Both the position numbers and the translations under genes were made by a program. A model generated the notes under the pieces. That model saw only the letters and a list, made by a program, of their open reading frames with translations. It made no database searches and was not told where the DNA came from. A DNA stretch of 64,000 nt. Source: an uncultured Altererythrobacter sp. Its GTDB lineage: Bacteria > Pseudomonadota > Alphaproteobacteria > Sphingomonadales > Sphingomonadaceae. Below are positions 1 through 64,000 of the stretch, in pieces. The stretch covers positions 13,826 through 77,825 of the forward strand of contig CAMPIX010000010.1 in assembly GCA_946886565.1 (NCBI GenBank), read 5' to 3'. The stretch's first letter is position 1. Every line of letters starts with the position of its first letter.

Positions 1-130
1 CCGCGATCGCCTCCGCCTCCTCGATCGGGCAGAACTCCTGCGCCTGGCGCAGTTCGTGCGCGGCTTCCTGCGCGCGCTCGGTGTCGGAGGCCAGCATGGC
101 CAGCCGCGTGTACCCGTTTGAAACGCCCAT
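1..130 (-). CDS. nadK: NAD kinase, N-terminal fragment
   Basis: Partial gene running off the left edge; only the first 43 residues, beginning MGVSNGYTRLAMLASDTERA, are present. The stretch PIEEAEAIA just before the edge matches the region that precedes the GGDG phosphate-binding motif in alphaproteobacterial NAD kinases, which make NADP from NAD and ATP. The catalytic motif itself lies outside the window, so the call rests on resemblance of the N-terminus. A start at the internal Met (residue 12) is also possible. It is divergent from the EAL gene that follows. Confidence 0.55.
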   Translation of the reverse strand, partial: MGVSNGYTRLAMLASDTERAQEAAHELRQAQEFCPIEEAEAIA

Positions 131-250
131 GGCGGGTGGCTCCGTCCCCAGTCGGCGCGCAACCTATGGGCGGCCGTCCCGATTTGCAACGCGCGCCGCG
201 TGCGGGCAGACGGTTTACGGATATTCGGCCACTCGGCGGGAATGAACAGC

Positions 251-1048
251 ATGACCTCGATCCACGATCGCCGCGCATCCGACCGCCGCACAGGCCGGCC
301 ATCGCTGGCGACCGACCTTGCACAGGCGATGGCCGAAGGGCAGATCGACGTGCTGTTCCAGCCGCAGTTCGCCTGCGCCGACGACCGCCTCGCCGGCGCG
401 GAAGCGCTCGCGCGCTGGAACCACCCGCGCGAGGGACGGATCGGCGCCGAGGCGATGTTCGCGATCGCCGGTGCGGCGGGGATGGCCGAGGAACTTACGC
501 GCCATGTCGCGGCACGCGCGCTGGCGGAAGGCGCGCGATGGCCGGCGGCGTTGCGTCTCTCGCTCAACGTGACCGCGGCGGACCTCGGCGCGCGCGAATT
601 CGCCGAATCGATCGCGGCGCTGATCGAGGATTCGGGGTTCCCGGCCGGACGGCTCACGCTCGAGATCACCGAACAGGCGCTCGTGTGCGATGTCGAGCGC
701 AGCGCGGCGCAACTCGCGCGACTGGCGCAGCGCGGCATCCGCATCGCGCTCGACGACTTCGGCGCCGGGTTCTGCAACTTCCGCTATCTGAAGATCCTGC
801 CGCTCGACTATCTCAAGCTCGACCGCACGATGGTCGAGGGGATCGTCTCATGCGAGCGCGACCTGGCGGTGTTGCGCGCGATCGTGGCAATGGCGGGCGC
901 GCTCGATCTGGCGGTGATCGCCGAGGGTATCGAGACCGAGGACCAGCTCGCCAAAGTACGCGCCGAGCACTGCGCTCTTTATCAGGGCTTCCTGCGCGCA
1001 AGACCGATGGACGCCGCCGCCTTCCTGCGGTTCGCCGAGGCCGGCTAA
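251..1048 (+). CDS. EAL-domain cyclic-di-GMP phosphodiesterase
   Basis: Stand-alone EAL domain of about 265 residues with no visible sensor or membrane segment. The expected catalytic residues are all present: the EAL signature (AEALARW), the Asn of LNVTAADL, the Glu of LEITE, the double Asp of LDDFGAG, the Lys of YLKLD, the Glu of AEGIE and the Gln of YQGF. It should therefore hydrolyse c-di-GMP to pGpG in the cytoplasm. The ATG at 251 was chosen because a GGCGGG element lies about 10 bases upstream; an in-frame ATG at 242 sits too close to it. The stop overlaps the mfd stop by four bases tail to tail, so the two genes converge with no room for a separate terminator. Confidence 0.88.
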   Translation: MTSIHDRRASDRRTGRPSLATDLAQAMAEGQIDVLFQPQFACADDRLAGAEALARWNHPREGRIGAEAMFAIAGAAGMAEELTRHVAARALAEGARWPAALRLSLNVTAADLGAREFAESIAALIEDSGFPAGRLTLEITEQALVCDVERSAAQLARLAQRGIRIALDDFGAGFCNFRYLKILPLDYLKLDRTMVEGIVSCERDLAVLRAIVAMAGALDLAVIAEGIETEDQLAKVRAEHCALYQGFLRARPMDAAAFLRFAEAG

Positions 1049-4000
1049 GCTGCGACCTTCTCGCGCTTGCCCGCCTTGCGCACGATCCCGCTCAGGCCCT
1101 TGGTGAGCTGGAACAGCCCGTTGAGGCGAGACCTGGGATCGCCCCATGGGCGATTGATGACCAGCTTCATATCGGGCCGCAGCTTGGCGGTGCCCTGCAG
1201 GCGGTCGACATAGGCAAGCAGCCCCGCGGGGTCGGGGAAGTCGTCGTTGTGGAACGTCACCAGCGTGCCGCGCGCGCCGACATCGATCTTGGCGATGTTG
1301 GCTGCGATCGCCTGCTGCTTGATCTCGATCAAGCGGACGAGATTGGCGGTCGCGTCGGGCAGGGGGCCGAAACGGTCGATCATCTCGGCGGCCATCGCCT
1401 CGACCTCGCCCTTGTCCTTCGCATCGTTGAGGCGGCGATAGAGCGCCATGCGCACCGCGAGGTCGGGCACGTAGTCCTCGGGGATCATGATCGGCGCGTC
1501 GACCGTAATCTGCGGGCTCAGCCCCTCGCTGTCGCGCTCGAGCCCGGCGTCGCCCGCCTTGGCGGCGAGAATCGCGTCCTCGAGCATCGACTGGTAGAGT
1601 TCGAAGCCCACCTCGCGGATATGGCCCGATTGCTCGTCGCCGAGCAGATTGCCAGCGCCGCGGATATCGAGGTCGTGACTGGCGAGTTGGAACCCCGCGC
1701 CGAGGCTGTCGAGGTCGCCGAGCACCTTGAGCCGCTTTTCCGCGACTTCGGACAGTGCGACATCCTTCTCGTACGTGAGATAGGCATAGGCGCGCAGCTT
1801 CGAGCGGCCCACGCGACCGCGCAACTGGTAGAGCTGGGCGAGGCCGAAGATATCGGCACGGTGGATGATGATCGTGTTCGCGCTGGGCAGGTCGAGCCCG
1901 CTCTCGACGATGGTGGTCGAGAGCAGCACGTCGTACTTGCCCTCGTAGAACGCGCTCATCCGCTCCTCGATCTCGCCGGCGGCCATCTGGCCGTGCGCGG
2001 CGACGAACTTCACCTCGGGCACGTGCTCGTGCAGCCAGTCGGAGACCTGCTCCATGTCCGAGATGCGCGGGACGACGATGAAGCTCTGCCCGCCGCGATG
2101 GTGCTCGCGCAGCAGCGCCTCGCGCATGACCATGTCGTCCCATTCCATCACGTAAGTCCGCACCGCGAGGCGGTCGACCGGCGGGGTCTGGATGGTCGAA
2201 AGTTCGCGCAGGCCGCTCATTGCCATCTGCAGCGTGCGCGGGATCGGCGTGGCGGTGAGCGTGAGCACGTGGACGTCGGCGCGCAGCTGCTTGAGCTTCT
2301 CCTTGTGGGTCACACCGAAGCGCTGCTCCTCGTCGACGATTACGAGGCCCAGGTTGCGGAACTTCGTGGTCTTCGAGAGGATCGCGTGAGTGCCGATCAC
2401 CACATCCACGGTGCCCGCCGCGAGGCCCTCGCGCGTCTCGGCCATTTCCTTCGCCGGGACGAGTCGCGAGAGGCGGCCGATCTTCAGGGGAAAGCCCGCG
2501 AACCGCTCGACGAAATTGGCGTAGTGCTGGCGCGCGAGCAGCGTGGTCGGCGCGACCACCGCGACCTGCTGGCCCGCCATCGCTGCGACGAACGCGGCCC
2601 GCAACGCGACCTCGGTCTTGCCGAAGCCGACATCGCCGCATACCAAGCGGTCCATCGGCTTGCCCGCCGAAAGGTCGCCGAGCACGTCCTCGATCGCGCG
2701 GTCCTGGTCGTCGGTTTCCTGCCACGGGAAGCGTTCGGCGAACTGGTTGTAGCTCGCTTCCTCGGCCTCGAGCGCGGGCGCCTTGCGCAGCGCGCGGCGC
2801 GCGGCGACCTGCATGAGCTCGCCGGCGATCTCCCGGATGCGCTCCTTGAGCCGGGCGCGGCGCTTCTGCCAGGCCTCGCCGCCGAGCCGGTCGAGTACGA
2901 CCGCCTCCTCGCTACTGCCGTAGCGGCTGAGCACGTCGATGTTCTCGACCGGAATGTAGAGTTTGTCGCCGCCCTTGTATTCCAGCATCACGCAATCGTG
3001 CTGACTCTTGCCGACCGCGATCGGTTCGAGCCCGAGATATTTGCCGATCCCATGCTCGACATGGACCACCAGATCGCCGCGATTGAGCGCGGATAGCTCG
3101 GCGAGGAAGGCGTCGGAATCCTTGCGCTTCTTCCTGCGCCGCACCAGCCGGTCGCCGAGCAGATCCTGCTCGGTCAGCAGTTCGAGATCGTCGTTCGCGA
3201 AGCCGGTCTCCAGCGGCAGGACGAGCGCTACCGGCTTGCCCTTCGCGGCCATCCCGAGTGCTTCCTGCCAGCTCTCGGCGAGTTGGGTCTTCGCCCCTGC
3301 TTCGGAGAGGATCGAGGCGATGCGCGCGCGGCTGCCGGCCGAGTAGGCGGCGAAAAGCGCCTTCTTGCCGGCCTTTCCGACTGCGTCGAAGTGGTCTGTA
3401 GCCGCCTCGTACAGGTTGTCGCCGCGCGCGCGCTCGGGCGCGAAATCGCGTGCCGAGGCGAACCCGAAGTCGATCACGCGGTCGCTTTCGGGTTCGGCGA
3501 AGATCGTCGTGCGGTGGGCCGGCGCCCGATCCAGCGCTTGCCCGAACTCGGTCTCGGACAAGTAGAGCGCGTCCGCCGCGAGTGGGCGATAGCTGCCCTT
3601 GGCCTGACCGCCGGTGCTCGTACGCTGTTCGTGGTAGTCGGCAATGTCGCCGAGCCGCTCCTCGGCGGCCTGGAGCGCCGCCGAATCGATCGTCACCAGA
3701 TCGTCGCTGCCGAGATGGTCGAACAGCGTCGCCATCCGCTCCTCGAACAACGGCAGCCAATGCTCCATCCCTGCGAGCCGCCGCCCTTCGCTGACTGCCT
3801 CGTAGAGCGGGTCCTGCGTCGCGTGCGCGCCGAACAGCTCGCGATAGCGGATGCGGAAACGCTTGATGCTATCCTCGTCGAGCAGCGCCTCGCTCGCGGG
3901 GAGCAGCAGATGCGACTGGAGCACGCCCGTGCTCATCTGGGTCGAGGGATCGAAGCGGCGCAGGCTTTCGAGTTCGTCGCCGAAGAAGTCGAGCCTCAGA

Positions 4001-4536
4001 CCCTCGTCCATGCCCGAGGGGAACACGTCGACGATCGAGCCGCGCACCGCATATTCGCCCTTGTCGACCACGGTGTCGGTGCGGCTGTAGCCCTGCCGCT
4101 GGAGCAACGCCGCAAGGCTCTCCCGCCCGATCTCGACACCGGGCTTGAACTCGCGCACGCTCTCGCGGATACGAAACGGCGTCAGGGCGCGCTGGAGAGC
4201 GGCGTTGACCGTGGTGACGAGCAGTTGCGCGCCGGCCCTGCCGGTCTGAAGCCGGTGCAGCGTGGCGAGGCGCGCCGCGCTGACTGAAAGCGCGGGGCTC
4301 GCCCGATCATAGGGCAGACAGTCCCAGGCGGGAAATTCGAGCACCTCCAGCTCGGGCGCGAAATAGCGCGCCGCATCGGCCACCCCGCGCATCGCCGCGT
4401 CGTCCGCCGCGACGAACACTGCGCGGCCTTTCGCGGCGCGCGCGAGGTCAGCGAGGACCAGCGGCTGCGCCCCGCGTGCGACCGACGCGAGGGTGAGCGG
4501 TCGCTCGGCCTTCAGGATGCGTTGGATATCGGGCAT
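1045..4536 (-). CDS. mfd: Transcription-repair coupling factor Mfd
   Basis: A 1163-residue protein of normal Mfd length. It removes RNA polymerase stalled at DNA lesions and recruits UvrA. The N-terminal UvrB-like region is followed by a CarD-type RNA-polymerase-interacting domain ([15 protein letters not shown], near residue 480). The superfamily 2 translocase motor follows, with Walker [12 protein letters not shown] and the DEEQRFG box, then the conserved RGRVGRS motif VI, and a C-terminal TRCF domain. Convergent with the EAL gene on one side; about 130 bp of non-coding DNA separates its start from sdhE, which reads in the same direction. Confidence 0.98.
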
Positions 4537-4665
4537 GTCCTGTCCAAAAATCGGGATGCGTCAGTGCGTTCCGTGCACGCGCGAAAACCCGCCCGGCGGA
4601 TACGGACGGGTTGCGGGTGGCGATGCTCACATAGCGAAGCGAGCGGAGATTCCCACCCGGCGGAA

Positions 4666-4926
4666 TCAGATTTCGACGTAGTCCAGCTTCTGCATCGCGG
4701 CCATCTGCGCGCCCGCGAACCGTTCGGGCACGGCCTGGGTCCTGAGCGCCCAGGCCATCACGTCGACGTCGTCTTCCTCGAGCAGAGCTTCGAACCACGC
4801 CAGATCGGCCTCGGTCCAACCCGCGTGATAGCGGTCGAAGAATCCGCCGATCATGTAGTCCGCCTCGCGCGTGCCGCGGTGCCAGGCGCGAAAGCGGGCG
4901 CGGGAGAGGTGGGTGGGATCGGGCAT
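4666..4926 (-). CDS. sdhE: FAD assembly factor SdhE
   Basis: An 86-residue protein with the RGTRE (RGxxE) motif that contacts the flavin site of succinate dehydrogenase SdhA during covalent flavinylation. The following ADYMIGGFFDRY segment and the C-terminal helical part fit the SdhE/YgfY/Sdh5 family, and the length is typical. It lies between mfd (same strand) and the divergent recG, a neighbourhood common in Sphingomonadales. Confidence 0.93.
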   Translation of the reverse strand: MPDPTHLSRARFRAWHRGTREADYMIGGFFDRYHAGWTEADLAWFEALLEEDDVDVMAWALRTQAVPERFAGAQMAAMQKLDYVEI

Positions 4927-4949
4927 TGGCCGCGCCTATCTGTCCCGTC

Positions 4950-5020
4950 ATGCCAGCGCAAGCTGGCATCGCTCTCCACAAGGTCCGGCCTTGCGGCACG
5001 CGATCCCAGCTTTCGCTGGG
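4950..5020. repeat. Two-hairpin intergenic palindromic repeat (REP-like)
   Basis: Two perfect hairpins lie in the sdhE-recG gap: ATGCCAGC (4950-4957) pairs with GCTGGCAT (4962-4969) around GCAA, and CCCAGC (5005-5010) pairs with GCTGGG (5015-5020) around TTTC. This layout resembles dispersed extragenic palindromes of alphaproteobacteria. Neither hairpin has a T-run, so it is not a classical terminator. Confidence 0.7.
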
Positions 5021-5046
5021 ACGACGATAGGCGTTAAGAGAGGCCG

Positions 5047-7107
5047 ATGCGTCCCGAGGTTCTCAATCCGCTGTTCGCCGAAACCGCGACGCTCGACGGG
5101 GTGGGCTCCAAGCTGCAGAAGCCGCTCGACAAGCTCGGGCTGTCGCGGGTGAAGGACGTGGCCTACCACCTGCCCGAACGGTTCGTGACGCGGCGGCCGG
5201 TCGAGAATCTCGATGCGGCGAGTGAGGGCGAGCAGATCGTAGTCGCGCTCACACCGGTCGAACACCGCGCGCCGCGCAGCGGGCGCGGACCCTACCGCGT
5301 GCTGGCCGAGGACGCGATCGGCAATGTTTGCGCGCTGACCTATTTCGGGCGCGCCTCCTACACCGCGAAGAAGCAGTTGCCGGTGGGCGAGAAGCGCTGG
5401 GTCGCGGGCCGGCTCGACCGCTACGGGGATATGCTCCAGATCGTCCATCCCGATCACGTCTCGGAGGACGGCGGTAATGCGCTTGGTCAGTTGTGCGAGC
5501 CGGTCTATGCGCTGTCCGAGGGGCTGACCCAGCCCAAGGTCGCGGGGCTCGCCGAGCAGGCGCTCGCACGGCTTCCTTCGTTGGCCGAGTGGATCGAGCC
5601 CAGTCAGTTCGAGCGGCAGAAATGGCCCGCCTGGGCCGATGCGCTCAAGCTCGCGCACACAGGCGAGCACGCCGCGGCGCGGGATCGGCTGGCCTACGAC
5701 GAACTGCTCGCCAACAGCCTCGCGCTGATGCTGGTGCGCGCGGACAACCGCCGCCGCAAGGGCCAGCCGCTGCGGGGCGACGGGTCGCTGCGCGCGAAGC
5801 TGGCGTTGCCGTTTCCGCTGACCGGCGCGCAACAGCGCTCGATCAGCGAGATCGAAGGCGATCTGGGGCAGGAATCGCCGATGTTGCGGCTGCTGCAAGG
5901 GGATGTCGGCGCAGGCAAGACCCTGGTCGCGCTCGAGGCAATGCTGATCGCGGTGGAGGCGGGCCGGCAGGCAGCACTGCTCGCGCCGACCGAAATCCTC
6001 GCACGGCAGCATTTCGAGACCCTGCGTGCGATGCTGCGGCCGACCGGCGTCGAGATCGCGCTGCTGACCGGGCGGGACAAGGGACGGGCGCGCGAATCGA
6101 TCCTGATGGGGCTGATGGACGGGAGTATCCAGATCGTCGTCGGCACCCACGCGATCTTTCAGGAAAGCGTCGGCTACCGCGATCTCGCGCTGGTGGTGAT
6201 CGACGAGCAGCATCGCTTCGGGGTCGCGCAGCGGCTCCAGCTCGCGGGCAAGGGGAAGCGCGCGCCGCACACCCTGGCGATGACCGCCACCCCGATCCCG
6301 CGCACGCTCACCCTCGCGCATCACGGCGAGATGGACGTCAGCCGGCTCGACGAAATGCCGCCGGGGCGGCAGGCGATCGACACGCGCGTAGTCGCGCAGG
6401 AGCGGCTGGCGGACGTGGTCGAGGCAGTCGGGCGGCATATCGGCGGCGGGCAGCAGGCCTATTGGGTCTGCCCGATGGTGCGCGAGCACGAGAGCGAGGA
6501 TATCGCCGCGGCCGAGGCGCGCTACGCCGCGCTGCGCGAGCGCTTCGGCGAGGCGGTGGTGCTGGTCCACGGGCAATTGAAGCCAGAGCTCAAGGACGCG
6601 GCGATGGAGCGCTTTGCGCGCGGCGAAGCGAAGCTGCTCGTCGCGACGACGGTGATCGAGGTCGGAGTCGACGTGCCCGCAGCGACGTTGATGGTGATCG
6701 AGCAGGCCGAACGCTTCGGCCTGGCGCAGCTTCACCAGTTACGCGGAAGGGTCGGGCGGGGGAGCGAGAAGTCGACCTGCCTGCTGCTGCGCGGGGAGGC
6801 GCTATCCGAAACCGGCCGCGAACGCCTCGCCCTGATGCGCGAAACGCAGGACGGGTTCCGGCTCGCGGAAGAGGATTTGCGCCTGCGCGGCGGCGGCGAA
6901 CTGCTCGGCACGCGCCAATCGGGCGACACCCCGTTCCGCGTCGCCGAACTCGAACAGATCCAGCGCCTTCTCCCGCTCGCGCACGACGACGCGCGGTTGC
7001 TGGTCGAACGGGACGGCGGGCTGGAAGGCGAGCGCGGCGCGGCGGCGCGCATCCTGCTCTACCTGTTCGAACGCGACTGGGGCGTGCAGCTGCTGCGCGG
7101 CGGGTAG
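5047..7107 (+). CDS. recG: ATP-dependent DNA helicase RecG
   Basis: A 686-residue RecG of full length. It regresses stalled replication forks and processes Holliday junctions and R-loops. An N-terminal wedge/OB-fold domain (residues about 1-190, with the KRWVAGRLDRYG strand region) precedes the helicase motor, which has Walker A GDVGAGKTLVA, the DEQHRFG box, MTATPIPRT (motif III) and QLRGRVGRG (motif VI). The ATG at 5047 is preceded by a purine-rich GAGAGG. Divergent from sdhE, with the REP-like hairpins between them. Confidence 0.98.
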   Translation: MRPEVLNPLFAETATLDGVGSKLQKPLDKLGLSRVKDVAYHLPERFVTRRPVENLDAASEGEQIVVALTPVEHRAPRSGRGPYRVLAEDAIGNVCALTYFGRASYTAKKQLPVGEKRWVAGRLDRYGDMLQIVHPDHVSEDGGNALGQLCEPVYALSEGLTQPKVAGLAEQALARLPSLAEWIEPSQFERQKWPAWADALKLAHTGEHAAARDRLAYDELLANSLALMLVRADNRRRKGQPLRGDGSLRAKLALPFPLTGAQQRSISEIEGDLGQESPMLRLLQGDVGAGKTLVALEAMLIAVEAGRQAALLAPTEILARQHFETLRAMLRPTGVEIALLTGRDKGRARESILMGLMDGSIQIVVGTHAIFQESVGYRDLALVVIDEQHRFGVAQRLQLAGKGKRAPHTLAMTATPIPRTLTLAHHGEMDVSRLDEMPPGRQAIDTRVVAQERLADVVEAVGRHIGGGQQAYWVCPMVREHESEDIAAAEARYAALRERFGEAVVLVHGQLKPELKDAAMERFARGEAKLLVATTVIEVGVDVPAATLMVIEQAERFGLAQLHQLRGRVGRGSEKSTCLLLRGEALSETGRERLALMRETQDGFRLAEEDLRLRGGGELLGTRQSGDTPFRVAELEQIQRLLPLAHDDARLLVERDGGLEGERGAAARILLYLFERDWGVQLLRGG

Positions 7108-7111
7108 GGTC

Positions 7112-9118
7112 CTAGGCCACCCGGCGCGAGACCTCCGCATCGCGGGCGCAGAGCGCTTCCGCCGCCTCGAAATCGAGCGGTTCGGAAAAGTAATATCCTT
7201 GCGCCTGGTCGCAGCCGAGGAGCCGCAGCGCTTCGATGTGTTCAGCGGTCTCGGTGCCTTCCGCGACGATCGCGACGCCGAGGCTGCGCGCCAGTTCCAC
7301 GATCGCCTTGACGATGTCCACCCCGGCCTGCCCGTCCGATATCGCGCCGATGAAGGAGCGATCGATCTTGAGCGTCTCGAACGGAAATTTCTGGAGATAG
7401 GAAAAGGTCGAATAGCCTGTCCCGAAATCGTCGATGCTGAGCGACACGCCCATGGCGCGCAGTTCCCCGATTACCGCGCCGGTCGCCTCGTCGTCACCCA
7501 GCGCCACGCCTTCGGTCACCTCCAGGCTGACGCTGCGCGGCTCCACCGCATGCCGGCGGAGGATTTCCTCCACCCGCGCGGGGAAGCCTTTTCGTAACTG
7601 AAGCGGCGAAACGTTGATGCTCATTCTGAGCAGTTCGTCAGCCCCGCGTCGGGCATTCATCCGCACGAGTGCAGCCAGCGCGCGGTCCAGCACCCAACCC
7701 CCGAGTTCGTCGATCAACTCGTTGTCTTCGAGCAGCGGGATGAACTCCGAGGGCGGGACCTTCTCGCCGTCGGACCCCGTCCAGCGGGCGAGCGCCTCGA
7801 AGCCGTCGACCATCCCGTCGGCGAGCCCGACGATCGGCTGGTACGCGATCGAGAAGCCATCGAAACCGCCTGCGATGCCCCGGCTCAGTTCCTGCACCAG
7901 ACGATCGCGCCGCGCGGTTTCCTGCCGGCGGATGTCGTCGTAGATCATTACTTGCGAGCGCCCTGCGGCCTTGGCGGCGTACATCGCATCGTCCGCGTCG
8001 CGCACGATCGTCTCTCCGCCGCGCTCGCTGTCGCTCGACTTCGCGAGGCCGACCGACACACCGATCCGCACGGTATGCCGGCCCAGAGCCATGGGTGCGC
8101 CGACCGTTTCCACGACGCGGTGAGCCACAGCTTCCGCGATGGCGTCGACCGAATCGCGCTCATCCTCGATCAGGATGCAGAATTCGTCGCCGCCCATCCG
8201 GGCGATGGTCGCCTGGGCGTGCGCGGCGTCGCGCTCGACGCACTGCGCCAGCACGCTCGCGACCTGCACGAGTACGGCATCGCCGACTGCGTGGCCCAGT
8301 CCGTCGTTGACCGCCTTGAACCGGTCGAGGTCGAGAAACAGGACGCAATATCCGGTGCCGGCGCGATCCTGCATCTGCTCGGCGCGCTGAAGCCGGTCGG
8401 CGAAGAGCTGGCGGTTGGGCAGACCCGTCAGCGGATCGTGCAACGCATCGTGCGAGAGGCGCTCCGCCATCTCGATCCGCTCGTGCATGCGCGCCACCTG
8501 CGCCGCAACCTGCATCAGCAGATCGAGCAGCCCTTCGCGCAGCGCGCTGTCCTTGGACGCCATGAACTCCATGACCGCGACCACGCGCTCGCCGCACAGC
8601 ACCGGCACCGCCATCGCGCAGCGCATACCGCACTTCATCGCCATCAGCCGACGCGCGAAACCCATCGCCGACTGTCCGATCGCATCCTCCACGACCGGCG
8701 TGCGCTGTACGAACGCGCGCACCACGAGATCGTCTTCGTTCGCGATTGAGATTAGGGTCTGCTGTGCGAAGTGGCACAGCGATCTGGCGTCCTCGTTACT
8801 TGCGCGCGCGACCGTGGCGGGACCGAGCGACTGGCCATCCTCGCTGAGAAAGAACACACTGCCGAACGGCCAGCCGGTGCGCTCGAGAACCCCCTCGACC
8901 GCAGCGACCAGCACTTCCTCGAGATTGCGAGCGTTGTTGGCGTAGGCGGCGACCTTGCCCAGCAGCTCGACGTCGAGCTTGTGCTCGTAGAGCTGGCGCA
9001 GGCCGGCCTCGGCCGTGCCCTCGGCTTCCTCGCGCGCGCGCCGTTCGCGGCCGAGCCGCTTCTCCAGCCGTTCGATCCTGTCCGCGCAGGTCGCGCAGGA
9101 ACCGGTCGTCTCGCTCAT
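7112..9118 (-). CDS. GAF-GGDEF-EAL c-di-GMP turnover protein, H-NOX partner
   Basis: A 668-residue cytoplasmic protein. It has an N-terminal coiled coil (with CATC at residues 8-11), a GAF domain at about 50-210, a GGDEF domain at about 225-385 with intact RMGGDEF, and an EAL domain at about 400-660 with GFEALARW, INVSP, LEVTE, SIDDFGTG, LKIDRSF and AEGTE. Both catalytic domains look competent, so it may make and break c-di-GMP depending on input. Its ATG overlaps the stop of the upstream H-NOX gene (ATGA at 9115-9118), which points to translational coupling and a functional pair. H-NOX proteins are known to control neighbouring diguanylate cyclase/phosphodiesterases in response to NO. Confidence 0.92.
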   Translation of the reverse strand: MSETTGSCATCADRIERLEKRLGRERRAREEAEGTAEAGLRQLYEHKLDVELLGKVAAYANNARNLEEVLVAAVEGVLERTGWPFGSVFFLSEDGQSLGPATVARASNEDARSLCHFAQQTLISIANEDDLVVRAFVQRTPVVEDAIGQSAMGFARRLMAMKCGMRCAMAVPVLCGERVVAVMEFMASKDSALREGLLDLLMQVAAQVARMHERIEMAERLSHDALHDPLTGLPNRQLFADRLQRAEQMQDRAGTGYCVLFLDLDRFKAVNDGLGHAVGDAVLVQVASVLAQCVERDAAHAQATIARMGGDEFCILIEDERDSVDAIAEAVAHRVVETVGAPMALGRHTVRIGVSVGLAKSSDSERGGETIVRDADDAMYAAKAAGRSQVMIYDDIRRQETARRDRLVQELSRGIAGGFDGFSIAYQPIVGLADGMVDGFEALARWTGSDGEKVPPSEFIPLLEDNELIDELGGWVLDRALAALVRMNARRGADELLRMSINVSPLQLRKGFPARVEEILRRHAVEPRSVSLEVTEGVALGDDEATGAVIGELRAMGVSLSIDDFGTGYSTFSYLQKFPFETLKIDRSFIGAISDGQAGVDIVKAIVELARSLGVAIVAEGTETAEHIEALRLLGCDQAQGYYFSEPLDFEAAEALCARDAEVSRRVA

Positions 9119-9639
9119 CGCGTCCACCGCACGTCGAGACGGTCGGTTGCGCCGGCAGGCTTCTCGACCGCGATCCGGTCGCCGAAAACCGCGGCCGCCC
9201 CATCCATGAAGCCGTGGGCGAGATCGATCATGTCGCGATCGGACTCGTAGATCATTGTCACGGCGTCCTCGCCATGGCGGCGCGTGTGGAAGAACGGGCA
9301 GACCGCATCGGGATAGAGCTTGCGCACCTCCGGATGGATCATCTCGTTTACCGAAAGCACGAAGTCCTGCGACGTTGCGTGAGGATCGAACAGCGACGGA
9401 TAGAGCTCGCGCAGCAACGGCATGGCGCGCACGCCGAACCAGTGCAGCACCTCGCTGCGCGTCCGGCCGGTCTTCGCCGCAGCGGCCGCGACTAGCGCCT
9501 CGATCTCCGCATCGTCGTAATTGCCGAGCGAACTGTAGGCGCCGCCCACACCGGCGTCGTCGATCAGGTCGTCCCACACATCCGCGCCGTATTCATCGGT
9601 AACCGCTCGTTCGAGCAGGTTGAAAATCACGCCCTTCAC
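9115..9639 (-). CDS. H-NOX haem nitric-oxide sensor
   Basis: A 174-residue haem-binding H-NOX domain. The proximal haem ligand is His102 in IHPEVRKLYP. The haem-propionate-binding YxSxR motif is Y131-E-S-D-R135, so both fall exactly at the numbering used for the Thermoanaerobacter protein. Residue 140, the distal Tyr of oxygen-binding H-NOX proteins, is Leu here, which suggests an NO-selective sensor. Overlaps and precedes the GGDEF-EAL gene in a two-gene operon. The start at 9639 gives the canonical MKGVIFNLLE N-terminus. The gene lies about 210 bp outside the left end of the integrative element, so it belongs to the host chromosome. Confidence 0.93.
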   Translation of the reverse strand: MKGVIFNLLERAVTDEYGADVWDDLIDDAGVGGAYSSLGNYDDAEIEALVAAAAAKTGRTRSEVLHWFGVRAMPLLRELYPSLFDPHATSQDFVLSVNEMIHPEVRKLYPDAVCPFFHTRRHGEDAVTMIYESDRDMIDLAHGFMDGAAAVFGDRIAVEKPAGATDRLDVRWTR

Positions 9640-9849
9640 GCCGGTGCTCCCGTTGGTCTCGCCGGCGGGAATAGAGGCGCGAAGTTATGGATTTGCTAAC
9701 GATGTCGGCGATGGATTCAGAACCGATGCGAATCTGCGGACAGCGCCCGAAGCGCGGGGCTCAACGAAAGTTGCCGAGACGCGAATACTCTCCGCCCCGC
9801 GCTATCACTGGCCCGACCCAGATCACCCACGGAGCGCTGTAAGCTTGGA

Positions 9850-9873
9850 AATTGGTCGGGGAGAGAGGATTCC
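9850..9873 (+). repeat. attL: 24-bp core direct repeat of the integrative element
   Basis: Identical for 24 bp to 40139-40162. It begins AAATTGGTCGGGGAGAGAGG and contains the last 20 or so bases of the tRNA-Pro gene, including CCA read on the minus strand. No other part of a tRNA is present here, as expected for the duplicated half-site left by integration into a tRNA 3' end. Confidence 0.9.
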
Positions 9874-9940
9874 CGACCTTTTTTCGACCGCTTCTGAGGA
9901 AGCCCAGAAAACAGCCATTTCCACGCTTAAGGTCGAAGCG

Positions 9941-9976
9941 TGTGGCACAATCTGTGGCACAATTTGTGGCACAGCG
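9941..9976 (+). repeat. Left integrase arm-type repeats, 3 x 12 bp
   Basis: Three tandem 12-bp units of consensus TGTGGCACAATT start at 9941, 9953 and 9965; the third ends in GCG. They lie about 70 bp inside attL. The same triple array occurs at 40025-40060 about 80 bp inside attR. Symmetrical placement beside both core sites suggests arm-type binding sites for the element's integrase or its directionality factor. Confidence 0.7.
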
Positions 9977-10464
9977 CGAGAGGCGGTTCGCACGAGTGCA
10001 GAGCCTTTGTCGGCGTGCCCAGATTTCAATAGGTAGCTTGACTGCTTTGCGCCCCAAATGTTGACGTTCAGCCAACTCGTGCGCGCACCGGGAAGCCGCC
10101 GCTCATTCAGGAGATGATCCGACCTGTGCCAAAGGCCCGGAAGCCATGTTAGACGCGAGCAGCGTCGCGCCCACGCTAACCTGATGCACTTCCTGCTGCG
10201 CGGAGTTCTAGGGTCAGGATTCATTGGTCATAGCCGGAAGACCAATCCATCAAGCGGCCGAACATGATCTCAATAAGGCTTCGGCGGCTGTACCTGACGT
10301 GCAATCTCGGTATGGATCAGGTCAGCCATCCACTGAGGACTCAACGCTCCGCATTTTATTATTGGAACGAGTGGATAGCAGGCCGATTGTCGGCACCGCT
10401 GGGGCCAAGATTTACCCCGAAATTGTGCTAGGCAGCAGGTTATTCGGTCTTGAGGTGGGGGGTG
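9977..10464. other. Left end of the element, no convincing gene
   Basis: No open frame here has a good start, codon use or recognisable product. One inverted repeat is visible, ATTGGTC / GACCAAT near 10224-10247. The stretch AGGGTCAGGATTCATTGG near 10211 looks like the end of a decayed insertion sequence, but no transposase is present. The last bases before 10465 hold the ribosome-binding site (GAGGTGGGG) of the DUF2971 gene. Confidence 0.5.
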
Positions 10465-11250
10465 ATGTTCTATAAATTTGTCGGTACCGCCGGGGATGCG
10501 CTGCTCGAGGTGTTCGACAAGGCCGTCGTGCAAGGCTCGATCAAATTGAGCTCAGCCACGACGTTCAACGACCCTTTCGAATTCAAATTTACTTCCGTCG
10601 CGCCTACCCGCGATATGTTCGACGCATGGCACCGGACCTGGATGCCGGACTTGACGCCGCAGCAACTGGAGAACGGCTGGGAGTCGCTGACCGGCGCTCA
10701 GTCCGCCTGGAATGCGGAGCTGGTGCCGCGGATGAACCTGCTTCAGGGCTTATATGTCCTTTGCCTCGCCCAGCGCTGGGACAATCATCTGATGTGGTCG
10801 CACTATGCCGACATGCATCGCGGCTTCGCCATCCGCTACAGCCCGGAGTTCCTGGCCGCGCTGGAGGCCTTGCCCGACTTCCAGATGCGAGGGGATGTGA
10901 ATTATAGCGAGACCGTCGCCGCGCTGCGCTGGTGCTCAGCACCACCGCATGAGATCCCGCTCCCAGTGATTTTCACCAAGTCGCCCGACTGGAAATATGA
11001 GGCCGAGCACCGCGTCGTGCTGTCGGGGTCGGCCGGCAAGGACGCGCTGTACCAGATTGTCGATCCGGACCTAATCGCAGGGGTGGTCCTAGGTGCACGG
11101 GCCTCACAGCCGCTGATCCAGAAGGCGCTCGCGGTGCGTGCGGCTCGTCCCGAATTCACGGTCGATATGGTCTCGTCCGCACGCGAGAGTTACGCGCTGA
11201 CCGCCGACCGTATCGAAGACAATTTGCGGACGATGCGCAGCATTCTCTAG
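10465..11250 (+). CDS. DUF2971 family protein
   Basis: About 261 residues. It has the features of the DUF2971 family found in phage-defence and mobile regions: an N-terminal FYKFVG start and LSSATTFNDPFE box, a central LMWSHYADMHRGFAIRYS motif, and FTKSPDWKYEAEHRVV. The biochemical role of the family is not established. The ATG at 10465 is preceded by a strong GAGGTGGGG. It is the first gene inside the left end of the element and reads in the same direction as the nuclease-like and DUF3800 genes that follow, so they may form one cargo unit. Confidence 0.85.
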   Translation: MFYKFVGTAGDALLEVFDKAVVQGSIKLSSATTFNDPFEFKFTSVAPTRDMFDAWHRTWMPDLTPQQLENGWESLTGAQSAWNAELVPRMNLLQGLYVLCLAQRWDNHLMWSHYADMHRGFAIRYSPEFLAALEALPDFQMRGDVNYSETVAALRWCSAPPHEIPLPVIFTKSPDWKYEAEHRVVLSGSAGKDALYQIVDPDLIAGVVLGARASQPLIQKALAVRAARPEFTVDMVSSARESYALTADRIEDNLRTMRSIL

Positions 11251-11514
11251 CGTCCCTCAGAACGAGTGGACGATCGCGCCGATACTGACGGATTCGAGGC
11301 CCAGCCAGCTCGCCATCCGCTCCCTCAGGCCGATCTTGGTTTGCCACATATCTAGAGCTGGTTCTGCGTTGCTTGCGCCAGGGCCGTGGAAGGGCACCGC
11401 GGCGGGTGCGGCACATCGTGGACGCGTCCCCTTGATCGCCGCGATCAATTGACCATGATGCCGGCGGAACAGCGCGACAGCCGCGGGAGGAGAGATGCGT
11501 CATGAAGATTCGCC

Positions 11515-12054
11515 ATGATTGAAACACTGCGCACGGTGTTTACCGCATCGTTCGCTCAATTTCTCGAACGCGAGACGGAGAATATCCTCAACGGCACCGC
11601 CGAGCGCAACCTCTGCGCATGCTGGGCGCCCTTGCTGGAAAATTCCGCTATTTCGGCTGGCATCAAGGGCTATCGCGCCGACGCCGACTATAACCGGATG
11701 CAGGACCGTCGCGTGAAGGTGATGCTCGCCAATGGCCTGGAGGAGGTCCGCATCATTTGCGACCTGATCCTGCACAGCCGCGGTAAAATCCCGGCACACG
11801 ACAATCTCGTCGCCATCGAGATGAAGCGCAAGTCGCGGCCGGAACGTGAAAAAGCGGAAGACCGGCTGCGACTGCGCACGCTCACGCAGTTATCCTATGA
11901 CGGCATCTGGTCCGCCGACGGCGTCACGCTTCCCGAATATGTCTGCGGCTACACGCTCGGCTATTATGTCGAGCTCGACATCGATGGGCGCGCCTTCCTC
12001 ATCGAGGAATATGTAGAGGGCGAGCTGGTCGACAGCTGCAACCACGCATTTTAG
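11515..12054 (+). CDS. Small PD-(D/E)XK-like nuclease candidate
   Basis: A 179-residue protein I do not recognise by name. Its centre reads CDLILHS (around residue 83) followed about 17 residues later by NLVAIEMKRK. That spacing of an Asp strand and an E-x-K strand is typical of the PD-(D/E)XK nuclease fold, with a helix of charged residues afterwards (RPEREKAEDRLRLRTLTQ). Function in DNA cleavage is inferred from this motif only. A GGAGGAG ribosome-binding site lies at about 11485, and a seven-codon open frame (ATG 11493) ends in ATGA overlapping this gene's start. It sits between DUF2971 and the broken DUF3800 gene. A non-nuclease hypothetical protein remains possible. Confidence 0.6.
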   Translation: MIETLRTVFTASFAQFLERETENILNGTAERNLCACWAPLLENSAISAGIKGYRADADYNRMQDRRVKVMLANGLEEVRIICDLILHSRGKIPAHDNLVAIEMKRKSRPEREKAEDRLRLRTLTQLSYDGIWSADGVTLPEYVCGYTLGYYVELDIDGRAFLIEEYVEGELVDSCNHAF

Positions 12055-12202
12055 CCGGTGGGCGGTCGTGGTGGCGGCCCTCCCGATCTTCGTGGCCAAA
12101 TTCAGTACGCTGAGCGTGCTCACGAGATCGACTATTGTCGTGACGAGCGCCAATGAGTCGTCCGCCGCGCCGGACAGCGCATTGAAATGGGAATAGCGGA
12201 CC

Positions 12203-13430
12203 ATGGATTGCTACAGGATCGACGAGAGCGGCTATACCGGCTTTGACCTCCTCAATCGCGACCAGCGCTTTCAGGGCGCCGCGGCGATCGCCATAGAGTG
12301 ACGACGCGAAGAGGCTCATCAAGGAGCATTTTCCACGGCTCCAGGCGACCGAACTCAAATATGGCGCCCTATCGCGCCGACCAGGCAATCATCCTCGGCT
12401 GCTCGCGCTCCTTACCGACCTTCTGCGGGACTATAAGAGCGTCACCTATGTCTGCGAGAAGCGCTTCCTCCTGATCTTGATGTTTTGCGATTATGCCGTC
12501 GAACCCTGGTATTATGAGCGGGGCTTCAACTTCTATGCGGACGGCCAGAACTACGCGATGGCCTCGCTGATCGCGAAGGTCGGCCCGACGCTCTTCGGGG
12601 AAGCGGAATTCGAGGCGATGCTGGCCGCCTTCCAGCGGGCCGTGAAGGAAAAGACTCCGCAGGCGCTCGCCGATCTCGTCGCTGGCGTCCGCCGTATACG
12701 GTGGTGTGAATTGCCCGAGGCCTTCGGTCCTTTGGCGCGCGATGCCGCGCCGGAATGCCTCACCGCGATCGCGACGGCCGGCGTGGACACGGACATCGCG
12801 ATAGTGGTGCTTCAGTCGCTGATCTCGCGCATTGAGGCCATGAGCGACGGACCCTATCGGGTTGAGCACGACCAATCCCAGAACCTCGAAAGATACCATG
12901 ATTTGCTGCAGCGCCTCATCGCCCACGAAGATTCGGTCGAGCTGCGCCAGACCGAGATCGCGAGCTTCAAATTCCCGCTCAAGCTCACTGCAGTGACGCA
13001 GGTCGATTCAAAGGCCAGCGCGGCAGTGCAGCTTGCCGATGTGATGGTCGGCGCGGCGCTCGAAGCGGCCAACCGCTTCGCTGGGCTGAAGGCTGGGGGT
13101 CTCGACCCCGAGGCGGTGATCTCGCTCTACAAGGACGAACAGTTCATACACCTGATACCGGACCTCGATTTCGAAGGCCAACGGCATTTCCGACAGGGTA
13201 CACAGGCGGCCGAGGTCATCGATTATTTCGCGCAGCATTTTTTCGGCCAAGCCCTGACACGCGAGCGCTCGTCTGCTTCAAACCCTTCGTTCCCCGAGAG
13301 CCGACCGTCCGCAACCGGCCCAGAATTACTGGTTAATTGGGATGCGATCGCTTTCGAAGGCGTCATTCCTCGTCAAAGATCAAACTGTTTCTCCGTGGCA
13401 GACTGGCGCAAAGGTCAACCGTTGCGGTAA
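12203..13430 (+). pseudogene. DUF3800 protein gene, frameshifted
   Basis: The N-terminus MDCYRIDESGYTG (ATG at 12203) carries the DESG motif of DUF3800, an RNase H-like fold family. The frame stops at the TGA at 12299-12301, and the family continues directly in the +1 frame (DDAKRLIKEHFPRL, then ATELKYG, VCEKRFLLILMF, VDSKASAAVQLADVMVG) to 13430. Removing one base at 12299 would restore a continuous protein of about 408 residues. Either this is a real inactivating mutation or a sequencing error. A downstream start at 12477/12480 could still make a fragment, but it would lack the DESG motif. The SbcD-like gene starts eight bases later, so transcriptional coupling is likely. Confidence 0.82.
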
Positions 13431-13438
13431 GAACGGTT

Positions 13439-14545
13439 ATGAAAATTATCCACACCGCCGACTGGCAGCTCGGGAAACCTTTCGGGAACTTCGATGATGA
13501 AACGCGCAACGCGCTTAGCGAAGCGCGCTTTGATGCTATCGAAGCTGTAGGAAATGCAGCCGCCGCGCATAATTCAATGCATGTGCTGGTGGCAGGCGAT
13601 GTGTTCGACACCGAAGGGCCCGAAGATCGTACGATCGTTCAGGCGCTTGCTCGGATGGAGAGCTTTGCATGCCACTGGTGGTTGTTGCCGGGGAATCACG
13701 ATTTCGCGCGCAATGGCGGGTTGTGGGATCGGGTAAGGTCGCGCCGGCCCAAGAACCTGACGGTCCTTGCCGAGTACGAGCCGGTGGAAATGGAGGATGG
13801 CGTTTGGCTGCTGCCCGCGCCGCTCATCCATCGGCACACGCTCGATGATCCGACCATCGCCTTCGATGCGATGGATACGCCTGGCTCGCGGCTGCGTATC
13901 GGACTTGCGCATGGTTCGATCCGCGACTTTTCCAGCCAGGGCGACGCGAAGAACTTGATCGCACCCGATCGCGCCGCGCGCGCCAATCTCGATTATCTTG
14001 CGCTTGGGGACTGGCACGGGGCGCTGAAGGTGGACGCGCGCACGTGGTACTCGGGCACGCCCGAGACCGATCGCTTCCAGCGCGACGAACCCGGCCAGTG
14101 CCTGATCGTGGATATTGCTCCCGGCGAGCAACCGCATGTGGAGGTGCACCGCACCGGCCGCTTTCAGTGGCTTACGCGCAGCTGGACGGTGAACGATGGC
14201 GATGGCTTTGCGAGCGAATGCGACGCCTTGCTTGAGGGCTGCAAGCCCGAGACGACCCTTGTCCGCCTGACAATGGCGGGGCTTGTCGCGCTCTCCGACA
14301 GGGTGGCGATGACGACGCGGATCGAGGACGATCTTCGCCACCGCCTGCGCCATCTCGAGGTGCGCGACGGCGATTTGGTCGCGCGGCCGACGGACGAGGA
14401 CCTTTCCTCGCTCGAAGCCGAGGGTATGCTCGGCCGTGCGGTGAGTATATTGCGTGAAAAGAGCGAGAGGGGCGGGGGCGAGGCCGGGATGGCACGTCGC
14501 GCGCTGGAACGGCTGTTCGTGGAGATCGCGCGAGGGGAGGCGTAG
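13439..14545 (+). CDS. SbcD/YhaO-like metallophosphoesterase exonuclease
   Basis: A 368-residue calcineurin-like phosphoesterase of the DNA repair exonuclease type. Motifs: HTADWQLGK (residues 5-13; Gln replaces the usual His of D-x-H, as in many relatives), VLVAGDVFD, LLPGNHD, LAHGS and LALGDWHG. It is expected to act with the ATPase encoded one base downstream as a Mre11/Rad50-type or SbcCD-type nuclease on DNA ends. The ATG at 13439 was chosen for the canonical MKIIHTADW N-terminus, eight bases after the DUF3800 stop. Confidence 0.9.
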   Translation: MKIIHTADWQLGKPFGNFDDETRNALSEARFDAIEAVGNAAAAHNSMHVLVAGDVFDTEGPEDRTIVQALARMESFACHWWLLPGNHDFARNGGLWDRVRSRRPKNLTVLAEYEPVEMEDGVWLLPAPLIHRHTLDDPTIAFDAMDTPGSRLRIGLAHGSIRDFSSQGDAKNLIAPDRAARANLDYLALGDWHGALKVDARTWYSGTPETDRFQRDEPGQCLIVDIAPGEQPHVEVHRTGRFQWLTRSWTVNDGDGFASECDALLEGCKPETTLVRLTMAGLVALSDRVAMTTRIEDDLRHRLRHLEVRDGDLVARPTDEDLSSLEAEGMLGRAVSILREKSERGGGEAGMARRALERLFVEIARGEA

Positions 14546-14546
14546 G

Positions 14547-17189
14547 ATGGGCATGATCCTTCGTCGCATCGCGATCGCCAACTTCCGCAAGTTTCGGGAG
14601 GCGCACGAGGTGACCGGCCTGCGCGATGGCCTCAATATTCTCATCGGACCCAACGAGACGGGCAAGTCCACCATGATGGAGGCGGTACGCGCGGCACTGT
14701 TCCTGCGGCACGGGTCCAAAACCCAGCCCATCCAGTCCTTCGTGCCCTATGGCGACAGTGTGGGGCCGGAAGTGCAATTGGATTTCGAGATCAACGGGGC
14801 GCCCTACAGCCTCACCAAGCGCTTCATGGCGAAACCGATCGCCGAGCTGGAAGGCCCCGACGGGCGCCGACAGGGCGACGCAGCGGAGGAGGCCTTGCAG
14901 GAACTGCTCGGCTTCGAGAAGCAATCGACACGGTTCGATTCCGGTGCGCTCGGCACGCTGGGCCTGCTCTGGGTTCCGCAGGGCGACGGCCTAACGCTTC
15001 CCACGCCCGGCGACCGGGTGCGCGAAGGGATCGGCGGTGCGATAGAAGATCAGGCGGGCGCATTGCTCGGCTCTGCGGCCTTCGAGCGCGTGCGCGAACG
15101 GATCGAAGCGCAGTATGATCGCTACAAGACGCCGACCGGCCAAAGAAAAGCTGAACTGAAGGACGCCGAGGCGCGGGTCGTTGAGGCTGAAGATGCTGTG
15201 CGCGAGGCGGAGCAGCAGGAGGCCGCTCTCGAACAGGCCTACGCCGATCTCGAACGGAAGAAGGGCGAGTTGGACCTTGTCGTGGCCGAACTGGCCGATG
15301 AGGAGGATGCAGAACGCAAGCGTCAACTGGAGGCGGATCTCGAAACAGCAAAGAACGCTGCACAGAAGCTCGAAACCGAACAGGCCCGTCATGACTTCGC
15401 CAAAGCCCGTGTTGTCCGGCTGGAGGATCTCGCCAAGCGTCACGAGGCTGCAAGCAATCGCCTGAAGGAAGGCGAGAGGGCGCTAGAACAATGGACGAAG
15501 GACCGCGCAATCCTTGCCGAAACGCTGGCCCAAGCGAAGCGCACGGCTGTCGAGCGCGGAGCGGAGATCAAGGATGCGCGCGAGGCGCGTGACAAGGCGA
15601 ACTCGTTGCTGGCGCAAGCCCGCAAGCGAGAGGCACAGAATCGGCAAAGGGCCGACATTGCGCGAGCCCGCGAGCGATATCGGCGACTGCTCGAACTGGA
15701 AGAGGAGCACCAACGACTGGCCGAACTTGCGGCGAGTGAGGTTCCGCCGGACAGGATCGAGAAGCTGGAACAGCTCGACACGCGGATATCGGGGGAGCGC
15801 AACACGCTTCAAGCTGGCGGGGTCAAAGTCCGATACAGCGGCCCTGCGGCTCCGAGGATCGGTGACCAGCCACTATCCGAAACTTCCGTAAACCTGACGC
15901 GCGAGACCACGCTCGCCTTCGCCGATGGAGGCGAACTGACCGTGCATCCTCCTGCCGGTCTCGCCGGGGCAGAGGCGCGACTTGCCAGTCTCGAGAGCGA
16001 GCGCGATGCACTGTTGGCCGACTGGGAAGTCGGTTCGCTCAACGATCTTCGCAAGCGAGACCGTGACGCACGCGATGCGAGGGTGCAGTTGTCGAACTTC
16101 GCAGGGCAGATCGAATCGCTCACCCATGCCGAGCCTTCGCTTGGTCTGGCCGCCGGCGCAGAGGCGCTCAAGCTGTTCATCGCCGAACATGCGAAGGAGG
16201 TTGCAGCCCCCACTGGTGACGAGGCGGAAGAGGGACCCTCAGTCACCGAGCTTGAGGCAATTGCCGACACGCGCGAGGCCTATTTCGTCCGCTCGGAAGA
16301 ACGAAATGAAGGCGCACTGGTGGCGTTGCGCCGAGCCGAAAAAGACGAAAGCGAGATCGCCTCGCGCGAGATTTTCGCAAAAAGCGAACATGAGCGCGCA
16401 CAAAGTGAACTTGCAGGAATCGAGGAACTGGAGGATTTCGCGGAATTGGATACGAACCTTACCAAGGCTCGCGCCGATCTCGCGCGGCGCGCCGGGGACC
16501 TCGAACAGGCCAGGCGCAATGCAAGCGCTTTCGACAAGGCCGCCATCGCCCGCCAAATCGGTGCGATCGATCGTCAGCGCGAAAGGACCGACGAGCGGCG
16601 CTCTACCTTGCGCGACGACGTCAGCCGCCTCGAAGTCCGCATCGAAACCGACGGGGGACGCGGCCTGGCCGAACGCGCAGCCCTCGCGCGTGACGAGGCG
16701 GAAGCCGCCCGCGCCGCACTTGAGCGCATCGAGCACCAAGCAGACATGCTCACTTTGCTGCGCGCTGTTCTGCAGCAGGCGCAGGAGGAAACCTCGCGAA
16801 GCCTGGTAGGACCTGTCGTAAGCCGCGCCAGGGCTTACATGCAGCGCATCTTGCCCGGGCTTGAGCCGGGGTTCGATTCCGACTTCCAACTGGCCAGCGT
16901 GAGCCGCGGCGGCCTTGACGAGGATCGCGAGCTTCTGTCCCGAGGTACACAGGAGCAACTGGCGCTCCTGTCCCGCCTCGCATTTGCCGAATTGCTCCGC
17001 GAGGAAGGTGCGCCCATTTCACTCATGCTGGACGACCCACTGGTCTATTCGGACGATTTCCGACTTCAGGAAATGATCAATCTCCTGGATGAAACCTCGC
17101 GCGATATACAGATAGTCGTACTGAGCTGTCGCGATCGCGCCTTCCGCGCAGCGCCGGGCGAGCGATTGGAACTACGGACGTCGCCTTAG
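14547..17189 (+). CDS. SbcC/Rad50-like AAA ATPase with long coiled coil
   Basis: An 880-residue SMC-like ATPase partner of the preceding nuclease. Walker A GPNETGKST is at residues 34-42. Two long charged coiled-coil arms follow (about 190-400 and 560-740). At the end are the LSRGTQEQLALLSRLAFAE signature and the Walker B strand ISLMLDDPLV near residue 825. The region between the arms lacks an obvious CxxC zinc hook; a short beta-rich insert (about 410-480) takes its place. The ATG at 14547 follows the sbcD-like TAG by one base, so the genes are translationally coupled. Convergent with the helicase locus downstream. Confidence 0.9.
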   Translation: MGMILRRIAIANFRKFREAHEVTGLRDGLNILIGPNETGKSTMMEAVRAALFLRHGSKTQPIQSFVPYGDSVGPEVQLDFEINGAPYSLTKRFMAKPIAELEGPDGRRQGDAAEEALQELLGFEKQSTRFDSGALGTLGLLWVPQGDGLTLPTPGDRVREGIGGAIEDQAGALLGSAAFERVRERIEAQYDRYKTPTGQRKAELKDAEARVVEAEDAVREAEQQEAALEQAYADLERKKGELDLVVAELADEEDAERKRQLEADLETAKNAAQKLETEQARHDFAKARVVRLEDLAKRHEAASNRLKEGERALEQWTKDRAILAETLAQAKRTAVERGAEIKDAREARDKANSLLAQARKREAQNRQRADIARARERYRRLLELEEEHQRLAELAASEVPPDRIEKLEQLDTRISGERNTLQAGGVKVRYSGPAAPRIGDQPLSETSVNLTRETTLAFADGGELTVHPPAGLAGAEARLASLESERDALLADWEVGSLNDLRKRDRDARDARVQLSNFAGQIESLTHAEPSLGLAAGAEALKLFIAEHAKEVAAPTGDEAEEGPSVTELEAIADTREAYFVRSEERNEGALVALRRAEKDESEIASREIFAKSEHERAQSELAGIEELEDFAELDTNLTKARADLARRAGDLEQARRNASAFDKAAIARQIGAIDRQRERTDERRSTLRDDVSRLEVRIETDGGRGLAERAALARDEAEAARAALERIEHQADMLTLLRAVLQQAQEETSRSLVGPVVSRARAYMQRILPGLEPGFDSDFQLASVSRGGLDEDRELLSRGTQEQLALLSRLAFAELLREEGAPISLMLDDPLVYSDDFRLQEMINLLDETSRDIQIVVLSCRDRAFRAAPGERLELRTSP

Positions 17190-17244
17190 TTTGGGCAGGC
17201 AAAGGCGTTCAGAGCAACAAGCATCCGAGGCCCGCAGCCGGCTC

Positions 17245-17790
17245 TCACTGCTGGATGGCCTTTTCGATCGCGAGTTCGACCCGTTGCCGAGCATCGCGGC
17301 GCAGGCGCGAGATTCCGAAAATTCGCGCCACCGCCACGGCGCGATCTTCGACGTCTCCGGTCGCACGTGCAGCGAGCATGAGTTCCGCCAGTGCGATGAG
17401 GTCGATCGATCGGTTGGCACTGCCGCTCGCGGGCACGCGATATTCGCTCAGTCGCGCCGGATGGCCTTCGTCCATCCAGACGAAAACATGGCCGACCTGA
17501 TCTTCAAGGAGAACGAAGGAGCGTCGAACCACCTCGCTCACACGCTCGCGGATCAGCCGGCCCGTCCGGGCGAATCCGTGCGCTCTCGCTATCACAGTCG
17601 CAAGTTGATCGTCGCGAACAGGCGCTTCGGATTCCACGACAAGGTGAACCATTTCAGTCAGGACATCGTCGTACTCCGGGTCGTAGAAACGATCTGCATC
17701 GATATTTTTGGCGATGTCAGTGAAATCGGTCTGGCGGTACGGAACAGCTCGCCCATGGGCGATCTCCGGTGCGTGAAACATGAACGGCAA
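17245..17790 (-). CDS. DUF3320 domain segment cut off from the helicase by an in-frame stop
   Basis: About 181 residues matching the DUF3320 domain that normally forms the C-terminus of DUF4011-type helicases (DRFYDPEYDDVLTEMVHLVV, then GRLIRERVSEVV, FVWMDE and ARIFGISRLRRDARQRVELAIEKA). It is in the same reading frame as the 1776-residue helicase directly upstream. Only the TAA at 17839-17841 and a 48-base open linker separate them, and there is no frameshift. The domain is either silenced by a nonsense mutation, made separately from TTG 17790 or ATG 17781, or joined by readthrough. No good ribosome-binding site is visible before either start. Confidence 0.75.
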   Translation of the reverse strand: MPFMFHAPEIAHGRAVPYRQTDFTDIAKNIDADRFYDPEYDDVLTEMVHLVVESEAPVRDDQLATVIARAHGFARTGRLIRERVSEVVRRSFVLLEDQVGHVFVWMDEGHPARLSEYRVPASGSANRSIDLIALAELMLAARATGDVEDRAVAVARIFGISRLRRDARQRVELAIEKAIQQ

Positions 17791-17838
17791 CGTCTCGTCT
17801 GAGTTGCCGGGTTCGTGAGGCGGCGGTGACGCGTTGCC

Positions 17839-20800
17839 TTACGCCCGGCGACCGTCGACAGACGACGAGACGGTATCGTCGGCCTGGACGTCATCTTTCT
17901 CTTCGACCCTATCCGGTGATGTCCTTGCGCTCGCAGCAGCACCCGGCTCCTCGCCGGTTTCGTCCGAGACGCGGCGTTCGCGCGCCTCCTCCAGACACTG
18001 TTTCAGGCGGGCATCGATCTTCGCGATCGAGCCTTGCGCGTCGATCCAGAAGTCGGTCGACCAGATACGCAGGATCGTCCACCCCAGTCCTTCGAGCACT
18101 GCCTGGCGAACCTTATCACGATCGCGGGCGGTAAGTGCGCTGTGATACATCGCCCCATCGCATTCGATGCCGGCGAGAAAATCACCCGGGTTGTCGGGGT
18201 CGACGACGCCCAGATCGATGCGATAGCCCGAAACGCCAATCTGTGGGCGAACCGCCCATCCACGCTGTTCGAGCATGGCTTTGACTGCATCCTCGAATGG
18301 GGATTCGGTTGCGCCGATGCTGTCCGCATGCGCTTCGGCAAGAGCACGCGGTCCACGCTCGGCGAATTCGATGTAATGCTTGAGGTCGCGGACCGCCTGC
18401 GAAGCCGTTCGCGACAGATCGATCATTCCAGCATCGAACGAGGTGAACAACAGCATCGCCTTGCGCGCTCTGGTGACTGCGACATTGAGACGCCGCCAAC
18501 CACCATCCTTATTGAGTGGCCCGAAGTTCATCGACATCTTGCGCGCGCCCGCCTCGACCGGGCCAAAAGTGATGCCGAGGATGATTGTATCGCGCTCATC
18601 ACCCTGTACCGTTTCTAGGTTCTTGACGAAGACAGGCTCTTCGAGGTCGTCGGCGAAATGCGCGTCGAACGCTGCATCGCCCTTGCGCGCCTGCTCCAGC
18701 AGGTCTTCGATCAGTTCCTGCTGTTTGCTGTTGAGGGTAACGATGCCGAGCGAAGTCTCGCCCGGTGCCTTGCCGGCCAAGCGACGCCGCGCCTCGGCGA
18801 CGATCGCCTTCGCTTCGATCGCGTTGGTCTGCTCGGTGCCTTTCGCGTAAACGCCGTCCACCCGGTGCCATTCGACGGCCGTCTCGCGCGTCTCGGGCGC
18901 GGGAAAGGTGATCAGCTTACCGTCGTAGTAGCGCGAGTTGGAGAAGGCGATCAGCGAGTCATGGCGGCTGCGGTAGTGCCAGTCGAGGCTGCGGCGCGGG
19001 ATCGAGGCGGATACGCATTCGTCGAGAATGCTCTCCAGATCCAACATCGCGTCTTCGTCGACCGTGGCGGAACCGCGGCTGAAGAAATTGGTCGGCGGCA
19101 TCTGTTTCTGGTCGCCCGCGAGCACCAGTTGGCGGCCACGCCCGATGGAGCCGACCGCATCCCAAGGGGTGATCTGGCTCGCCTCGTCGAAGATGACGAT
19201 GTCGAACAGGTCCTGATCGGGCGGCAGATATTGCGCGATCGAAAGCGGGCTCATCAGCATGCATGGAGCGAGCGCGCTGAAATCCTTGCCCATTTCTTCG
19301 GCAAGGCGGCGCACGGGCTTGTGCGCGCGCTGCTTGGCGAGTTCGTGTTTGAGCACGCCGAAGCCGGATGCGCGAGCGACCTGCGAGGTATCGGGAAGAT
19401 CGCTACACAGCCGTGCGCGAATGATGGCGGAGGTCAGGCTCTGTACCTCTTCGGTCATCTCGCCGAAGGTGCGGATCTTGTCCTCGTGCGACAGCGAGTG
19501 GAACCCGGCGAGGCGCGGCTCGGCATCGATCGCCCACGGTGCGAACCACTTGGCGTAGGCTGCTTCAAACAGCGGCACGGCCTCGCCTGCGGGAAGACCG
19601 GCGGCAATCCGGTCGGTCATCGGCGCAAGGCCCAGCGCCGCAGCCTGATCGCGTGCCTTGTTCCACTGACACAGGGCGTTGAGCTGAGTCTGATGCGCCT
19701 CGAGATCGTCGCACAGTTGCGCGATCTGCTCGAATTGGCCGGGCAGCGCATCGGCTGCGCTCGCCACTAAGAATGCGTCTCGTGCCTGCTCGAATCGCTC
19801 GCCCGCCGCGCTGAGTGCTTGCGTCGCTACACCCAGCGGCGCATCGGAAGCAGCCATTTCGTTGGCGTCGACGACCGCGGTGCGCAACGCGCCTATCAGC
19901 CCGGCGAACTCCTCCGGACTTGCGGCCTGCGATCGGGCGACGGCACGGATGCGTTCGCCCTCTTCGGCGAGCCGTTCCAGCCTGTCAGGATCGCTGTCGA
20001 GCCTTTGCGACGCCGGTACCCCCTCGATCGCTCCATCGAGCTCACGCACCTTTGCATGGAGCTGCGCCATGTCGGCAAGGATCGGGAGGTCCGCCGAAGG
20101 ATCGATCGCGCCTGCGGCGCCGCCCAGTTCGGTCATCTGCCGTTTGCAGCTGCGCATTGCGAAATACCGCAGCAGTACGAATTTCTCCTGCGCCACTTCC
20201 CATTCGCGCGCAAGTGAGGCGTGCGCTTCCTCGACTGCCTCCGGCGTGCGGTAGTCGGTTGAAAGCGTTGCGCGAAGCGCGTGCCATTTGCGGACCGTGT
20301 CGGCCTGCCTGCGCAGGGCATCGATCGTTTCGGCATGACCGGGACGGAAGGCGAATGCCATATCGAGCCCGGCCGTCCTGCAGATCGCCTGGCACAAGGC
20401 GAGCACCCTGTCGGCCTCTGTGGGGCCGGAGGGCTCTGCAGGAAGACCGCTTGCCCGAACCGCGTCATGTGCCGCCCGCTCCAGTCCGGTTGAGGCGGAT
20501 CGCAGGACTTGCGCCGCAGCCAGCAGCCGCGATTGCCATGCATTGGACCAGTCGCTCGCACGCACACAGTCCGAAACCGTCTCGGGCAGCGTACCGAGAC
20601 CTGCGAATGTAAGTTCGAGACTGCGCACGGCCTCGCGCATCGCCTTGATCTCGGCTTCGCCGTGCTGTGCGCGCTCGGGCCAGGCGAATTGAGGCAACGC
20701 GCCGTCATCGTCGCGCACGACGCGCCAGACTGCATCATGCACCGTCAAGCCGCAGGGGTAAAGGTGATGGAGCGCGGTAGCGAAGCCGTTCAGATCGTCG

Positions 20801-23169
20801 CGCAATCGCTTTAGCTCCGCGGTCTTGTGGGTCCATTCCTGCTGCGAAAGCGCCCCGCGCGCGTTCCATGCACGTTCGAGCTGCCGCAGGACCTCGATCT
20901 TGGCACTCTTGTGCGAGTGCAGTTCGAGGCAGAAATCGCCTAGCCCGACCTGCTCCAGCCGTCGGTAGACTACGTCCAGCGCGGCGCGCTTCTCGGACAC
21001 GAACAGAACGCGCCGTCCCAGTGCCAGGTTCTGCGCAATCATGTTGGCAATGGTCTGCGACTTGCCGGTCCCGGGAGGGCCATCGAGCACGAAGTTGTGT
21101 CCCTCGGCCGATGCGACCACCGCTGCCAGCTGCGAGCTGTCCGCGGGGAGGGGAGCGTAAAGGTCGGCCGGGTCGACGTCCTGGTCGAGCCTGACCGGTT
21201 CGGGCAGGGGGCCCATGCCTTCGAAGGGCTCGGTTCCACGCTCTATCAGATGCCGAACGACGGGATTTTCTTTAAGCAGTTCGCGCCGATCGATGAGATC
21301 CTTCCACATCAGGTATTTCGAGAAGGAGAAGATGCCCAGCGTCACTTGCTCGCGCACTTCGAAGCCCGGCGTGTTGGTTATCGCGCGCCTAATCTGCTGC
21401 CATACTCCAACAATGTCGGTCCCGCTGTCGTCTTTGGGGAGCTCGCCATCTAGTCCGCCGATGACAAGCCCGAAATCCTGCTTGAGCAGTTCGAGCAGCG
21501 TCATGTTGAAACGCGGCTCGTCCTCGTGCGCGACCAGCTTCATGCCCGAGCGCGCGTTGCGTCTTTCGAGCCGTACCGGCTGGAGGATCAGCGGCGCACG
21601 ATAGCTGCGCTGGTCTGTCTCCTTTTTCTTCCATTCCAGGAAACCGAGGGCGAGAAACAGCGTGTTCGAGCCCCCTTCGTTCATGTCCGCACGCGCTTGA
21701 CGGTAGAGCTTGATAAGGCTGCTATCGAGTTTGGCCTTATCAAGCTCGACGAACACCTCGTTCTTTTCCAGCCCGGCAAGCGCGTGCTCTTCCTTCAGGT
21801 CGGTACGGCTACGATCGCGGTGCAGGTCCACATCCCGCCCGCCGACGCCCAGATCGGGTAACGGCTGGACGCTGATCTTCTTACCATCGGCCAGCAGATC
21901 TTCCAGTCGGGCCGGATCGGGGCAGACGAGGTTTAGATTGCCTGCGCGCGGCAGGTTGAGCAGCCGGTTGCGGGCTGTCAGATCGAGAAGCTTGCGCTGC
22001 CATTCCTCGATCCTGTCCTTCGTTTCGCCGTCGCCTTCCTCGATCTCTACACTCTCGATCGAACCATGGTAGAGGTCCGGCGCGGGCTCTACCCGAACGC
22101 TCGCGAAGCCCTCGTCCTCATCTTCCATGCGAGTCGACGATGTCGCCAGCGGCAGGATCTTGCGCATGCGCGCACGACGCACATCGACTGTGTAGAACAC
22201 GTCGCCCGGCTCGATGCCCTCGATCTGGCGCTTGGATTCCGCGCAGGCCTGGGAAAATCGCGCGCGGTTGGCACCGGTTACCATCGTCGTCTCGAACAGC
22301 ACGATGTTGCCGAGATCGAGACGGTTGCGGAGCGCTGCGACTTCTTCGGTTACAAGCTCGGCAAACTGGTCGCGTTCGACCCATGCACCCGCGAAAGCGT
22401 GGCCGTGCGTTAACACGACGAGCGGATGCAGCCCGGCTTGCTCGATCGCCGCAGCAAACAGCAGCGCGGTGTCGAGGCAGGTCGCGACCCGCCCGGCATA
22501 GATTGCTCCGGGCGACCGGATTTTCTGGCCTCGTGTCTCGAAGCTGGCGGGCGGCAGTGCGTAGGTAAGTTGCAAACCGCTAATCGCCGACCAGATTGCC
22601 GAGACGATTTCGTAGACTCTTGCCTTGTCGCCGCTTTCGTAGCCGTCGATCGCATCCGGTCGCCCAGCCGTAGCCAGTGCCTGCGCAGCCGCGCGCAGTA
22701 CCTTCTCCACTGCAGGATCGTTCGGCATGACGAAAGCGGGTAGCAATTCCGGCATCGCGTCGGCCCCGCCCCAATCGTCCACCGCTAAGATCGTGATCGG
22801 CGTCTTGTTGCTCGCAAGGACCTCGCCTTCGCGATTCCGCAGAACGAGCGTCACCGTCCCGTGCTCGGCTTCAGCAAGTTCGCGGGCGAAGCCGGCGGCA
22901 ATGGTAACGTCGCGATCGAGCAACTGAAGACTCTCGCCCGCAGCAATCTTGTCGATGTGCCAGCAACGTTCGCTCAGAAACGCCGGATCGGCAGATAGAT
23001 CGAGATGCAGGTCAGACAGTTCCGCATCGCTTCCGTTGACGATCACGATTTCACGAAGAGGTGGAACCGCGTTCTGCTGCGACACGAAGCCGATTTTGTC
23101 GCACGCGACGAGTTCTATCCGGACCGTTTTATCGAGTTCCTGACCGTGCGTGGCGACTTCGCCTTCCAT
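17839..23169 (-). CDS. DUF4011-type superfamily 1 helicase with C-terminal nuclease domain
   Basis: A 1776-residue multidomain protein. From the N-terminus it has a beta-sandwich region (about 1-150); a transglutaminase-like domain (RVATCLDTALLF near 230, LVVLTHGHAFAGAW near 255); a DUF4011 segment (RKLLDLTARNRLLNL); an SF1 motor with Walker A GPPGTGKSQT near 695 and Walker B VIFDEAS near 1325; and AVTRARKAM motif VI. A Vsr/MTES_1575-like nuclease domain follows (IDLGVVD, GIECDGAMYH near 1670). As I recall, proteins of this DUF4011-helicase-Vsr type have been reported as antiphage (Hhe). The start is supported by GGGGGGAG just upstream of the ATG. The usual DUF3320 C-terminus lies beyond the stop, in frame. 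Confidence 0.9.
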   Translation of the reverse strand: MEGEVATHGQELDKTVRIELVACDKIGFVSQQNAVPPLREIVIVNGSDAELSDLHLDLSADPAFLSERCWHIDKIAAGESLQLLDRDVTIAAGFARELAEAEHGTVTLVLRNREGEVLASNKTPITILAVDDWGGADAMPELLPAFVMPNDPAVEKVLRAAAQALATAGRPDAIDGYESGDKARVYEIVSAIWSAISGLQLTYALPPASFETRGQKIRSPGAIYAGRVATCLDTALLFAAAIEQAGLHPLVVLTHGHAFAGAWVERDQFAELVTEEVAALRNRLDLGNIVLFETTMVTGANRARFSQACAESKRQIEGIEPGDVFYTVDVRRARMRKILPLATSSTRMEDEDEGFASVRVEPAPDLYHGSIESVEIEEGDGETKDRIEEWQRKLLDLTARNRLLNLPRAGNLNLVCPDPARLEDLLADGKKISVQPLPDLGVGGRDVDLHRDRSRTDLKEEHALAGLEKNEVFVELDKAKLDSSLIKLYRQARADMNEGGSNTLFLALGFLEWKKKETDQRSYRAPLILQPVRLERRNARSGMKLVAHEDEPRFNMTLLELLKQDFGLVIGGLDGELPKDDSGTDIVGVWQQIRRAITNTPGFEVREQVTLGIFSFSKYLMWKDLIDRRELLKENPVVRHLIERGTEPFEGMGPLPEPVRLDQDVDPADLYAPLPADSSQLAAVVASAEGHNFVLDGPPGTGKSQTIANMIAQNLALGRRVLFVSEKRAALDVVYRRLEQVGLGDFCLELHSHKSAKIEVLRQLERAWNARGALSQQEWTHKTAELKRLRDDLNGFATALHHLYPCGLTVHDAVWRVVRDDDGALPQFAWPERAQHGEAEIKAMREAVRSLELTFAGLGTLPETVSDCVRASDWSNAWQSRLLAAAQVLRSASTGLERAAHDAVRASGLPAEPSGPTEADRVLALCQAICRTAGLDMAFAFRPGHAETIDALRRQADTVRKWHALRATLSTDYRTPEAVEEAHASLAREWEVAQEKFVLLRYFAMRSCKRQMTELGGAAGAIDPSADLPILADMAQLHAKVRELDGAIEGVPASQRLDSDPDRLERLAEEGERIRAVARSQAASPEEFAGLIGALRTAVVDANEMAASDAPLGVATQALSAAGERFEQARDAFLVASAADALPGQFEQIAQLCDDLEAHQTQLNALCQWNKARDQAAALGLAPMTDRIAAGLPAGEAVPLFEAAYAKWFAPWAIDAEPRLAGFHSLSHEDKIRTFGEMTEEVQSLTSAIIRARLCSDLPDTSQVARASGFGVLKHELAKQRAHKPVRRLAEEMGKDFSALAPCMLMSPLSIAQYLPPDQDLFDIVIFDEASQITPWDAVGSIGRGRQLVLAGDQKQMPPTNFFSRGSATVDEDAMLDLESILDECVSASIPRRSLDWHYRSRHDSLIAFSNSRYYDGKLITFPAPETRETAVEWHRVDGVYAKGTEQTNAIEAKAIVAEARRRLAGKAPGETSLGIVTLNSKQQELIEDLLEQARKGDAAFDAHFADDLEEPVFVKNLETVQGDERDTIILGITFGPVEAGARKMSMNFGPLNKDGGWRRLNVAVTRARKAMLLFTSFDAGMIDLSRTASQAVRDLKHYIEFAERGPRALAEAHADSIGATESPFEDAVKAMLEQRGWAVRPQIGVSGYRIDLGVVDPDNPGDFLAGIECDGAMYHSALTARDRDKVRQAVLEGLGWTILRIWSTDFWIDAQGSIAKIDARLKQCLEEARERRVSDETGEEPGAAASARTSPDRVEEKDDVQADDTVSSSVDGRRA

Positions 23170-23504
23170 CCCACTCCCCCCAATTGATGCGCTTCTTCAA
23201 CAGGTTGCATCAGATTGTAAATAGATCAATTCAGGACGGTGCTGAACGCCCCATTCTCGAAGTCCTGACACAAAATCAATACCATCGCCAATTTGCCGAT
23301 GAGATTGAGCGCGCCGAGTATTTCGTACTGGTCGAATAGCTTGAAACCGTGCCTCTATCACAAGCGGTCGACGAAGTCGGTCTGTTCGGAAACCAGAACA
23401 CGGTTTACGCCCCAAAGCGTGCTCGCTGTCGGGACAGAATCGAACGATTGCAAGCGGCTTTTCTACGGTACGACGGCTCCACGCCCTAGACTATCCGGCT
23501 AGAT
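23170..23504. other. Upstream region of the helicase gene, no convincing gene
   Basis: A 335-base gap with lower GC than its neighbours. It should hold the helicase promoter on the minus strand and the end of the transcript from the unknown gene to its right. A 50-codon plus-strand frame (23187-23339) has no ribosome-binding site and overlaps the helicase leader, so I do not call it. Confidence 0.5.
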
Positions 23505-24521
23505 TTAGGAGCTGAATTCGGCCCTGTTTTGCTCCACAAGATAGCGGATTGCAGCCTCGAAATCCTCGGCGTCCCTGAACACCGGGCGTCCAAATGCATC
23601 AAGACCAGCGCCTGCCTGAGACAACCAACTATATGGCTTTAGCTTGGCTTCGGTGTGTTCATCTTTTGAGCGATGCCACTCTGCACGGAGGTTATCATGG
23701 AGCGGTTTTAACCTGCTTTCAGCCGCCTCGAATGGCTCTGGTGACCCGTCTTCTGTACGGTTGCAGTCCTCGGTTTGGGCACCTTCATCGATCAGACTGT
23801 CGAATTGATCTTCAGCAAGCCTGGCCGCCTCCACCAAGCTTTCGAGGCTGACTTCTCTTTGCTTCGAATGTGCGACAACCAGATCGATAATGTCGCTTAG
23901 CAGTGTCTTCCCTAGGCGGAGATCGTCGCGCTTCACCTTGGCCGTTAGCAACACGGCGATCACCGGCATTAGATACTTGGGCAGCTTATAACGCCACTGT
24001 TCAAGCACGGTATAGCGTCGCGCTAGCTCGGCTATCAGCGCCTTCCGCATGGCTTCGTGCTCACTTACCTGCGTGGCGAGCACCCCTCGCAGCCGCTCAT
24101 TGGCCACGTAAGCCTGAAGTAGCCGCTCATCGCCCTCGGCCAAGATATCATTCAGACGATCTTGCGATCGGACGGTGCTATCAGAGGCGATGTCGAGCTT
24201 TGCGCCGCTATGGCTAAGGGCGGTGCCAAGCGGGCTCTTGCTATCGCGCCGCAGCAACGATTTCAGGCGTTCGACTACATCTTCGTCGCTGGACATCCGG
24301 TGTTGCGGGGGCAACAGTGACTGAAGATCTGCGACGATTTCTTCGGCCACCGGACCCTGGACGTCCAGCAACTCGAGCAATTTCTTCAGGCGCTGACCGC
24401 GCGACCGCGCATCACGGCGATCCGCGTTTTTATCGATTGTGTCTGGCCCTCTCGTGCCATCGCTTCCGTTCGAGCGGCTATCAGCCCCGTGATCAACGTG
24501 GCTGCCATTAGTCTCTTCCAT
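23505..24521 (-). CDS. Hypothetical protein, hydrophilic and mostly helical
   Basis: 338 residues from the ATG at 24521, preceded by GAGGGAG at the right distance; upstream in-frame codons to 24578 have no such signal. I do not recognise a family. The protein starts with an acidic, Asn/Asp-rich tail and then has charged helices (RGQRLKKLLELL, SSDEDVVERLKSLLRRD). A more hydrophobic centre (RRYTVLEQWRYKLPKYLMPVIAVLLTAKV, near residue 195, split by Pro) is too charged at its flanks to be a confident membrane span. The C-terminus has FRDAEDFEAAIRYLVEQ. It reads in the same direction as the helicase, 335 bp upstream of it, and could belong to that defence locus. Function unknown. Confidence 0.6.
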   Translation of the reverse strand: MEETNGSHVDHGADSRSNGSDGTRGPDTIDKNADRRDARSRGQRLKKLLELLDVQGPVAEEIVADLQSLLPPQHRMSSDEDVVERLKSLLRRDSKSPLGTALSHSGAKLDIASDSTVRSQDRLNDILAEGDERLLQAYVANERLRGVLATQVSEHEAMRKALIAELARRYTVLEQWRYKLPKYLMPVIAVLLTAKVKRDDLRLGKTLLSDIIDLVVAHSKQREVSLESLVEAARLAEDQFDSLIDEGAQTEDCNRTEDGSPEPFEAAESRLKPLHDNLRAEWHRSKDEHTEAKLKPYSWLSQAGAGLDAFGRPVFRDAEDFEAAIRYLVEQNRAEFSS

Positions 24522-24814
24522 CTCTACTCCCTCAAAGCCAGCGCGACCGCCTTGGTTCACGGAAGCTTTTGATGGCAATCAGTTGATATTGAATGAATAT
24601 TCTTCAGAAGGTGTCGGCTATGTTCGCTTAGGCCCCGGACATTCGTTTCCCCGACCACGCGATCGATCGAACCAGGTTTGATCCCGCCACGCTGGGGCCA
24701 AATCGAAAATTCAGATGGCCCATGATAACGGTCCTGTGGCTCCCTTCATGGCAATCCGGGTAGTCGCAGGTGGTGGTTCACGAGCTGCCTTCATGGCAAG
24801 AATGTGGTTAAATT

Positions 24815-24874
24815 TTGAGGCGCAATACCACAATAAGGGACGCAAAGTTGCAGCCCTTATTGAGGCGCAATACC
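24815..24874. repeat. 15-bp direct repeat enclosing an inverted repeat
   Basis: TTGAGGCGCAATACC occurs at 24815-24829 and 24860-24874. Between the copies, AATAAGGG (24832-24839) pairs with CCCTTATT (24854-24861) across a 14-base loop. The arrangement could be an operator, a plasmid-type iteron remnant or a recombination site. No function can be assigned from sequence. Confidence 0.6.
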
Positions 24875-25101
24875 TCAAAGTCCTCCGCAGTCTTGGTTAC
24901 CCATCACAGCTAAGGACTTTGTTGCGCCTTTCCGCCCGTTCCGGGCTGCAAGGGTTAGTTCGCTCCGCTCACACGTCGATCCGGCACAGCCGTTCTCCTT
25001 GGGTGCGATCGCCAGCGGTCTGGGGCGGCGTCACCACGCCTTGGAAGAAGCGAGGACCCTGCGCTGAAAGCTTCGGGCCGCAAGAAGAAACATCATCTTG
25101 G

Positions 25102-25186
25102 CCTGCCGGATGAAACCGGCAGGGTGAAGGGAAAAGTTGAGTGTGAACGCTCGGCTTCCGCCTCGCCGGTTTCGACACGAAACCGG
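25102..25186 (+). promoter_or_regulatory. Tandem hairpins in the leader of the exonuclease gene
   Basis: Two perfect stems precede the ATG at 25197: CCTGCCGG / CCGGCAGG (25102-25123, loop ATGAAA) and CCGGTTTCG / CGAAACCGG (25166-25186, loop ACA). The last GG of the second stem begins the GGAG ribosome-binding site, so folding could limit translation. Neither hairpin is followed by a T-run. Confidence 0.5.
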
Positions 25187-25196
25187 AGAAACCGAA

Positions 25197-26090
25197 ATGA
25201 TCAATACCGACCATCTGTCACCAGACGCGGAAGCGCTGGCGAAAGACCTTGAGCAGCACGAAGGATACTGCGTGCTGCGACGTGTTCCGAAGCCGTATTC
25301 CTCGATGCCGCATCAAGGGCCGGTACCCGATGGAAGATGCGTAGCCATCCTGGATGTCGAAACGACGGGTCTTTCAGCCCAGCACGATGTGATCATCGAG
25401 CTCGCCATCATGCTTTGTTTCCTCGACGATGAAGGCGAGGTCATCGGGCACCTCGGACCGTTCAGCTGGCTGCAGGATCCAGGCCGCGAACTCGATCCCA
25501 AGATCAGCCTGGTCACGGGCCTTCGCGCGAAGGATGTGGCGGGCCAGAAGATCAACGACGCGTTCGCCATCGGCCTGCTCGATCGTGCCAGCCTCATCGT
25601 GGCCCACAATGCCCGCTTCGACCTGGGCTTCATCGAGCGCCGCTACCCTTCACTTGCGGGGCGCGCCTGGGCCTGTTCGTGCAACGAAATCGATTGGCTG
25701 GAACTCGGCTACGAGGGACGCTCGCAATCGGCGCTTCTGGCCCACGTCGGATGGTTCAGCGATGCGCATCGAGCGGCCGCAGATGTGTGGGCGTTGTTCT
25801 GGCTCCTGCAGCACCGCGATAGCGATCCCGATGTCGGACCAACCCGCACGCATTTGCAGCGTCTGATCGAAGCCGCCTCCACTCCCTCGGTGATCGTGCA
25901 GGCCGAACGCGCCCCGTTCTCCAAGAAGGATATGCTGAAGGCTCGCGGCTACAGTTGGAAACCCGATGGTCCGTTCTGGCAGATCGAGCTGCCGCCCGAG
26001 CGCGTCGAGCACGAGCAGGCGTGGGGCTACCGCTCCGGCCTGCCGGCCATGACGACGCGCACCATCACGGCATGCCAGCGCCACCGCTGA
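25197..26090 (+). CDS. DnaQ-like DEDDh 3'-5' exonuclease
   Basis: 297 residues. The RNase H-fold exonuclease motifs are complete: Exo I ILDVETTGLS (D and E ligands), Exo II VAHNARFDLGFIERRY, and Exo III HRAAADVWALFWLL with the His-x4-Asp of the DEDDh subgroup. The C-terminal part (KARGYSWKPDGPFWQIELP) resembles small nucleic-acid-associated modules that follow such domains in plasmid and island exonucleases. The start at 25197 follows GGAG. It opens a run of five same-strand genes (25197-29389) of plasmid or island character. Role in the element (DNA maintenance or defence) is not determined. Confidence 0.85.
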   Translation: MINTDHLSPDAEALAKDLEQHEGYCVLRRVPKPYSSMPHQGPVPDGRCVAILDVETTGLSAQHDVIIELAIMLCFLDDEGEVIGHLGPFSWLQDPGRELDPKISLVTGLRAKDVAGQKINDAFAIGLLDRASLIVAHNARFDLGFIERRYPSLAGRAWACSCNEIDWLELGYEGRSQSALLAHVGWFSDAHRAAADVWALFWLLQHRDSDPDVGPTRTHLQRLIEAASTPSVIVQAERAPFSKKDMLKARGYSWKPDGPFWQIELPPERVEHEQAWGYRSGLPAMTTRTITACQRHR

Positions 26091-26168
26091 GCAGCACCTT
26101 CCACCACTTCGTATTTCAAGCCGACGACCCGCCATCCGAGCGAGTCATCTTTATGGAGATTACCAAAC

Positions 26169-27023
26169 ATGCACATCGACAATGTAAGCTTCGAACAAGC
26201 CCTCGAACGGGATGCTCGCAAGTTCCTTGGCCTGGACGCCGGAGACGAGCGAGCGGGCCGCAGCCCACAGCGCATCATCGTCGCCGATTTCGAGTATCGC
26301 TGGGACAGGAGCCGATACGATGGCTACCGCGTTAGCGAAGGCGAAAGCGCCGAGCCGACGATCCGCTGGCCCTTCCATCGCATTGCGGCTGCCTCGTGGC
26401 TACAGCTGCGCCTCGATCCAGGAGAGGAGGTTCCAGCGGTCGAAAGCGTCGTGGTTCTGGCCGAGGACGAGATGAGCGAGCAGGAGATGATCGCCCAGTT
26501 CTTCGAAGCGCTGCACCAAGTGTCGACAGCGCAGCTCATTACATGGGGCGGGGAGGTCAAGGATCTGGCGGTCCTGCGCCGGTCGGCCTGCGAGTTCGCC
26601 CTGGTCCTGCCGCGCCAGCTTACGAACGGCTCTCCGCATGCGAGGGAACGCATCGATTTGTGCCGCGCGGTCACCGTGCAGGCCAGATCGCCCCACCTGC
26701 CGGAATACGCCGCAGCAACCGCTATCCCGGCGAAACCGTCGCCGAGCAGGTCAATCGGTGATTTGGTCGAGAAAGGCGATTGGCCCAAGGTGCGCGACCA
26801 GGTGCTCGCCGATGTCCTGACCACGTCGGTTATCGCGGTGCGTCATCTCGCTGCGCACCGCGAGATCGAATGCGATCAACCCAACACCCTTATGGCTATC
26901 GCTGATGCGGTGGTGGCGGCGATCCCCGGCAGCGAGTTCGCGCGGCGCAGTTTTGCGCCGTGGGCAAGGGGGCAGAAGGCTGCAAGCGGACTGCGCGGGG
27001 CAGTCTATCGCCTCGCCGAGTGA
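26169..27023 (+). CDS. Predicted PolB-like 3'-5' exonuclease
   Basis: 284 residues. IVADFEYRWD gives the D-x-E of an Exo I motif; TWGGEVKDLAVLRR fits the Exo II region; and WPKVRDQVLADVLTTSVIAVRHLA fits the D-containing Exo III helix of the family of exonucleases related to DNA polymerase B proofreading domains. It would be the second DEDD exonuclease in tandem. The ATG at 26169 lies 78 bp after the previous stop, with a GGAG about 10 bases before it. The family call is by motif, and the third motif is divergent. Confidence 0.7.
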   Translation: MHIDNVSFEQALERDARKFLGLDAGDERAGRSPQRIIVADFEYRWDRSRYDGYRVSEGESAEPTIRWPFHRIAAASWLQLRLDPGEEVPAVESVVVLAEDEMSEQEMIAQFFEALHQVSTAQLITWGGEVKDLAVLRRSACEFALVLPRQLTNGSPHARERIDLCRAVTVQARSPHLPEYAAATAIPAKPSPSRSIGDLVEKGDWPKVRDQVLADVLTTSVIAVRHLAAHREIECDQPNTLMAIADAVVAAIPGSEFARRSFAPWARGQKAASGLRGAVYRLAE

Positions 27024-27177
27024 ATGACGGGAAACCTGCTCCAAGCTGGGCAGGAATGGGGTGATGCTAAGATGAGGAGGAAAATGTGACGTAGCGAACA
27101 GCGAGAGCAGGCAGGCACGAGCCTCGAACTTCACCAACCGTGCGCGACGGATCTGCCGCCAAGCAGATCAAACGAAA

Positions 27178-27210
27178 GCCGCCATCCGACGAGGATGAGC
27201 GGCATTTTTT
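27178..27210 (+). terminator. Intrinsic terminator
   Basis: GCCGCCATCC (27178-27187) pairs with GGATGAGCGGC (27193-27203, one bulged A) around a five-base loop, and is followed by ATTTTTT. It would end the exonuclease transcript 20 bases before the next coding start, or act as an attenuator for it. Confidence 0.8.
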
Positions 27211-27231
27211 ATGCCTAAGAAGGAACTGAAA

Positions 27232-27924
27232 ATGCCGAAGAAGAAAACCACCGCCGGCCGCGCCATCGCGCTCGCCAAGAACACCAACCTTGCTGAACTG
27301 CCCGAACGGATCGCCATCGGCGATCACGAGGTCCGGCCCGAGCAACTCTATATCATCAGGGATCGGCGTCCGCGCGGTCAGGGGCCATGGAGCGATGAGC
27401 GGTTCGACAAAATCGCCTGGCGCGATGCCGAGAGCGGTCTCGACTGTATCCTTTTGCGTCAGGCTTCGGGCGTTTGGGGAGGGTTCGTGGCGGTTGAGCG
27501 CGAACACCCGCTCTACGGTTACCGCGAGGATGCGATACCGGTAGGCGCCGGGCTCACGCCGCACGGCGGGATCGACTACGCCGAAGTCTGCTCTCGCAAA
27601 GTACCCGAGGCGGTGCGCGTGTGCCATGCGCGCATGGGCGAACGGGGCGCCATGCTGAAGACCCCGAGCGCCGAAGATCAGACCGCGGACGATGCCTGGT
27701 GGTTCGGCTTCGCCGCCGACAAGCCGGGTGACTTGGTACCCTCGGGGTCGAAGCCGGTTCTCGCGCGCGAGGAGGGCGAGGTCTATCGCGGCATCGATTA
27801 TATGTACGAGGAGACCATCAGGCTGGCGCGCCGGCTCAGGTCGATCGAGGCAAGCAGTGTTGGCGACGCCCAACCCGCGCTGGCTCCGCCGTCGCCGCGG
27901 CTCGGCAAACCGGGAGGGCGCTGA
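27232..27924 (+). CDS. Conserved hypothetical protein of plasmids and islands
   Basis: 230 residues from the ATG at 27232, which has AAGGA seven bases before it; an ATG at 27211 is in frame but lacks this. The Lys-rich N-terminus (MPKKKTTAGRAIAL) is followed by a compact domain with GFVAVEREHPLYGY, PHGGIDYAEVC, RVCHARMG and DDAWWFGFAADKPGD, and GEVYRGIDYMYEE. I recall this pattern from hypothetical proteins of alphaproteobacterial plasmids, with no assigned function. It lies directly downstream of an intrinsic terminator and two bases before the next gene, with which it should be co-transcribed. Confidence 0.72.
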   Translation: MPKKKTTAGRAIALAKNTNLAELPERIAIGDHEVRPEQLYIIRDRRPRGQGPWSDERFDKIAWRDAESGLDCILLRQASGVWGGFVAVEREHPLYGYREDAIPVGAGLTPHGGIDYAEVCSRKVPEAVRVCHARMGERGAMLKTPSAEDQTADDAWWFGFAADKPGDLVPSGSKPVLAREEGEVYRGIDYMYEETIRLARRLRSIEASSVGDAQPALAPPSPRLGKPGGR

Positions 27925-27926
27925 GC

Positions 27927-28724
27927 ATGGAACAGCAGCACATCGCCTACGAGCAGCGCCGCAACCCGAATTTGCCGTTCGGCTATTGGTGCATAGCGGA
28001 CCCGGATGGTTACCCGCACCTCATCGACGAGCTGGGACGGCGCTGGTCGTCGCTGCGCGAATACATCTGGTGCGGTCGGCTCTGCATGGCGCGGGGCTCG
28101 GACTGGCAGTTCACCGCCATGACCGAATTCCTGCTCGCTGTGCTCGCGGCGATCGATCGGCGCATCGTCCATGTTGAGGAGCGAGTGAACGATCTGTTCG
28201 ATGGCGCGTGGGATGTCGCCGGCCACTACGGTTCTTGGCTCGAGGGGCACAAGCTCTCCGAAGGCCTGACTGGCGACCTGACGCCGGAGGGAAGGGCAAT
28301 CCTGGTCGCGTTGGCCAGCACCCGTGGGGCCGGGGAGGCGCCCATTCCGATCGGACTTCCGACGATCGTGAGGTGGCACGGCCTCGATGGCGATGAGACT
28401 CGCGAGCAACGTGAGCGGGTATTCAAGGCCAACGAGAGCTTCGCTCTCGACCTGCCGGGCAGGTTCGTGCGGGAGAGTATCAACGGTGATCCGGGTATCA
28501 AACTCATTGGGGTTCCGACCGGCGCAAACATCCCGCTTGGCCGCGTGTGGTGGACCATGACGTTCGCCGACGAATACGCGCGCGATCGCCTGTTCGCCTG
28601 GCTGGTCCATCGGCTCGACCGGTGGGAGGCCTGGGTGGAGTTGGCAAGAGTGAGTGGCGCGCAGGCGTTCACCGAGCACATCCTTCGCATGCGCTTTGCC
28701 GACGAAACCATCAAGCTCGGCTGA
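27927..28724 (+). CDS. Hypothetical protein
   Basis: 265 residues, no family recognised. It is soluble and mixed alpha/beta, rich in Trp and Arg. Two clear blocks are FGYWCIADPDGYPHLIDELGRRW near the N-terminus and LGRVWWTMTFADEYARDRLFAWLVHRLDRWEAWVELA near the C-terminus. The ATG follows the previous stop within three bases (TGAGCATG), so the two are translationally linked. Codon use matches its neighbours, which supports a real gene. Confidence 0.65.
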   Translation: MEQQHIAYEQRRNPNLPFGYWCIADPDGYPHLIDELGRRWSSLREYIWCGRLCMARGSDWQFTAMTEFLLAVLAAIDRRIVHVEERVNDLFDGAWDVAGHYGSWLEGHKLSEGLTGDLTPEGRAILVALASTRGAGEAPIPIGLPTIVRWHGLDGDETREQRERVFKANESFALDLPGRFVRESINGDPGIKLIGVPTGANIPLGRVWWTMTFADEYARDRLFAWLVHRLDRWEAWVELARVSGAQAFTEHILRMRFADETIKLG

Positions 28725-28810
28725 GCGACAAACTCGACTCTTTCTACCCAAGTTTGCAGCGGGCGGCGCCCTCGCCGGGTTCCGCCCGCAGCGCTTATCA
28801 AGGATTACTC

Positions 28811-29389
28811 ATGCGATACAATCGTCCATCCACCATGCCCGAGCGTATGGTTGTTCTCTCGCTGCAGCTTCCGCCTCTGCGGTACGAGCCTCTCGCCCCC
28901 TTCGGGTTCGGCGCCTTCATCATCGCTCCTCGCTGGAGAAGCGACGCGGCGTTTGTCTCACACGCGCACGCCTATGGAGCGGGTTACGAACCGCATCGCA
29001 TGCGCGAGGATATTGGCCGGTTGTTCACCCCCGACACGACCGCGTTCCACATGACTGCGCCGTCGGATTCGCGACAGCGGCGATTCGACGCTATTCGGGT
29101 CACCAATCGCCTTCTCGACTTCATCCCTCGCTCGGGTCTGGCGAGAAATATTCACGCAAGCATCCCCCACGACCAATTGGTCCATGCTGCGCGGATCGGC
29201 GGCCTCGAACTTTCCGGACCCAATCCATCGGCGATTCAGCGCCTGGTCCACCCACGCAATGAAACGCAGGCCGCATGGATATTCTGGCTGCTCGCGTCTT
29301 GCCCTCCGCCTCTCCGCCGGAACCTGCTCGCGAGCTATCTCTCGTGGAAGGCGATTGAGCTGGCGGCGAACCGCTTAGGCATAATCTGA
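28811..29389 (+). CDS. Hypothetical protein
   Basis: 192 residues from the ATG at 28811, preceded by AAGGA. No family recognised and no signal peptide or membrane span. The N-terminal half is hydrophobic with Pro (LSLQLPPLRYEPLAPFGFGAFI), and the C-terminal half is helical (NETQAAWIFWLLASC, LASYLSWKAIELAANRLG). It is the last gene of the exonuclease/hypothetical run; an intrinsic terminator follows within ten bases. Confidence 0.6.
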   Translation: MRYNRPSTMPERMVVLSLQLPPLRYEPLAPFGFGAFIIAPRWRSDAAFVSHAHAYGAGYEPHRMREDIGRLFTPDTTAFHMTAPSDSRQRRFDAIRVTNRLLDFIPRSGLARNIHASIPHDQLVHAARIGGLELSGPNPSAIQRLVHPRNETQAAWIFWLLASCPPPLRRNLLASYLSWKAIELAANRLGII

Positions 29390-29396
29390 CCAGAAA

Positions 29397-29427
29397 GGGG
29401 CGCGAGAAGATGCGTCCCCTTTTTTTG
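29397..29427 (+). terminator. Intrinsic terminator
   Basis: GGGGCGC pairs with GCGTCCCC (one bulged T) around an eight-base loop, followed directly by seven T residues. It closes the 25197-29389 gene run. Confidence 0.85.
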
Positions 29428-29793
29428 CATCCGCATTCGCGCGTCGAAGCCAGGACTGCGGCGTTCACGATTCCCCTCGCGTCCCAACAGGGTTATCCGG
29501 AAAAACCTAATCTGAGGCGGATCGCGAACCGGCAGGTCTTGGGCCGTGAGCGGTCCGCCTGCTTTCAGGTCATGAAGCAACAGAAGCGGACATCACTAGT
29601 GGGCACTGAATGTCGGTCGGATTTGGGCCGGTAGCTGTCAGTCTGCCTTTAGCTCCATTGCGCAAAAGACAGACCTTCCCCCAATCCGACTTTACAGAAT
29701 CTCAGCGAGCCTAAGGGCGAAATGTCAGAGGCCGCAGCCATCCAAGCAGTAGGCCTAAAACCAAACGAGCTGATCGGGCATAGCCGACACACC
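29428..29793. other. Intergenic region before the protease/TS-like module
   Basis: No credible gene. Near its right end (29778-29789) is the 12-mer GCATAGCCGACA, which recurs at 37908-37919 on the far side of the module. The rest shows no obvious repeat or RNA structure beyond short palindromes. Confidence 0.5.
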
Positions 29794-29820
29794 TTGACAA
29801 CTATGTCGGAATATCCGACA
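29794..29820 (+). promoter_or_regulatory. Promoter -35 and palindromic operator
   Basis: A consensus -35 TTGACA (29794-29799) is followed by the 17-bp perfect palindrome TGTCGGAATATCCGACA (29804-29820), which fills the promoter spacer. The first gene starts at 29852. The second gene of the operon encodes an XRE-type repressor-like protein, so autoregulation through this site is the simplest reading. Confidence 0.7.
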
Positions 29821-29851
29821 TTCCCCAAACCGTTTTGTTGGAGCTGAGCCG

Positions 29852-30178
29852 ATGGCCACAGTTGTCGCACCCGTGCAGAGCTTCCCGCGCCAGCGTGTGT
29901 TGGACGCGTTAACGGACGAACTGCTCAAGGTGGCCAAGTCTGAGGCTGGCGTCCGCGGAATCGCGCTTCCGCCCGATCGGCCGGCGATCATTGCAGCTCC
30001 CGTGCCGATGGATTCGCTAACGACCGTCGATGCGTTGTGCGTCCTGGACGATGTCCTCGGCTTCAAACTGAAGGAGGACGTGGTCCGGACCGGCGGATAC
30101 GATTCCGTTTCCGAGGCTCTCGAACATCTCGTGCCGCGCATCCAGGCGATCTGGGACAAGCGGAAGGTCAAGAAATGA
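29852..30178 (+). CDS. Acyl-carrier-like small protein
   Basis: 108 residues. The C-terminal half looks like an acyl carrier protein helix bundle: PMDSLTTVDALCVLDDVLG (Ser55 in the DSL phosphopantetheine-site pattern), then GYDSVSEALEHLVPRI as the third and fourth helices. The N-terminal 40 residues are a charged helix. If Ser55 is pantetheinylated, it would present an acyl or aminoacyl group to a partner; no carrier-modifying enzyme is adjacent. Alternatively the DSL resemblance is fortuitous and it is a helical adaptor. Its stop overlaps the ATG of the XRE gene (ATGA), so it belongs to the same operon. Confidence 0.55.
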   Translation: MATVVAPVQSFPRQRVLDALTDELLKVAKSEAGVRGIALPPDRPAIIAAPVPMDSLTTVDALCVLDDVLGFKLKEDVVRTGGYDSVSEALEHLVPRIQAIWDKRKVKK

Positions 30179-30543
30179 GCATCGGCAAGGCGGCGGACGA
30201 TGCGGGCGCGCGTCGTGAGATGGGCGAGCGGTTGCGCGAGTCTCGTAAATATCTTGGCCTGCGCCAAGACGAAGTCGCGCACTATCTCAACATCCCGCGG
30301 ACTGCGCTAACAGACATTGAGAACGGCAGTCGCCGCGTCGAGGCGCTGGAACTTGCCCGTCTCGCGCGCCTCTATCGGCAATCGGTTGGCTATTTCACAG
30401 GGGACGAGGCGGTATCCGCAGGTCTGCCGGCGGACGTGGCGCACCTCGCCCGGCGCGTCGCCGACCTATCCACCGAGGATCGTGCCGAGCTTGGACGCTT
30501 TGCCGATTACTTGAAGGCGCGGGCTAAGGTGGAAGGCGAGTAG
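30175..30543 (+). CDS. XRE-family helix-turn-helix regulator
   Basis: 122 residues. The HTH domain spans residues about 14-72 (MGERLRESRKYLGLRQDEVAHYLN, then IPRTALTDIENGSRRV), and a short C-terminal helix (STEDRAELGRFADYLKA) may mediate dimers. ATGA overlap with the upstream gene and a one-base gap to the metallopeptidase gene show tight coupling. XRE regulators next to ImmA/IrrE peptidases are a known pairing, in which the peptidase cleaves or removes the repressor to induce an element. The palindrome at 29804-29820 is its likely binding site. Confidence 0.9.
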   Translation: MSIGKAADDAGARREMGERLRESRKYLGLRQDEVAHYLNIPRTALTDIENGSRRVEALELARLARLYRQSVGYFTGDEAVSAGLPADVAHLARRVADLSTEDRAELGRFADYLKARAKVEGE

Positions 30544-30544
30544 C

Positions 30545-31555
30545 GTGGCCGGGAGCTACGCCCAGGCGGTGCGCAACGGCGCGATGCAGGCAGGGCGTCT
30601 GCACCGGCGCCTCGGTACGGAGGAGACGCTGACGGCGTCGGGTGGGTCTGTTGATGTTTTCGGCGCGATCAACGCGCTCGGTGTCCCGCTTCTTCTCAGG
30701 CCTCTCCGCAATCTCCTTGGTGCCTTCCTCAACGATCCGGTCCCGGGTATCCTCGTCACGACCGAGCGTCCCATGAGCATTCAGCGGCTGACCGCGGCGC
30801 ACGAACTCGGCCACTATGGGCTCGACCATCGGCCTAGTCTCGATGACGAAACCATCCTGCGGCGGATGGCGTCGTCGCAGTTGCGTTCGGACGACGACTT
30901 CCAGGAGGTGGAGGCCGACGCGTTCGCGTTCGCGTTTATGATGCCGAAGTGGCTAATCCTTCAGATCTGTGCACGGCAGGGGTGGACCGTAGTCGATCTT
31001 CGACGGCCCTCCATCGTATACCAGCTGTCGCTGCGGCTCGGCGCGAGTTACGAGGCGACTTATCGGACTCTTCGCCGCTACGAATTGATCGACCAGCACG
31101 CGATGCGCGACCTTGGAGCCGTCGAGCCGCGCCAGATGAAGATCGCCCTGCTCGGCGACTACCGGCCATCCGACTACCGAGGTGATGTCTGGCTGCTGAC
31201 CGAGCGCGACGCTGGTTGGCAGGTGGATGGAAGCCGCAACGACGTCTTCGTCCTGCGCCTGCCCGAGCACGCCGCAGGTGGCTACGTCTGGGATCGCGAC
31301 GAGTTGGCGGCGAGCGGTTACGTCGTGCTCCGCGATGACCGCGAGGGCGATGGTGGCGGCGGCGTCGGTTCAAACGTGGTGCGCCGCATAATGGGCGGCG
31401 TGGAGGCGCCACACAGGGGTAGTCTGTCGATCACCGAGCGGCGGCCTTGGGCGCCGGTGCCGCCGCTTACGACGCTATTGCTGGGAGTGGATCTCACCGG
31501 CCCCGAGGAGATTGGGCTTTCGAGGGCCGAGCGCCGCGCTCGGCTGGCGGTGTGA
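30545..31555 (+). CDS. ImmA/IrrE metallopeptidase fused to a chagasin-like inhibitor domain
   Basis: 336 residues from GTG at 30545. The N-terminal part is an ImmA/IrrE peptidase with the zinc motif HELGH (86-90) and a downstream EVEADAFAFAFMMP third-ligand helix. Residues about 232-318 fit the chagasin (I42) inhibitor family of papain-like proteases. The three inhibitory loops are recognisable: AGGYVW (244-249) for NPTTGY-x-W, GDGGGGVGS (268-276) for the Gly-rich loop, and RPW (300-302). The gene immediately downstream encodes a papain-like protease, so the inhibitor domain probably restrains it. Fusing it to a peptidase that can be activated suggests a release switch. The inhibitor assignment is by loop pattern, not by search. 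Confidence 0.8.
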   Translation: MAGSYAQAVRNGAMQAGRLHRRLGTEETLTASGGSVDVFGAINALGVPLLLRPLRNLLGAFLNDPVPGILVTTERPMSIQRLTAAHELGHYGLDHRPSLDDETILRRMASSQLRSDDDFQEVEADAFAFAFMMPKWLILQICARQGWTVVDLRRPSIVYQLSLRLGASYEATYRTLRRYELIDQHAMRDLGAVEPRQMKIALLGDYRPSDYRGDVWLLTERDAGWQVDGSRNDVFVLRLPEHAAGGYVWDRDELAASGYVVLRDDREGDGGGGVGSNVVRRIMGGVEAPHRGSLSITERRPWAPVPPLTTLLLGVDLTGPEEIGLSRAERRARLAV

Positions 31556-31559
31556 TCGC

Positions 31560-32222
31560 GTGTCGATCGTCGTGAGCAGGGATTTGGCGTCGGCGTTCGG
31601 CGGCGCTCGTGACCAGGGCGCTCGGCCGACCTGCCTCGCGTTCGCGTCAAGCGACTGCCATGCGGCGACGCTAGGGCCTTGGGAGCCGCTGTCGTGCGAA
31701 TGGATCTACCACAGCGCTCAGGCCCGCTCCGGACGTTCTCATTTCGATGGCGCGACGCTGGGCTCCATGTTGGAGGCCCTCCGACACGACGGTCAGCCCG
31801 TTGAGTCGGAATGGCCCTATCAACAAATGGTGGTCGAGCCTTGGACGCCACCGGCGGGGTCGCCCACCGTATTTCGTGCTGTTGGCGAGACCACGACAGC
31901 GGATGTCGATGCGGTCGTCGCCCTGCTCGAATCTGGGCGGCCAGCCGTCATGCTGATGACGCTGTCGCGCTCGTTCTACCTGCCGGATTCGGACGGAGTC
32001 GTCAGGGCCGCCGCGGACGAGCTTCCCGATCCGGCGGTTCGTCACGCGGTGGTGGCGACCGCGCACGGCGTTGTCGACGGTCGGAGCGCGGTACGCGTTA
32101 GGAACAGCTGGGGGACGGGATGGGGAGCGGATGGCTCCGCTTGGTTAGACCGTGATTTTTTGGCCGCGCGTCTCTTCGCGGCGTTCGGCCTATTGGGAGT
32201 AGAGGATGTATCTGCCGATTGA
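31560..32222 (+). CDS. Papain-like (C1) cysteine protease
   Basis: 220 residues from GTG at 31560, four bases after the metallopeptidase stop. The papain active site is complete: oxyanion Gln19 and nucleophile Cys25 in RDQGARPTCLAFA, His162 in DPAVRHAVVATA, and Asn182 in RVRNSWGTGWG. There is no signal peptide or propeptide, so it would act in the cytoplasm and needs another form of restraint; the chagasin-like domain encoded upstream is the obvious candidate. Its 3' end overlaps the thymidylate-synthase-like gene by 17 bases. A toxic effector role is inferred from this arrangement. Confidence 0.88.
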   Translation: MSIVVSRDLASAFGGARDQGARPTCLAFASSDCHAATLGPWEPLSCEWIYHSAQARSGRSHFDGATLGSMLEALRHDGQPVESEWPYQQMVVEPWTPPAGSPTVFRAVGETTTADVDAVVALLESGRPAVMLMTLSRSFYLPDSDGVVRAAADELPDPAVRHAVVATAHGVVDGRSAVRVRNSWGTGWGADGSAWLDRDFLAARLFAAFGLLGVEDVSAD

Positions 32223-32982
32223 ACCAGCGCCGGACTGCGTGTCAGCGTGGCGCGCAGCACTTGCGGCCGTGGATGCCAAGCCAGGACATGAGTTCCACAA
32301 CGTGATCATCGACGTAGCTGACCCGGCGGCGCGCTCCCGACTTTCCGATCCCGTGGTCGCCGCTGTTGACTCGTATCTGCGTGGAGAGGGCGAGAAGGGC
32401 ATCGAGACCGTCGCCAACACCATCTTCCCCGAGGCGCTCTATAACCTCCACGGCGCACCGCTGTTCTTCAAGCGCTTCGAGGACAATGTGCTTCCCCGGG
32501 TGAGCCTGAAGGAGTCCTGGTCCGGATACTATTTCGAGCGAATGATGCACTTTCCCAAGCCCGGCGGCGGCTTCGAGAACCAGCTCCAGCGGATCATCGA
32601 CCGGATCAACGACCCTGCAGTCCGAGCGCTGAACAAATTCGAGCTGAGCATCTTCGATCCGACGCGCGACGTGGACCGGTCACCCTACGGCGGCCAGTGC
32701 CTGAGCTTCGCCAGCTTGAAGCTGATCGGGCCCGCAGACCGTCGGCGCATCGCGATGACGGCGTTCTACCGCAACCACTTCTACGTCAGGAAGCTGCTGG
32801 GCAATCTGATCGGCCTCGGCAGGCTGATGTCGTTCCTAGCCAAGGAGACCAAGCTGGGCGTTGGGCCGCTGACGATCGTATCGACGCACGCCGAGATCGA
32901 CCTGCCGTCAACGCGGGCGGAACTGAAGGCCCTCCTCGCGCGCGTCGACGATATCGAGGCCCCGGCCGTTGCGGCCGCCTAG
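32206..32982 (+). CDS. Divergent thymidylate-synthase-fold protein
   Basis: 258 residues. From about residue 120 the sequence follows the thymidylate synthase core: ENQLQRIIDRINDPAVRA (the DQL...L..NP.SRR region); Cys165 in GQCLSF (catalytic Cys); FYRNHFYVRKLLGN, with Arg189 and Asn200 at the exact 11-residue spacing of E. coli ThyA R166 and N177; and VSTHAEID with His228 for H207. The positions of S167 and D169 of ThyA are Asn and Phe here, so folate handling probably differs. It could modify an unusual pyrimidine nucleotide or merely bind one. The start overlaps the protease gene and has GGGAGTAGAGG before it. Its stop overlaps the stop of the converging UDG-family gene. Confidence 0.8.
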   Translation: MYLPIEPAPDCVSAWRAALAAVDAKPGHEFHNVIIDVADPAARSRLSDPVVAAVDSYLRGEGEKGIETVANTIFPEALYNLHGAPLFFKRFEDNVLPRVSLKESWSGYYFERMMHFPKPGGGFENQLQRIIDRINDPAVRALNKFELSIFDPTRDVDRSPYGGQCLSFASLKLIGPADRRRIAMTAFYRNHFYVRKLLGNLIGLGRLMSFLAKETKLGVGPLTIVSTHAEIDLPSTRAELKALLARVDDIEAPAVAAA

Positions 32983-33653
32983 GCGACGTCAAGCTCCAGC
33001 TGGCCGCGGGTCCTGCCCCTGCGTGCGACGCGGTAGTGGTCGTGCATCCCGTCGATAAACTCTCGCTGCCCGCCGTAGCTCGGATGCCGGACGCATATGA
33101 CGGGGACGGTCAGCTCGGCGAGAGCCATGTGCGCGTCGCGGCCAATCGCAACCACGGTCTTCGGCCTGACCATCTCGATCAGCGCCTGCAGAATCGGCCA
33201 GGTCGCCTCGCGTTCGGACCGCGTGTGGCAGCGGTTCGACATCGGATCGTCGCGTTCGTGCGGATGGAAGGGGAAGACGTTCCACAGCATGACGGGCAGG
33301 CCGATGTCGGTCAGCACCTGCCAGACGACTGCGGCCGTCCGCTCGGCGACGATCGGTCCGGTGGTCGCCCGTTCCAGCTCCACGCCGCCGAGAAGCTGGC
33401 CCGCGTCGTCTAGGTGGACCTCGTCGGTTAGCGGAACCCCGGTGCGGCGGCCGCCGCGGTAGCCCAGGTCCCGCGCTATCCACATGGTCTCGACGCGCTC
33501 GTCCAGCGCTGCCTCGATCATGGCGAGGAGGTTGGCTCGGCGCGTCCTCGCGGCGTCGCTGCGGTCATGGATCGCGCAGCGATCCGCCCACGGATTGAAG
33601 ACGTTCGGGAGCCGCATGCTCGACAGCGTCTCTACGAAGATGGACGGGGTCAT
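32979..33653 (-). CDS. Uracil-DNA glycosylase superfamily protein
   Basis: 224 residues. The N-terminus VFNPWADRCAIHD, then WIARDLGYRGGRRTGVPLTDE (motif A region of UDG-like folds), the core NVFPFHPHE, and the C-terminal VRHPSYGGQREF (motif B region) fit a divergent UDG-superfamily branch. It may excise a base from DNA or act on free nucleosides or nucleotides. The ATG at 33653 overlaps the stop of the MazG-like gene (ATGA). It converges with, and overlaps by four bases, the thymidylate-synthase-fold gene. No iron-sulphur Cys cluster is visible. Confidence 0.75.
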   Translation of the reverse strand: MTPSIFVETLSSMRLPNVFNPWADRCAIHDRSDAARTRRANLLAMIEAALDERVETMWIARDLGYRGGRRTGVPLTDEVHLDDAGQLLGGVELERATTGPIVAERTAAVVWQVLTDIGLPVMLWNVFPFHPHERDDPMSNRCHTRSEREATWPILQALIEMVRPKTVVAIGRDAHMALAELTVPVICVRHPSYGGQREFIDGMHDHYRVARRGRTRGQLELDVA

Positions 33654-34819
33654 GACGCGATCTCCCTGACACGTAGGCGCCGGTGCTTGAAGTCGATGGT
33701 GATACGGGCCAGGCGTTTCTCGCTGAGGAACCGGAACGCCGCGTATCCCTGCAGGATCGCCTCTTCCCACAGCCACAGGGGACAGCGCTCGACCTCGTAC
33801 CCGGCCACGAACTCGCGCACGTCCTTGAGCAGGTCCAGTGGCAGCTGACCCGGCCGCATGCCCTCGAAGAAGCGGAGCTGCTGCGCCTGGCCGAACAGCC
33901 AGGTCGTGACCCCCTCCTCGATGAGCATCGCGCGCGCGCCGTCCTCGGCCTCGTCGACCGACGGGAGGCTCTTTCTCTTCAGCCGCAGCAGCGATCGCGT
34001 CACCGGGGACCAGCCAAGCACGGCGACGTAGGCGTAGTGGAAGACGTCGTGGAACCGGTAGTCGTCCGGAACGGCGGCGTTGTCGGTCAGGCGGTCCCCG
34101 ACATTGACCCCGTTCGACCGCTGGAAGACGAACGCCTGGCCGTCGATGACGCGCTCCACCACGTCGATGGTCATGGCGCGCGGCAGCGTCTCCTCGGCCG
34201 CCAGTCCCTCGTCGAAGGGAGCGGGATAAGTTCGCTCGCGTGGCCATCTGTCGAATATCTTGTGGAGGTTCTTCACAGCCGCGGCTTCGAGCGTCACGCC
34301 CGCCTCGGTGGCCGCGCGGATCAGGCACCGCATCACCTCGGTGAGCGAGTGCAGCCGCGCTTTACGCTTGTGCGGTGCCACGGCCTCGTATTGCCGGACG
34401 AGTTCGCCGACCCGAATGGCCAGCTGGAGCAGGGTCCGTTCGAAAGAGGCGGTCGGTTCGCGCGCCAGCGGCATGACCGCCGGCTGAAGTGCGTGGAAGG
34501 TCAGCGTCGGATCGGGCTGCGCCTTGGACCCATCGGCGGCCATCGCAGCGCCCGCCACCGCGCTGAGCGCGATCCTGCTCCGGCGGCACAGGGACGAGAG
34601 ATACCAGAGGACGTCGCCGAGTTCCTCGACGACTGCATCGGCGTAGCCGAGATAGGTCGTCTGGTCGCGCTGCTTCTTCTTCAGCTCAGTCAGCAGACTA
34701 CCCGTTTCGCCGAAGAGTCCGAGGAGCGCGAAGCTCAGGGCGCTGGACCCGCGCCGCTGGTCGGTCAGCGCGGCCTGCGTGGCGTATCCATCCAGGGTCA
34801 GGGCTTGGAAGTCAGTCAT
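33650..34819 (-). CDS. MazG-like NTP pyrophosphohydrolase with C-terminal HDxxH domain
   Basis: 389 residues. The N-terminal 110 residues carry the all-alpha NTP pyrophosphatase pattern: LFGETGSLLTELKKK followed by VVEELGDVLWYLSSL, i.e. the E-x-x-E and E-x-x-D metal ligands. Such enzymes hydrolyse (d)NTPs to monophosphates. The C-terminal half (about 215-389) is a separate domain with FHDVFHYAYVAVLGWSPVTRSLL and EDGARAMLIEEGV, which I recall only from similar MazG fusions of unknown role; its His/Asp/Glu residues suggest a metal site. It overlaps the genes on both sides by four bases (ATGA), giving a strict regulator-MazG-UDG operon. Confidence 0.8.
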   Translation of the reverse strand: MTDFQALTLDGYATQAALTDQRRGSSALSFALLGLFGETGSLLTELKKKQRDQTTYLGYADAVVEELGDVLWYLSSLCRRSRIALSAVAGAAMAADGSKAQPDPTLTFHALQPAVMPLAREPTASFERTLLQLAIRVGELVRQYEAVAPHKRKARLHSLTEVMRCLIRAATEAGVTLEAAAVKNLHKIFDRWPRERTYPAPFDEGLAAEETLPRAMTIDVVERVIDGQAFVFQRSNGVNVGDRLTDNAAVPDDYRFHDVFHYAYVAVLGWSPVTRSLLRLKRKSLPSVDEAEDGARAMLIEEGVTTWLFGQAQQLRFFEGMRPGQLPLDLLKDVREFVAGYEVERCPLWLWEEAILQGYAAFRFLSEKRLARITIDFKHRRLRVREIAS

Positions 34820-35010
34820 GCGCTGGTCTTCCGCCGGTCCCGGATCGCCTCCTGGGGGACCGCGATCCCGTAGGTCGACAACGCGCGCAGGACGACGACG
34901 CGCATTGGAACCCGGTCGTCGACGGCCCGGCGCTCGAGCGCTTGCTTCGTTTCAGTAGGCACCTGGACCTGCAGGTTTTCGTCCACCGGCAGAGTCTTTA
35001 CTGAAACCAT
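34816..35010 (-). CDS. Ribbon-helix-helix-type regulator
   Basis: 64 residues. A short strand (LQVQVPTETKQALERRA) followed by a helix and a second helix (MRVVVLRALSTYGI) fits the ribbon-helix-helix DNA-binding fold of small antitoxin-like regulators. It is first in the operon with the MazG-like and UDG-family genes, and its stop overlaps the MazG start. Two 6-bp palindromes at 35023-35036 lie directly upstream, with the spacing expected for side-by-side RHH dimers. On the minus strand a TTTATA box and AGGTG precede the ATG. Confidence 0.72.
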   Translation of the reverse strand: MVSVKTLPVDENLQVQVPTETKQALERRAVDDRVPMRVVVLRALSTYGIAVPQEAIRDRRKTSA

Positions 35011-35022
35011 GACACCTATAAA

Positions 35023-35036
35023 TCATGAAATCATGA
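35023..35036. promoter_or_regulatory. Tandem TCATGA palindromes, probable RHH operator
   Basis: TCATGA occurs twice (35023-35028 and 35031-35036), an 8-bp period, in the 119-bp gap between the RHH gene and the divergent phosphoesterase gene. Tandem short palindromes at 8-bp spacing are typical targets of MetJ/Arc-type dimers. It could control both directions. Confidence 0.6.
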
Positions 35037-35129
35037 GATGTGCAAGCGGCGAGGGTTGTGTGCACTAGTGGTGTGGATGTGGGTCGATCTGGCGTAGGAG
35101 CGGGCGCGGCCGCAGGCTATGTAGGGCGC

Positions 35130-37304
35130 ATGACGTCTCCGATCTTCCTGCATGTCACCGACGCCCACGTCACCGGCCACGGCGTCGCCGTGAAGCGCGA
35201 CGACCACAAGGTCGTCATTCCGGGCATTTCCCAAGCCACGCGGGAAGGGACGCTGGAGTTGCTGCTGGCGCGCGTCGCCGAGCGGCTGTTGGAGAATGGG
35301 CGGAACCTCGACGCGGTGATCTTTTCGGGCGACGCTGCCGAGCGCGGCGACTTGGGCGGACACAAGGCGCTGCTGGATATATTACTGAAGTCGCTCGGAC
35401 CCGTGGGCATCGCGCCCGGCAAGATTGTGGCGACGCCGGGCAACCATGACGTCCCGCGTGGCACGCCGCCGGGTAGCGCCGAGCGATACGAGGCCTTCAT
35501 CATGGCTTGGCGCGAGACGGGCTGCGTCACGCCTTGGCTGGACGGGATCGACGACAAGTCCACGATCAACACGGCCAAGCACCGATTGTTGGCCGATGAC
35601 CGTCGTTGGGCGATCTTCCCGATCAACAGCGCCAACTGGTCGCACACAATACAGACGTTGAAGCCGCCGCTTGAGGGGGTTTGGGAAAAGATTGGTGAGC
35701 TGCTTGCGCCCGGCGACGATAAGCTGGCCGCCGAACTAAATGATCAGCTGAATTCACTTATCCGCTTCGACATGGCCCGCGTGTCCGAGGACCAACTCGA
35801 GGTATTCCGGCGCATCGTGGACGGGACTCCGACCGCGTCTGATGGCGCGCAGGTGCGCATCGCTACGATCCATCACCACCTGCGAACGCCGTCGTTCCGC
35901 GAAGAATTGAAACCCTTCGCGGACTTCACGAACATCGAACTCATTCGTGCCGCTCTGGCTGAGCGCAGGATCGATGTCGTCCTACACGGGCACAAACATC
36001 AGCACGCCGCGCGTCGCGAGTTTCTGGACGACGAGATGGGAGGTGACCGGCGGCGAGTGCTCGTAGTGTCGGGCGCGACGTTCGACGGGAGCAACGAGGC
36101 CGACGCCGTGCGCACGTTGCAGCTCGACGGGCTGCCGTGGACCCCCGAGGTGGCCTTGACGCGATACGCGATTGGACGGGGCGGCCTGGATTTGAGGGAC
36201 GTCGTTGATGATCCCATCTCGCTATGGCGGAGCATGGATGCCGGGGGCGGTTCAACCGTCGTGCACGGCACGGTGCTCGACGACGTGTATGAGCGAGCCT
36301 GTGCCGCGGCGCAGGCCGAAGCCAAGGGCGGAACCCTCATCGTCGATCTCGACCTACCGCCTGATAGCGTCGGCACCATGCCAACCGGCTATCCAGCTCC
36401 GGACGCGCTGAAGGCCGGGGAATGGGCTGGCTGGTTCGCCGAACTCGCCGGCTGGTGGCAACTCGAGCACTCACGGCTAGAAGCCCGCGTGCCATACCAT
36501 CATGGTAGCCGGCTGCACCGATATGCGGGAAAACTGGATCAGATAGCCCGCATAAAGTCATTGTTGGCCGAGGGTGCGACGAGCCGGGCGCTCGCAGTCC
36601 TCATCGATCCAATGCGCGACTTCGTGACCAACGGCAGTGAAGAGAACTTCGCGTCTTTCTGCTCCGTCCAGTTCCGCAAGCGGGAGGTAGGCGACCGGTC
36701 GTGGGTGGTGGACGTCATCGGATACTACCGCGCCCAAGAGTTCAGGCGCTGGTGGCCTATCAACGTCGCCGAGCTCAGGGCTTTGCAGAACGAGGTTTGT
36801 GACGGCAAGCGCACGCGGCCTGGCCGGGTCACGACTGTGACGGCGGAAGCGCGCGCGATTGGACGTTCGCCGACCGAGGTGTCGGTTCCCCTGATTGACC
36901 GCTGGCTAGACCAGCACCCGGGCCGCCTTTTCCTCCTTGCCACCTACCTCGCGGGAGGCGTGGCGGAAGACGCCGGCAGCATGCGTGACGAGGTGGTGAA
37001 AGGTTGGATGCAGTCCCTCGCCGATTTCGACCAGGCCACGAAGGAGTTCAACGTTGATGGCGTGCCACTCGCGATCGAGGGCGTTGTGGCGCTTGCGGAT
37101 TACGTAGACTCGCTGGTTCCGACTGGCGACCTACAACGCTTTTCCGGGTCGCTCCGCGCGCTCGCGAAAGCCAATCGCGCCTACGCAATAACGAAGCAGA
37201 CCGAGAACGATTTCAAAAACTGGGGTGCGGCCGCCCACATCAACGACCTGCGCGAGCTCAGCGTCCGGCTGCTTGGAATGTCGGGCGGCGAGACATCCGC
37301 ATGA
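35130..37304 (+). CDS. Metallophosphoesterase fused to a thymidylate-synthase-like domain
   Basis: 724 residues from the ATG at 35130, chosen for the MTSPIFLHVTDAH N-terminus. Residues 1-350 are a calcineurin-like phosphoesterase with all motifs: D11-A-H13, GD (67-68), GNHD (104-107), HHH (248-250) and GHKH (287-290). Residues about 435-580 follow the thymidylate synthase core: GSRLHRYAGKLDQI, then TSRALAVLIDP, then YYRAQEFRRWWPIN, with Arg534, Pro543 and Asn545 at the spacing of ThyA R166, P175 and N177, and GRVTTVTAEA. The catalytic Cys is not at its usual place and the terminal His is Glu, so this domain is probably a sensor or scaffold. Its stop overlaps the next gene (ATGA). Confidence 0.8.
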   Translation: MTSPIFLHVTDAHVTGHGVAVKRDDHKVVIPGISQATREGTLELLLARVAERLLENGRNLDAVIFSGDAAERGDLGGHKALLDILLKSLGPVGIAPGKIVATPGNHDVPRGTPPGSAERYEAFIMAWRETGCVTPWLDGIDDKSTINTAKHRLLADDRRWAIFPINSANWSHTIQTLKPPLEGVWEKIGELLAPGDDKLAAELNDQLNSLIRFDMARVSEDQLEVFRRIVDGTPTASDGAQVRIATIHHHLRTPSFREELKPFADFTNIELIRAALAERRIDVVLHGHKHQHAARREFLDDEMGGDRRRVLVVSGATFDGSNEADAVRTLQLDGLPWTPEVALTRYAIGRGGLDLRDVVDDPISLWRSMDAGGGSTVVHGTVLDDVYERACAAAQAEAKGGTLIVDLDLPPDSVGTMPTGYPAPDALKAGEWAGWFAELAGWWQLEHSRLEARVPYHHGSRLHRYAGKLDQIARIKSLLAEGATSRALAVLIDPMRDFVTNGSEENFASFCSVQFRKREVGDRSWVVDVIGYYRAQEFRRWWPINVAELRALQNEVCDGKRTRPGRVTTVTAEARAIGRSPTEVSVPLIDRWLDQHPGRLFLLATYLAGGVAEDAGSMRDEVVKGWMQSLADFDQATKEFNVDGVPLAIEGVVALADYVDSLVPTGDLQRFSGSLRALAKANRAYAITKQTENDFKNWGAAAHINDLRELSVRLLGMSGGETSA

Positions 37305-37834
37305 CCGTTGGGCTAGCGCAGACGAACGGCGAAATCTTATACTTCGCTTACGGGTCCAACATGTTGACCGCGCGCCTGCGCGCAAGGGTCCCGAGCTGCA
37401 AGCCGATCGGCATTGCCTTGCTGCCAGACCACGAGTTGCGCTTTCACAAGCGAAGTAAAGACGGTTCCGGCAAATGCGATGCCTTCCACATCGAAGGCGG
37501 AGGCGGCATCTACGGCGTGGTCTTCAGCTTCAATGCCAGCGACCGTCAGGCCCTTGATCGCTTCGAAGGTTTAGGGGCGGGGTATAATGACGCGATTGTT
37601 ACGGTGCATAACGTTGAAGGCCGATCGTGGAAAGTTCTGACGTACACCGCCCATCCGCACCACATCGACGAGATGTTAAAGCCGTATTCGTGGTATCGGG
37701 ATCTCGTCCTGGCGGGGGCGAGCGAGCATGGGCTTCCGCAACAGTATGTCGCAACTAGAGTTGAAGCAGTTGAGGCGATTGAAGACCTCAACTTTGCGCG
37801 TGATGCGACCGAGCGCGCTGCACTCGAGCGGTAG
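37301..37834 (+). CDS. Gamma-glutamylcyclotransferase-family protein
   Basis: 177 residues with the family's YFAYGSNM substrate-binding loop at residues 14-21, a central GIYGVVF strand and LDRFEG, whose Glu matches the catalytic acid. Members release 5-oxoproline from gamma-glutamyl amines or dipeptides, so a role in removing an isopeptide or gamma-glutamyl link is possible here. The ATG overlaps the phosphoesterase stop (ATGA), so it is in that operon. It is the last gene of the module before the integrase, which converges on it. Confidence 0.85.
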   Translation: MTVGLAQTNGEILYFAYGSNMLTARLRARVPSCKPIGIALLPDHELRFHKRSKDGSGKCDAFHIEGGGGIYGVVFSFNASDRQALDRFEGLGAGYNDAIVTVHNVEGRSWKVLTYTAHPHHIDEMLKPYSWYRDLVLAGASEHGLPQQYVATRVEAVEAIEDLNFARDATERAALER

Positions 37835-37907
37835 CGTCGGCGCAGTGACCTGAAGATCGGCAGCTTTCAGGATCAGTCGTTTGCGCCGGGATGACCGATA
37901 TTGGGGC

Positions 37908-37919
37908 GCATAGCCGACA
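37908..37919 (+). repeat. 12-bp repeat matching 29778-29789
   Basis: GCATAGCCGACA occurs here, right after the module's last gene and abutting the integrase stop, and again at 29778-29789 just before the module's promoter. The two copies flank the 8-kb protease/TS-like module in the same orientation. It may be a module boundary or a chance sharing of a dispersed intergenic sequence. Confidence 0.4.
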
Positions 37920-39983
37920 TTAGCTACACGCGGTTTGCTTCCTCGGGCGACCGCGGGGCTTTCCAAATTTCTGGTGCTCGGCGGGCCTGAGCTTGAGCTT
38001 GCGAATTGGTATGTCAGGAAGAAGCCTGGCTAGCACCTCGACCAGTTCAATGAGCTCTTTTGGTTGGTAGTCGTTGAGGTAATTCCGGCTCTCGGTATTC
38101 CCCGGTTCATGACCGCCGAGACCTTGCCGGTGATCCTTGTCGAAGATCCTGTTTCCCGTTCGTTCTTCTTCATCGCGGAGGGCGTTGAACCCTAGTGTAC
38201 GGATGGATTGCACATCGACATCCTTGCGCCCACGCATGCGGGACGTTCCATCAGGAAAAACCAGCTCTCGCAGGGGTTCGAACAGGTCCTTGTAGAAGCA
38301 CTTGTCGAAATCCATGGTGTGGTGCTCAAACTCGGGAAATAGCGCACGGTGGCCAGCCCGCCTCATCGCCTCGACGTATTTTCCAAAGCCCAGGTCCAGC
38401 ACCTTGCGGGCGATTGGCACTTTGCGAGTGGATGAGACGGTCTTGATGCGGCGAAGATTGGTTTCCCGGATGTGCAGGTAAGGCACATTGCATTCCAGAA
38501 AGACGTCTGCGACCGCGAGACCTGAAATCTCGTCGGAGCGGGCGAGGGTGCAGATGACGAGCGGCAGGACCCAATAGCAGCCGTCGTGAAAAACCTCGTC
38601 CCCTTCCACAAAGCGGTTCCACAGGCCGGCGCAGCCAAACCAAACCGGGGTTTCCAGCATCTGGCGCAACTCACCAGCATCCCAAGGCAGGCGCGCTGTG
38701 TTCCGTTTCTGATTGTTCTTTACCGAATGACGGTCGCCCTGCATCTTCGGATTGACCAGCGTCTTGCGCACGGCAGGGAAATTGAGGCCCTTCGGGGCGA
38801 GCTCGGGATCGTGCCCCTCGAGGTGAGTTATGAGCGCGCTGATCCAGGTCATGTGCTTGCGCTGGGTCGTTAGCGAGAGTCCCACATAAGGCAGGCCCTC
38901 GACGTCCGCAGCCGTGGGATCCTGCTCCCACTTCTGCCGCAAAGCATCCCCGCGCTCCACCGCCACTTCGATCGATTCGCGAATCTTCGTGCCATTTTCA
39001 TCCTTGCGTTCACGGCCATAGACTACCGGAAGCCTCGGGAAGAGGTCCTTCATCGCGATCAGGTGCTTCTGGGTTATGGCATTCATCGGGATGTCGCCAT
39101 TGGCCGCGATGAATATCGCTACGGCGCCCCTGATGTCCCGCGCCCGTCCTTTGTCCCACGCACCATCCGCAATCCGTTTCGACAAGGCCTGTTCTGCAAA
39201 TACCGAGATGAGCGGTGCATCGGCAACGGAGTTCTCGATCGGCACCGTCGCCGGTTGCGATTTCGCCAGATCGTTGTTCCCTGGACCTTCGGTCCGGTCG
39301 ACTGCGGGCATGGCGCGTCCATTGCGTGCCAGGCGATCGAGCTGCGCTGGCAAAGGCCAGAGGTCGTTTTCGCTCAATGGCGATCCTAGTTCATCACAGG
39401 CTTCCACGTTGGCATCGCGATAGGCGGCCGCGGCAACCCTCCCGCATGTTGCGAGGTTTCGTTCACTGGGTTCGATGCTCTGCTCGCGCAGATCCTGCAT
39501 GAGTTGACCCCGTGAGATCGGCAGCTGGCGTTTGTGACGAGAGGCGAGGGCGGTCAGGGCGTCTGCATCGGCTGCGCTCAAGCCCCGCTCGCGAAGCTCC
39601 TCATAGCTCTCGAGGCTGCCGTCCACCAGCTGCGGCTCGGTCGCGAGGAGGGTGAAGTAGCGCGCATAATGGCGGTTGAAGGCGAGATGGTCATCAACCC
39701 GGCCCGGTTCTTTAAACTGCGCCATGATCACACGGTCGAGCTCGCGCTCGAACGCACGCTTGTAGAGGCCGGGCATGTCCTCCACCTTCACGTTGCGCCG
39801 CAGTATCGGCATCTGTTCCATCATTGCGTCCTTCGCCAGATCAAGTTCGGCTGCACGCGAGCGAGCCTGCTGGGGGCTCGCCGTGCGCAGCGATAGTCTC
39901 ACCATTGTATGATGAGACGGAACGGATGAGAAACGCAGGCGGGATTTCCACCAGAAGACGGGGCCGCGACGATAGAGTGCCAT
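37920..39983 (-). CDS. Site-specific tyrosine recombinase (integrase) of the element
   Basis: 687 residues from the ATG at 39983 (MALYRRGPVFWWKSRLRF), the usual N-terminus of a large integrase type seen in sphingomonads. Reading on to 40058 would only translate the 12-bp arm repeats. The C-terminal catalytic domain has LARSDEISGL (Arg), KTVSSTRKVPI (beta-strand Lys), DVQSIRTLGFNAL (second Arg; the usual His of H-x-x-R is Gln), GLGGHEPGN (His) and a Tyr in SRNYLNDY. It should catalyse integration at, and excision from, the tRNA-Pro 3' end 160 bp away. Its position and orientation next to the intact tRNA are typical. Confidence 0.93.
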   Translation of the reverse strand: MALYRRGPVFWWKSRLRFSSVPSHHTMVRLSLRTASPQQARSRAAELDLAKDAMMEQMPILRRNVKVEDMPGLYKRAFERELDRVIMAQFKEPGRVDDHLAFNRHYARYFTLLATEPQLVDGSLESYEELRERGLSAADADALTALASRHKRQLPISRGQLMQDLREQSIEPSERNLATCGRVAAAAYRDANVEACDELGSPLSENDLWPLPAQLDRLARNGRAMPAVDRTEGPGNNDLAKSQPATVPIENSVADAPLISVFAEQALSKRIADGAWDKGRARDIRGAVAIFIAANGDIPMNAITQKHLIAMKDLFPRLPVVYGRERKDENGTKIRESIEVAVERGDALRQKWEQDPTAADVEGLPYVGLSLTTQRKHMTWISALITHLEGHDPELAPKGLNFPAVRKTLVNPKMQGDRHSVKNNQKRNTARLPWDAGELRQMLETPVWFGCAGLWNRFVEGDEVFHDGCYWVLPLVICTLARSDEISGLAVADVFLECNVPYLHIRETNLRRIKTVSSTRKVPIARKVLDLGFGKYVEAMRRAGHRALFPEFEHHTMDFDKCFYKDLFEPLRELVFPDGTSRMRGRKDVDVQSIRTLGFNALRDEEERTGNRIFDKDHRQGLGGHEPGNTESRNYLNDYQPKELIELVEVLARLLPDIPIRKLKLRPAEHQKFGKPRGRPRKQTACS

Positions 39984-40024
39984 GCCATTGAATTCCTGGC
40001 TGCGAGGAGCCGGGCGGGCACGAT

Positions 40025-40060
40025 GCGGGCACAATCTGTGGCACAATTTGTGGCACAATC
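40025..40060 (+). repeat. Right integrase arm-type repeats, 3 x 12 bp
   Basis: Three tandem 12-bp units: GCGGGCACAATC (40025), TGTGGCACAATT (40037) and TGTGGCACAATC (40049). They match the array at 9941-9976 and lie about 80 bp inside attR, just upstream of the integrase start. Binding here could also repress integrase transcription. Confidence 0.7.
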
Positions 40061-40138
40061 GGCGCGCAAGATTCCCGACCGATTTCCTCTGGGTAAGGAA
40101 AGCGGCGGAATTCTGCGGCTTAATGTCGAAAGCGACGA

Positions 40139-40162
40139 AAATTGGTCGGGGAGAGAGGATTC
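40139..40162 (+). repeat. attR: 24-bp core direct repeat
   Basis: Identical to attL at 9850-9873. It overlaps the 3' end of the tRNA-Pro gene (minus strand) through the CCA, acceptor strand and part of the T-arm, so integration leaves the tRNA intact. Confidence 0.9.
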
Positions 40163-40219
40163 GAACCTCCGGCCCCTGCCTCCCGAAGACAGTGCTCTAC
40201 CAGGCTGAGCTACTCCCCG
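40143..40219 (-). tRNA. tRNA-Pro (anticodon CGG)
   Basis: 77 bases including encoded CCA. Acceptor stem CGGGGAG / CTCCCCG with discriminator A, anticodon stem CTGTC / GGCAG (one G-T pair) around loop TTCGGGA, and T-loop TTCGAAT. The anticodon CGG reads CCG. The gene is the integration target of the adjacent element. Confidence 0.97.
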
Positions 40220-40330
40220 ACCGTGTCGGTCCCGCGTGGGCTTGCACCCCTGCGGGTCGAGGCAAGGCGCGCCCTATAGGCAGCGTGCGCCGGGGTGGCA
40301 AGCGGGCAATTGCCGGTCTAGGGAATTGCC

Positions 40331-41287
40331 ATGGCCAGCGCTCCGACTCCCGCCGATTCTCATGGCTGCGAGCACCCCGAACGGCAGTATCTCGACCTGA
40401 TGCGGCGCATCTGGGACGAGGGAAGCGAGCGCGTCGATCGCACGGGAATCGGTACGCGCTCGGTGTTCGGCGCGATGCTGCGATTCGACCTTGCGGGCGG
40501 AGCGATGCCGCTGCTCACCACCAAGCGGGTCTACTGGAAGACCGCGACGCGCGAGATGCTGTGGTTTCTGACCGGCGAGACCAACATTCGCCCGCTCGTG
40601 CTTCAGGGCGTGAAGATCTGGAACGAGTGGCCGCACGCGCACTACGTGCGCGAGACGGGGGAGGCCATCGCGCTCGAGGATTTCGTCGCGCGCATCGCTG
40701 CGGACGAGGCGTTTGCCGAACGGTGGGGCGATCTCGGGCCGGTCTATGGCAAGCAGTGGGTCGACTGGCCGACGTATCGCTACCGCAAGGATGGGCTCTA
40801 CGAACCGGGGCCGGGGATCAATCAGGTCGCGCAAGTGGTCGAATCGCTGCGCAGCAATCCGGGCAGTCGGCGGCACATCATCGAAGGGTGGAACGTCGCC
40901 GAGCTCGACCGCATGGCGCTGCCGCCGTGCCACAAAACCTACCAGTTCCACGCCGCCGATGGCAGGCTCAATTGTGCACTCTATCAGCGCAGCTGTGATG
41001 TTGCGCTGGGGCTGCCGTTCAACCTCTGGTCGGGGGCGCTGCTTCAGCGGATGATCGCGCAGCAGGTCGATCTCGATCCGGGCGAATTCGTGTGGATGGG
41101 GGGCGACGTGCACCTCTATCTCAACCACGCGCACCTGATCGAGGAGCAGCTCGCGAGGGAACCGCGGGGACGCCCGCGGCTTGACATAGTGCGGCGGCCC
41201 GGCACGATCTTCGACTATCGGCTGGAGGATTTCGAGGTTCGCAACTACACGCCGCTCGACCCGATCAAGGCGCCGGTGGCGGTGTGA
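40331..41287 (+). CDS. thyA: Thymidylate synthase ThyA
   Basis: 318 residues, the housekeeping enzyme that makes dTMP from dUMP with methylenetetrahydrofolate. All key motifs are present: DRTGIGTRS (phosphate-binding Arg loop), SRRHIIEGWN, catalytic Cys in LPPCHKTYQF, YQRSCDVALGLPFN and GGDVHLY. About 55 bases longer at the N-terminus than E. coli ThyA in coding length, as is common in this group. It lies 111 bp past the tRNA-Pro and is the first host gene after the element, which itself carries two thymidylate-synthase-fold domains. Confidence 0.97.
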   Translation: MASAPTPADSHGCEHPERQYLDLMRRIWDEGSERVDRTGIGTRSVFGAMLRFDLAGGAMPLLTTKRVYWKTATREMLWFLTGETNIRPLVLQGVKIWNEWPHAHYVRETGEAIALEDFVARIAADEAFAERWGDLGPVYGKQWVDWPTYRYRKDGLYEPGPGINQVAQVVESLRSNPGSRRHIIEGWNVAELDRMALPPCHKTYQFHAADGRLNCALYQRSCDVALGLPFNLWSGALLQRMIAQQVDLDPGEFVWMGGDVHLYLNHAHLIEEQLAREPRGRPRLDIVRRPGTIFDYRLEDFEVRNYTPLDPIKAPVAV

Positions 41288-41297
41288 ATCGGGAGCC

Positions 41298-41326
41298 TTG
41301 ACCCCTCCCACGCCGTGAAATAAAAT
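41298..41326 (+). promoter_or_regulatory. Promoter of the branched-chain dehydrogenase operon
   Basis: TTGACC (41298-41303), a 17-base spacer, then TAAAAT (41321-41326), close to the sigma-70-type consensus. An inverted repeat ACGCAT / ATGCGT (41328-41333 and 41344-41349) overlies the expected start of transcription and may be an operator. Confidence 0.65.
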
Positions 41327-41372
41327 AACGCATACGTATAAGAATGCGTCTCACGCTCTGGGAGATTACCCT

Positions 41373-42674
41373 ATGGCCGACAGGCCCGACGCGGACCGGG
41401 AAGCAGGGGCCAACAAGCCCGCGCTCCGGCTCCACGTTCCCGAACCCAAGTTCCGCCCCGGCGACACGGTCGATTTCAGCCATATCGGCGTCACCGAAGC
41501 GGGCAAGCAGCCGCGTCCGGATGAGGCGTGCGAGGCGCGCGAAACCGCGCCGCTGTGCCACGATCTCATCCGCGTCCTCGGCGAGGACGACAAAGCGCAC
41601 GGGCCCTGGGATCCCAAGCTCGATCCCGACACGCTGCGCACGATGCTCGGCCACTTCGCGCTGGTGCGCGCGTTCGACGAGCGCATGTTCCGCGGCCAGC
41701 GGCAAGGCAAGACCAGCTTCTACATGAAGTGCACCGGCGAGGAGGCCACCTCGGTTTCCGCCGCGATGGCGCTGGCGAGCGACGACATGGTCTTCCCCAG
41801 TTATCGCCAGCAGGGCGTGCTGATCGCGCGCGGCTACGACCTCGTCGAGATGATCAACCAGATCTACTCGAACAAGGGCGACAAGCTGAAGGGGCGCCAG
41901 CTGCCGATCATGTATTCGAGCCGCGAGCACAGCTTCTTCTCGATTTCGGGTAACCTCGCCACGCAGACGCCTCAAGCCGTCGGCTGGGCGATGGCAAGCG
42001 CGATCAAGGGCGACAGCCGCATCGCCGCGACCTGGGTGGGCGAGGGCAGCACCGCGGAAGGCGACTTCCACTCGGCGTGCACGTTTGCGACCGTCTACAA
42101 CGCGCCGGTGATCCTCAACGTGATCAACAACCAGTGGGCGATCTCGAGCTTCTCGGGCTTCGCGGGGGCCGAGCGGACGACCTTCGCCGCGCGCGCGCTG
42201 GGCTATGGGCTCGCCGGCCTGCGGGTCGACGGTAACGATCCGCTGGCGGTCTATGCCTCGCAACGCTGGGCGGCGAACCGCGCGCGCGCCAACGCCGGGC
42301 CGACGCTGATCGAATACTTCACCTATCGCGCCGAGGGCCATTCCACCTCGGACGACCCGAGCGGCTACCGCAGCGCGCAGGAGCGCGAGGAATGGCCGCT
42401 CGGCGATCCGGTCATGCGGCTCAAGAATCACCTGATCGCGCTCGGCGAATGGGACGAGGAGCGCCAGGCAGAGATGGACCGCAAGGCGGCCGAACGGGTC
42501 AAGGCCGCGACCAAGGAAGCCGAGAAGAACGGCATCCTCGGCCACGGTATGCATCACCCCTTCCACACCATGTTCGAAGACGTGTTCGAGGAGCTGCCCT
42601 GGCATCTGAAGGAGCAGGCCGAGCAGGCGACGCGCGAGCGCAAGATCAAGTTCAACGGGGGGCGCCCGCAATGA
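41373..42674 (+). CDS. bkdA1: Branched-chain 2-oxo acid dehydrogenase E1 alpha
   Basis: 433 residues. The thiamine-diphosphate-binding E1 alpha subunit decarboxylates branched-chain 2-oxo acids from Val, Leu and Ile. The thiamine-diphosphate motif region VGEGSTAEGDFHSA...VINNQWAIS is present, and YRAEGHSTSDDPSGYR is the phosphorylation-loop signature that separates this family from pyruvate dehydrogenase E1 alpha. GGGAGA precedes the ATG. The stop overlaps the E1 beta start (ATGA). Confidence 0.93.
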   Translation: MADRPDADREAGANKPALRLHVPEPKFRPGDTVDFSHIGVTEAGKQPRPDEACEARETAPLCHDLIRVLGEDDKAHGPWDPKLDPDTLRTMLGHFALVRAFDERMFRGQRQGKTSFYMKCTGEEATSVSAAMALASDDMVFPSYRQQGVLIARGYDLVEMINQIYSNKGDKLKGRQLPIMYSSREHSFFSISGNLATQTPQAVGWAMASAIKGDSRIAATWVGEGSTAEGDFHSACTFATVYNAPVILNVINNQWAISSFSGFAGAERTTFAARALGYGLAGLRVDGNDPLAVYASQRWAANRARANAGPTLIEYFTYRAEGHSTSDDPSGYRSAQEREEWPLGDPVMRLKNHLIALGEWDEERQAEMDRKAAERVKAATKEAEKNGILGHGMHHPFHTMFEDVFEELPWHLKEQAEQATRERKIKFNGGRPQ

Positions 42675-43741
42675 GCACCGAGGTGAAGGAGCAGCACGTC
42701 GCGGAAGGCACGGCCAAAAACGATGGCGAACGCCGGCTCAACATGATCGAGGCGATCAACGACGCGCTCGACATCATGCTCGAGCGCGATCCCGACGTCA
42801 TCGTGCTGGGCGAGGACGTCGGCTATTTCGGCGGCGTGTTCCGCGCGACCGCGGGCCTGCAGGAAAAGCACGGCAAGACGCGCGTGTTCGACACGCCGAT
42901 CTCCGAATGCGGGATCATCGGCGTCGCGGTGGGGATGGGCGCCTACGGCCTGCGGCCGGTGCCCGAAATCCAGTTCGCGGATTATATCTATCCGGGGCTC
43001 GACCAGTTGATCTCCGAAGCGGCGCGGCTGCGCTATCGCTCGGCCACCGAATATATCGCGCCGATGACGGTGCGCTCGCCCTTCGGTGGCGGCATCTTCG
43101 GCGGGCAGACGCACAGCCAGAGCCCCGAGGCGATCTTCACCCACGTCTCGGGCCTCAAGACGGTGATCCCCTCGACCCCCTACGACGCCAAGGGCCTGCT
43201 GATCTCGTGCATCGAGGACAACGATCCGGTGATCTTCTTCGAGCCGAAGCGGATCTACAACGGCCCGTTCAGCGGCTACTACGACAAGCCGGTGGAACCG
43301 TGGAAGCGCCATCCGCAAAGCGTGGTGCCCGAGGGGTACTACAAAATCCCGCTCGGCAAGGCGCGCACCGTGACCGAGGGCGAGTCAATGACCGTGCTGA
43401 CTTACGGCACGATGGTCCACGTGGTCGAATCGGTGTGCCGCGAGAAGGGCGTCGAGGCCGAGATCCTCGATCTGCGCACGCTGGTTCCGCTCGATATCGA
43501 GGCGATCGAGGTCTCGGTCGAGCGCACCGGCAAATGCCTGATCGTCCATGAGGCTACGCGCACCTCGGGCTTCGGCGCGGAGCTCTCGGCGCTGGTTACC
43601 GAACGCTGCTTCTACCACCTCGAAGCCCCGGTCGAGCGCGTGACCGGCTTCGACACCCCTTATCCGCACAGCCTCGAATGGGCCTATTTCCCCGGCCCGG
43701 TTCGCATCGGCGAAGCGATCGACAAGCTCCTCAAGGACTGA
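42671..43741 (+). CDS. bkdA2: Branched-chain 2-oxo acid dehydrogenase E1 beta
   Basis: 356 residues; forms the alpha2-beta2 E1 heterotetramer with the preceding product. It has the typical VLGEDVGYFGGVFRATAGL cofactor region, TPISECGIIGVAVGMGAYG and the C-terminal transketolase domain (VLTYGTMVHVV, EILDLRTLVPLD, VHEATRTSGFGAE). The ATG at 42671 overlaps the E1 alpha stop. It is followed after four bases by the E2 gene. Confidence 0.95.
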   Translation: MSTEVKEQHVAEGTAKNDGERRLNMIEAINDALDIMLERDPDVIVLGEDVGYFGGVFRATAGLQEKHGKTRVFDTPISECGIIGVAVGMGAYGLRPVPEIQFADYIYPGLDQLISEAARLRYRSATEYIAPMTVRSPFGGGIFGGQTHSQSPEAIFTHVSGLKTVIPSTPYDAKGLLISCIEDNDPVIFFEPKRIYNGPFSGYYDKPVEPWKRHPQSVVPEGYYKIPLGKARTVTEGESMTVLTYGTMVHVVESVCREKGVEAEILDLRTLVPLDIEAIEVSVERTGKCLIVHEATRTSGFGAELSALVTERCFYHLEAPVERVTGFDTPYPHSLEWAYFPGPVRIGEAIDKLLKD

Positions 43742-43745
43742 CCTC

Positions 43746-45113
43746 ATGGCGAAATTCACCTTCAACCTGCCCGACATCGGCGAAGGCATCGCCGAGGCGG
43801 AGATCGTCGACTGGCATGTGAAAGTCGGCGACATGGTCGACGAGGACGACCGGCTGGCCGACATGATGACCGACAAGGCGACGGTCGAGATGGAAAGCCC
43901 GGTCGCGGGCAAGGTGATCGCGGTCGCCGGAGAAGTCGGCGACACGATCGCGATCGGCTCGATGCTGGTGGTGATCGAGGTCGAGGGCGATGTGCCCGAG
44001 GATGTGCTCGAGGATGAGGAAGCTGCTCCTGCTCCAAAGGCGAAGGCAATCGAGGAGCGGATCGAGGTCGAGAACCCCGACGCGAGCGACGCCGACGATG
44101 CGGCGGCGGCCGAAAAGACTCAAGATACCAAACCCGTTCGCCCTGAGCCTGTCGAAGGGCCGTCTTCCCCTTCTGGCGCCGCGCCGGAAGAAAAGAACGG
44201 TGCTTCGACAAGCTCAGCACGAACGGAAGGTGGGCTTGACAGGAAGGTGCTCGCCTCCCCCGCCGTGCGCGCGCGGGCAAAGGACCTCGGGATCGACCTC
44301 GCGGAGGTAAAGCCCGCAGCGGACGGGCGTCTGCGCCACGCCGATCTCGACGCGTTCCTCTCGTACAGCGGCGGCGGCGGGTTCTCGCCCGCGGGCCGCG
44401 CGCGTGCGGACGAGGAGGTGAAGGTCATCGGCCTGCGCAAGCGGATCGCGCAGAACATGGCCGAGGCGAAGCGCAACATCCCACACTTCTCCTACGTCGA
44501 GGAATGCGACGTGACCGCGCTCGAAAAGCTGCGCGCCGATCTCAACGCCAGCCGCGGGAACAAGCCCAAGCTCACCATGCTGCCGCTGCTGATCACGGCG
44601 ATCTGCAAGACGCTGCCCGACTTCCCGATGATCAACGCGCGCTTCGACGACGAGGCCGGTGTGGTCACCCGCCACGGCGCGGTGCACCTCGGCATGGCGA
44701 CCCAGACCGACAAGGGGCTGATGGTCCCGGTGATCCGCGATGCGCAGGCGAAGAACCTGTGGCAGCTCGCGCGCGAGATCGTTCGCCTGGCCGACGCCGC
44801 GCGCGACGGATCGGCCAAGTCGGAGGAGCTGTCGGGCTCGACGCTCACCGTCACTTCGCTCGGCCCGCTCGGCGGGGTCGCGACGACGCCGGTGATCAAC
44901 CGGCCCGAAGTCGCGATCATCGGCCCCAACCGGATCGTCGAACGCCCGATGTTCGTGCCCGACGGGATGGGCGGCGAGCGGATCGAGAAGCGCAAGCTGA
45001 TGAACGTCTCGATCAGTTGCGACCACCGCGTGGTCGACGGCTGGGACGCGGCGAGCTTCGTCCAGGCGCTCAGGAAGCTGATCGAAACGCCGGTGCTCCT
45101 GCTCGCCGATTGA
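43746..45113 (+). CDS. bkdB: Branched-chain 2-oxo acid dehydrogenase E2 (dihydrolipoyl transacylase)
   Basis: 455 residues. One lipoyl domain (residues 3-80, lipoylated Lys44 in TDKATVE), a flexible linker, a peripheral-subunit-binding domain (about 168-204, ASPAVRARAKDLGIDL) and the catalytic acyltransferase domain ending in CDHRVVDGW (His427, Asp431). It transfers the branched acyl group to CoA. Residues about 130-160 of the linker ([10 protein letters not shown] ... STSSARTE) are encoded by a dispersed palindromic repeat in frame, an unusual insertion that the flexible linker tolerates. E3 is not in this cluster. Confidence 0.95.
   Translation: MAKFTFNLPDIGEGIAEAEIVDWHVKVGDMVDEDDRLADMMTDKATVEMESPVAGKVIAVAGEVGDTIAIGSMLVVIEVEGDVPEDVLEDEEAAPAPKAKAIEERIEVENPDASDADDAAAAEKTQDTKPVRPEPVEGPSSPSGAAPEEKNGASTSSARTEGGLDRKVLASPAVRARAKDLGIDLAEVKPAADGRLRHADLDAFLSYSGGGGFSPAGRARADEEVKVIGLRKRIAQNMAEAKRNIPHFSYVEECDVTALEKLRADLNASRGNKPKLTMLPLLITAICKTLPDFPMINARFDDEAGVVTRHGAVHLGMATQTDKGLMVPVIRDAQAKNLWQLAREIVRLADAARDGSAKSEELSGSTLTVTSLGPLGGVATTPVINRPEVAIIGPNRIVERPMFVPDGMGGERIEKRKLMNVSISCDHRVVDGWDAASFVQALRKLIETPVLLLAD
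44134..44226. repeat. Palindromic dispersed repeat inside the E2 coding sequence
   Basis: Two arms, 44134-44161 and 44200-44226, surround a GC-rich palindromic centre. The left arm is the exact reverse complement of 51529-51556 and the right arm of 51466-51492 in the gap-pgk gap. The element stays open in frame and encodes part of the E2 linker. Confidence 0.9.
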
Positions 45114-45147
45114 TCCGGGCAGGGCGCGGGCCAGAGGGGAGAATGGC

Positions 45148-45723
45148 ATGCACACCGATCCGCGCATCGATGCCTATATCGCGAAGGCGGCGGATTTCGC
45201 CCGGCCGATCCTCGAGCATGTGCGCGTCCTGGCGCACACCGCGCTCCCGGAACTGGAGGAGACGCTGAAATGGGGCGTCCCGCATTTTACCGTCGGCGGC
45301 AAGAACGCAGTCGGCATGGCCGCATTCAAGGGACATGCCGCGGTGATCATTCACGGCGAGGACGCGGCGCCCGAGGGGATGGGCAACCTGGGCAAGCTCG
45401 CCTCGCTCGACGAACTGCCCGGCGACGAGGAGCTGATGGCGCGGTTCAAAACCGCAGCCGCCGCGATCGCCTCGGGAAAGCCGCGCCGGCCTGCTGCGAG
45501 GCCCAAGCCGGAAATCGCCATGCCCGGCGATTTCGCGCAGGCGCTCGCCGCCGCGCCGAAGGCGCTCGCGACTTTCGAGGCTCTGGCCCCATCGCACCGG
45601 CGCGAATACCTCGAGTGGATCACCGGCGCCAAGCGCGAGGAAACGCGTACGAAGCGGCTCGCCACGGCGATCGAGTGGCTCGCCGAAGGCAAGAAGCGCA
45701 ACTGGAAATACGAGAACTGCTGA
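45148..45723 (+). CDS. YdeI/OmpD-associated-type DUF1801 protein
   Basis: 191 residues. The N-terminal DUF1801-like domain (ILEHVRVLAHTALPELEETLKWGVPHFTVGGKN) and the C-terminal OmdA-like segment (LAPSHRREYLEWITGAKREETRTKRLATAIEWLAEGKKRNWKY) match the YdeI/OmpD-associated family, whose function is poorly defined. The ATG at 45148 follows GGGGAG. It lies 34 bases after the E2 gene in the same direction but is not obviously part of that pathway. Confidence 0.88.
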   Translation: MHTDPRIDAYIAKAADFARPILEHVRVLAHTALPELEETLKWGVPHFTVGGKNAVGMAAFKGHAAVIIHGEDAAPEGMGNLGKLASLDELPGDEELMARFKTAAAAIASGKPRRPAARPKPEIAMPGDFAQALAAAPKALATFEALAPSHRREYLEWITGAKREETRTKRLATAIEWLAEGKKRNWKYENC

Positions 45724-45730
45724 GCCGGGC

Positions 45731-46189
45731 TCAGCGCACGATCGCGCTGTAGGTGATCCGCCCGGTGCGCGCTGCATTGCCGTCCACTGCGAAGCGCCAT
45801 CGCAAATGCGTCACGTCTTCGGGCGAAGCGAGCCGCCGGTCGCCGCCGTCTTCGACGCGCATCGTGCCGAGATGGCCCCAGTTGCGTCCGCCGTCGACCG
45901 AGACCTCGACCGCGTCGGAACTGCTCCGCTGAAAGGCCAGCGGACGCGGGACCGCGCTCGAGACGATCACCGGTGCGTCGCGCCTCGCGTCGCGCCATTC
46001 GACCATCAGCACGACCGTGTCCCCACGCCGCAGCTCGTCGGCGGGCTCGATGGTGCGCACGCGTTCGCCATCGGGCGCGGTCGTGATCCGTTCGACATAG
46101 ACGGCGCGCGACACGCTGCTCGCCGATTGCGCTGCAAGGCCGCTTGCGGCGAGGCACGCCAGGCCGCCGATCGCCAGTCCGATACGCAT
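45731..46189 (-). CDS. Exported hypothetical protein
   Basis: 152 residues with a signal peptide (MRIGLAIGGLACLAASGLAAQ, cleavage likely after ASGLAA). The mature part is beta-rich (AVYVERITTAPDGERVRTIEPADELRRGDTVVLMVEW) and resembles the strand pattern of periplasmic immunoglobulin-like repeats, without a name I can support. The ATG at 46189 was chosen because it starts the signal peptide; longer in-frame starts add an unlikely extension. Convergent with the YdeI-like gene, eight bases apart. Confidence 0.75.
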   Translation of the reverse strand: MRIGLAIGGLACLAASGLAAQSASSVSRAVYVERITTAPDGERVRTIEPADELRRGDTVVLMVEWRDARRDAPVIVSSAVPRPLAFQRSSSDAVEVSVDGGRNWGHLGTMRVEDGGDRRLASPEDVTHLRWRFAVDGNAARTGRITYSAIVR

Positions 46190-46342
46190 GGATTTGCCCC
46201 CTCTCGTCGTGTCGTGGAGGTGGCAGGAAGAGGCGAAAATATGGTTAACGTGAGCTTCTTTCGAACCTCGTGAAAAAGGCTCCCGCGAGGCCATTGACAG
46301 CCCTCCGCCGCTGGCCTAGTGGCGCCTCTCCCCAAGCGGCAC

Positions 46343-46419
46343 GCGGGTGTAGCTCAGTTGGTTAGAGTGCCGGCCTGTCACGCCGGAGGTCGCGGGTTCG
46401 AGCCCCGTCACTCGCGCCA
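46343..46419 (+). tRNA. tRNA-Asp (anticodon GTC)
   Basis: 77 bases with encoded CCA. Acceptor stem GCGGGTG / CACTCGC, D-arm GCTC-AGTTGGTTA-GAGT, anticodon stem CCGGC / GCCGG around CTGTCAC, and T-loop TTCGAGC. Anticodon GTC. Confidence 0.97.
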
Positions 46420-46490
46420 CTTGGGGACATTTTACTGAAATGGCTGAGCAATTCGCACCCGGCAGGACGTCCGGGCGGTGCGCCTCTGGG

Positions 46491-46706
46491 TCAGCCCCAG
46501 CGGCCGGTTTCCATCCAGATCAGGAAGCGCCGCAACGGCAGCAGCCAGATCACCCCGAGCACGAGATAGACCGGCGTCTGCGCCCAGACGGGCCAGCCAC
46601 CGATCAGCTCGGGCGCGTAGCGCGCGATCAGCAGGCCATAGACCGTCAGACCCGCCAGCAGCGCGAGGATCCCGACCGGAAGCCGCCAGCTTGGCCGATC
46701 GCGCAT
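46491..46706 (-). CDS. DUF2842 small membrane protein
   Basis: 71 residues with two hydrophobic segments (LPVGILALLAGLTVYGLLIA and WAQTPVYLVLGVIWLLPL) and a C-terminal RRFLIWMETGRW, matching the DUF2842 family of alphaproteobacteria. Function unknown. The start overlaps the stop of the upstream 5-formyl-THF cyclo-ligase gene by one base (TGATG), so it is co-translated with it. Confidence 0.85.
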   Translation of the reverse strand: MRDRPSWRLPVGILALLAGLTVYGLLIARYAPELIGGWPVWAQTPVYLVLGVIWLLPLRRFLIWMETGRWG

Positions 46707-47275
46707 CAGAACGGTCCGTAGAGGCGGGTGGGGGTCACGACCGCGTCGAGCGGGACGTCGTGCGGCTCGACCGGCAACTCGTCGACCAGTTGTCCGTCCC
46801 ACGCGAGACCGATGCGGACCGTGTCCGGATGTTCGGCGAGCCAGCGGTCGTAGTGCCCGCCGCCCTGGCCGAGCCGTTCGCCGCGGATGGTGAAGCCGAG
46901 CAGCGGCATGAACAGGACCTGCGGCGTCACCGCGTCCGCCTCGCGTCCGGGCTGGCGAATCCCGAACGGGCCGTCGACCAGATCGCTCTCGTCGAACGGA
47001 TCGGTGTGCGCGGCGAATTCCATCGAGGCGTCGCGCGCGGCGAAGCGCGGCAGCGCCACCGAATGCCCGCGCTCGGCGAAGAAGCGCGCGTAGGATGCGG
47101 CGGGCGCTTCCTGCGGATGCGCCGCGTAGAGCGCGATCGTGGCGGCCTCCGGTATACGCTCGAGCAGCGGAGCGGGCGGGCGATGGAACACCAGCGCGCG
47201 CACTTGCGGCGGCAACGCCTCCACCTCCGCGCGGCGCGCGGCGCGCAATGCGGTCCTCAATTCGGCCTTGGTCAT
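46706..47275 (-). CDS. 5-formyltetrahydrofolate cyclo-ligase
   Basis: 189 residues. It converts 5-formyl-THF to 5,10-methenyl-THF with ATP. The family signature FTIRGERLGQGGGHYDRWL and the N-terminal KAELRTALRAARRA are present. It lies just downstream of 6S RNA and zapA on the same strand, an order shared widely among proteobacteria; 6S RNA precursor and this gene are often co-transcribed. Confidence 0.95.
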   Translation of the reverse strand: MTKAELRTALRAARRAEVEALPPQVRALVFHRPPAPLLERIPEAATIALYAAHPQEAPAASYARFFAERGHSVALPRFAARDASMEFAAHTDPFDESDLVDGPFGIRQPGREADAVTPQVLFMPLLGFTIRGERLGQGGGHYDRWLAEHPDTVRIGLAWDGQLVDELPVEPHDVPLDAVVTPTRLYGPF

Positions 47276-47300
47276 GCCGCGGGTATATCGGGGAAATGGA

Positions 47301-47477
47301 GTGGCGGAACCACCATGGGTCGTTTTCCTTGGAAATCCACTGACGCCTAAGGGTCAGGTGGGCGCCGTATGCCCCGATCCCCAGGACGAACCAGTGAACC
47401 GAAGCAGGGACAGCTCCCGTGGATTGCTTATAGCCCCAGGGATTTTCTTGAAGGCTCGTGCCGGGCAGTCCCGCCAC
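47301..47477 (-). ncRNA. ssrS: 6S RNA
   Basis: About 177 bases between zapA and the 5-FCL gene. The ends pair through GTGGCGGGA and TTCCGCCAC (closing stem). Internal blocks typical of alphaproteobacterial 6S RNA are visible on the minus strand, such as GGGGCTATAAGCAATCC, TTCACTGGTTCGTCCTGGGG and GGCGCCCACCTGACCC. 6S RNA mimics an open promoter and binds the housekeeping RNA polymerase. Exact ends are estimates. Confidence 0.85.
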
Positions 47478-47484
47478 CCTTTAT

Positions 47485-48063
47485 TTAGGACGTCGTGACC
47501 TTGCTCTCAAGCTTGTCGGCGCAATTCTCGAGCAGGTCGGCGAATCGCTCGAGCGCAGGAGCGAGGTCGGGATCGTCGAACGGCCCCGATGCGACGGGGG
47601 CCGAGCGTGCGCTGTCGAGCTCGCCCGTCAGCGCTTCGTGCTCGCCCCTGAGGTTCTCGAGTTCGGTGCGCAGCACCGTTTCGTTCGCGCGCGCGGTCTC
47701 GACGTCGGCGCGCAGCGTCTCGATTTCGCTCTTCGCCGCCGACCCGCCAAGCTCGGCTTCGTGCAGCGCGCTGCGCAGGCGCTCGAGTTCGCTCTCGCGC
47801 TCGGCCAGCTCTGCCTGCGCGGAATCTGCCGTGTCGCGCGCGGTGTGCACGATCGCCATCGCATCGCGCTGCTCGTGGAGCTCGTCGGCGAGCAGGAGCG
47901 CGGCGAACAGCAGGTTCTGCGCCTCCTTGTTCGAGACGCTGCCGCCGAGCTGACGGAACTTGCCGTCGATCGCTTCGCCGAGCCGGGTGACGTGTGCTTC
48001 TTCGCCGTCGGCGCACGCGACCGTGTAGTCGCGCCCGCCGATCGAGAGCCGGACCTCGCTCAT
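47485..48063 (-). CDS. zapA: Cell division protein ZapA with extended coiled coil
   Basis: 192 residues. The N-terminal ZapA domain (VRLSIGGRDYTVACADGEEAHVTRLGEAID, then NLLFAALLLADELHEQ) binds and bundles FtsZ. After residue 90 comes a long heptad-rich coiled coil (QAELAERESELERLRSAL to LRTELENLRGEHEAL), making the protein about twice the length of E. coli ZapA, as is usual in sphingomonads. The ATG at 48063 overlaps the stop of a small upstream gene (ATGA). Confidence 0.92.
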   Translation of the reverse strand: MSEVRLSIGGRDYTVACADGEEAHVTRLGEAIDGKFRQLGGSVSNKEAQNLLFAALLLADELHEQRDAMAIVHTARDTADSAQAELAERESELERLRSALHEAELGGSAAKSEIETLRADVETARANETVLRTELENLRGEHEALTGELDSARSAPVASGPFDDPDLAPALERFADLLENCADKLESKVTTS

Positions 48064-48254
48064 CGTTCGAGCCCTTCGATCAGGTCGTCGAGTTGCCCGA
48101 GCGCGCCCGAGGCCGCCTCGCGCAGCCGCTCGTGTTCGTCGATCAGGCCAGAAACCGAGGGAGGCGCGGGTCGGTAAGTGTCGGCCGCGGCGGCGATTCG
48201 CCCCAATGCGGTCTCGATGCGCTGCACCGCGCGTTCGATACGCTCGCCATCCAT
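48060..48254 (-). CDS. Small coiled-coil protein upstream of zapA
   Basis: 64 residues, helical and charged (ERIERAVQRIETALGRIAAAA, then HERLREAASGALGQLDDLIEGLE). No named family that I recognise, but a short coiled-coil gene in front of zapA recurs in this group. Its stop overlaps the zapA start, so the two are translationally coupled and may act together in division-ring assembly. Divergent from tkt across a 193-bp promoter region. Confidence 0.75.
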   Translation of the reverse strand: MDGERIERAVQRIETALGRIAAAADTYRPAPPSVSGLIDEHERLREAASGALGQLDDLIEGLER

Positions 48255-48447
48255 GCGGATAAAATAGAGCAAATCCCTGCCAGCGCAAAGCCTTGGCCGT
48301 GCCTGTTGATAACTTGTGTGCGCCCGGGCGCGGAGCAACCACGGTCGGGCGCTGTTGACCTGCGCTTGCGCGTTACGCAAAGGCGTCGCGCGCCCGAATC
48401 GCGCGGATTCCCTCGCGCATCGAAACACCGCAGGAGCGACCCCGCGA

Positions 48448-50433
48448 ATGAGCCTCGACCCGACCCGTCTCGCCCCCATGGCCAACGCCATCCGGGCCCT
48501 TTCGATGGATGCGGTGCAGGCGGCGAACTCGGGGCACCCCGGCATGCCGATGGGCATGGCCGACGTCGCCGCGGTTCTGTGGTCCAACTATCTGAAATTC
48601 GATCCTTCCGCGCCCGACTGGGCCGATCGCGACCGCTTCGTGCTCAGCGCCGGGCACGGCTCGATGCTGATCTACTCGCTGCTCCACCTCTCGGGCTACG
48701 CGCGCCCGACGATGGAGGAGATCGCCAACTTCCGCCAGCTCGGCAGCCCCTGCGCCGGGCACCCGGAGAACTTCCTGCTCGACGGAATTGAGTGCACCAC
48801 CGGTCCGCTGGGGCAGGGCCTTGCGATGGCGGTCGGCATGGCGATCGCCGAGCGGCACCTCAACGCCGAGTTCGGCGGCGACCTCGTCGACCACCGCACC
48901 TGGGTCGTCGCGGGCGACGGTTGCCTGATGGAAGGCATCAACCACGAGGCGATCGGCATCGCCGGGCATCTGAAGCTCGGCCGGATGATCGTGCTGTGGG
49001 ACGACAACAGCATCACGATCGACGGATCGACCGGGCTTTCGACCAGCGAGGACATTCGCGCGCGCTACACGGCGACCGGGTGGCACGTCGTTGCGTGCGA
49101 CGGGCACGATCCCGCCGATATCGCGCGTGCGATCGACGAGGCGCTCGCCGACGAGCGGCCCTCGCTCGTCGCCTGCCGCACGGTGATCGGCAAGGGCGCG
49201 CCCAACAAGCAGGGCACCAGCGCAACCCACGGCGCGGCGCTCGGCGCCGACGAGGTTGCTGCGGCGCGCGAGGAGCTGGGCTGGGACGCGCCCGAGTTCG
49301 AGATTCCCGAGGGCATTCTCGCCGACTGGCGCGCGACCGGCGAGCGTGGTGCCAAAGCGCACGGCGAATGGCGCGATCGGCTCGGAGCTTCCGGGCACAA
49401 GGCCGAGTTCGAGCGCCGCATGGCGGGCGATCTGCCTGCCGATGACAAGGCCGCGCAGGCATTCGCCGAATGGCTCGGCAAGGACAAGAAGGTCGCGACG
49501 CGCAAGGCGTCCGAAATGGCGCTCGAGGTGCTCGTTCCGCTGCTGCCCGAGATGATCGGGGGCTCGGCCGACCTGACCGGCTCGAACAACACCAAGACCA
49601 AGGCGATGCAGCCGCTTACCGCCGAGAATTACGGCGGCCGCTATCTCTATTACGGGATCCGCGAGTTCGGCATGGCCGCGGCGATGAACGGCATGGCGCT
49701 GCACGGCGGCGTCATCCCCTACGGCGGCACGTTCCTGATCTTCAGCGACTATTGCCGCAATGCGGTGCGGCTCTCGGCATTGCAACAGACGCGCGCAATC
49801 TACGTCTTCACCCACGATTCGATTGGACTGGGCGAGGACGGGCCGACCCACCAGCCCATCGAACAGCTGATGAGCCTGCGCCTCATTCCCAACCTCAACG
49901 TGTTCCGCCCGGCGGACGTGATCGAGACCGCCGAATGCTGGCAGCTCGCGCTGCAACACAAGGAAACGCCCTCGGTCCTCGCGCTCAGCCGCCAGAACCT
50001 GCCGCAGCTGCGCCATGCCGAAAATCCAGCGGGCGAGATGCTGAGCGGCAAGGGCGCTTATCGCCTGCGCAACGCCAAGGCCGCGCGCAAGGTCGTGCTG
50101 ATCGCGACCGGCTCCGAGGTCGAGGTGGCCTGCGCGACCGCCGAAGCGCTCGAGGCCGAGGGCGTGGGTGCCGACGTGATTTCAATGCCTTGCATGGAGC
50201 TCTTCGCAGGACAGGACGAGGCCTATCGTCGCGAGCTTCTGCCCACCGACGCGCTCAAGGTCTCGATCGAGGCCGGCTCGACGCTCGGGTGGGAGCGCTA
50301 CACCGGCACCGATGGCCTGCAGATCGGCCTCGACCGCTTCGGCGCCTCGGCCCCGGCCGAGGATCTGTTCGCAAAATTCGGCTTCACCGCTGAAGCCATC
50401 GTTCCCAAAATCAAAGCCAAGCTGGGCATTTAA
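48448..50433 (+). CDS. tkt: Transketolase
   Basis: 661 residues, full length. It is thiamine-diphosphate-dependent and interconverts pentose-phosphate and glycolytic sugars. Motifs: [30 protein letters not shown], the pyrimidine domain [19 protein letters not shown] and [20 protein letters not shown]. The ATG at 48448 is preceded by CAGGAG at a slightly long distance. First gene of a tkt-gap-pgk-thioesterase-aldolase run, all on the plus strand. Confidence 0.97.
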
Positions 50434-50447
50434 CAGGAGCTTCTCAC

Positions 50448-51455
<1,008 letters not shown>

Positions 51456-51465
51456 CTCAGAAAAA

Positions 51466-51556
51466 CCGTTCGTGCTGAGCTTGTCGAAGCACCGCACTTT
51501 CTTCTAGCGCAACGCCCGAAAGAAAAGCGGCCCTTCGACAGGCTCAGGGCGAACGG
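51466..51556. repeat. Palindromic dispersed repeat between gap and pgk
   Basis: Inverted-orientation counterpart of the element in the E2 gene: arms at 51466-51492 and 51529-51556 match the E2 arms exactly, with a diverged centre. The right arm ends in GAACGG, and the pgk Shine-Dalgarno GGAGG (51555-51559) begins within it. Confidence 0.9.
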
Positions 51557-51565
51557 AGGTTTGGT

Positions 51566-52765
51566 TTGGCGAAGTTCAAGACCCTCGACGATCTCGGCGA
51601 CGTGCGCGGCAAAGTCGCGCTCGTGCGCGTCGATCTCAACCTGCCGATGAAGGACGGTTCGGCGACCGACGTCACCCGCGTCGAGGCGAGCATGCCGACG
51701 ATCCTCGAACTGGCCGACGCGGGCGCCAAGGTGCTGCTGCTGGCGCACTTCGGGCGGCCCAAGGGCGCGCGCCATTCGACCATGAGCACCAGCATGGTCC
51801 AGGGCGACGCCGAGCGCGTGCTCGGGCGCGAGATCATGTTCATTCCCGAGGTCACGGGCCCGGTGGTCGAACAGGCGATCGGCATCCTCAGGAACGGCGA
51901 CATCGGCCTGCTCGACAACGTTCGTTTCTGGCCGGGCGAGGAAGCGAACGACCCCGAATTCGCGAAGGGGATCGCTGCGCACGGCGATCTCTACGTCAAC
52001 GACGCCTTCTCCGCCGCGCACCGCGCGCACGCGAGTACCGAGGGGCTCGCGCACCTGCTGCCCGCCTATGCCGGGCGCGCGATGGAGAAGGAGCTGACCG
52101 CGCTCGACAAGGCGCTTGGCAACCCCGAAACGCCGGTCGCGGCGGTGGTCGGCGGGGCGAAGGTCTCGACCAAGCTCGACGTGCTCGAGAACCTCGTCGG
52201 CCGGGTGCAGCACCTGATCATCGGCGGGGGCATGGCCAACACCTTCCTCGCCGCACGCGGGGTCGATGTCGGCAAGTCGCTGTGCGAGCACGACCTCGCC
52301 TCCACCGCCAACGCGATCATGGACAAGGCCGACCACGCCGGCTGCACGGTGCATCTGCCCTACGACGTCGTGGTGGCCGGGGAATTCTCCGCCAATCCGC
52401 CGTCCCTGCGCACTTGCAACGTCCACGAGGTGGCGGCCGACGAGATGATCCTCGATATCGGCCCGCAGGCGGTCGAGGCGCTCGCCGATGTGCTCAAGAT
52501 CTGCCGCACGCTGGTGTGGAACGGCCCGCTCGGCGCATTCGAAACCGAACCGTTCGATGCCGCCACCGTCGCACTGGCGAAGATCGCCGCGGCGCTGACG
52601 CAGGACGGTTCGCTGACTTCGGTGGCGGGCGGCGGGGATACCGTGGCGGCGCTCAATCGTGCAGGTGTGGCGAGCGATTTCACTTACGTTTCAACCGCGG
52701 GCGGCGCTTTCCTCGAATGGATGGAAGGCAAGGAACTGCCCGGCGTCGCGGCGCTGTCGAAGTGA
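51566..52765 (+). CDS. pgk: Phosphoglycerate kinase
   Basis: 399 residues. [12 protein letters not shown] at the N-terminus, HFGRPKG, the [10 protein letters not shown] loop, [10 protein letters not shown], and the C-terminal nucleotide-binding GGGDTVAA. The start is TTG at 51566, six bases after GGAGG; no ATG or GTG in frame fits the family N-terminus ([12 protein letters not shown]). The stop overlaps the GTG start of the thioesterase gene. Confidence 0.96.
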
Positions 52766-53241
52766 GCGAGGCCTCGGCGGTCGGCGCGGGGAGCGGGCTG
52801 ACCGCGATCACCGAGGGCGAGTGGGCCGGGTGGTCGACCTGGCTTGGCGATCCGTTCGAGCAGCGCGCGGGGCCGTTCTACGAGAAGGAGCTCGACGACG
52901 GCTCCGCGCTGTGCGCCTTCCGCGCCGAGGAGCGCCACATGAACGGTGCGGGCTTCATGCACGGCGGTTGCCTGATGACCTTTGCCGATTCGGCGATCTT
53001 CTCCATCGCGCGCAAGGCGATGGGCGGCAGCCATGGCGTCACGCTGCACCTCACCGGCGATTTCCTCGATCCGGCGCGGGCCGGCCAGATGATCGAAGCG
53101 CGCGGCGAAGTCGTGCGCGCGGGCGGCAAGACGGTGTTCGTGCAGGGTATCGTCACCGCCGACGGTCAGCCGGTGCTGCGCTTTGACGCGATCATTCGAA
53201 AAGTTTCTGGCATCCGCAAGATTTCCGGCAAGCGCGTCTAG
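52762..53241 (+). CDS. PaaI-family hotdog thioesterase
   Basis: 159 residues from GTG at 52762, which overlaps the pgk stop (GTGA). The hotdog fold signature [21 protein letters not shown] and the strand [39 protein letters not shown] match acyl-CoA thioesterases of the PaaI type. Substrate unknown. It is translationally coupled to pgk, although the reaction has no clear link to glycolysis. Confidence 0.88.
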
Positions 53242-53323
53242 GACCCGAATGCCGGTTGCGAAGGCACCGGGCGCTGGCTAAGCGCTCCGCGCGCATACGA
53301 ATGCACGAGCAAGGGATTCGCCG

Positions 53324-54211
53324 ATGAACAGCCAGGAAATGACCGACCGCATCGCTTCCGGAGAGGGCTTCATCGCCGCGCTCGACCAGTCGGGCGGCTC
53401 GACGCCCAAGGCGCTGCGCGGTTACGGCGTGGCCGAGGACGCCTGGAACGGCGACGAGGAAATGTTTGCGCTGATCCACGCGATGCGCAGCCGCATCGTC
53501 GAGAGCCCGTGCTTCGGCAACGGCAAGGTGCTCGGCGCGATCCTGTTCGAGAAGACGATGGATGGCGAAAGCGGCGGCAAGCCGGTGCCCGACCGGCTCA
53601 AGGAGCGCGGCATCGTCCCCTTCCTCAAGGTCGACAAGGGGCTCGAGGACGAGGCGAACGGCGTCCAGCTGATGAAGCCGATGCCCGAGCTCGAGAACCT
53701 GCTCGCGCGGGCCAAGGCCAAGGGCGTGTTCGGCACCAAGATGCGCTCGGTGATCAAGGCGAACGACACTGCCGGCATCAAGGCCGTGGTGCATCAGCAG
53801 TTCGCCGAGGGCGCGCGCATCCTTGCGATGGGCCTCGTGCCGATCATCGAGCCCGAATACGACATTAACGCCGCCGATCGTGCCGCGGGCGAGAAGGTGC
53901 TGCTCGCAGCGATCGAGGAGGGGCTCGACGCGTTGCCCGAGGGCGAGCAGGTAATCCTCAAGCTCTCGATCCCCGCCGAGGCCGGGCTCTACGCCGGGCT
54001 GGTCGGCCATCCCAGCGTCCTGCGCGTCGTCGCGCTCTCGGGCGGTTATTCGACCGACGAGGCCTGCGACCGGCTCGCGCAGAACCCCGGAATGATCGCC
54101 AGCTTCAGCCGCGGCCTCCTGCAAGACCTGCGGGCGGGGCAGAGCGACGAAGAGTTCGACGCCACCCTCGGCGCCGCGATCGATCGGATTCACACGGCGA
54201 GCGTTGCGTAA
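53324..54211 (+). CDS. Fructose-bisphosphate aldolase, class I
   Basis: 295 residues. FIAALDQSGGSTPKAL, GAILFEKTMDG, VPFLKVDKGLEDE (Schiff-base region) and KMRSVIKAN fit the bacterial class I aldolases that resemble animal enzymes. It cleaves fructose 1,6-bisphosphate in glycolysis or the reverse in gluconeogenesis, and closes the glycolytic cluster with gap and pgk. An AAGGG precedes the ATG. A MITE-like element starts five bases after the stop. Confidence 0.95.
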   Translation: MNSQEMTDRIASGEGFIAALDQSGGSTPKALRGYGVAEDAWNGDEEMFALIHAMRSRIVESPCFGNGKVLGAILFEKTMDGESGGKPVPDRLKERGIVPFLKVDKGLEDEANGVQLMKPMPELENLLARAKAKGVFGTKMRSVIKANDTAGIKAVVHQQFAEGARILAMGLVPIIEPEYDINAADRAAGEKVLLAAIEEGLDALPEGEQVILKLSIPAEAGLYAGLVGHPSVLRVVALSGGYSTDEACDRLAQNPGMIASFSRGLLQDLRAGQSDEEFDATLGAAIDRIHTASVA

Positions 54212-54215
54212 CTCG

Positions 54216-54376
54216 ATCCTCCCCGGCACGGGGAGGGGGACCGCGGCGCGCAGCGCTGGGGTGGAGGGGCACGCTCAACGGTTCACGACGGCGAGGGTCG
54301 GAGCGATCTGCACCTGCCCCTCCACCATCCTACGCCTGCGGCTACGGATGGTCCCCCTCCCCGTTCCGGGGAGGAT
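54216..54376. mobile_element. MITE-like element with 25-bp terminal inverted repeats
   Basis: A 161-base element without coding capacity. Terminal repeats 54216-54240 and 54352-54376 are inverted copies with one mismatch in 25. An inner perfect 12-bp pair (GGTGGAGGGGCA 54260-54271; TGCCCCTCCACC 54315-54326) adds a second stem. The last base is shared with the stop codon of the lipoprotein gene on the minus strand. The whole could fold into one long hairpin and act as a bidirectional terminator. Confidence 0.75.
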
Positions 54377-54777
54377 CACCTCGCCTCGTAGACGAACCGA
54401 TACTCGCGCGGTTCGGTCTCGCGATCCGCGCGCTTCTCCGGAATGCACGAAACCAGCGCGACGACCCGTCCGTGAGTGCCGTAAGTCTCGCCAAGCGTGA
54501 TGTCGGTTGTGTCGCGCCAGCCATCGCCCGCGATCTGGGTCTTGACGATCAGCCGCCCGGCCCAGACGCAGCGGGCGTTCTCGGGGCAGCGGCTGTCCTC
54601 GACGACCGCCTTCGGCGTTACCACGAGATCACCCACGCGCACCGGCTGATCGATCGGAACCGCGTAGCCTTCGGGCATCGGGGTGCGCTCGACGATCGGC
54701 GCGTCGGGGACGACCGCGCAAGCGGCGAGAGGCAGGGCGGCGAGGGCCAGTGCGGCCGATGGACGAACGAGGTTCAT
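54376..54777 (-). CDS. Putative lipoprotein
   Basis: 133 residues. The signal sequence MNLVRPSAALALAALPLAAC ends in a lipobox (LAAC), so the mature protein would be lipid-anchored. The exported domain has two Cys near CPENARCVWAG and the strand pattern of small periplasmic beta proteins; function unknown. The ATG at 54777 was chosen because it begins the signal sequence. Divergent from thiE. Confidence 0.78.
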   Translation of the reverse strand: MNLVRPSAALALAALPLAACAVVPDAPIVERTPMPEGYAVPIDQPVRVGDLVVTPKAVVEDSRCPENARCVWAGRLIVKTQIAGDGWRDTTDITLGETYGTHGRVVALVSCIPEKRADRETEPREYRFVYEAR

Positions 54778-54856
54778 CGGAGCACTTTGCCCCGCTCGCC
54801 GCTTTCCCGCGCCTGAATATCGACGAATCCTTTCGCGCACACTACCAAGCGCCGCG

Positions 54857-55489
54857 ATGACGATCGCGACCCAGCTCTATCTGATCTCCCCGTCCGAAGT
54901 GGGCGGCGATTTTCCCGCTCGACTCGAACGCGCGCTGGATGCGGGCGAGGTCGCTGCGTTCCAGTTCCGGGTGAAGGGCCTCGATCAGCACGAGGCGGCG
55001 AGGCTCGCGGTGCCTTTGCAGGAGATTTGCGCGGCACACGGCTGCGCGTTCATAGTCAACGATTCGATCGCCCTGGCGAAACGTCTGGGCGCGGACGGCG
55101 TGCACCTCGGCCAGGGCGATGGTTCGCCGCGGGAAGCGCGCGATGCGCTGGGGCGCGAGGCGCAGATCGGGGTCACCTGCCATGCCTCGAAGCATCTCGC
55201 GATGGATGCGGGCGAGGCGGGCGCGGACTATGTCGCATTCGGCGCCTTCTTTCCCAGCGAGACCAAGGCGAGCGAACACCGGCCGGAACCCGAACTGCTC
55301 GCCTGGTGGCAGGCGCTGTTCGAAATCCCCTGCGTCGCGATCGGAGGTATCACTCCGGCCAATTGCGCCTCGCTGGTCGCGGCGGGCGCCGATTTCCTCG
55401 CAGTCAGCCATGCCGTCTGGGGCAGCGAGGACGAGGCCGCGGCAGTTCGCGCGTTCCACAGCGCGATCGAGGCGGCCCGGGCGTCTTGA
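54857..55489 (+). CDS. thiE: Thiamine phosphate synthase (ThiE-like)
   Basis: 210 residues, TIM-barrel. It joins the thiazole and pyrimidine halves of thiamine. FIVNDSIALAKRLGADGVHLGQGD, then GVTCHASKHLAMDAGEAGADYVAFGAFFPSETK and VAIGGITPANCASLVAAGADFLAVSHAVW are the expected phosphate- and substrate-binding loops. Some residues vary from E. coli ThiE (QFRVKG instead of QLRQK), so a TenI-like paralogue is possible, but the core loops favour a synthase. Its upstream gap of 80 bases shows no evident thiamine riboswitch. Confidence 0.85.
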   Translation: MTIATQLYLISPSEVGGDFPARLERALDAGEVAAFQFRVKGLDQHEAARLAVPLQEICAAHGCAFIVNDSIALAKRLGADGVHLGQGDGSPREARDALGREAQIGVTCHASKHLAMDAGEAGADYVAFGAFFPSETKASEHRPEPELLAWWQALFEIPCVAIGGITPANCASLVAAGADFLAVSHAVWGSEDEAAAVRAFHSAIEAARAS

Positions 55490-55582
55490 GCACCCGTTCG
55501 TCGGAGCGCGCGGATACAATCGCCGCACGGCGCGTTTTCGGAACGAAGGGGCGGGTCGCGTCCCGTACGTCCGGAGAACCCG

Positions 55583-56758
55583 ATGCGCCACCTGATAGCC
55601 GCAGTGTCCCTGCTTACCCTGGCCGCCTGCGGCTTTAACGGCACTGACCCTGACGAACCGGCGAAGGAAGCTGCTACCCAGACCGATGGCAATCTCGCCG
55701 ACGCGATGGCCTCGGAAGACCCGGGCCAAGGCGAATTCATCGTGCCCGAGATCCGCGACAGCAAGGCGCGCCCGACGATGCAGGTCCAAGTCGTGCTCGA
55801 CCGCCAGGGTTTCGGTCCCGGCGTGGTCGACGGCAAACTGGGCCTGAGCACCGAGAACGCACTGCGTGGCTTTCAGGAGGCCAACGCGCTCGAGATCACC
55901 GGCGAGCTCGACAACGAGACCCGGCGCGCGCTCGCGCGGTGGGACAACATCCCCGCCACGCGCATCGTCCGCATCCCCGAAAGCTGGGGGATGATGACTT
56001 TTACCGATGTGCCCGAGGAGCCGGCCGAGCAGGCGGAGATGCAGCGGCTCGGTTACGAATCGCTCGACGAAAAGCTTGCCGAGCGTTTCCACACCACGGT
56101 CGAAGTGCTGCGCGAACTCAATCCCGGCGGCAGGCCCGCGGGTGCGACATCGGCCACCCCGACGCCTTCACCGACGCCGGCGAACACAGCGGAGGAGGCG
56201 GAAGACGAACCGCGCTCCACGTTCGCCGCAGGGCAGGTGATCCGCGTCCCCAACGTCGGCGCCGACCGGATCGTGCCCGGCGCGGTCGATGATCCCGATT
56301 GGGCGCGCACGCTGCAATCGCTCGGGGTGGGCAGCGAGCAGCCCAAGGTCGAGCGGATCGTCGTCAGCAAGTCGAAGGGCACGCTGCGCGCCTACGATGC
56401 CGAAGACGAACTGATCGCGCTGTTCACCGTGACCTCGGGCTCGCAGCACGATCCGCTGCCGCTCGGCGAGTGGGGCGTGAACGGCATCGCGTTCAATCCC
56501 AAGTTCGCCTACGATCCCGATCTATTCTGGGACGTGCCCGACAGCGAGGAGGAGCAGCAGCTTCCGCCCGGCCCGAACAGTCCTGTCGGTGTGGTGTGGA
56601 TCGACATCACCAAGGAACACTACGGCATCCACGGCACCCCCGAGCCGCAGACCATCGGCCGGACCCAGAGCCACGGCTGCGTGCGCCTGACCAACTGGGA
56701 CGCTGCGCGGCTTGCGGAGATGGTGACGGGCAGCACGGACGTGCTATTCGAGGCCTGA
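55583..56758 (+). CDS. L,D-transpeptidase lipoprotein with peptidoglycan-binding domain
   Basis: 391 residues. Lipoprotein-type signal (LLTLAACGFNG); a peptidoglycan-binding domain (QVVLDRQGFGPGVVDGKLGLSTENALRGFQEAN); a LysM-like segment (LAERFHTTVEVLRELNPG); a Thr/Pro-rich linker; and a YkuD catalytic domain with HGTPEPQTIGRTQSHGCVRL containing the active-site His and Cys. It should form 3-3 or lipoprotein crosslinks in the periplasm. The M23 peptidase gene starts two bases later, so both cell-wall enzymes are probably co-expressed. Confidence 0.93.
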   Translation: MRHLIAAVSLLTLAACGFNGTDPDEPAKEAATQTDGNLADAMASEDPGQGEFIVPEIRDSKARPTMQVQVVLDRQGFGPGVVDGKLGLSTENALRGFQEANALEITGELDNETRRALARWDNIPATRIVRIPESWGMMTFTDVPEEPAEQAEMQRLGYESLDEKLAERFHTTVEVLRELNPGGRPAGATSATPTPSPTPANTAEEAEDEPRSTFAAGQVIRVPNVGADRIVPGAVDDPDWARTLQSLGVGSEQPKVERIVVSKSKGTLRAYDAEDELIALFTVTSGSQHDPLPLGEWGVNGIAFNPKFAYDPDLFWDVPDSEEEQQLPPGPNSPVGVVWIDITKEHYGIHGTPEPQTIGRTQSHGCVRLTNWDAARLAEMVTGSTDVLFEA

Positions 56759-56759
56759 C

Positions 56760-57428
56760 ATGGCGCTCAAAGTCCTCGACAGGGTTCTCACGGTGGTAGT
56801 CACTGCCACGCTCACCTCGGCGGTGTGGATCGTCGCGGGCGGCAGCTTCATCAAATATGCCGACAGCGAGAGCGAGCTCGGCGCGACGCGGCCCGCCGAG
56901 GCAGCGCCGAGCCCGGCCGCGGACAGCGTCAGCGGGACGCGCGCGCCCGCGCTCGATTCGCAAATGCCCCGGCAGCAGGCCATCACGGGCGACCTGCTCA
57001 TCCCGGTGCTGAACATTCGCGCCGACGATCTCAGCGACACCTTCACCGATGCGCGGGGCGATGGCCTGCGGCTGCACGAGGCGATCGACATCATGGCGCC
57101 GACGGGCACCACGGTAATCGCCGCCGCGCCCGGAACAATCGAGAAACTGTTCCGCTCGAAGGCCGGCGGCAACACGATCTACGTCCGCTCGCAGGATGGC
57201 GAGACGATCTACTACTACGCGCACCTCGATGAGTATGCCGCGGGCCTCAAGGAAGGGCAGCGGATCCGCCGCGGCCAGCGGCTCGGCGCGGTGGGCAGCA
57301 CCGGCAACGCCTCGGACGACGCCCCCCATCTCCATTTCGCGATCCTGCGCACCACCGCCGATGCCGACTGGTGGGAGCCTGCGAACGCGGTCAATCCCTA
57401 TCCCTTGCTGACCGCCAAGGCGCGTTAA
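56760..57428 (+). CDS. M23-family peptidoglycan endopeptidase
   Basis: 222 residues with an N-terminal membrane segment (VVVTATLTSAVWIVAGGSFI) and a LytM domain containing RLHEAIDIMAPTGT (His and Asp zinc ligands) and HLHFAIL. The zinc-binding HxH is complete, so it is likely active rather than a degenerate activator. It follows the L,D-transpeptidase gene directly and overlaps the stop of the convergent gene by four bases. Confidence 0.92.
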   Translation: MALKVLDRVLTVVVTATLTSAVWIVAGGSFIKYADSESELGATRPAEAAPSPAADSVSGTRAPALDSQMPRQQAITGDLLIPVLNIRADDLSDTFTDARGDGLRLHEAIDIMAPTGTTVIAAAPGTIEKLFRSKAGGNTIYVRSQDGETIYYYAHLDEYAAGLKEGQRIRRGQRLGAVGSTGNASDDAPHLHFAILRTTADADWWEPANAVNPYPLLTAKAR

Positions 57429-57778
57429 CGCCCGCTGCGCACGCAGCGCACCCGGCCCGGGTTGCCCTCCTCGTCGACCCAGCGCAGCGTGGCGCTGCCG
57501 GTCTGGACGAAGCGCTGGCCTTTCAGCGGGCCGCGGGTGAAGACCACCTTTTCGCCGGTGAGCAGGTAAGTCCCCGATCCGGTCGCGGTGTGATAGGTCG
57601 AGGCTGTGTTGATCGTGAATCCGCCCCCCGGAATCACGTTCCAGGCGGGACCGGTCGCATCGCCGGGCGTCGAGCAGATGTAGCGGCCTTGCGGGAGCGT
57701 GCCGAGCTTGCCCCCGGGCGCGGCGGATGCGCCGGCGGCAGCCAGCGCGGCGGCGATGGCGATCGTGCTGCGTAGCAT
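57425..57778 (-). CDS. Secreted hypothetical protein
   Basis: 117 residues with a clear signal peptide (MLRSTIAIAAALAAAGASAAP). The small mature domain has two Cys and beta strands (GRYICSTPGD, GSGTYLLTGEKVVFTRGPLKGQRF, ATLRWVDEEGNPGRVRCVRS). It resembles periplasmic elongation-factor-P-neighbour proteins of sphingomonads only by position; function unknown. Divergent from efp. Confidence 0.78.
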   Translation of the reverse strand: MLRSTIAIAAALAAAGASAAPGGKLGTLPQGRYICSTPGDATGPAWNVIPGGGFTINTASTYHTATGSGTYLLTGEKVVFTRGPLKGQRFVQTGSATLRWVDEEGNPGRVRCVRSGR

Positions 57779-57903
57779 GGCGCGGCCACTACCACCCCCA
57801 GCCCGCGCGCGCTACCTTGCCCGCGCCCGGCGGCTCCGCTAAGGCGCGGCGCGCGATTGCGGGTGCGATTTCTCGCGCCCTTCCAACGAAGGCTCCTTGA
57901 ACC

Positions 57904-58467
57904 ATGAAAATCAGCGGCGTGGACATTCGTCCCGGCAACATCCTCGAATACGAAGGCGGCATCTGGAAGGTCGCCAAGATCCAGCACACCCAGCCGGGCA
58001 AGGGCGGGGCCTATATGCAGGTCGAGATGAAGAACCTGCAGGACGGCCGCAAGACCAACGTCCGCTTCCGCAGCGCCGACACGATCGAGCGCGTGCGGCT
58101 CGACACCAAGGAATTCCAGTTCCTCTACGAAGACGGCGAGATGCTGGTGTTCATGGACAACGACACCTACGAGCAGATCAACCTGCCGAGCGACCTGCTC
58201 GGCGACGCGCGCCCGTTCCTGCAGGACGGGATGCAGGTCACGCTCGAGCTGTGGGACGAGAAGCCGATCTCGGTCGCGCTGCCCGAGCAGGTCGAGGCCG
58301 AGATCGTCGAGGCCGATGCGGTGGTGAAGGGGCAGACCGCCTCCTCCAGCTACAAGCCGGCGGTGCTCGACAACGGCGTGCGCGTGATGGTGCCGCCGCA
58401 CATCGAGAGCGGCACGCGCATCGTGGTCGACGTCTACGAACGCACCTACGTGGGCAAGGCGGGCTGA
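57904..58467 (+). CDS. efp: Elongation factor P
   Basis: 187 residues, three-domain EF-P that rescues ribosomes stalled at polyproline. The KOW-like N-domain contains [23 protein letters not shown], and the tip residue lies in QPGKGGAY (Lys). No EpmA/EpmB modification gene is in the window. GAAGGCTCCTTGAACC precedes the ATG with only a weak ribosome-binding site. Followed after one base by a small hypothetical gene. Confidence 0.97.
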
Positions 58468-58468
58468 C

Positions 58469-58822
58469 ATGAGCGAGGGCAGGCATCCGAAGCTGGCGGG
58501 GATCGACCTCGAGACCAGCTATATCCTGGGCGTGATCTACGACGACGAGTCGCTGACGCTCGAGATGGATTTCCACCTGCTCGAATCGCATCCGCGCTAC
58601 CAGGCGGCGGGGAACAACCCGGACGGCTGCTATAGCAAGGGCTTCGTCCGCTTCGCCGAACTAGACGACCTGCGCCTGCGCAAGGCCAAGCCCGAAGACG
58701 GGCGCGAAGTTGACTATTCCGACATCTATTCGGCCACGATCGAGGGCGACTACGCCAATATCTCGAGCGGCTGGGGCGAAATCGAACTGACCGCGCAATC
58801 GATCCAGATCGCGCTCGACTGA
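58469..58822 (+). CDS. Hypothetical protein between efp and the phosphatase gene
   Basis: 117 residues, acidic and soluble. No family recognised. Visible blocks: IDLETSYILGVIYDDESLTLEMDFHLL and YSDIYSATIEGDYANISSGWGEIELTAQSIQIALD. The start directly follows the efp stop (TGACATG), so it is translated from the same transcript. Confidence 0.75.
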   Translation: MSEGRHPKLAGIDLETSYILGVIYDDESLTLEMDFHLLESHPRYQAAGNNPDGCYSKGFVRFAELDDLRLRKAKPEDGREVDYSDIYSATIEGDYANISSGWGEIELTAQSIQIALD

Positions 58823-58839
58823 CAGGATAGAGTACTCAA

Positions 58840-59661
58840 ATGTCCATGTTTTCCGGACTCGTCCGCGTGATGGAGCGCGCCGCGCGCAAGGCGGGCGGCC
58901 GCCTGCGCCGTGATTTCGGCGAGGTCGAGCACCTGCAGGTCAGCCGCAAGGGCCCGTCGGACTTCGTCTCCAAGGCCGACCAGGTCGCCGAGCGCACGAT
59001 CTACGACGAACTGCTCCACGCGCGGCCCGACTGGGGCTTCGTGATGGAGGAAGCCGGCACGATCGAAGGCGATCCGTCCAAACCGCGCTGGATCGTCGAC
59101 CCGCTCGACGGCACGAGCAACTTCCTCCACGGCATCCCGCACTTCGCGGTTTCGATCGCGGCGCAGGAGCCGAAGCTCGACGGATCGGGCTGGGGCGAGG
59201 TAACCGCTGCGGTGGTCTATCAGCCGATCACCGACGAGACGTTCTGGGCCGAAAAGACCCGCGGGGCCTGGCTGAAGGACGGGCGCCTGCGAGTCTCCTC
59301 GCGCTCGCACCTAGGCGATGCGCTGATCGCGACCGGCATTCCCTACGGCGGCCGCGGCGATTTCGCCGAGTGGAGCCGGATCTTCGGTGCGATCGGTCCG
59401 CAGGTCGCCGGCATTCGCCGCTTCGGCGCCGCCTCGCTCGATCTCGCCTGGCTCGCCGCGGGCCGCTTCGACGGGTTCTGGGAAAGCGACCTCGCCGATT
59501 GGGACACCGCCGCCGGGTGCCTGCTGGTGCGCGAAGCGGGTGGCTTCGTCAGCGACTACCGTGGCCGCTCGCAGCCGATCCACGCCAAGCAGGTGCTCGC
59601 CGCGAACGACGTGCTTCATTCGAAGCTGCACAAGCTGGTTGCCGGCGCGCTGAAGGGTTAA
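58840..59661 (+). CDS. Inositol-monophosphatase-family protein (SuhB-like)
   Basis: 273 residues. Metal-binding motifs WIVDPLDGTSNFLHG and SDLADWDTAAGCLLVREAGG are intact, with the upstream Glu of VMEEAGT. It hydrolyses sugar or inositol phosphates; SuhB homologues also aid ribosomal RNA transcription. An AGGATAG precedes the ATG by several bases. Third gene of the efp transcript unit; a palindromic repeat follows at once. Confidence 0.93.
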   Translation: MSMFSGLVRVMERAARKAGGRLRRDFGEVEHLQVSRKGPSDFVSKADQVAERTIYDELLHARPDWGFVMEEAGTIEGDPSKPRWIVDPLDGTSNFLHGIPHFAVSIAAQEPKLDGSGWGEVTAAVVYQPITDETFWAEKTRGAWLKDGRLRVSSRSHLGDALIATGIPYGGRGDFAEWSRIFGAIGPQVAGIRRFGAASLDLAWLAAGRFDGFWESDLADWDTAAGCLLVREAGGFVSDYRGRSQPIHAKQVLAANDVLHSKLHKLVAGALKG

Positions 59662-59750
59662 ATCCTCCCAGGTTCGTCTTGGAGAGAGGGACCACACGAA
59701 GTGTGGTGCTGGGCACGCTGCCCATCCCCGGACAAGCTCGGGGAGGATTG
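59661..59750. repeat. Palindromic intergenic repeat
   Basis: Begins AATCCTCCC and ends GGGGAGGATT, like the termini of the 54216-54376 element. Inside are hairpins ACCACAC / GTGTGGT (59691-59707), GGGCA / TGCCC (59711-59723) and CCCCG / CGGGG (59726-59743). It may terminate the efp unit in place of a classical terminator. Confidence 0.65.
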
Positions 59751-59794
59751 TATTGGCGCAATCGCTTCGCTATCCGCGCCGCTCCCGCAGCAGT

Positions 59795-59879
59795 GCCCCT
59801 GTGGCGGAATTGGTAGACGCGCTCGACTCAAAATCGAGTTTCTCCGGAAGTGCCGGTTCGAGTCCGGCCAGGGGCACCA
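59795..59879 (+). tRNA. tRNA-Leu (anticodon CAA)
   Basis: 85 bases with a long variable arm (TTTCTCCGGAAGT region) and encoded CCA. Acceptor stem GCCCCTG / CAGGGGC, anticodon stem around CTCAAAA, and T-loop TTCGAGT. The anticodon CAA reads TTG. Confidence 0.97.
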
Positions 59880-60060
59880 CGCCAGAGCCTGAGCCGCCCG
59901 TCGGGGGCCGCGCGCGGGGGCGGCCGTCGGTTCGACAGATACGGTGCGCACGATCGTGCGACCGCCAGGCGTCGATACGCTGCGACGAAGCCCCGAAGAG
60001 CGTTGCTTTCCGACCGAAATCGCTTGCTATTGGCCGGCGGCTTTGGGAATCGAGGTGCGG

Positions 60061-61860
60061 ATGCTTCCGGGGGTTCCTTCCTTCCACGCGATCGCCGCGA
60101 TGGCGGTCACGATCGCGATGTTCGTTGCATTCGCGCGCGGTCGTATGTCGACCGAGATCATCTCGCTGCTGACGATCGCGGTGATCGCGGTCGGGCTCTA
60201 TTTCTTCCCCCTCGAAGGCACCGATCCGGCGGACGGGCTGGCGCTCGCCTTCTCGGGCTTCGGGCACTACGCACTGATCACGATCTGCGCGCTGATGATC
60301 ATGGGGCGCGGGCTGGTAGTGACCGGTGCGCTCGAGCCCGCCGCGCGGTTTCTCGAGCGGGCGTTCAAGCTCAACGTCCAGCTCGGTCTGCTTGTGTCGC
60401 TGGTCATGGCCTTCTTGCTGTCGATGGGCGTCAACGACACGCCGGTCGTGGTGCTGCTGCTGCCGATCTTCGTCAGTCTCGCGGCGCGCGGGGTAATCCC
60501 TGCCTCGAAGACGCTGATCCCGCTCAACGCCGCGGTGCTGATCGGGGGCATGGCGACGACGATCGGGACCTCGACCAACATTCTCGTCGTCTCGATCGCG
60601 CGCGATCTCGGCATGCCGCAGATCGGCGTGTTCCACTACACGCCGATCGTGATGGTCGCGGCGCTGGTCGCGCTGCCCTACCTGTGGCTGATCGCGCCGC
60701 GCCTGCTGCGCGACAATTCGACCGAACAGCCGCTTGCGCGCCGATTCCGCACACGGCTGCGGGTGGGGGACGAGAGCGCGCTCAACGGGCAGGTGCTCGC
60801 CGCGATCCTGCCTCGGCTGCCCGGCGATATCGAGTTCCACGATACGCCCTCCGGTCCGATCCAGCCGCAGCAGCGGATCAACGTCTCGGGCACGCACGAG
60901 GCGCTCGAGGAGGCGATGCGCACGCTCAAGGGCGAGGTCGCGCCGGCCTGGGTGCTCGACCGGATCCGCCGCAACTCGTCGGCGAGCGGCGAGGATATCG
61001 CAGTGGTCGAAATGACCGTGACCGGCGATTCGCGCCTGATCAACCGCACACTGCCGACTTCGGGCGTCGCCGATCTTTACGGGGTCGCGGTGCTCGGCAT
61101 TCACCGGCCGCAGCGGCTGGTGGGGGAGAAAGACCGGTTCAGCGACGGTGGGGATCTGCGCATCGCCGAGGGCGACGTCCTGCTGGTGATGGGCCTTCCC
61201 AAGGACCTCGGCGACTTTGCGCGCGCCGACAGCCTGCTGACGCTGGAGGGGATGCGCGAGCTGCCCCGGCGCTCGAAGGCGGTGCTCGCGGGCGGGATCA
61301 TGCTCGGCTCGGTCGGGCTCGCTTCCATCGGACTGTTGCCGATCGCAATCTCCGCGCTCGCGGGCGCGATCCTGATGTTCGTGACCGGGTGCGTGAAATT
61401 CGATCGCGTCGGCCGCGCGCTTTCCGCGCAGGTAATCGTGCTGGTCGCGGCCAGCATCGCCATCGGACGGATCATTCTCGAAAGCGGTGCAGCGGCCTGG
61501 CTCGGGGAACTGCTCGCTTCGGGCCTCCAGTTTCTGCCTCCCGCGGCCGTGCTCGCGGCGATCATGCTGTTCGTCACCGTGCTGACCAACTTCGCCTCGA
61601 ACGCCACCGCCGCGACCATTGGCACGCCGATCGCCTTTGCCATCGCCAAACAACTGGGCATGCCGCCCGAGCCGCTGATCCTGGCGGTGCTGTTCGGCTG
61701 CAACCTCTGCTACGCCACGCCGATCGCCTATCAGACGAACATGCTGATCATGTCGGAGGGAGGCTACGAGTTCAAAGACTACATCCGTACTGGCGTGCCG
61801 CTCGTGCTGCTGATGGTGACGACGCTCTCGATCCTGCTCGTGACCACTTACGGCATGTGA
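60061..61860 (+). CDS. SLC13/DASS-type permease with cytosolic RCK_C domains
   Basis: 599 residues. Two blocks of membrane helices (about 10-220 and 430-599) enclose a cytosolic region with TrkA C-terminal-like domains (about 270-410, DIAVVEMTVTGDSRLINRTL and GDVLLVMGLPKD). The conserved VNDTPVVVLLLPI and TNILVVSIA, and in the second half TNFASNATAATIGTPIA, are the paired re-entrant signatures of the citrate/sulfate/arsenite (ion transporter) superfamily. The transported anion cannot be told from sequence. The ATG at 60061 was chosen for GAGG upstream; a frame-open extension to 59944 overlaps the end of the tRNA region and lacks a signal. Confidence 0.88.
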   Translation: MLPGVPSFHAIAAMAVTIAMFVAFARGRMSTEIISLLTIAVIAVGLYFFPLEGTDPADGLALAFSGFGHYALITICALMIMGRGLVVTGALEPAARFLERAFKLNVQLGLLVSLVMAFLLSMGVNDTPVVVLLLPIFVSLAARGVIPASKTLIPLNAAVLIGGMATTIGTSTNILVVSIARDLGMPQIGVFHYTPIVMVAALVALPYLWLIAPRLLRDNSTEQPLARRFRTRLRVGDESALNGQVLAAILPRLPGDIEFHDTPSGPIQPQQRINVSGTHEALEEAMRTLKGEVAPAWVLDRIRRNSSASGEDIAVVEMTVTGDSRLINRTLPTSGVADLYGVAVLGIHRPQRLVGEKDRFSDGGDLRIAEGDVLLVMGLPKDLGDFARADSLLTLEGMRELPRRSKAVLAGGIMLGSVGLASIGLLPIAISALAGAILMFVTGCVKFDRVGRALSAQVIVLVAASIAIGRIILESGAAAWLGELLASGLQFLPPAAVLAAIMLFVTVLTNFASNATAATIGTPIAFAIAKQLGMPPEPLILAVLFGCNLCYATPIAYQTNMLIMSEGGYEFKDYIRTGVPLVLLMVTTLSILLVTTYGM

Positions 61861-62004
61861 CATCTGTCCGCCCCCGGGCACCTTTCCTACACGGCCGGCA
61901 TCTGCAATGGTCGGTCGAGTGGAAAAGCGACTCGAAGCTGCGAGGCCGCGAAGTCGCCGGTGCACGATGGTTCTGAAAAGCCACACCGTTTGGGGGATCG
62001 TCTA

Positions 62005-63363
62005 ATGAATTCAATGCGTTCGCGATTTCGTTCTTTCCGTGCGGCGTCAACCCTGTCCGTTGCCGCCGCAGCCTCCTTGCTGACTGCGCCGGTGCAGGCG
62101 GACGAGCTGCGCGATGCGGTCGCGGCGGATATGCCGGAGCTGATGGAGCTTTACCGCGATCTCCACGCACATCCCGAGCTGAGCTTCGAGGAAGTCGAGA
62201 CCGCCAGGAAGCTCGCTGCACGGATGCGCGAGCTCGGCTTCGAGGTGACCGAAGGCGTGGGCAAGACCGGCGTGGTTTCGGTGATGACAAACGGCGAGGG
62301 CCCCACGGTCATGCTGCGCGCCGACATGGACGGGTTGCCGGTGGTCGAGCAGACCGGGCTGCCGTTCGCCTCGAAGGAAGTCGCGGTGCCCGCCTCGGGG
62401 GTCGAGACCGGCGTGATGCACGCCTGCGGCCACGACACCCACATGGCCGCGTGGATCGGCGCGGCGCAGCAGCTCGCCGAGCGCAAGGACGAGTGGTCGG
62501 GCACGCTGGTGATGATCCTCCAGCCGGCCGAGGAGATCGGCGAGGGCGCGCTGGCGATGATCGAGGACGGGCTCTACACGCGCTTTCCCAAGCCCGACTA
62601 TGCGATCGCATTCCACGACGCGGCGCAGTTCCCGGCCGGCATGATCGGCTATTCGCCGGGCTACGCGCTGGCGAACGTCGACAGCGTCGACATCGTCATC
62701 CCCGGCGTGGGTGGCCACGGGGCCTATCCGCACACCGCGAAGGATCCGATCGTGCTCGCCAGCGCGATCGTGACCAGGCTGCAGACGCTTGTCAGCCGCG
62801 AGGTCAATCCGCTCGATTCGGCCGTGGTCACGGTCGGCAGCTTCCACGCGGGCGCCAAGCACAACATCATCTCCGACGAGGCGAAGCTGCAGCTCACCGT
62901 CCGCTCGTATAGCGACGAGACGCGCAAGCAGTTGCTCGACGGGATCGCTCGCATCGCGCGCGGCGAGGCGATCGCGGCGGGCATGCCCGAAAACAAGATG
63001 CCCACGGTGACGGTGGCCGAACCTTATACGCCCTCGACCTTCAACTCGCCCGAATTCACGGAGCAGGTCATGGCGGGCTTCAAGGAACGCTTCGGTGAGG
63101 ATCGCGTGGTTCAGGTGCCCTCGGTCATGGGAGGGGAGGATTTCGGGCAGTTCCTGCGCGCCGATCCCGAGGAGATGGAATCGCTGATCTTCTGGGTCGG
63201 CGGCGTGCCGCAGGCGCAGTTCGATGCGGCGCAGAAGGGCGAGGGCACGCTGCCGTCGCTGCACAGTCCGTTCTGGGCGCCCGACGCGGAAAAGGTGATC
63301 GCGACCGCGGCCGAAGCGCTTGCCGCCGCGACGCTCGACCTGTTGCCGAAAACAGGGGGCTAA
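62005..63363 (+). CDS. Exported M20-family amidohydrolase
   Basis: 452 residues with a signal peptide (RFRSFRAASTLSVAAAASLLTAPVQA). It is a metal-dependent M20D amidohydrolase of the hippurate/N-acyl amino acid type: RDLHAHPELSFEE, MHACGHDTHMA (metal ligands), QPAEEIGEGALAMIEDG, a dimerisation domain with HGAYPHTAKDP, and VPSVMGGEDFGQFL. It would hydrolyse N-acyl or amide substrates in the periplasm. Its stop overlaps the end of the convergent gene by four bases. Confidence 0.92.
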   Translation: MNSMRSRFRSFRAASTLSVAAAASLLTAPVQADELRDAVAADMPELMELYRDLHAHPELSFEEVETARKLAARMRELGFEVTEGVGKTGVVSVMTNGEGPTVMLRADMDGLPVVEQTGLPFASKEVAVPASGVETGVMHACGHDTHMAAWIGAAQQLAERKDEWSGTLVMILQPAEEIGEGALAMIEDGLYTRFPKPDYAIAFHDAAQFPAGMIGYSPGYALANVDSVDIVIPGVGGHGAYPHTAKDPIVLASAIVTRLQTLVSREVNPLDSAVVTVGSFHAGAKHNIISDEAKLQLTVRSYSDETRKQLLDGIARIARGEAIAAGMPENKMPTVTVAEPYTPSTFNSPEFTEQVMAGFKERFGEDRVVQVPSVMGGEDFGQFLRADPEEMESLIFWVGGVPQAQFDAAQKGEGTLPSLHSPFWAPDAEKVIATAAEALAAATLDLLPKTGG

Positions 63364-63875
63364 TACTCGAGTTCGCCGCCGCCGCGCGCGGCCGAGCCTT
63401 CGAGCAAAGAGCGGGTCTGACGCGCGCGCAGGGCCCGGAACTCGCGCAACAGTGCTTGCTGTTCGGACGGATCGAGGCGCTCGAACTCGGCCTGGGTCAG
63501 TCCCAGCGCGGCGTAGTCGATGCCCGTTCCGACCCGGGTCGTGCTGTTGCGGCGCGGTGCGTAGCTCGAATCCTGCTCGGCGCTCCCGGCGCTGTCCATC
63601 GGCGCGCCGAAGTCGCTGTCGCTGCCGTAGTCGAACGACGCCGCGTGGTTGCTGCTGCGCCCCGAGCGATCGACCAGTTTGGCCTGGCCGAACTTGGCGA
63701 CCTCCGCCCGCTCGAGCGCGGTTTGGCGCTCGTGCGCTTCGATTCCTTCGGCGACCGCCTTGCGATTTTCGCCATCGGCAAAGATCGCCAGCGCGGCGGT
63801 CAGGCACACGGTCACCACGGCGAAATGCCGGTACATCTTGGCGTCGACCGCTGCCTTTCGTGTACGCCTTGCCAT
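63360..63875 (-). CDS. Hypothetical protein with one membrane anchor
   Basis: 171 residues. The basic N-terminus (MARRTRKAAVDAKMYRHF) is followed by one hydrophobic segment (AVVTVCLTAALAIFA), then a charged, partly disordered tail with Ser/Gly-rich stretches and a C-terminal helix (TQAEFERLDPSEQQALLREFRALRARQ). No family recognised; probably an inner-membrane-anchored periplasmic protein. Confidence 0.72.
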   Translation of the reverse strand: MARRTRKAAVDAKMYRHFAVVTVCLTAALAIFADGENRKAVAEGIEAHERQTALERAEVAKFGQAKLVDRSGRSSNHAASFDYGSDSDFGAPMDSAGSAEQDSSYAPRRNSTTRVGTGIDYAALGLTQAEFERLDPSEQQALLREFRALRARQTRSLLEGSAARGGGELEY

Positions 63876-63947
63876 CGACCGGCCCGGCTAGCAGCGAAGG
63901 GTTAAGATCGTGGCAACACGGCACTTTTCGCAAGCAGGGTCAATGGT

Positions 63948-64000
63948 ATGACGGCCGCCGAAGCCCCGAAGGACCCCGACGGCCGTGCTCTCCTCCCCAG
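63948..64000 (+). CDS. Possible start of a gene running off the right edge
   Basis: An ATG at 63948 opens a frame (MTAAEAPKDPDGRALLP) that continues past the end of the window. GCAGGG lies 11-16 bases upstream. Too short to identify. Divergent from the preceding hypothetical gene. Confidence 0.4.
   Translation, partial: MTAAEAPKDPDGRALLP

Follow-up and report, generated by a model that had tools for sequence, protein, structure and literature searches.

An XRE repressor paired with an ImmA/IrrE peptidase is known from the CapH-CapP control module of CBASS and from DdrO-PprI/IrrE of Deinococcus, and cleavage of the repressor by PprI and CapP is reported to be stimulated by ssDNA (PMC10904395). 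The DefensePredictor paper gives TS, 5-hmdU kinase and metallophosphatase domains as validated and names MazG, MazG-C and UDG in its predicted systems; its main text does not use the words "acyl carrier", "ImmA" or "protease", and an M15 peptidase belongs to another predicted system (PMC13092281). In this study, we analyzed a window of 64,000 nucleotides from an uncultured Altererythrobacter sp. and found a repressor-peptidase pair of this type among genes for a carrier protein, a papain-like protease, and nucleotide enzymes. The seven genes ACP-XRE-ImmA.I42-C1-TS >< UDG-MazG constitute a real system.

The initial annotation of the window placed ten tightly packed genes at 29852-37834 and read them as one module. 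An ORF recheck found all ten at these coordinates, with junctions that are either stop/start overlaps or gaps of a few bases. The single-module reading holds for a core of the seven genes, which recurs in the order given above, but not for the GGCT gene, which falls outside the conserved core. Among the 84,980 species genomes collected, 251 TS-like relatives are confirmed, and the core counts rest on 80 fetched loci (41 groups) out of these 251. A neighborhood comparison, set beforehand as a possible refuter, showed genes that travel together: ACP, XRE, ImmA.I42, C1, and TS co-occur in 80/80 fetched species-genome loci, UDG is found in 77/80, and MazG is found in 77/80 (L088 has MazG and no UDG match). 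Because this order is kept in the fetched loci and because the ten-gene block is all that the stretch compared has in common with genome G001, we regard the core as more than a chance assembly. With 251 TS-like relatives, and with the switch in all 80 loci read, the core is widespread.

The block common to G001 spans 29540-37911 (8.4 kb, with genes on both strands), has sharp edges, and is 99.5-100% identical in the two genomes, where it lies in different chromosomal settings; megablast over the 66 kb compared with G001 gave no match beyond it. The locus had been described as inserted at a tRNA, and this is borne out by two copies of a 24-bp direct repeat, one at 9849 and the other at 40139, where tRNA-Pro has its 3' end. 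The tRNA-Pro island is nevertheless ruled out as the unit of transfer, since G001 has only the ten-gene block in common with the window; the unit of transfer is the block itself and not only the tRNA-Pro island. The ORF beside the tRNA-Pro repeat, taken as an integrase, has no Pfam match, and an integrase model matches in 1/80 loci (L043). At the block ends, inverted repeats reach 9 bases at best, and the 350 bp compared contain no direct repeats of at least 10 bases in the window or G001. A unit of 8.4 kb fits one clone.

The control genes lie at the head of the cluster. A palindrome, ATGTCGGAATATCCGACAT, at 29803-29821 (plus strand), 30 bp upstream of the ACP gene, is the sole zero-mismatch site in the whole window, and a like palindrome scores at least 12 of 16 upstream of ACP in 43/47 loci (below 12 in the other 4/47), compared with 22/2350 control stretches. 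It is likely the operator of the XRE repressor; a sigma-70 promoter scan of the window called no promoter at 29803-29821. The repressor gene (30175-30543, plus strand) encodes a CapH-like protein that matches HTH_31 in Pfam (5.3e-10) and, among PADLOC models, RmrA (1.1e-10) and capH (4.5e-10). It is paired with a gene (30545-31555, plus strand) for an ImmA/IrrE metallopeptidase bearing HExxH, whose CapP-like part (residues ~1-200) matches Peptidase_M78 (1.2e-9) and keeps H86, E87, H90, and E121 in 42/42 sequences.

Fused to this peptidase is a chagasin-like I42 domain (residues ~211-318). Inhibitor_I42 matches the window protein at an E value of 0.0025, which is below the Pfam cut-off, and it exceeds the cut-off in the relatives L011 (8.6e-8) and L091 (4.1e-11). 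The three chagasin contact motifs (GY, G, RPW) are conserved in the domain, and the structure check called for in the initial annotation returned a chagasin fold for this segment of the predicted model, a comparison that speaks only for folds among the matches listed. Immediately downstream lies the gene for a papain-like C1 protease without a propeptide (31560-32222, plus strand; Peptidase_C1 8.4e-7, PDB profile 4e-20), in which the oxyanion Gln and the Cys-His-Asn residues (Q19, C25, H162, and N182, with C25 as the catalytic Cys) are kept in 46/46 sequences. The I42 domain tracks the protease, being present in 89/89 loci with C1 and in 0/7 relatives without it; on the TS tree, the C1/I42 association requires just one evolutionary change and does not amount to many independent events. 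We predict from these features that the I42 domain would inhibit the C1 protease. The core also exists without C1, and the protease is not universal.

The first gene of the cluster (29852-30178, plus strand) had been called ACP-like. The window protein has no Pfam match, but its identity as a carrier is suggested by an invariant Ser (the phosphopantetheine site by analogy), by nearby phosphopantetheinyl transferases, and by weak profile matches. The Ser stands at the aligned place in 53/53 sequences, as Asp-Ser in 51 and Asn-Ser in 2 (L099 and L100); a holo-ACP synthase/PPTase gene adjoins ACP in six relatives and sits at the opposite end of the cluster in two more; and a profile built from 42 sequences finds solved ACPs in the PDB at an E value of about 1e-3. 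In a fold search with the predicted model (pLDDT 80, pTM 0.65), an ACP ranks first and many more ACPs come after it, but the best E value, 0.51, is not significant.

Profile searches upheld the family assignments made earlier for the XRE and ImmA pair, the chagasin-like and papain-like proteins, and the three nucleotide enzymes. The TS-fold enzyme (32206-32982, plus strand) matches TIGR03283, an equivalog model for methanogen-type thymidylate synthase, at 1.5e-6 with 27.9 bits, far short of the curated cut-off of 174.55. Its nucleophile position is intact: C165 and N200, which we take to be the nucleophile and a pyrimidine-binding residue, occur in 53/53 sequences, R189 in 49/53, and H228 in 45/53. 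The UDG-superfamily protein (32979-33653, minus strand) matches PF03167 at 1.4e-7 (32.1 bits against a cut-off of 24.3), and D62 and the HPS motif are present in 39/40 sequences, the remaining one having a gap. Both families are placed by sequence models; profile searches of the PDB gave weak matches for TS-like (E 0.17) and UDG (E 0.061). The MazG pyrophosphohydrolase (33650-34819, minus strand) matches MazG (2.9e-5) and, in its second domain, MazG_C (3.9e-77) in Pfam. In relatives, the cluster includes 5-hmdU DNA kinase family proteins, dTMP kinase, or dCTP deaminase, which supports the earlier proposal of a tie to pyrimidine chemistry. TS-like, UDG, and MazG would likely act on a deoxypyrimidine nucleotide.

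The remaining genes are less regular. A small putative DNA-binding protein (34816-35010, minus strand) had been described as an RHH-type regulator, a call that a Pfam/NCBIfam search did not confirm, giving only DUF6088 at E 0.12; its own model matches in 40/80 loci (14/41 groups). The proposed metallophosphoesterase-TS fusion, MPE-TS (35130-37304, plus strand), is confirmed by matches to Metallophos (5.9e-10) and TIGR03283 (5.8e-9, 35.8 bits against the curated cut-off of 174.55), and its TS domain matches the TS-like profile at 1.2e-5. The nucleophile position of this domain has no Cys, but Phe in the motif alignment or Glu in the profile match, and in some relatives the Cys four residues further on has given way to S, T, or L. 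MPE-TS lies near parts of the system in 6/6 plasmid records, 7/80 loci, and 4/41 groups, and its gene is broken in G001; it is an optional partner of the core. The GGCT/AIG2-family protein (37301-37834, plus strand; AIG2_2 2.8e-12, also GGACT) lies within the block common to G001 and is cargo. It is ruled out as a core part, as its model has no match in any of the 80 loci.

Beyond the full system, several partial forms exist. Archaeal, cyanobacterial, and actinobacterial relatives share the ACP-XRE-ImmA-TS order. Seven reduced relatives (L006, L092, L099, L100, L007, L093, and L102) have ACP-XRE-ImmA-TS-kinase-MazG with neither C1 nor I42, and carry an HMUDK_hel-type kinase family where the window unit has UDG; a 5-hmdU DNA kinase is absent from the window unit by Pfam and present in relatives. 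UDG relatives with 27-45% identity stand without the remaining genes in 4/4 such plasmid loci examined, and the stretches read in L010 and L098 have UDG-MazG-MPE but no switch. Among 299 genomes of G001's phylum, 28 have matches, and the system is present in three (G001, G290, and G089); the other 25/28 have a long open frame, in most cases near 500 residues, that includes a TS-like domain, and their loci of 2.8-3.5 kb show no neighbor genes of the system. The system is found on conjugative plasmids and an island, and some plasmid copies adjoin par, mob, or conjugation genes. At E 1e-3, the ImmA protein has no match in any phage record, and a protease-less form is present on three viral contigs. 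The TS tree has long branches (L091, L005, and L008) and a UDG/C1 group with support of 94/48, and we claim no evolutionary history from it.

From the gene content and order, co-transfer, catalytic residues, predicted chagasin fold, and palindrome, we infer a tentative mechanism, to which we give slightly less than an even chance: an inducible, CapH/CapP-like defense switch that gates a papain protease and is coupled to deoxypyrimidine enzymes. At rest, XRE bound to the palindrome would keep the operon low, and the I42 domain would block the C1 protease, itself made without a propeptide. An infection or DNA damage signal, ssDNA in the relatives PprI and CapP, would activate the ImmA domain, which would cleave XRE and derepress the operon; ImmA.I42 may then free the protease by self-cleavage or a change of shape. 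The freed protease would be the effector, probably acting on cell or invader proteins. TS-like, MazG, and UDG would process a deoxynucleotide of modified or uracil type, likely derived from dUMP, and so starve, corrupt, or monitor the pyrimidine pool while infection lasts; the TS step would have the carrier protein as its partner. Where MPE-TS is present, its Cys-less TS domain may bind the same nucleotide and switch the phosphoesterase. A bolder version, which we consider quite improbable, is that the product of the TS-fold enzyme, an activated pyrimidine nucleotide, is held or captured by a dedicated phosphopantetheine carrier, whose thiol could trap the enzyme's methylene intermediate, and that charged carrier and ssDNA make the CapP-like peptidase open the chagasin domain and free the papain protease, as a new class of prokaryotic immunity. 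If true, this would be the first immune signal based on a carrier protein, and bacterial defense would have its first protease gated by a chagasin.

The same genes could instead form a pathway that mainly modifies nucleotides or DNA bases, in which TS-like yields 5-substituted dUMP, MazG and UDG (or, in relatives, the kinase and dCTP deaminase) clean up the pool, an acyl or aminoacyl group comes from ACP, and XRE/ImmA/C1 only controls expression or matures an enzyme. In favor of such a pathway are the PPTase genes of relatives and the relatives with HMUDK_hel (the helical domain of 5-hmdU DNA kinase), including one that lies next to dCTP deaminase and bears the annotation "putative DNA base hypermodification protein". 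However, 0/10 proteins of the window unit, which is of the UDG type, match models for group transfer to DNA, and an I42-gated protease would be superfluous, and we hold this pathway to be rather unlikely. Movement of the unit as a block, copies on conjugative plasmids and an island, and an inhibitor gene directly ahead of the protease gene are what one would see in a toxin-antitoxin (addiction) module that secures the retention of mobile DNA, with C1 as toxin, ImmA.I42 as antitoxin, and the nucleotide enzymes as cargo. Such a module would be large, though, and TS, UDG, and MazG are retained in nearly all 80 copies, beyond the needs of addiction, which makes this explanation unlikely.

ImmR/ImmA regulates ICEs, and the XRE and ImmA pair, together with the adjoining par, mob, or conjugation genes on some plasmids, could point to a regulator of host-element transfer instead of defense. 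We find this highly improbable: the 66 kb of G001 hold no tRNA, inspection by eye of the listed long ORFs that flank the block recognized no recombinase, and the full-match palindrome is unique in the window. That the genes are chance neighbors is a notion with virtually nothing to recommend it beyond the habit of islands to gather unrelated cargo, GGCT being such; it is refuted by the 80/80 loci, and the ACP-XRE-ImmA-TS order in archaeal, cyanobacterial, and actinobacterial relatives also speaks against it.

Should the defense switch prove right, bacteria and archaea would have an immune switch inside the cell that is built from a papain/chagasin pair and tied to DNA damage sensing of the IrrE/CapP type, and prokaryotic conflict would come to include a carrier protein and a TS-fold enzyme. 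PADLOC models match only the XRE/ImmA pair and, weakly, MPE-TS (PDC-S60, 5.8e-4), so few that surveys based on such models would likely miss the system. Membership in CBASS is ruled out, as no cGAS/DncV-like nucleotidyltransferase is among the Pfam and PADLOC matches of the ten proteins. In agreement with the initial annotation, the gene set is not described among the literature matches listed, older nucleotide-centric conflict surveys being outside their scope. Since no known system tested fits, the whole is, on balance, probably a new kind of system. Compared with CapH-CapP, the window peptidase adds a C-terminal chagasin domain and sits with a papain protease and TS, UDG, and MazG genes, with no cyclase. 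That domain shares its fold and contact motifs with the chagasin/ICP (MEROPS I42) inhibitors, but it is fused to a sensor-type metallopeptidase beside its presumed target, and it occurs in bacteria and an archaeon. Unlike the TS/5-hmdU kinase/MazG systems of the DefensePredictor paper, the closest among the literature matches listed, the window unit has UDG and no 5-hmdU kinase. The phosphoesterase domain of MPE-TS matches the DS-9 metallophosphatase model NF053862 (E 9.6e-15), but with 54.4 bits against a cut-off of 420, and its partner is a Cys-less TS domain and not a HAD phosphatase. By analogy, the control half of the system appears to resemble CapH-CapP, and the nucleotide half recalls predicted nucleotide-modification systems.

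All ten open reading frames proposed in the initial annotation are real, with junctions that overlap or leave a few bases between genes. On the + strand, genes for an acyl carrier protein (ACP)-like protein (29852-30178), an XRE regulator (30175-30543), an ImmA/IrrE peptidase with an extra C-terminal domain (30545-31555), a papain-like C1 protease (31560-32222) and a thymidylate synthase (TS)-like protein (32206-32982) precede a - strand set encoding UDG (32979-33653), MazG/MazG_C (33650-34819) and a 64-residue protein (34816-35010), the UDG and TS-like genes lying tail to tail. A metallophosphoesterase-TS fusion (MPE-TS; 35130-37304) and a GGCT protein (37301-37834) follow on the + strand. 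Family models concur with the families first assigned; the call of the 64-residue protein as ribbon-helix-helix was left unconfirmed, and a Pfam search gave no match for the window ACP-like protein.

The gene set is a true system and not a chance heap. Scanning 84,980 species, each represented by one genome, with a profile gave 303 pattern matches, 251 of which encode a TS-like relative, and we examined the loci of the best 80 of these 251 using models derived from a handful of reference loci. ACP, XRE, ImmA, its chagasin (I42) domain, C1 and TS were each present in 80/80 fetched loci and in 41/41 groups formed at 90% TS identity, and UDG and MazG each in 77/80 loci and 39/41 groups; the loci were picked by likeness to the window, so the frequency of other types is not readable from these counts. 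Gene order recurs as well. Four loci have a UDG or MazG gap, three of them cut by a contig edge; MazG is present in L088 with no UDG match. Models for the 64-residue protein matched 40/80 loci (14/41 groups), those for MPE-TS 7/80 (4/41) and those for holo-ACP synthase 3/80 (3/41). In a Nioella copy, about 1.5 kb of other DNA splits the UDG gene (L064, 10810-12532).

The ten-gene unit moves by itself, as one block. A near-identical copy in another genome, G001, matches window positions 29540-37911 at 99.5-100% identity, and megablast found no match between the window and the remainder of the 66-kb G001 stretch; because only 29540-37911 is common to both, the ten genes form one transferred block, MPE-TS and GGCT included. 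ARAGORN detects no tRNA in the G001 stretch, and the listed long ORFs flanking the block look ordinarily chromosomal by eye. No clear direct or inverted repeats were seen at the edges, 29540 and 37911, and no recombinase was recognised within. In G001, MPE-TS carries a short deletion and corresponds to a 576-residue form (P0126, 99% identical over 78%) rather than the 724-residue one. A long reading frame that includes a TS-like domain also occurs in 25/299 genomes of G001's phylum (L106-L131), with none of the system's neighbours beside it within the short loci seen.

Among the relatives, the locus pairs L012/L015, L050/L059, L056/L058 and L056/L082 have the core in common and little outside it; the block shared by L047 and L077 stops inside MazG, and L052 and L057 share the core, MPE-TS and one weaker stretch elsewhere. 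Unlike the core-only pairs, L012 versus L013/L014, L052/L054, L050/L055 and the L064 group have longer or additional stretches in common. A 20-member group (L020, L022-L032, L034-L036, L038-L040, L042 and L060) is ~95-100% identical over the whole fetched stretch, mostly 20.7 kb and up to 20.8 kb. Its members come from five or more genera of sphingomonads, among them Sphingopyxis, Novosphingobium, Sphingobium, Aurantiacibacter and Hankyongella, a pattern like that of a large, recently spread mobile element.

In the window, the unit is nested, with edges of its own, in a 30.3-kb tRNA-Pro island bordered by a 24-bp direct repeat (9849-9872 and 40139-40162), whose copy at 40139 lies at the 3' end of tRNA-Pro. 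A 712-residue ORF beside the border, for which Pfam gave no match, is taken as the integrase. At 13421-17189 the island encodes a metallophosphoesterase, SbcD-like by eye, then a large AAA/coiled-coil protein with PADLOC matches to LmuB (4e-13) and GajA-type proteins, a candidate second defence pair. It also carries a 1776-residue protein that combines DUF4011 with AAA_11/AAA_12 helicase and MTES_1575 nuclease domains (17839-23169) and, at 10450-11250 and 25194-27023, a DUF2971 (PDC-S31) protein, a DEDDh exonuclease that matches PDC-S48 and an exonuclease of PolB type. A 6S RNA lies at 47303-47474 on the - strand (RF00013, 50.1 bits).

The palindrome ATGTCGGAATATCCGACAT (29803-29821), 30 bp upstream of the ACP gene, is taken as a putative XRE operator. 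It is the sole exact match in the window, where two sites with up to three mismatches were found versus 0.23 expected, the second having three. Like palindromes (at least 12/16 positions) occur in the 200 bp that precede ACP at 43/47 loci versus 22/2350 control stretches, and the half-sites co-vary between loci, e.g., ATGTCTGAATATCAGACAT. By eye, the palindrome of several loci sits between -35- and -10-like words; a sigma-70 promoter scan calls no promoter at the window palindrome, which weakens the operator reading. A Brevundimonas copy (L047) has two operator-like palindromes upstream of ACP, at 7600 and 7631, 31 bp apart. The best PADLOC matches are RmrA (1.1e-10) and capH (4.5e-10) for XRE and capP (1e-11) for ImmA; MPE-TS matched PDC-S60 only (5.8e-4), and ACP, C1, TS, UDG, MazG, the small protein and GGCT had no PADLOC match. 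Repressor cleavage by PprI and CapP is reported to be stimulated by ssDNA (PMC10904395), and by analogy ssDNA may trigger the ImmA protein with its chagasin domain.

The ACP-like protein has Ser at the aligned site in 53/53 sequences, as Asp-Ser in 51 and Asn-Ser in L099 and L100. Its predicted fold is moderate (pTM 0.65), and Foldseek matches many ACPs, none significantly. A gene for a holo-ACP synthase or a 4'-phosphopantetheinyl transferase adjoins ACP in L004, L085, L088, L089, L091 and L101; in L099 and L100 it is found at the opposite end of the cluster. Archaeal L091 is the weightiest case for a carrier, since archaea generally lack fatty-acid ACP machinery. The TS-like protein retains Cys (53/53), Asn (53/53), Arg (49/53) and a His (45/53), which we take to be TS active-site residues. 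The MPE-TS domain is related to it (profile E 1.2e-5, probability 81%) and none of 13 aligned sequences has Cys at the nucleophile position; 105/120 proteins match a motif with Cys four residues further, most of the other 15 having S, T or L. In the seven loci carrying it, MPE-TS flanks the core on one side or the other, and it adjoins parts of the system in 6/6 plasmid records (UDG-MazG only in two, within the stretch read). Relatives without UDG encode a member of the 5-hmdU DNA kinase family (HMUDK_hel 5e-114, 2e-66 and 1e-104), and some have a dTMP kinase or dCTP deaminase nearby; together these enzymes point to a dUMP-derived nucleotide, possibly 5-hydroxymethylated.

The system most likely couples an XRE/ImmA-chagasin-papain switch to pyrimidine-pool enzymes: the switch would raise operon expression and at once free the papain protease from the chagasin domain, and the enzymes on the TS/UDG/MazG side would alter or watch the pyrimidine pool. 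We favor a role in defence because of the type of control, the mobility, the neighbors and the island's own LmuB-like and DUF4011-helicase-nuclease proteins. Those neighbors, noted case by case without statistics, are caspase or CHAT proteins, SIR2, AAA/ABC-3C and restriction genes at relative loci and, in the window island, the LmuB-like protein beside a metallophosphoesterase and the DUF4011-helicase-nuclease. The main rival readings are that the genes form a base-modification pathway or an addiction module; counting against a defence switch, UDG relatives of 27-45% identity stand alone in 4/4 plasmid loci examined, and forms without the protease exist.

No description of this gene set appeared among the literature matches listed. 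The words "acyl carrier," "ImmA" and "protease" are absent from the DefensePredictor main text, and an M15 peptidase is named there in another predicted system (PMC13092281). The same text reports TS, 5-hmdU kinase and metallophosphatase domains in validated E. coli systems and MazG, MazG-C and UDG domains in predicted ones (PMC13092281).
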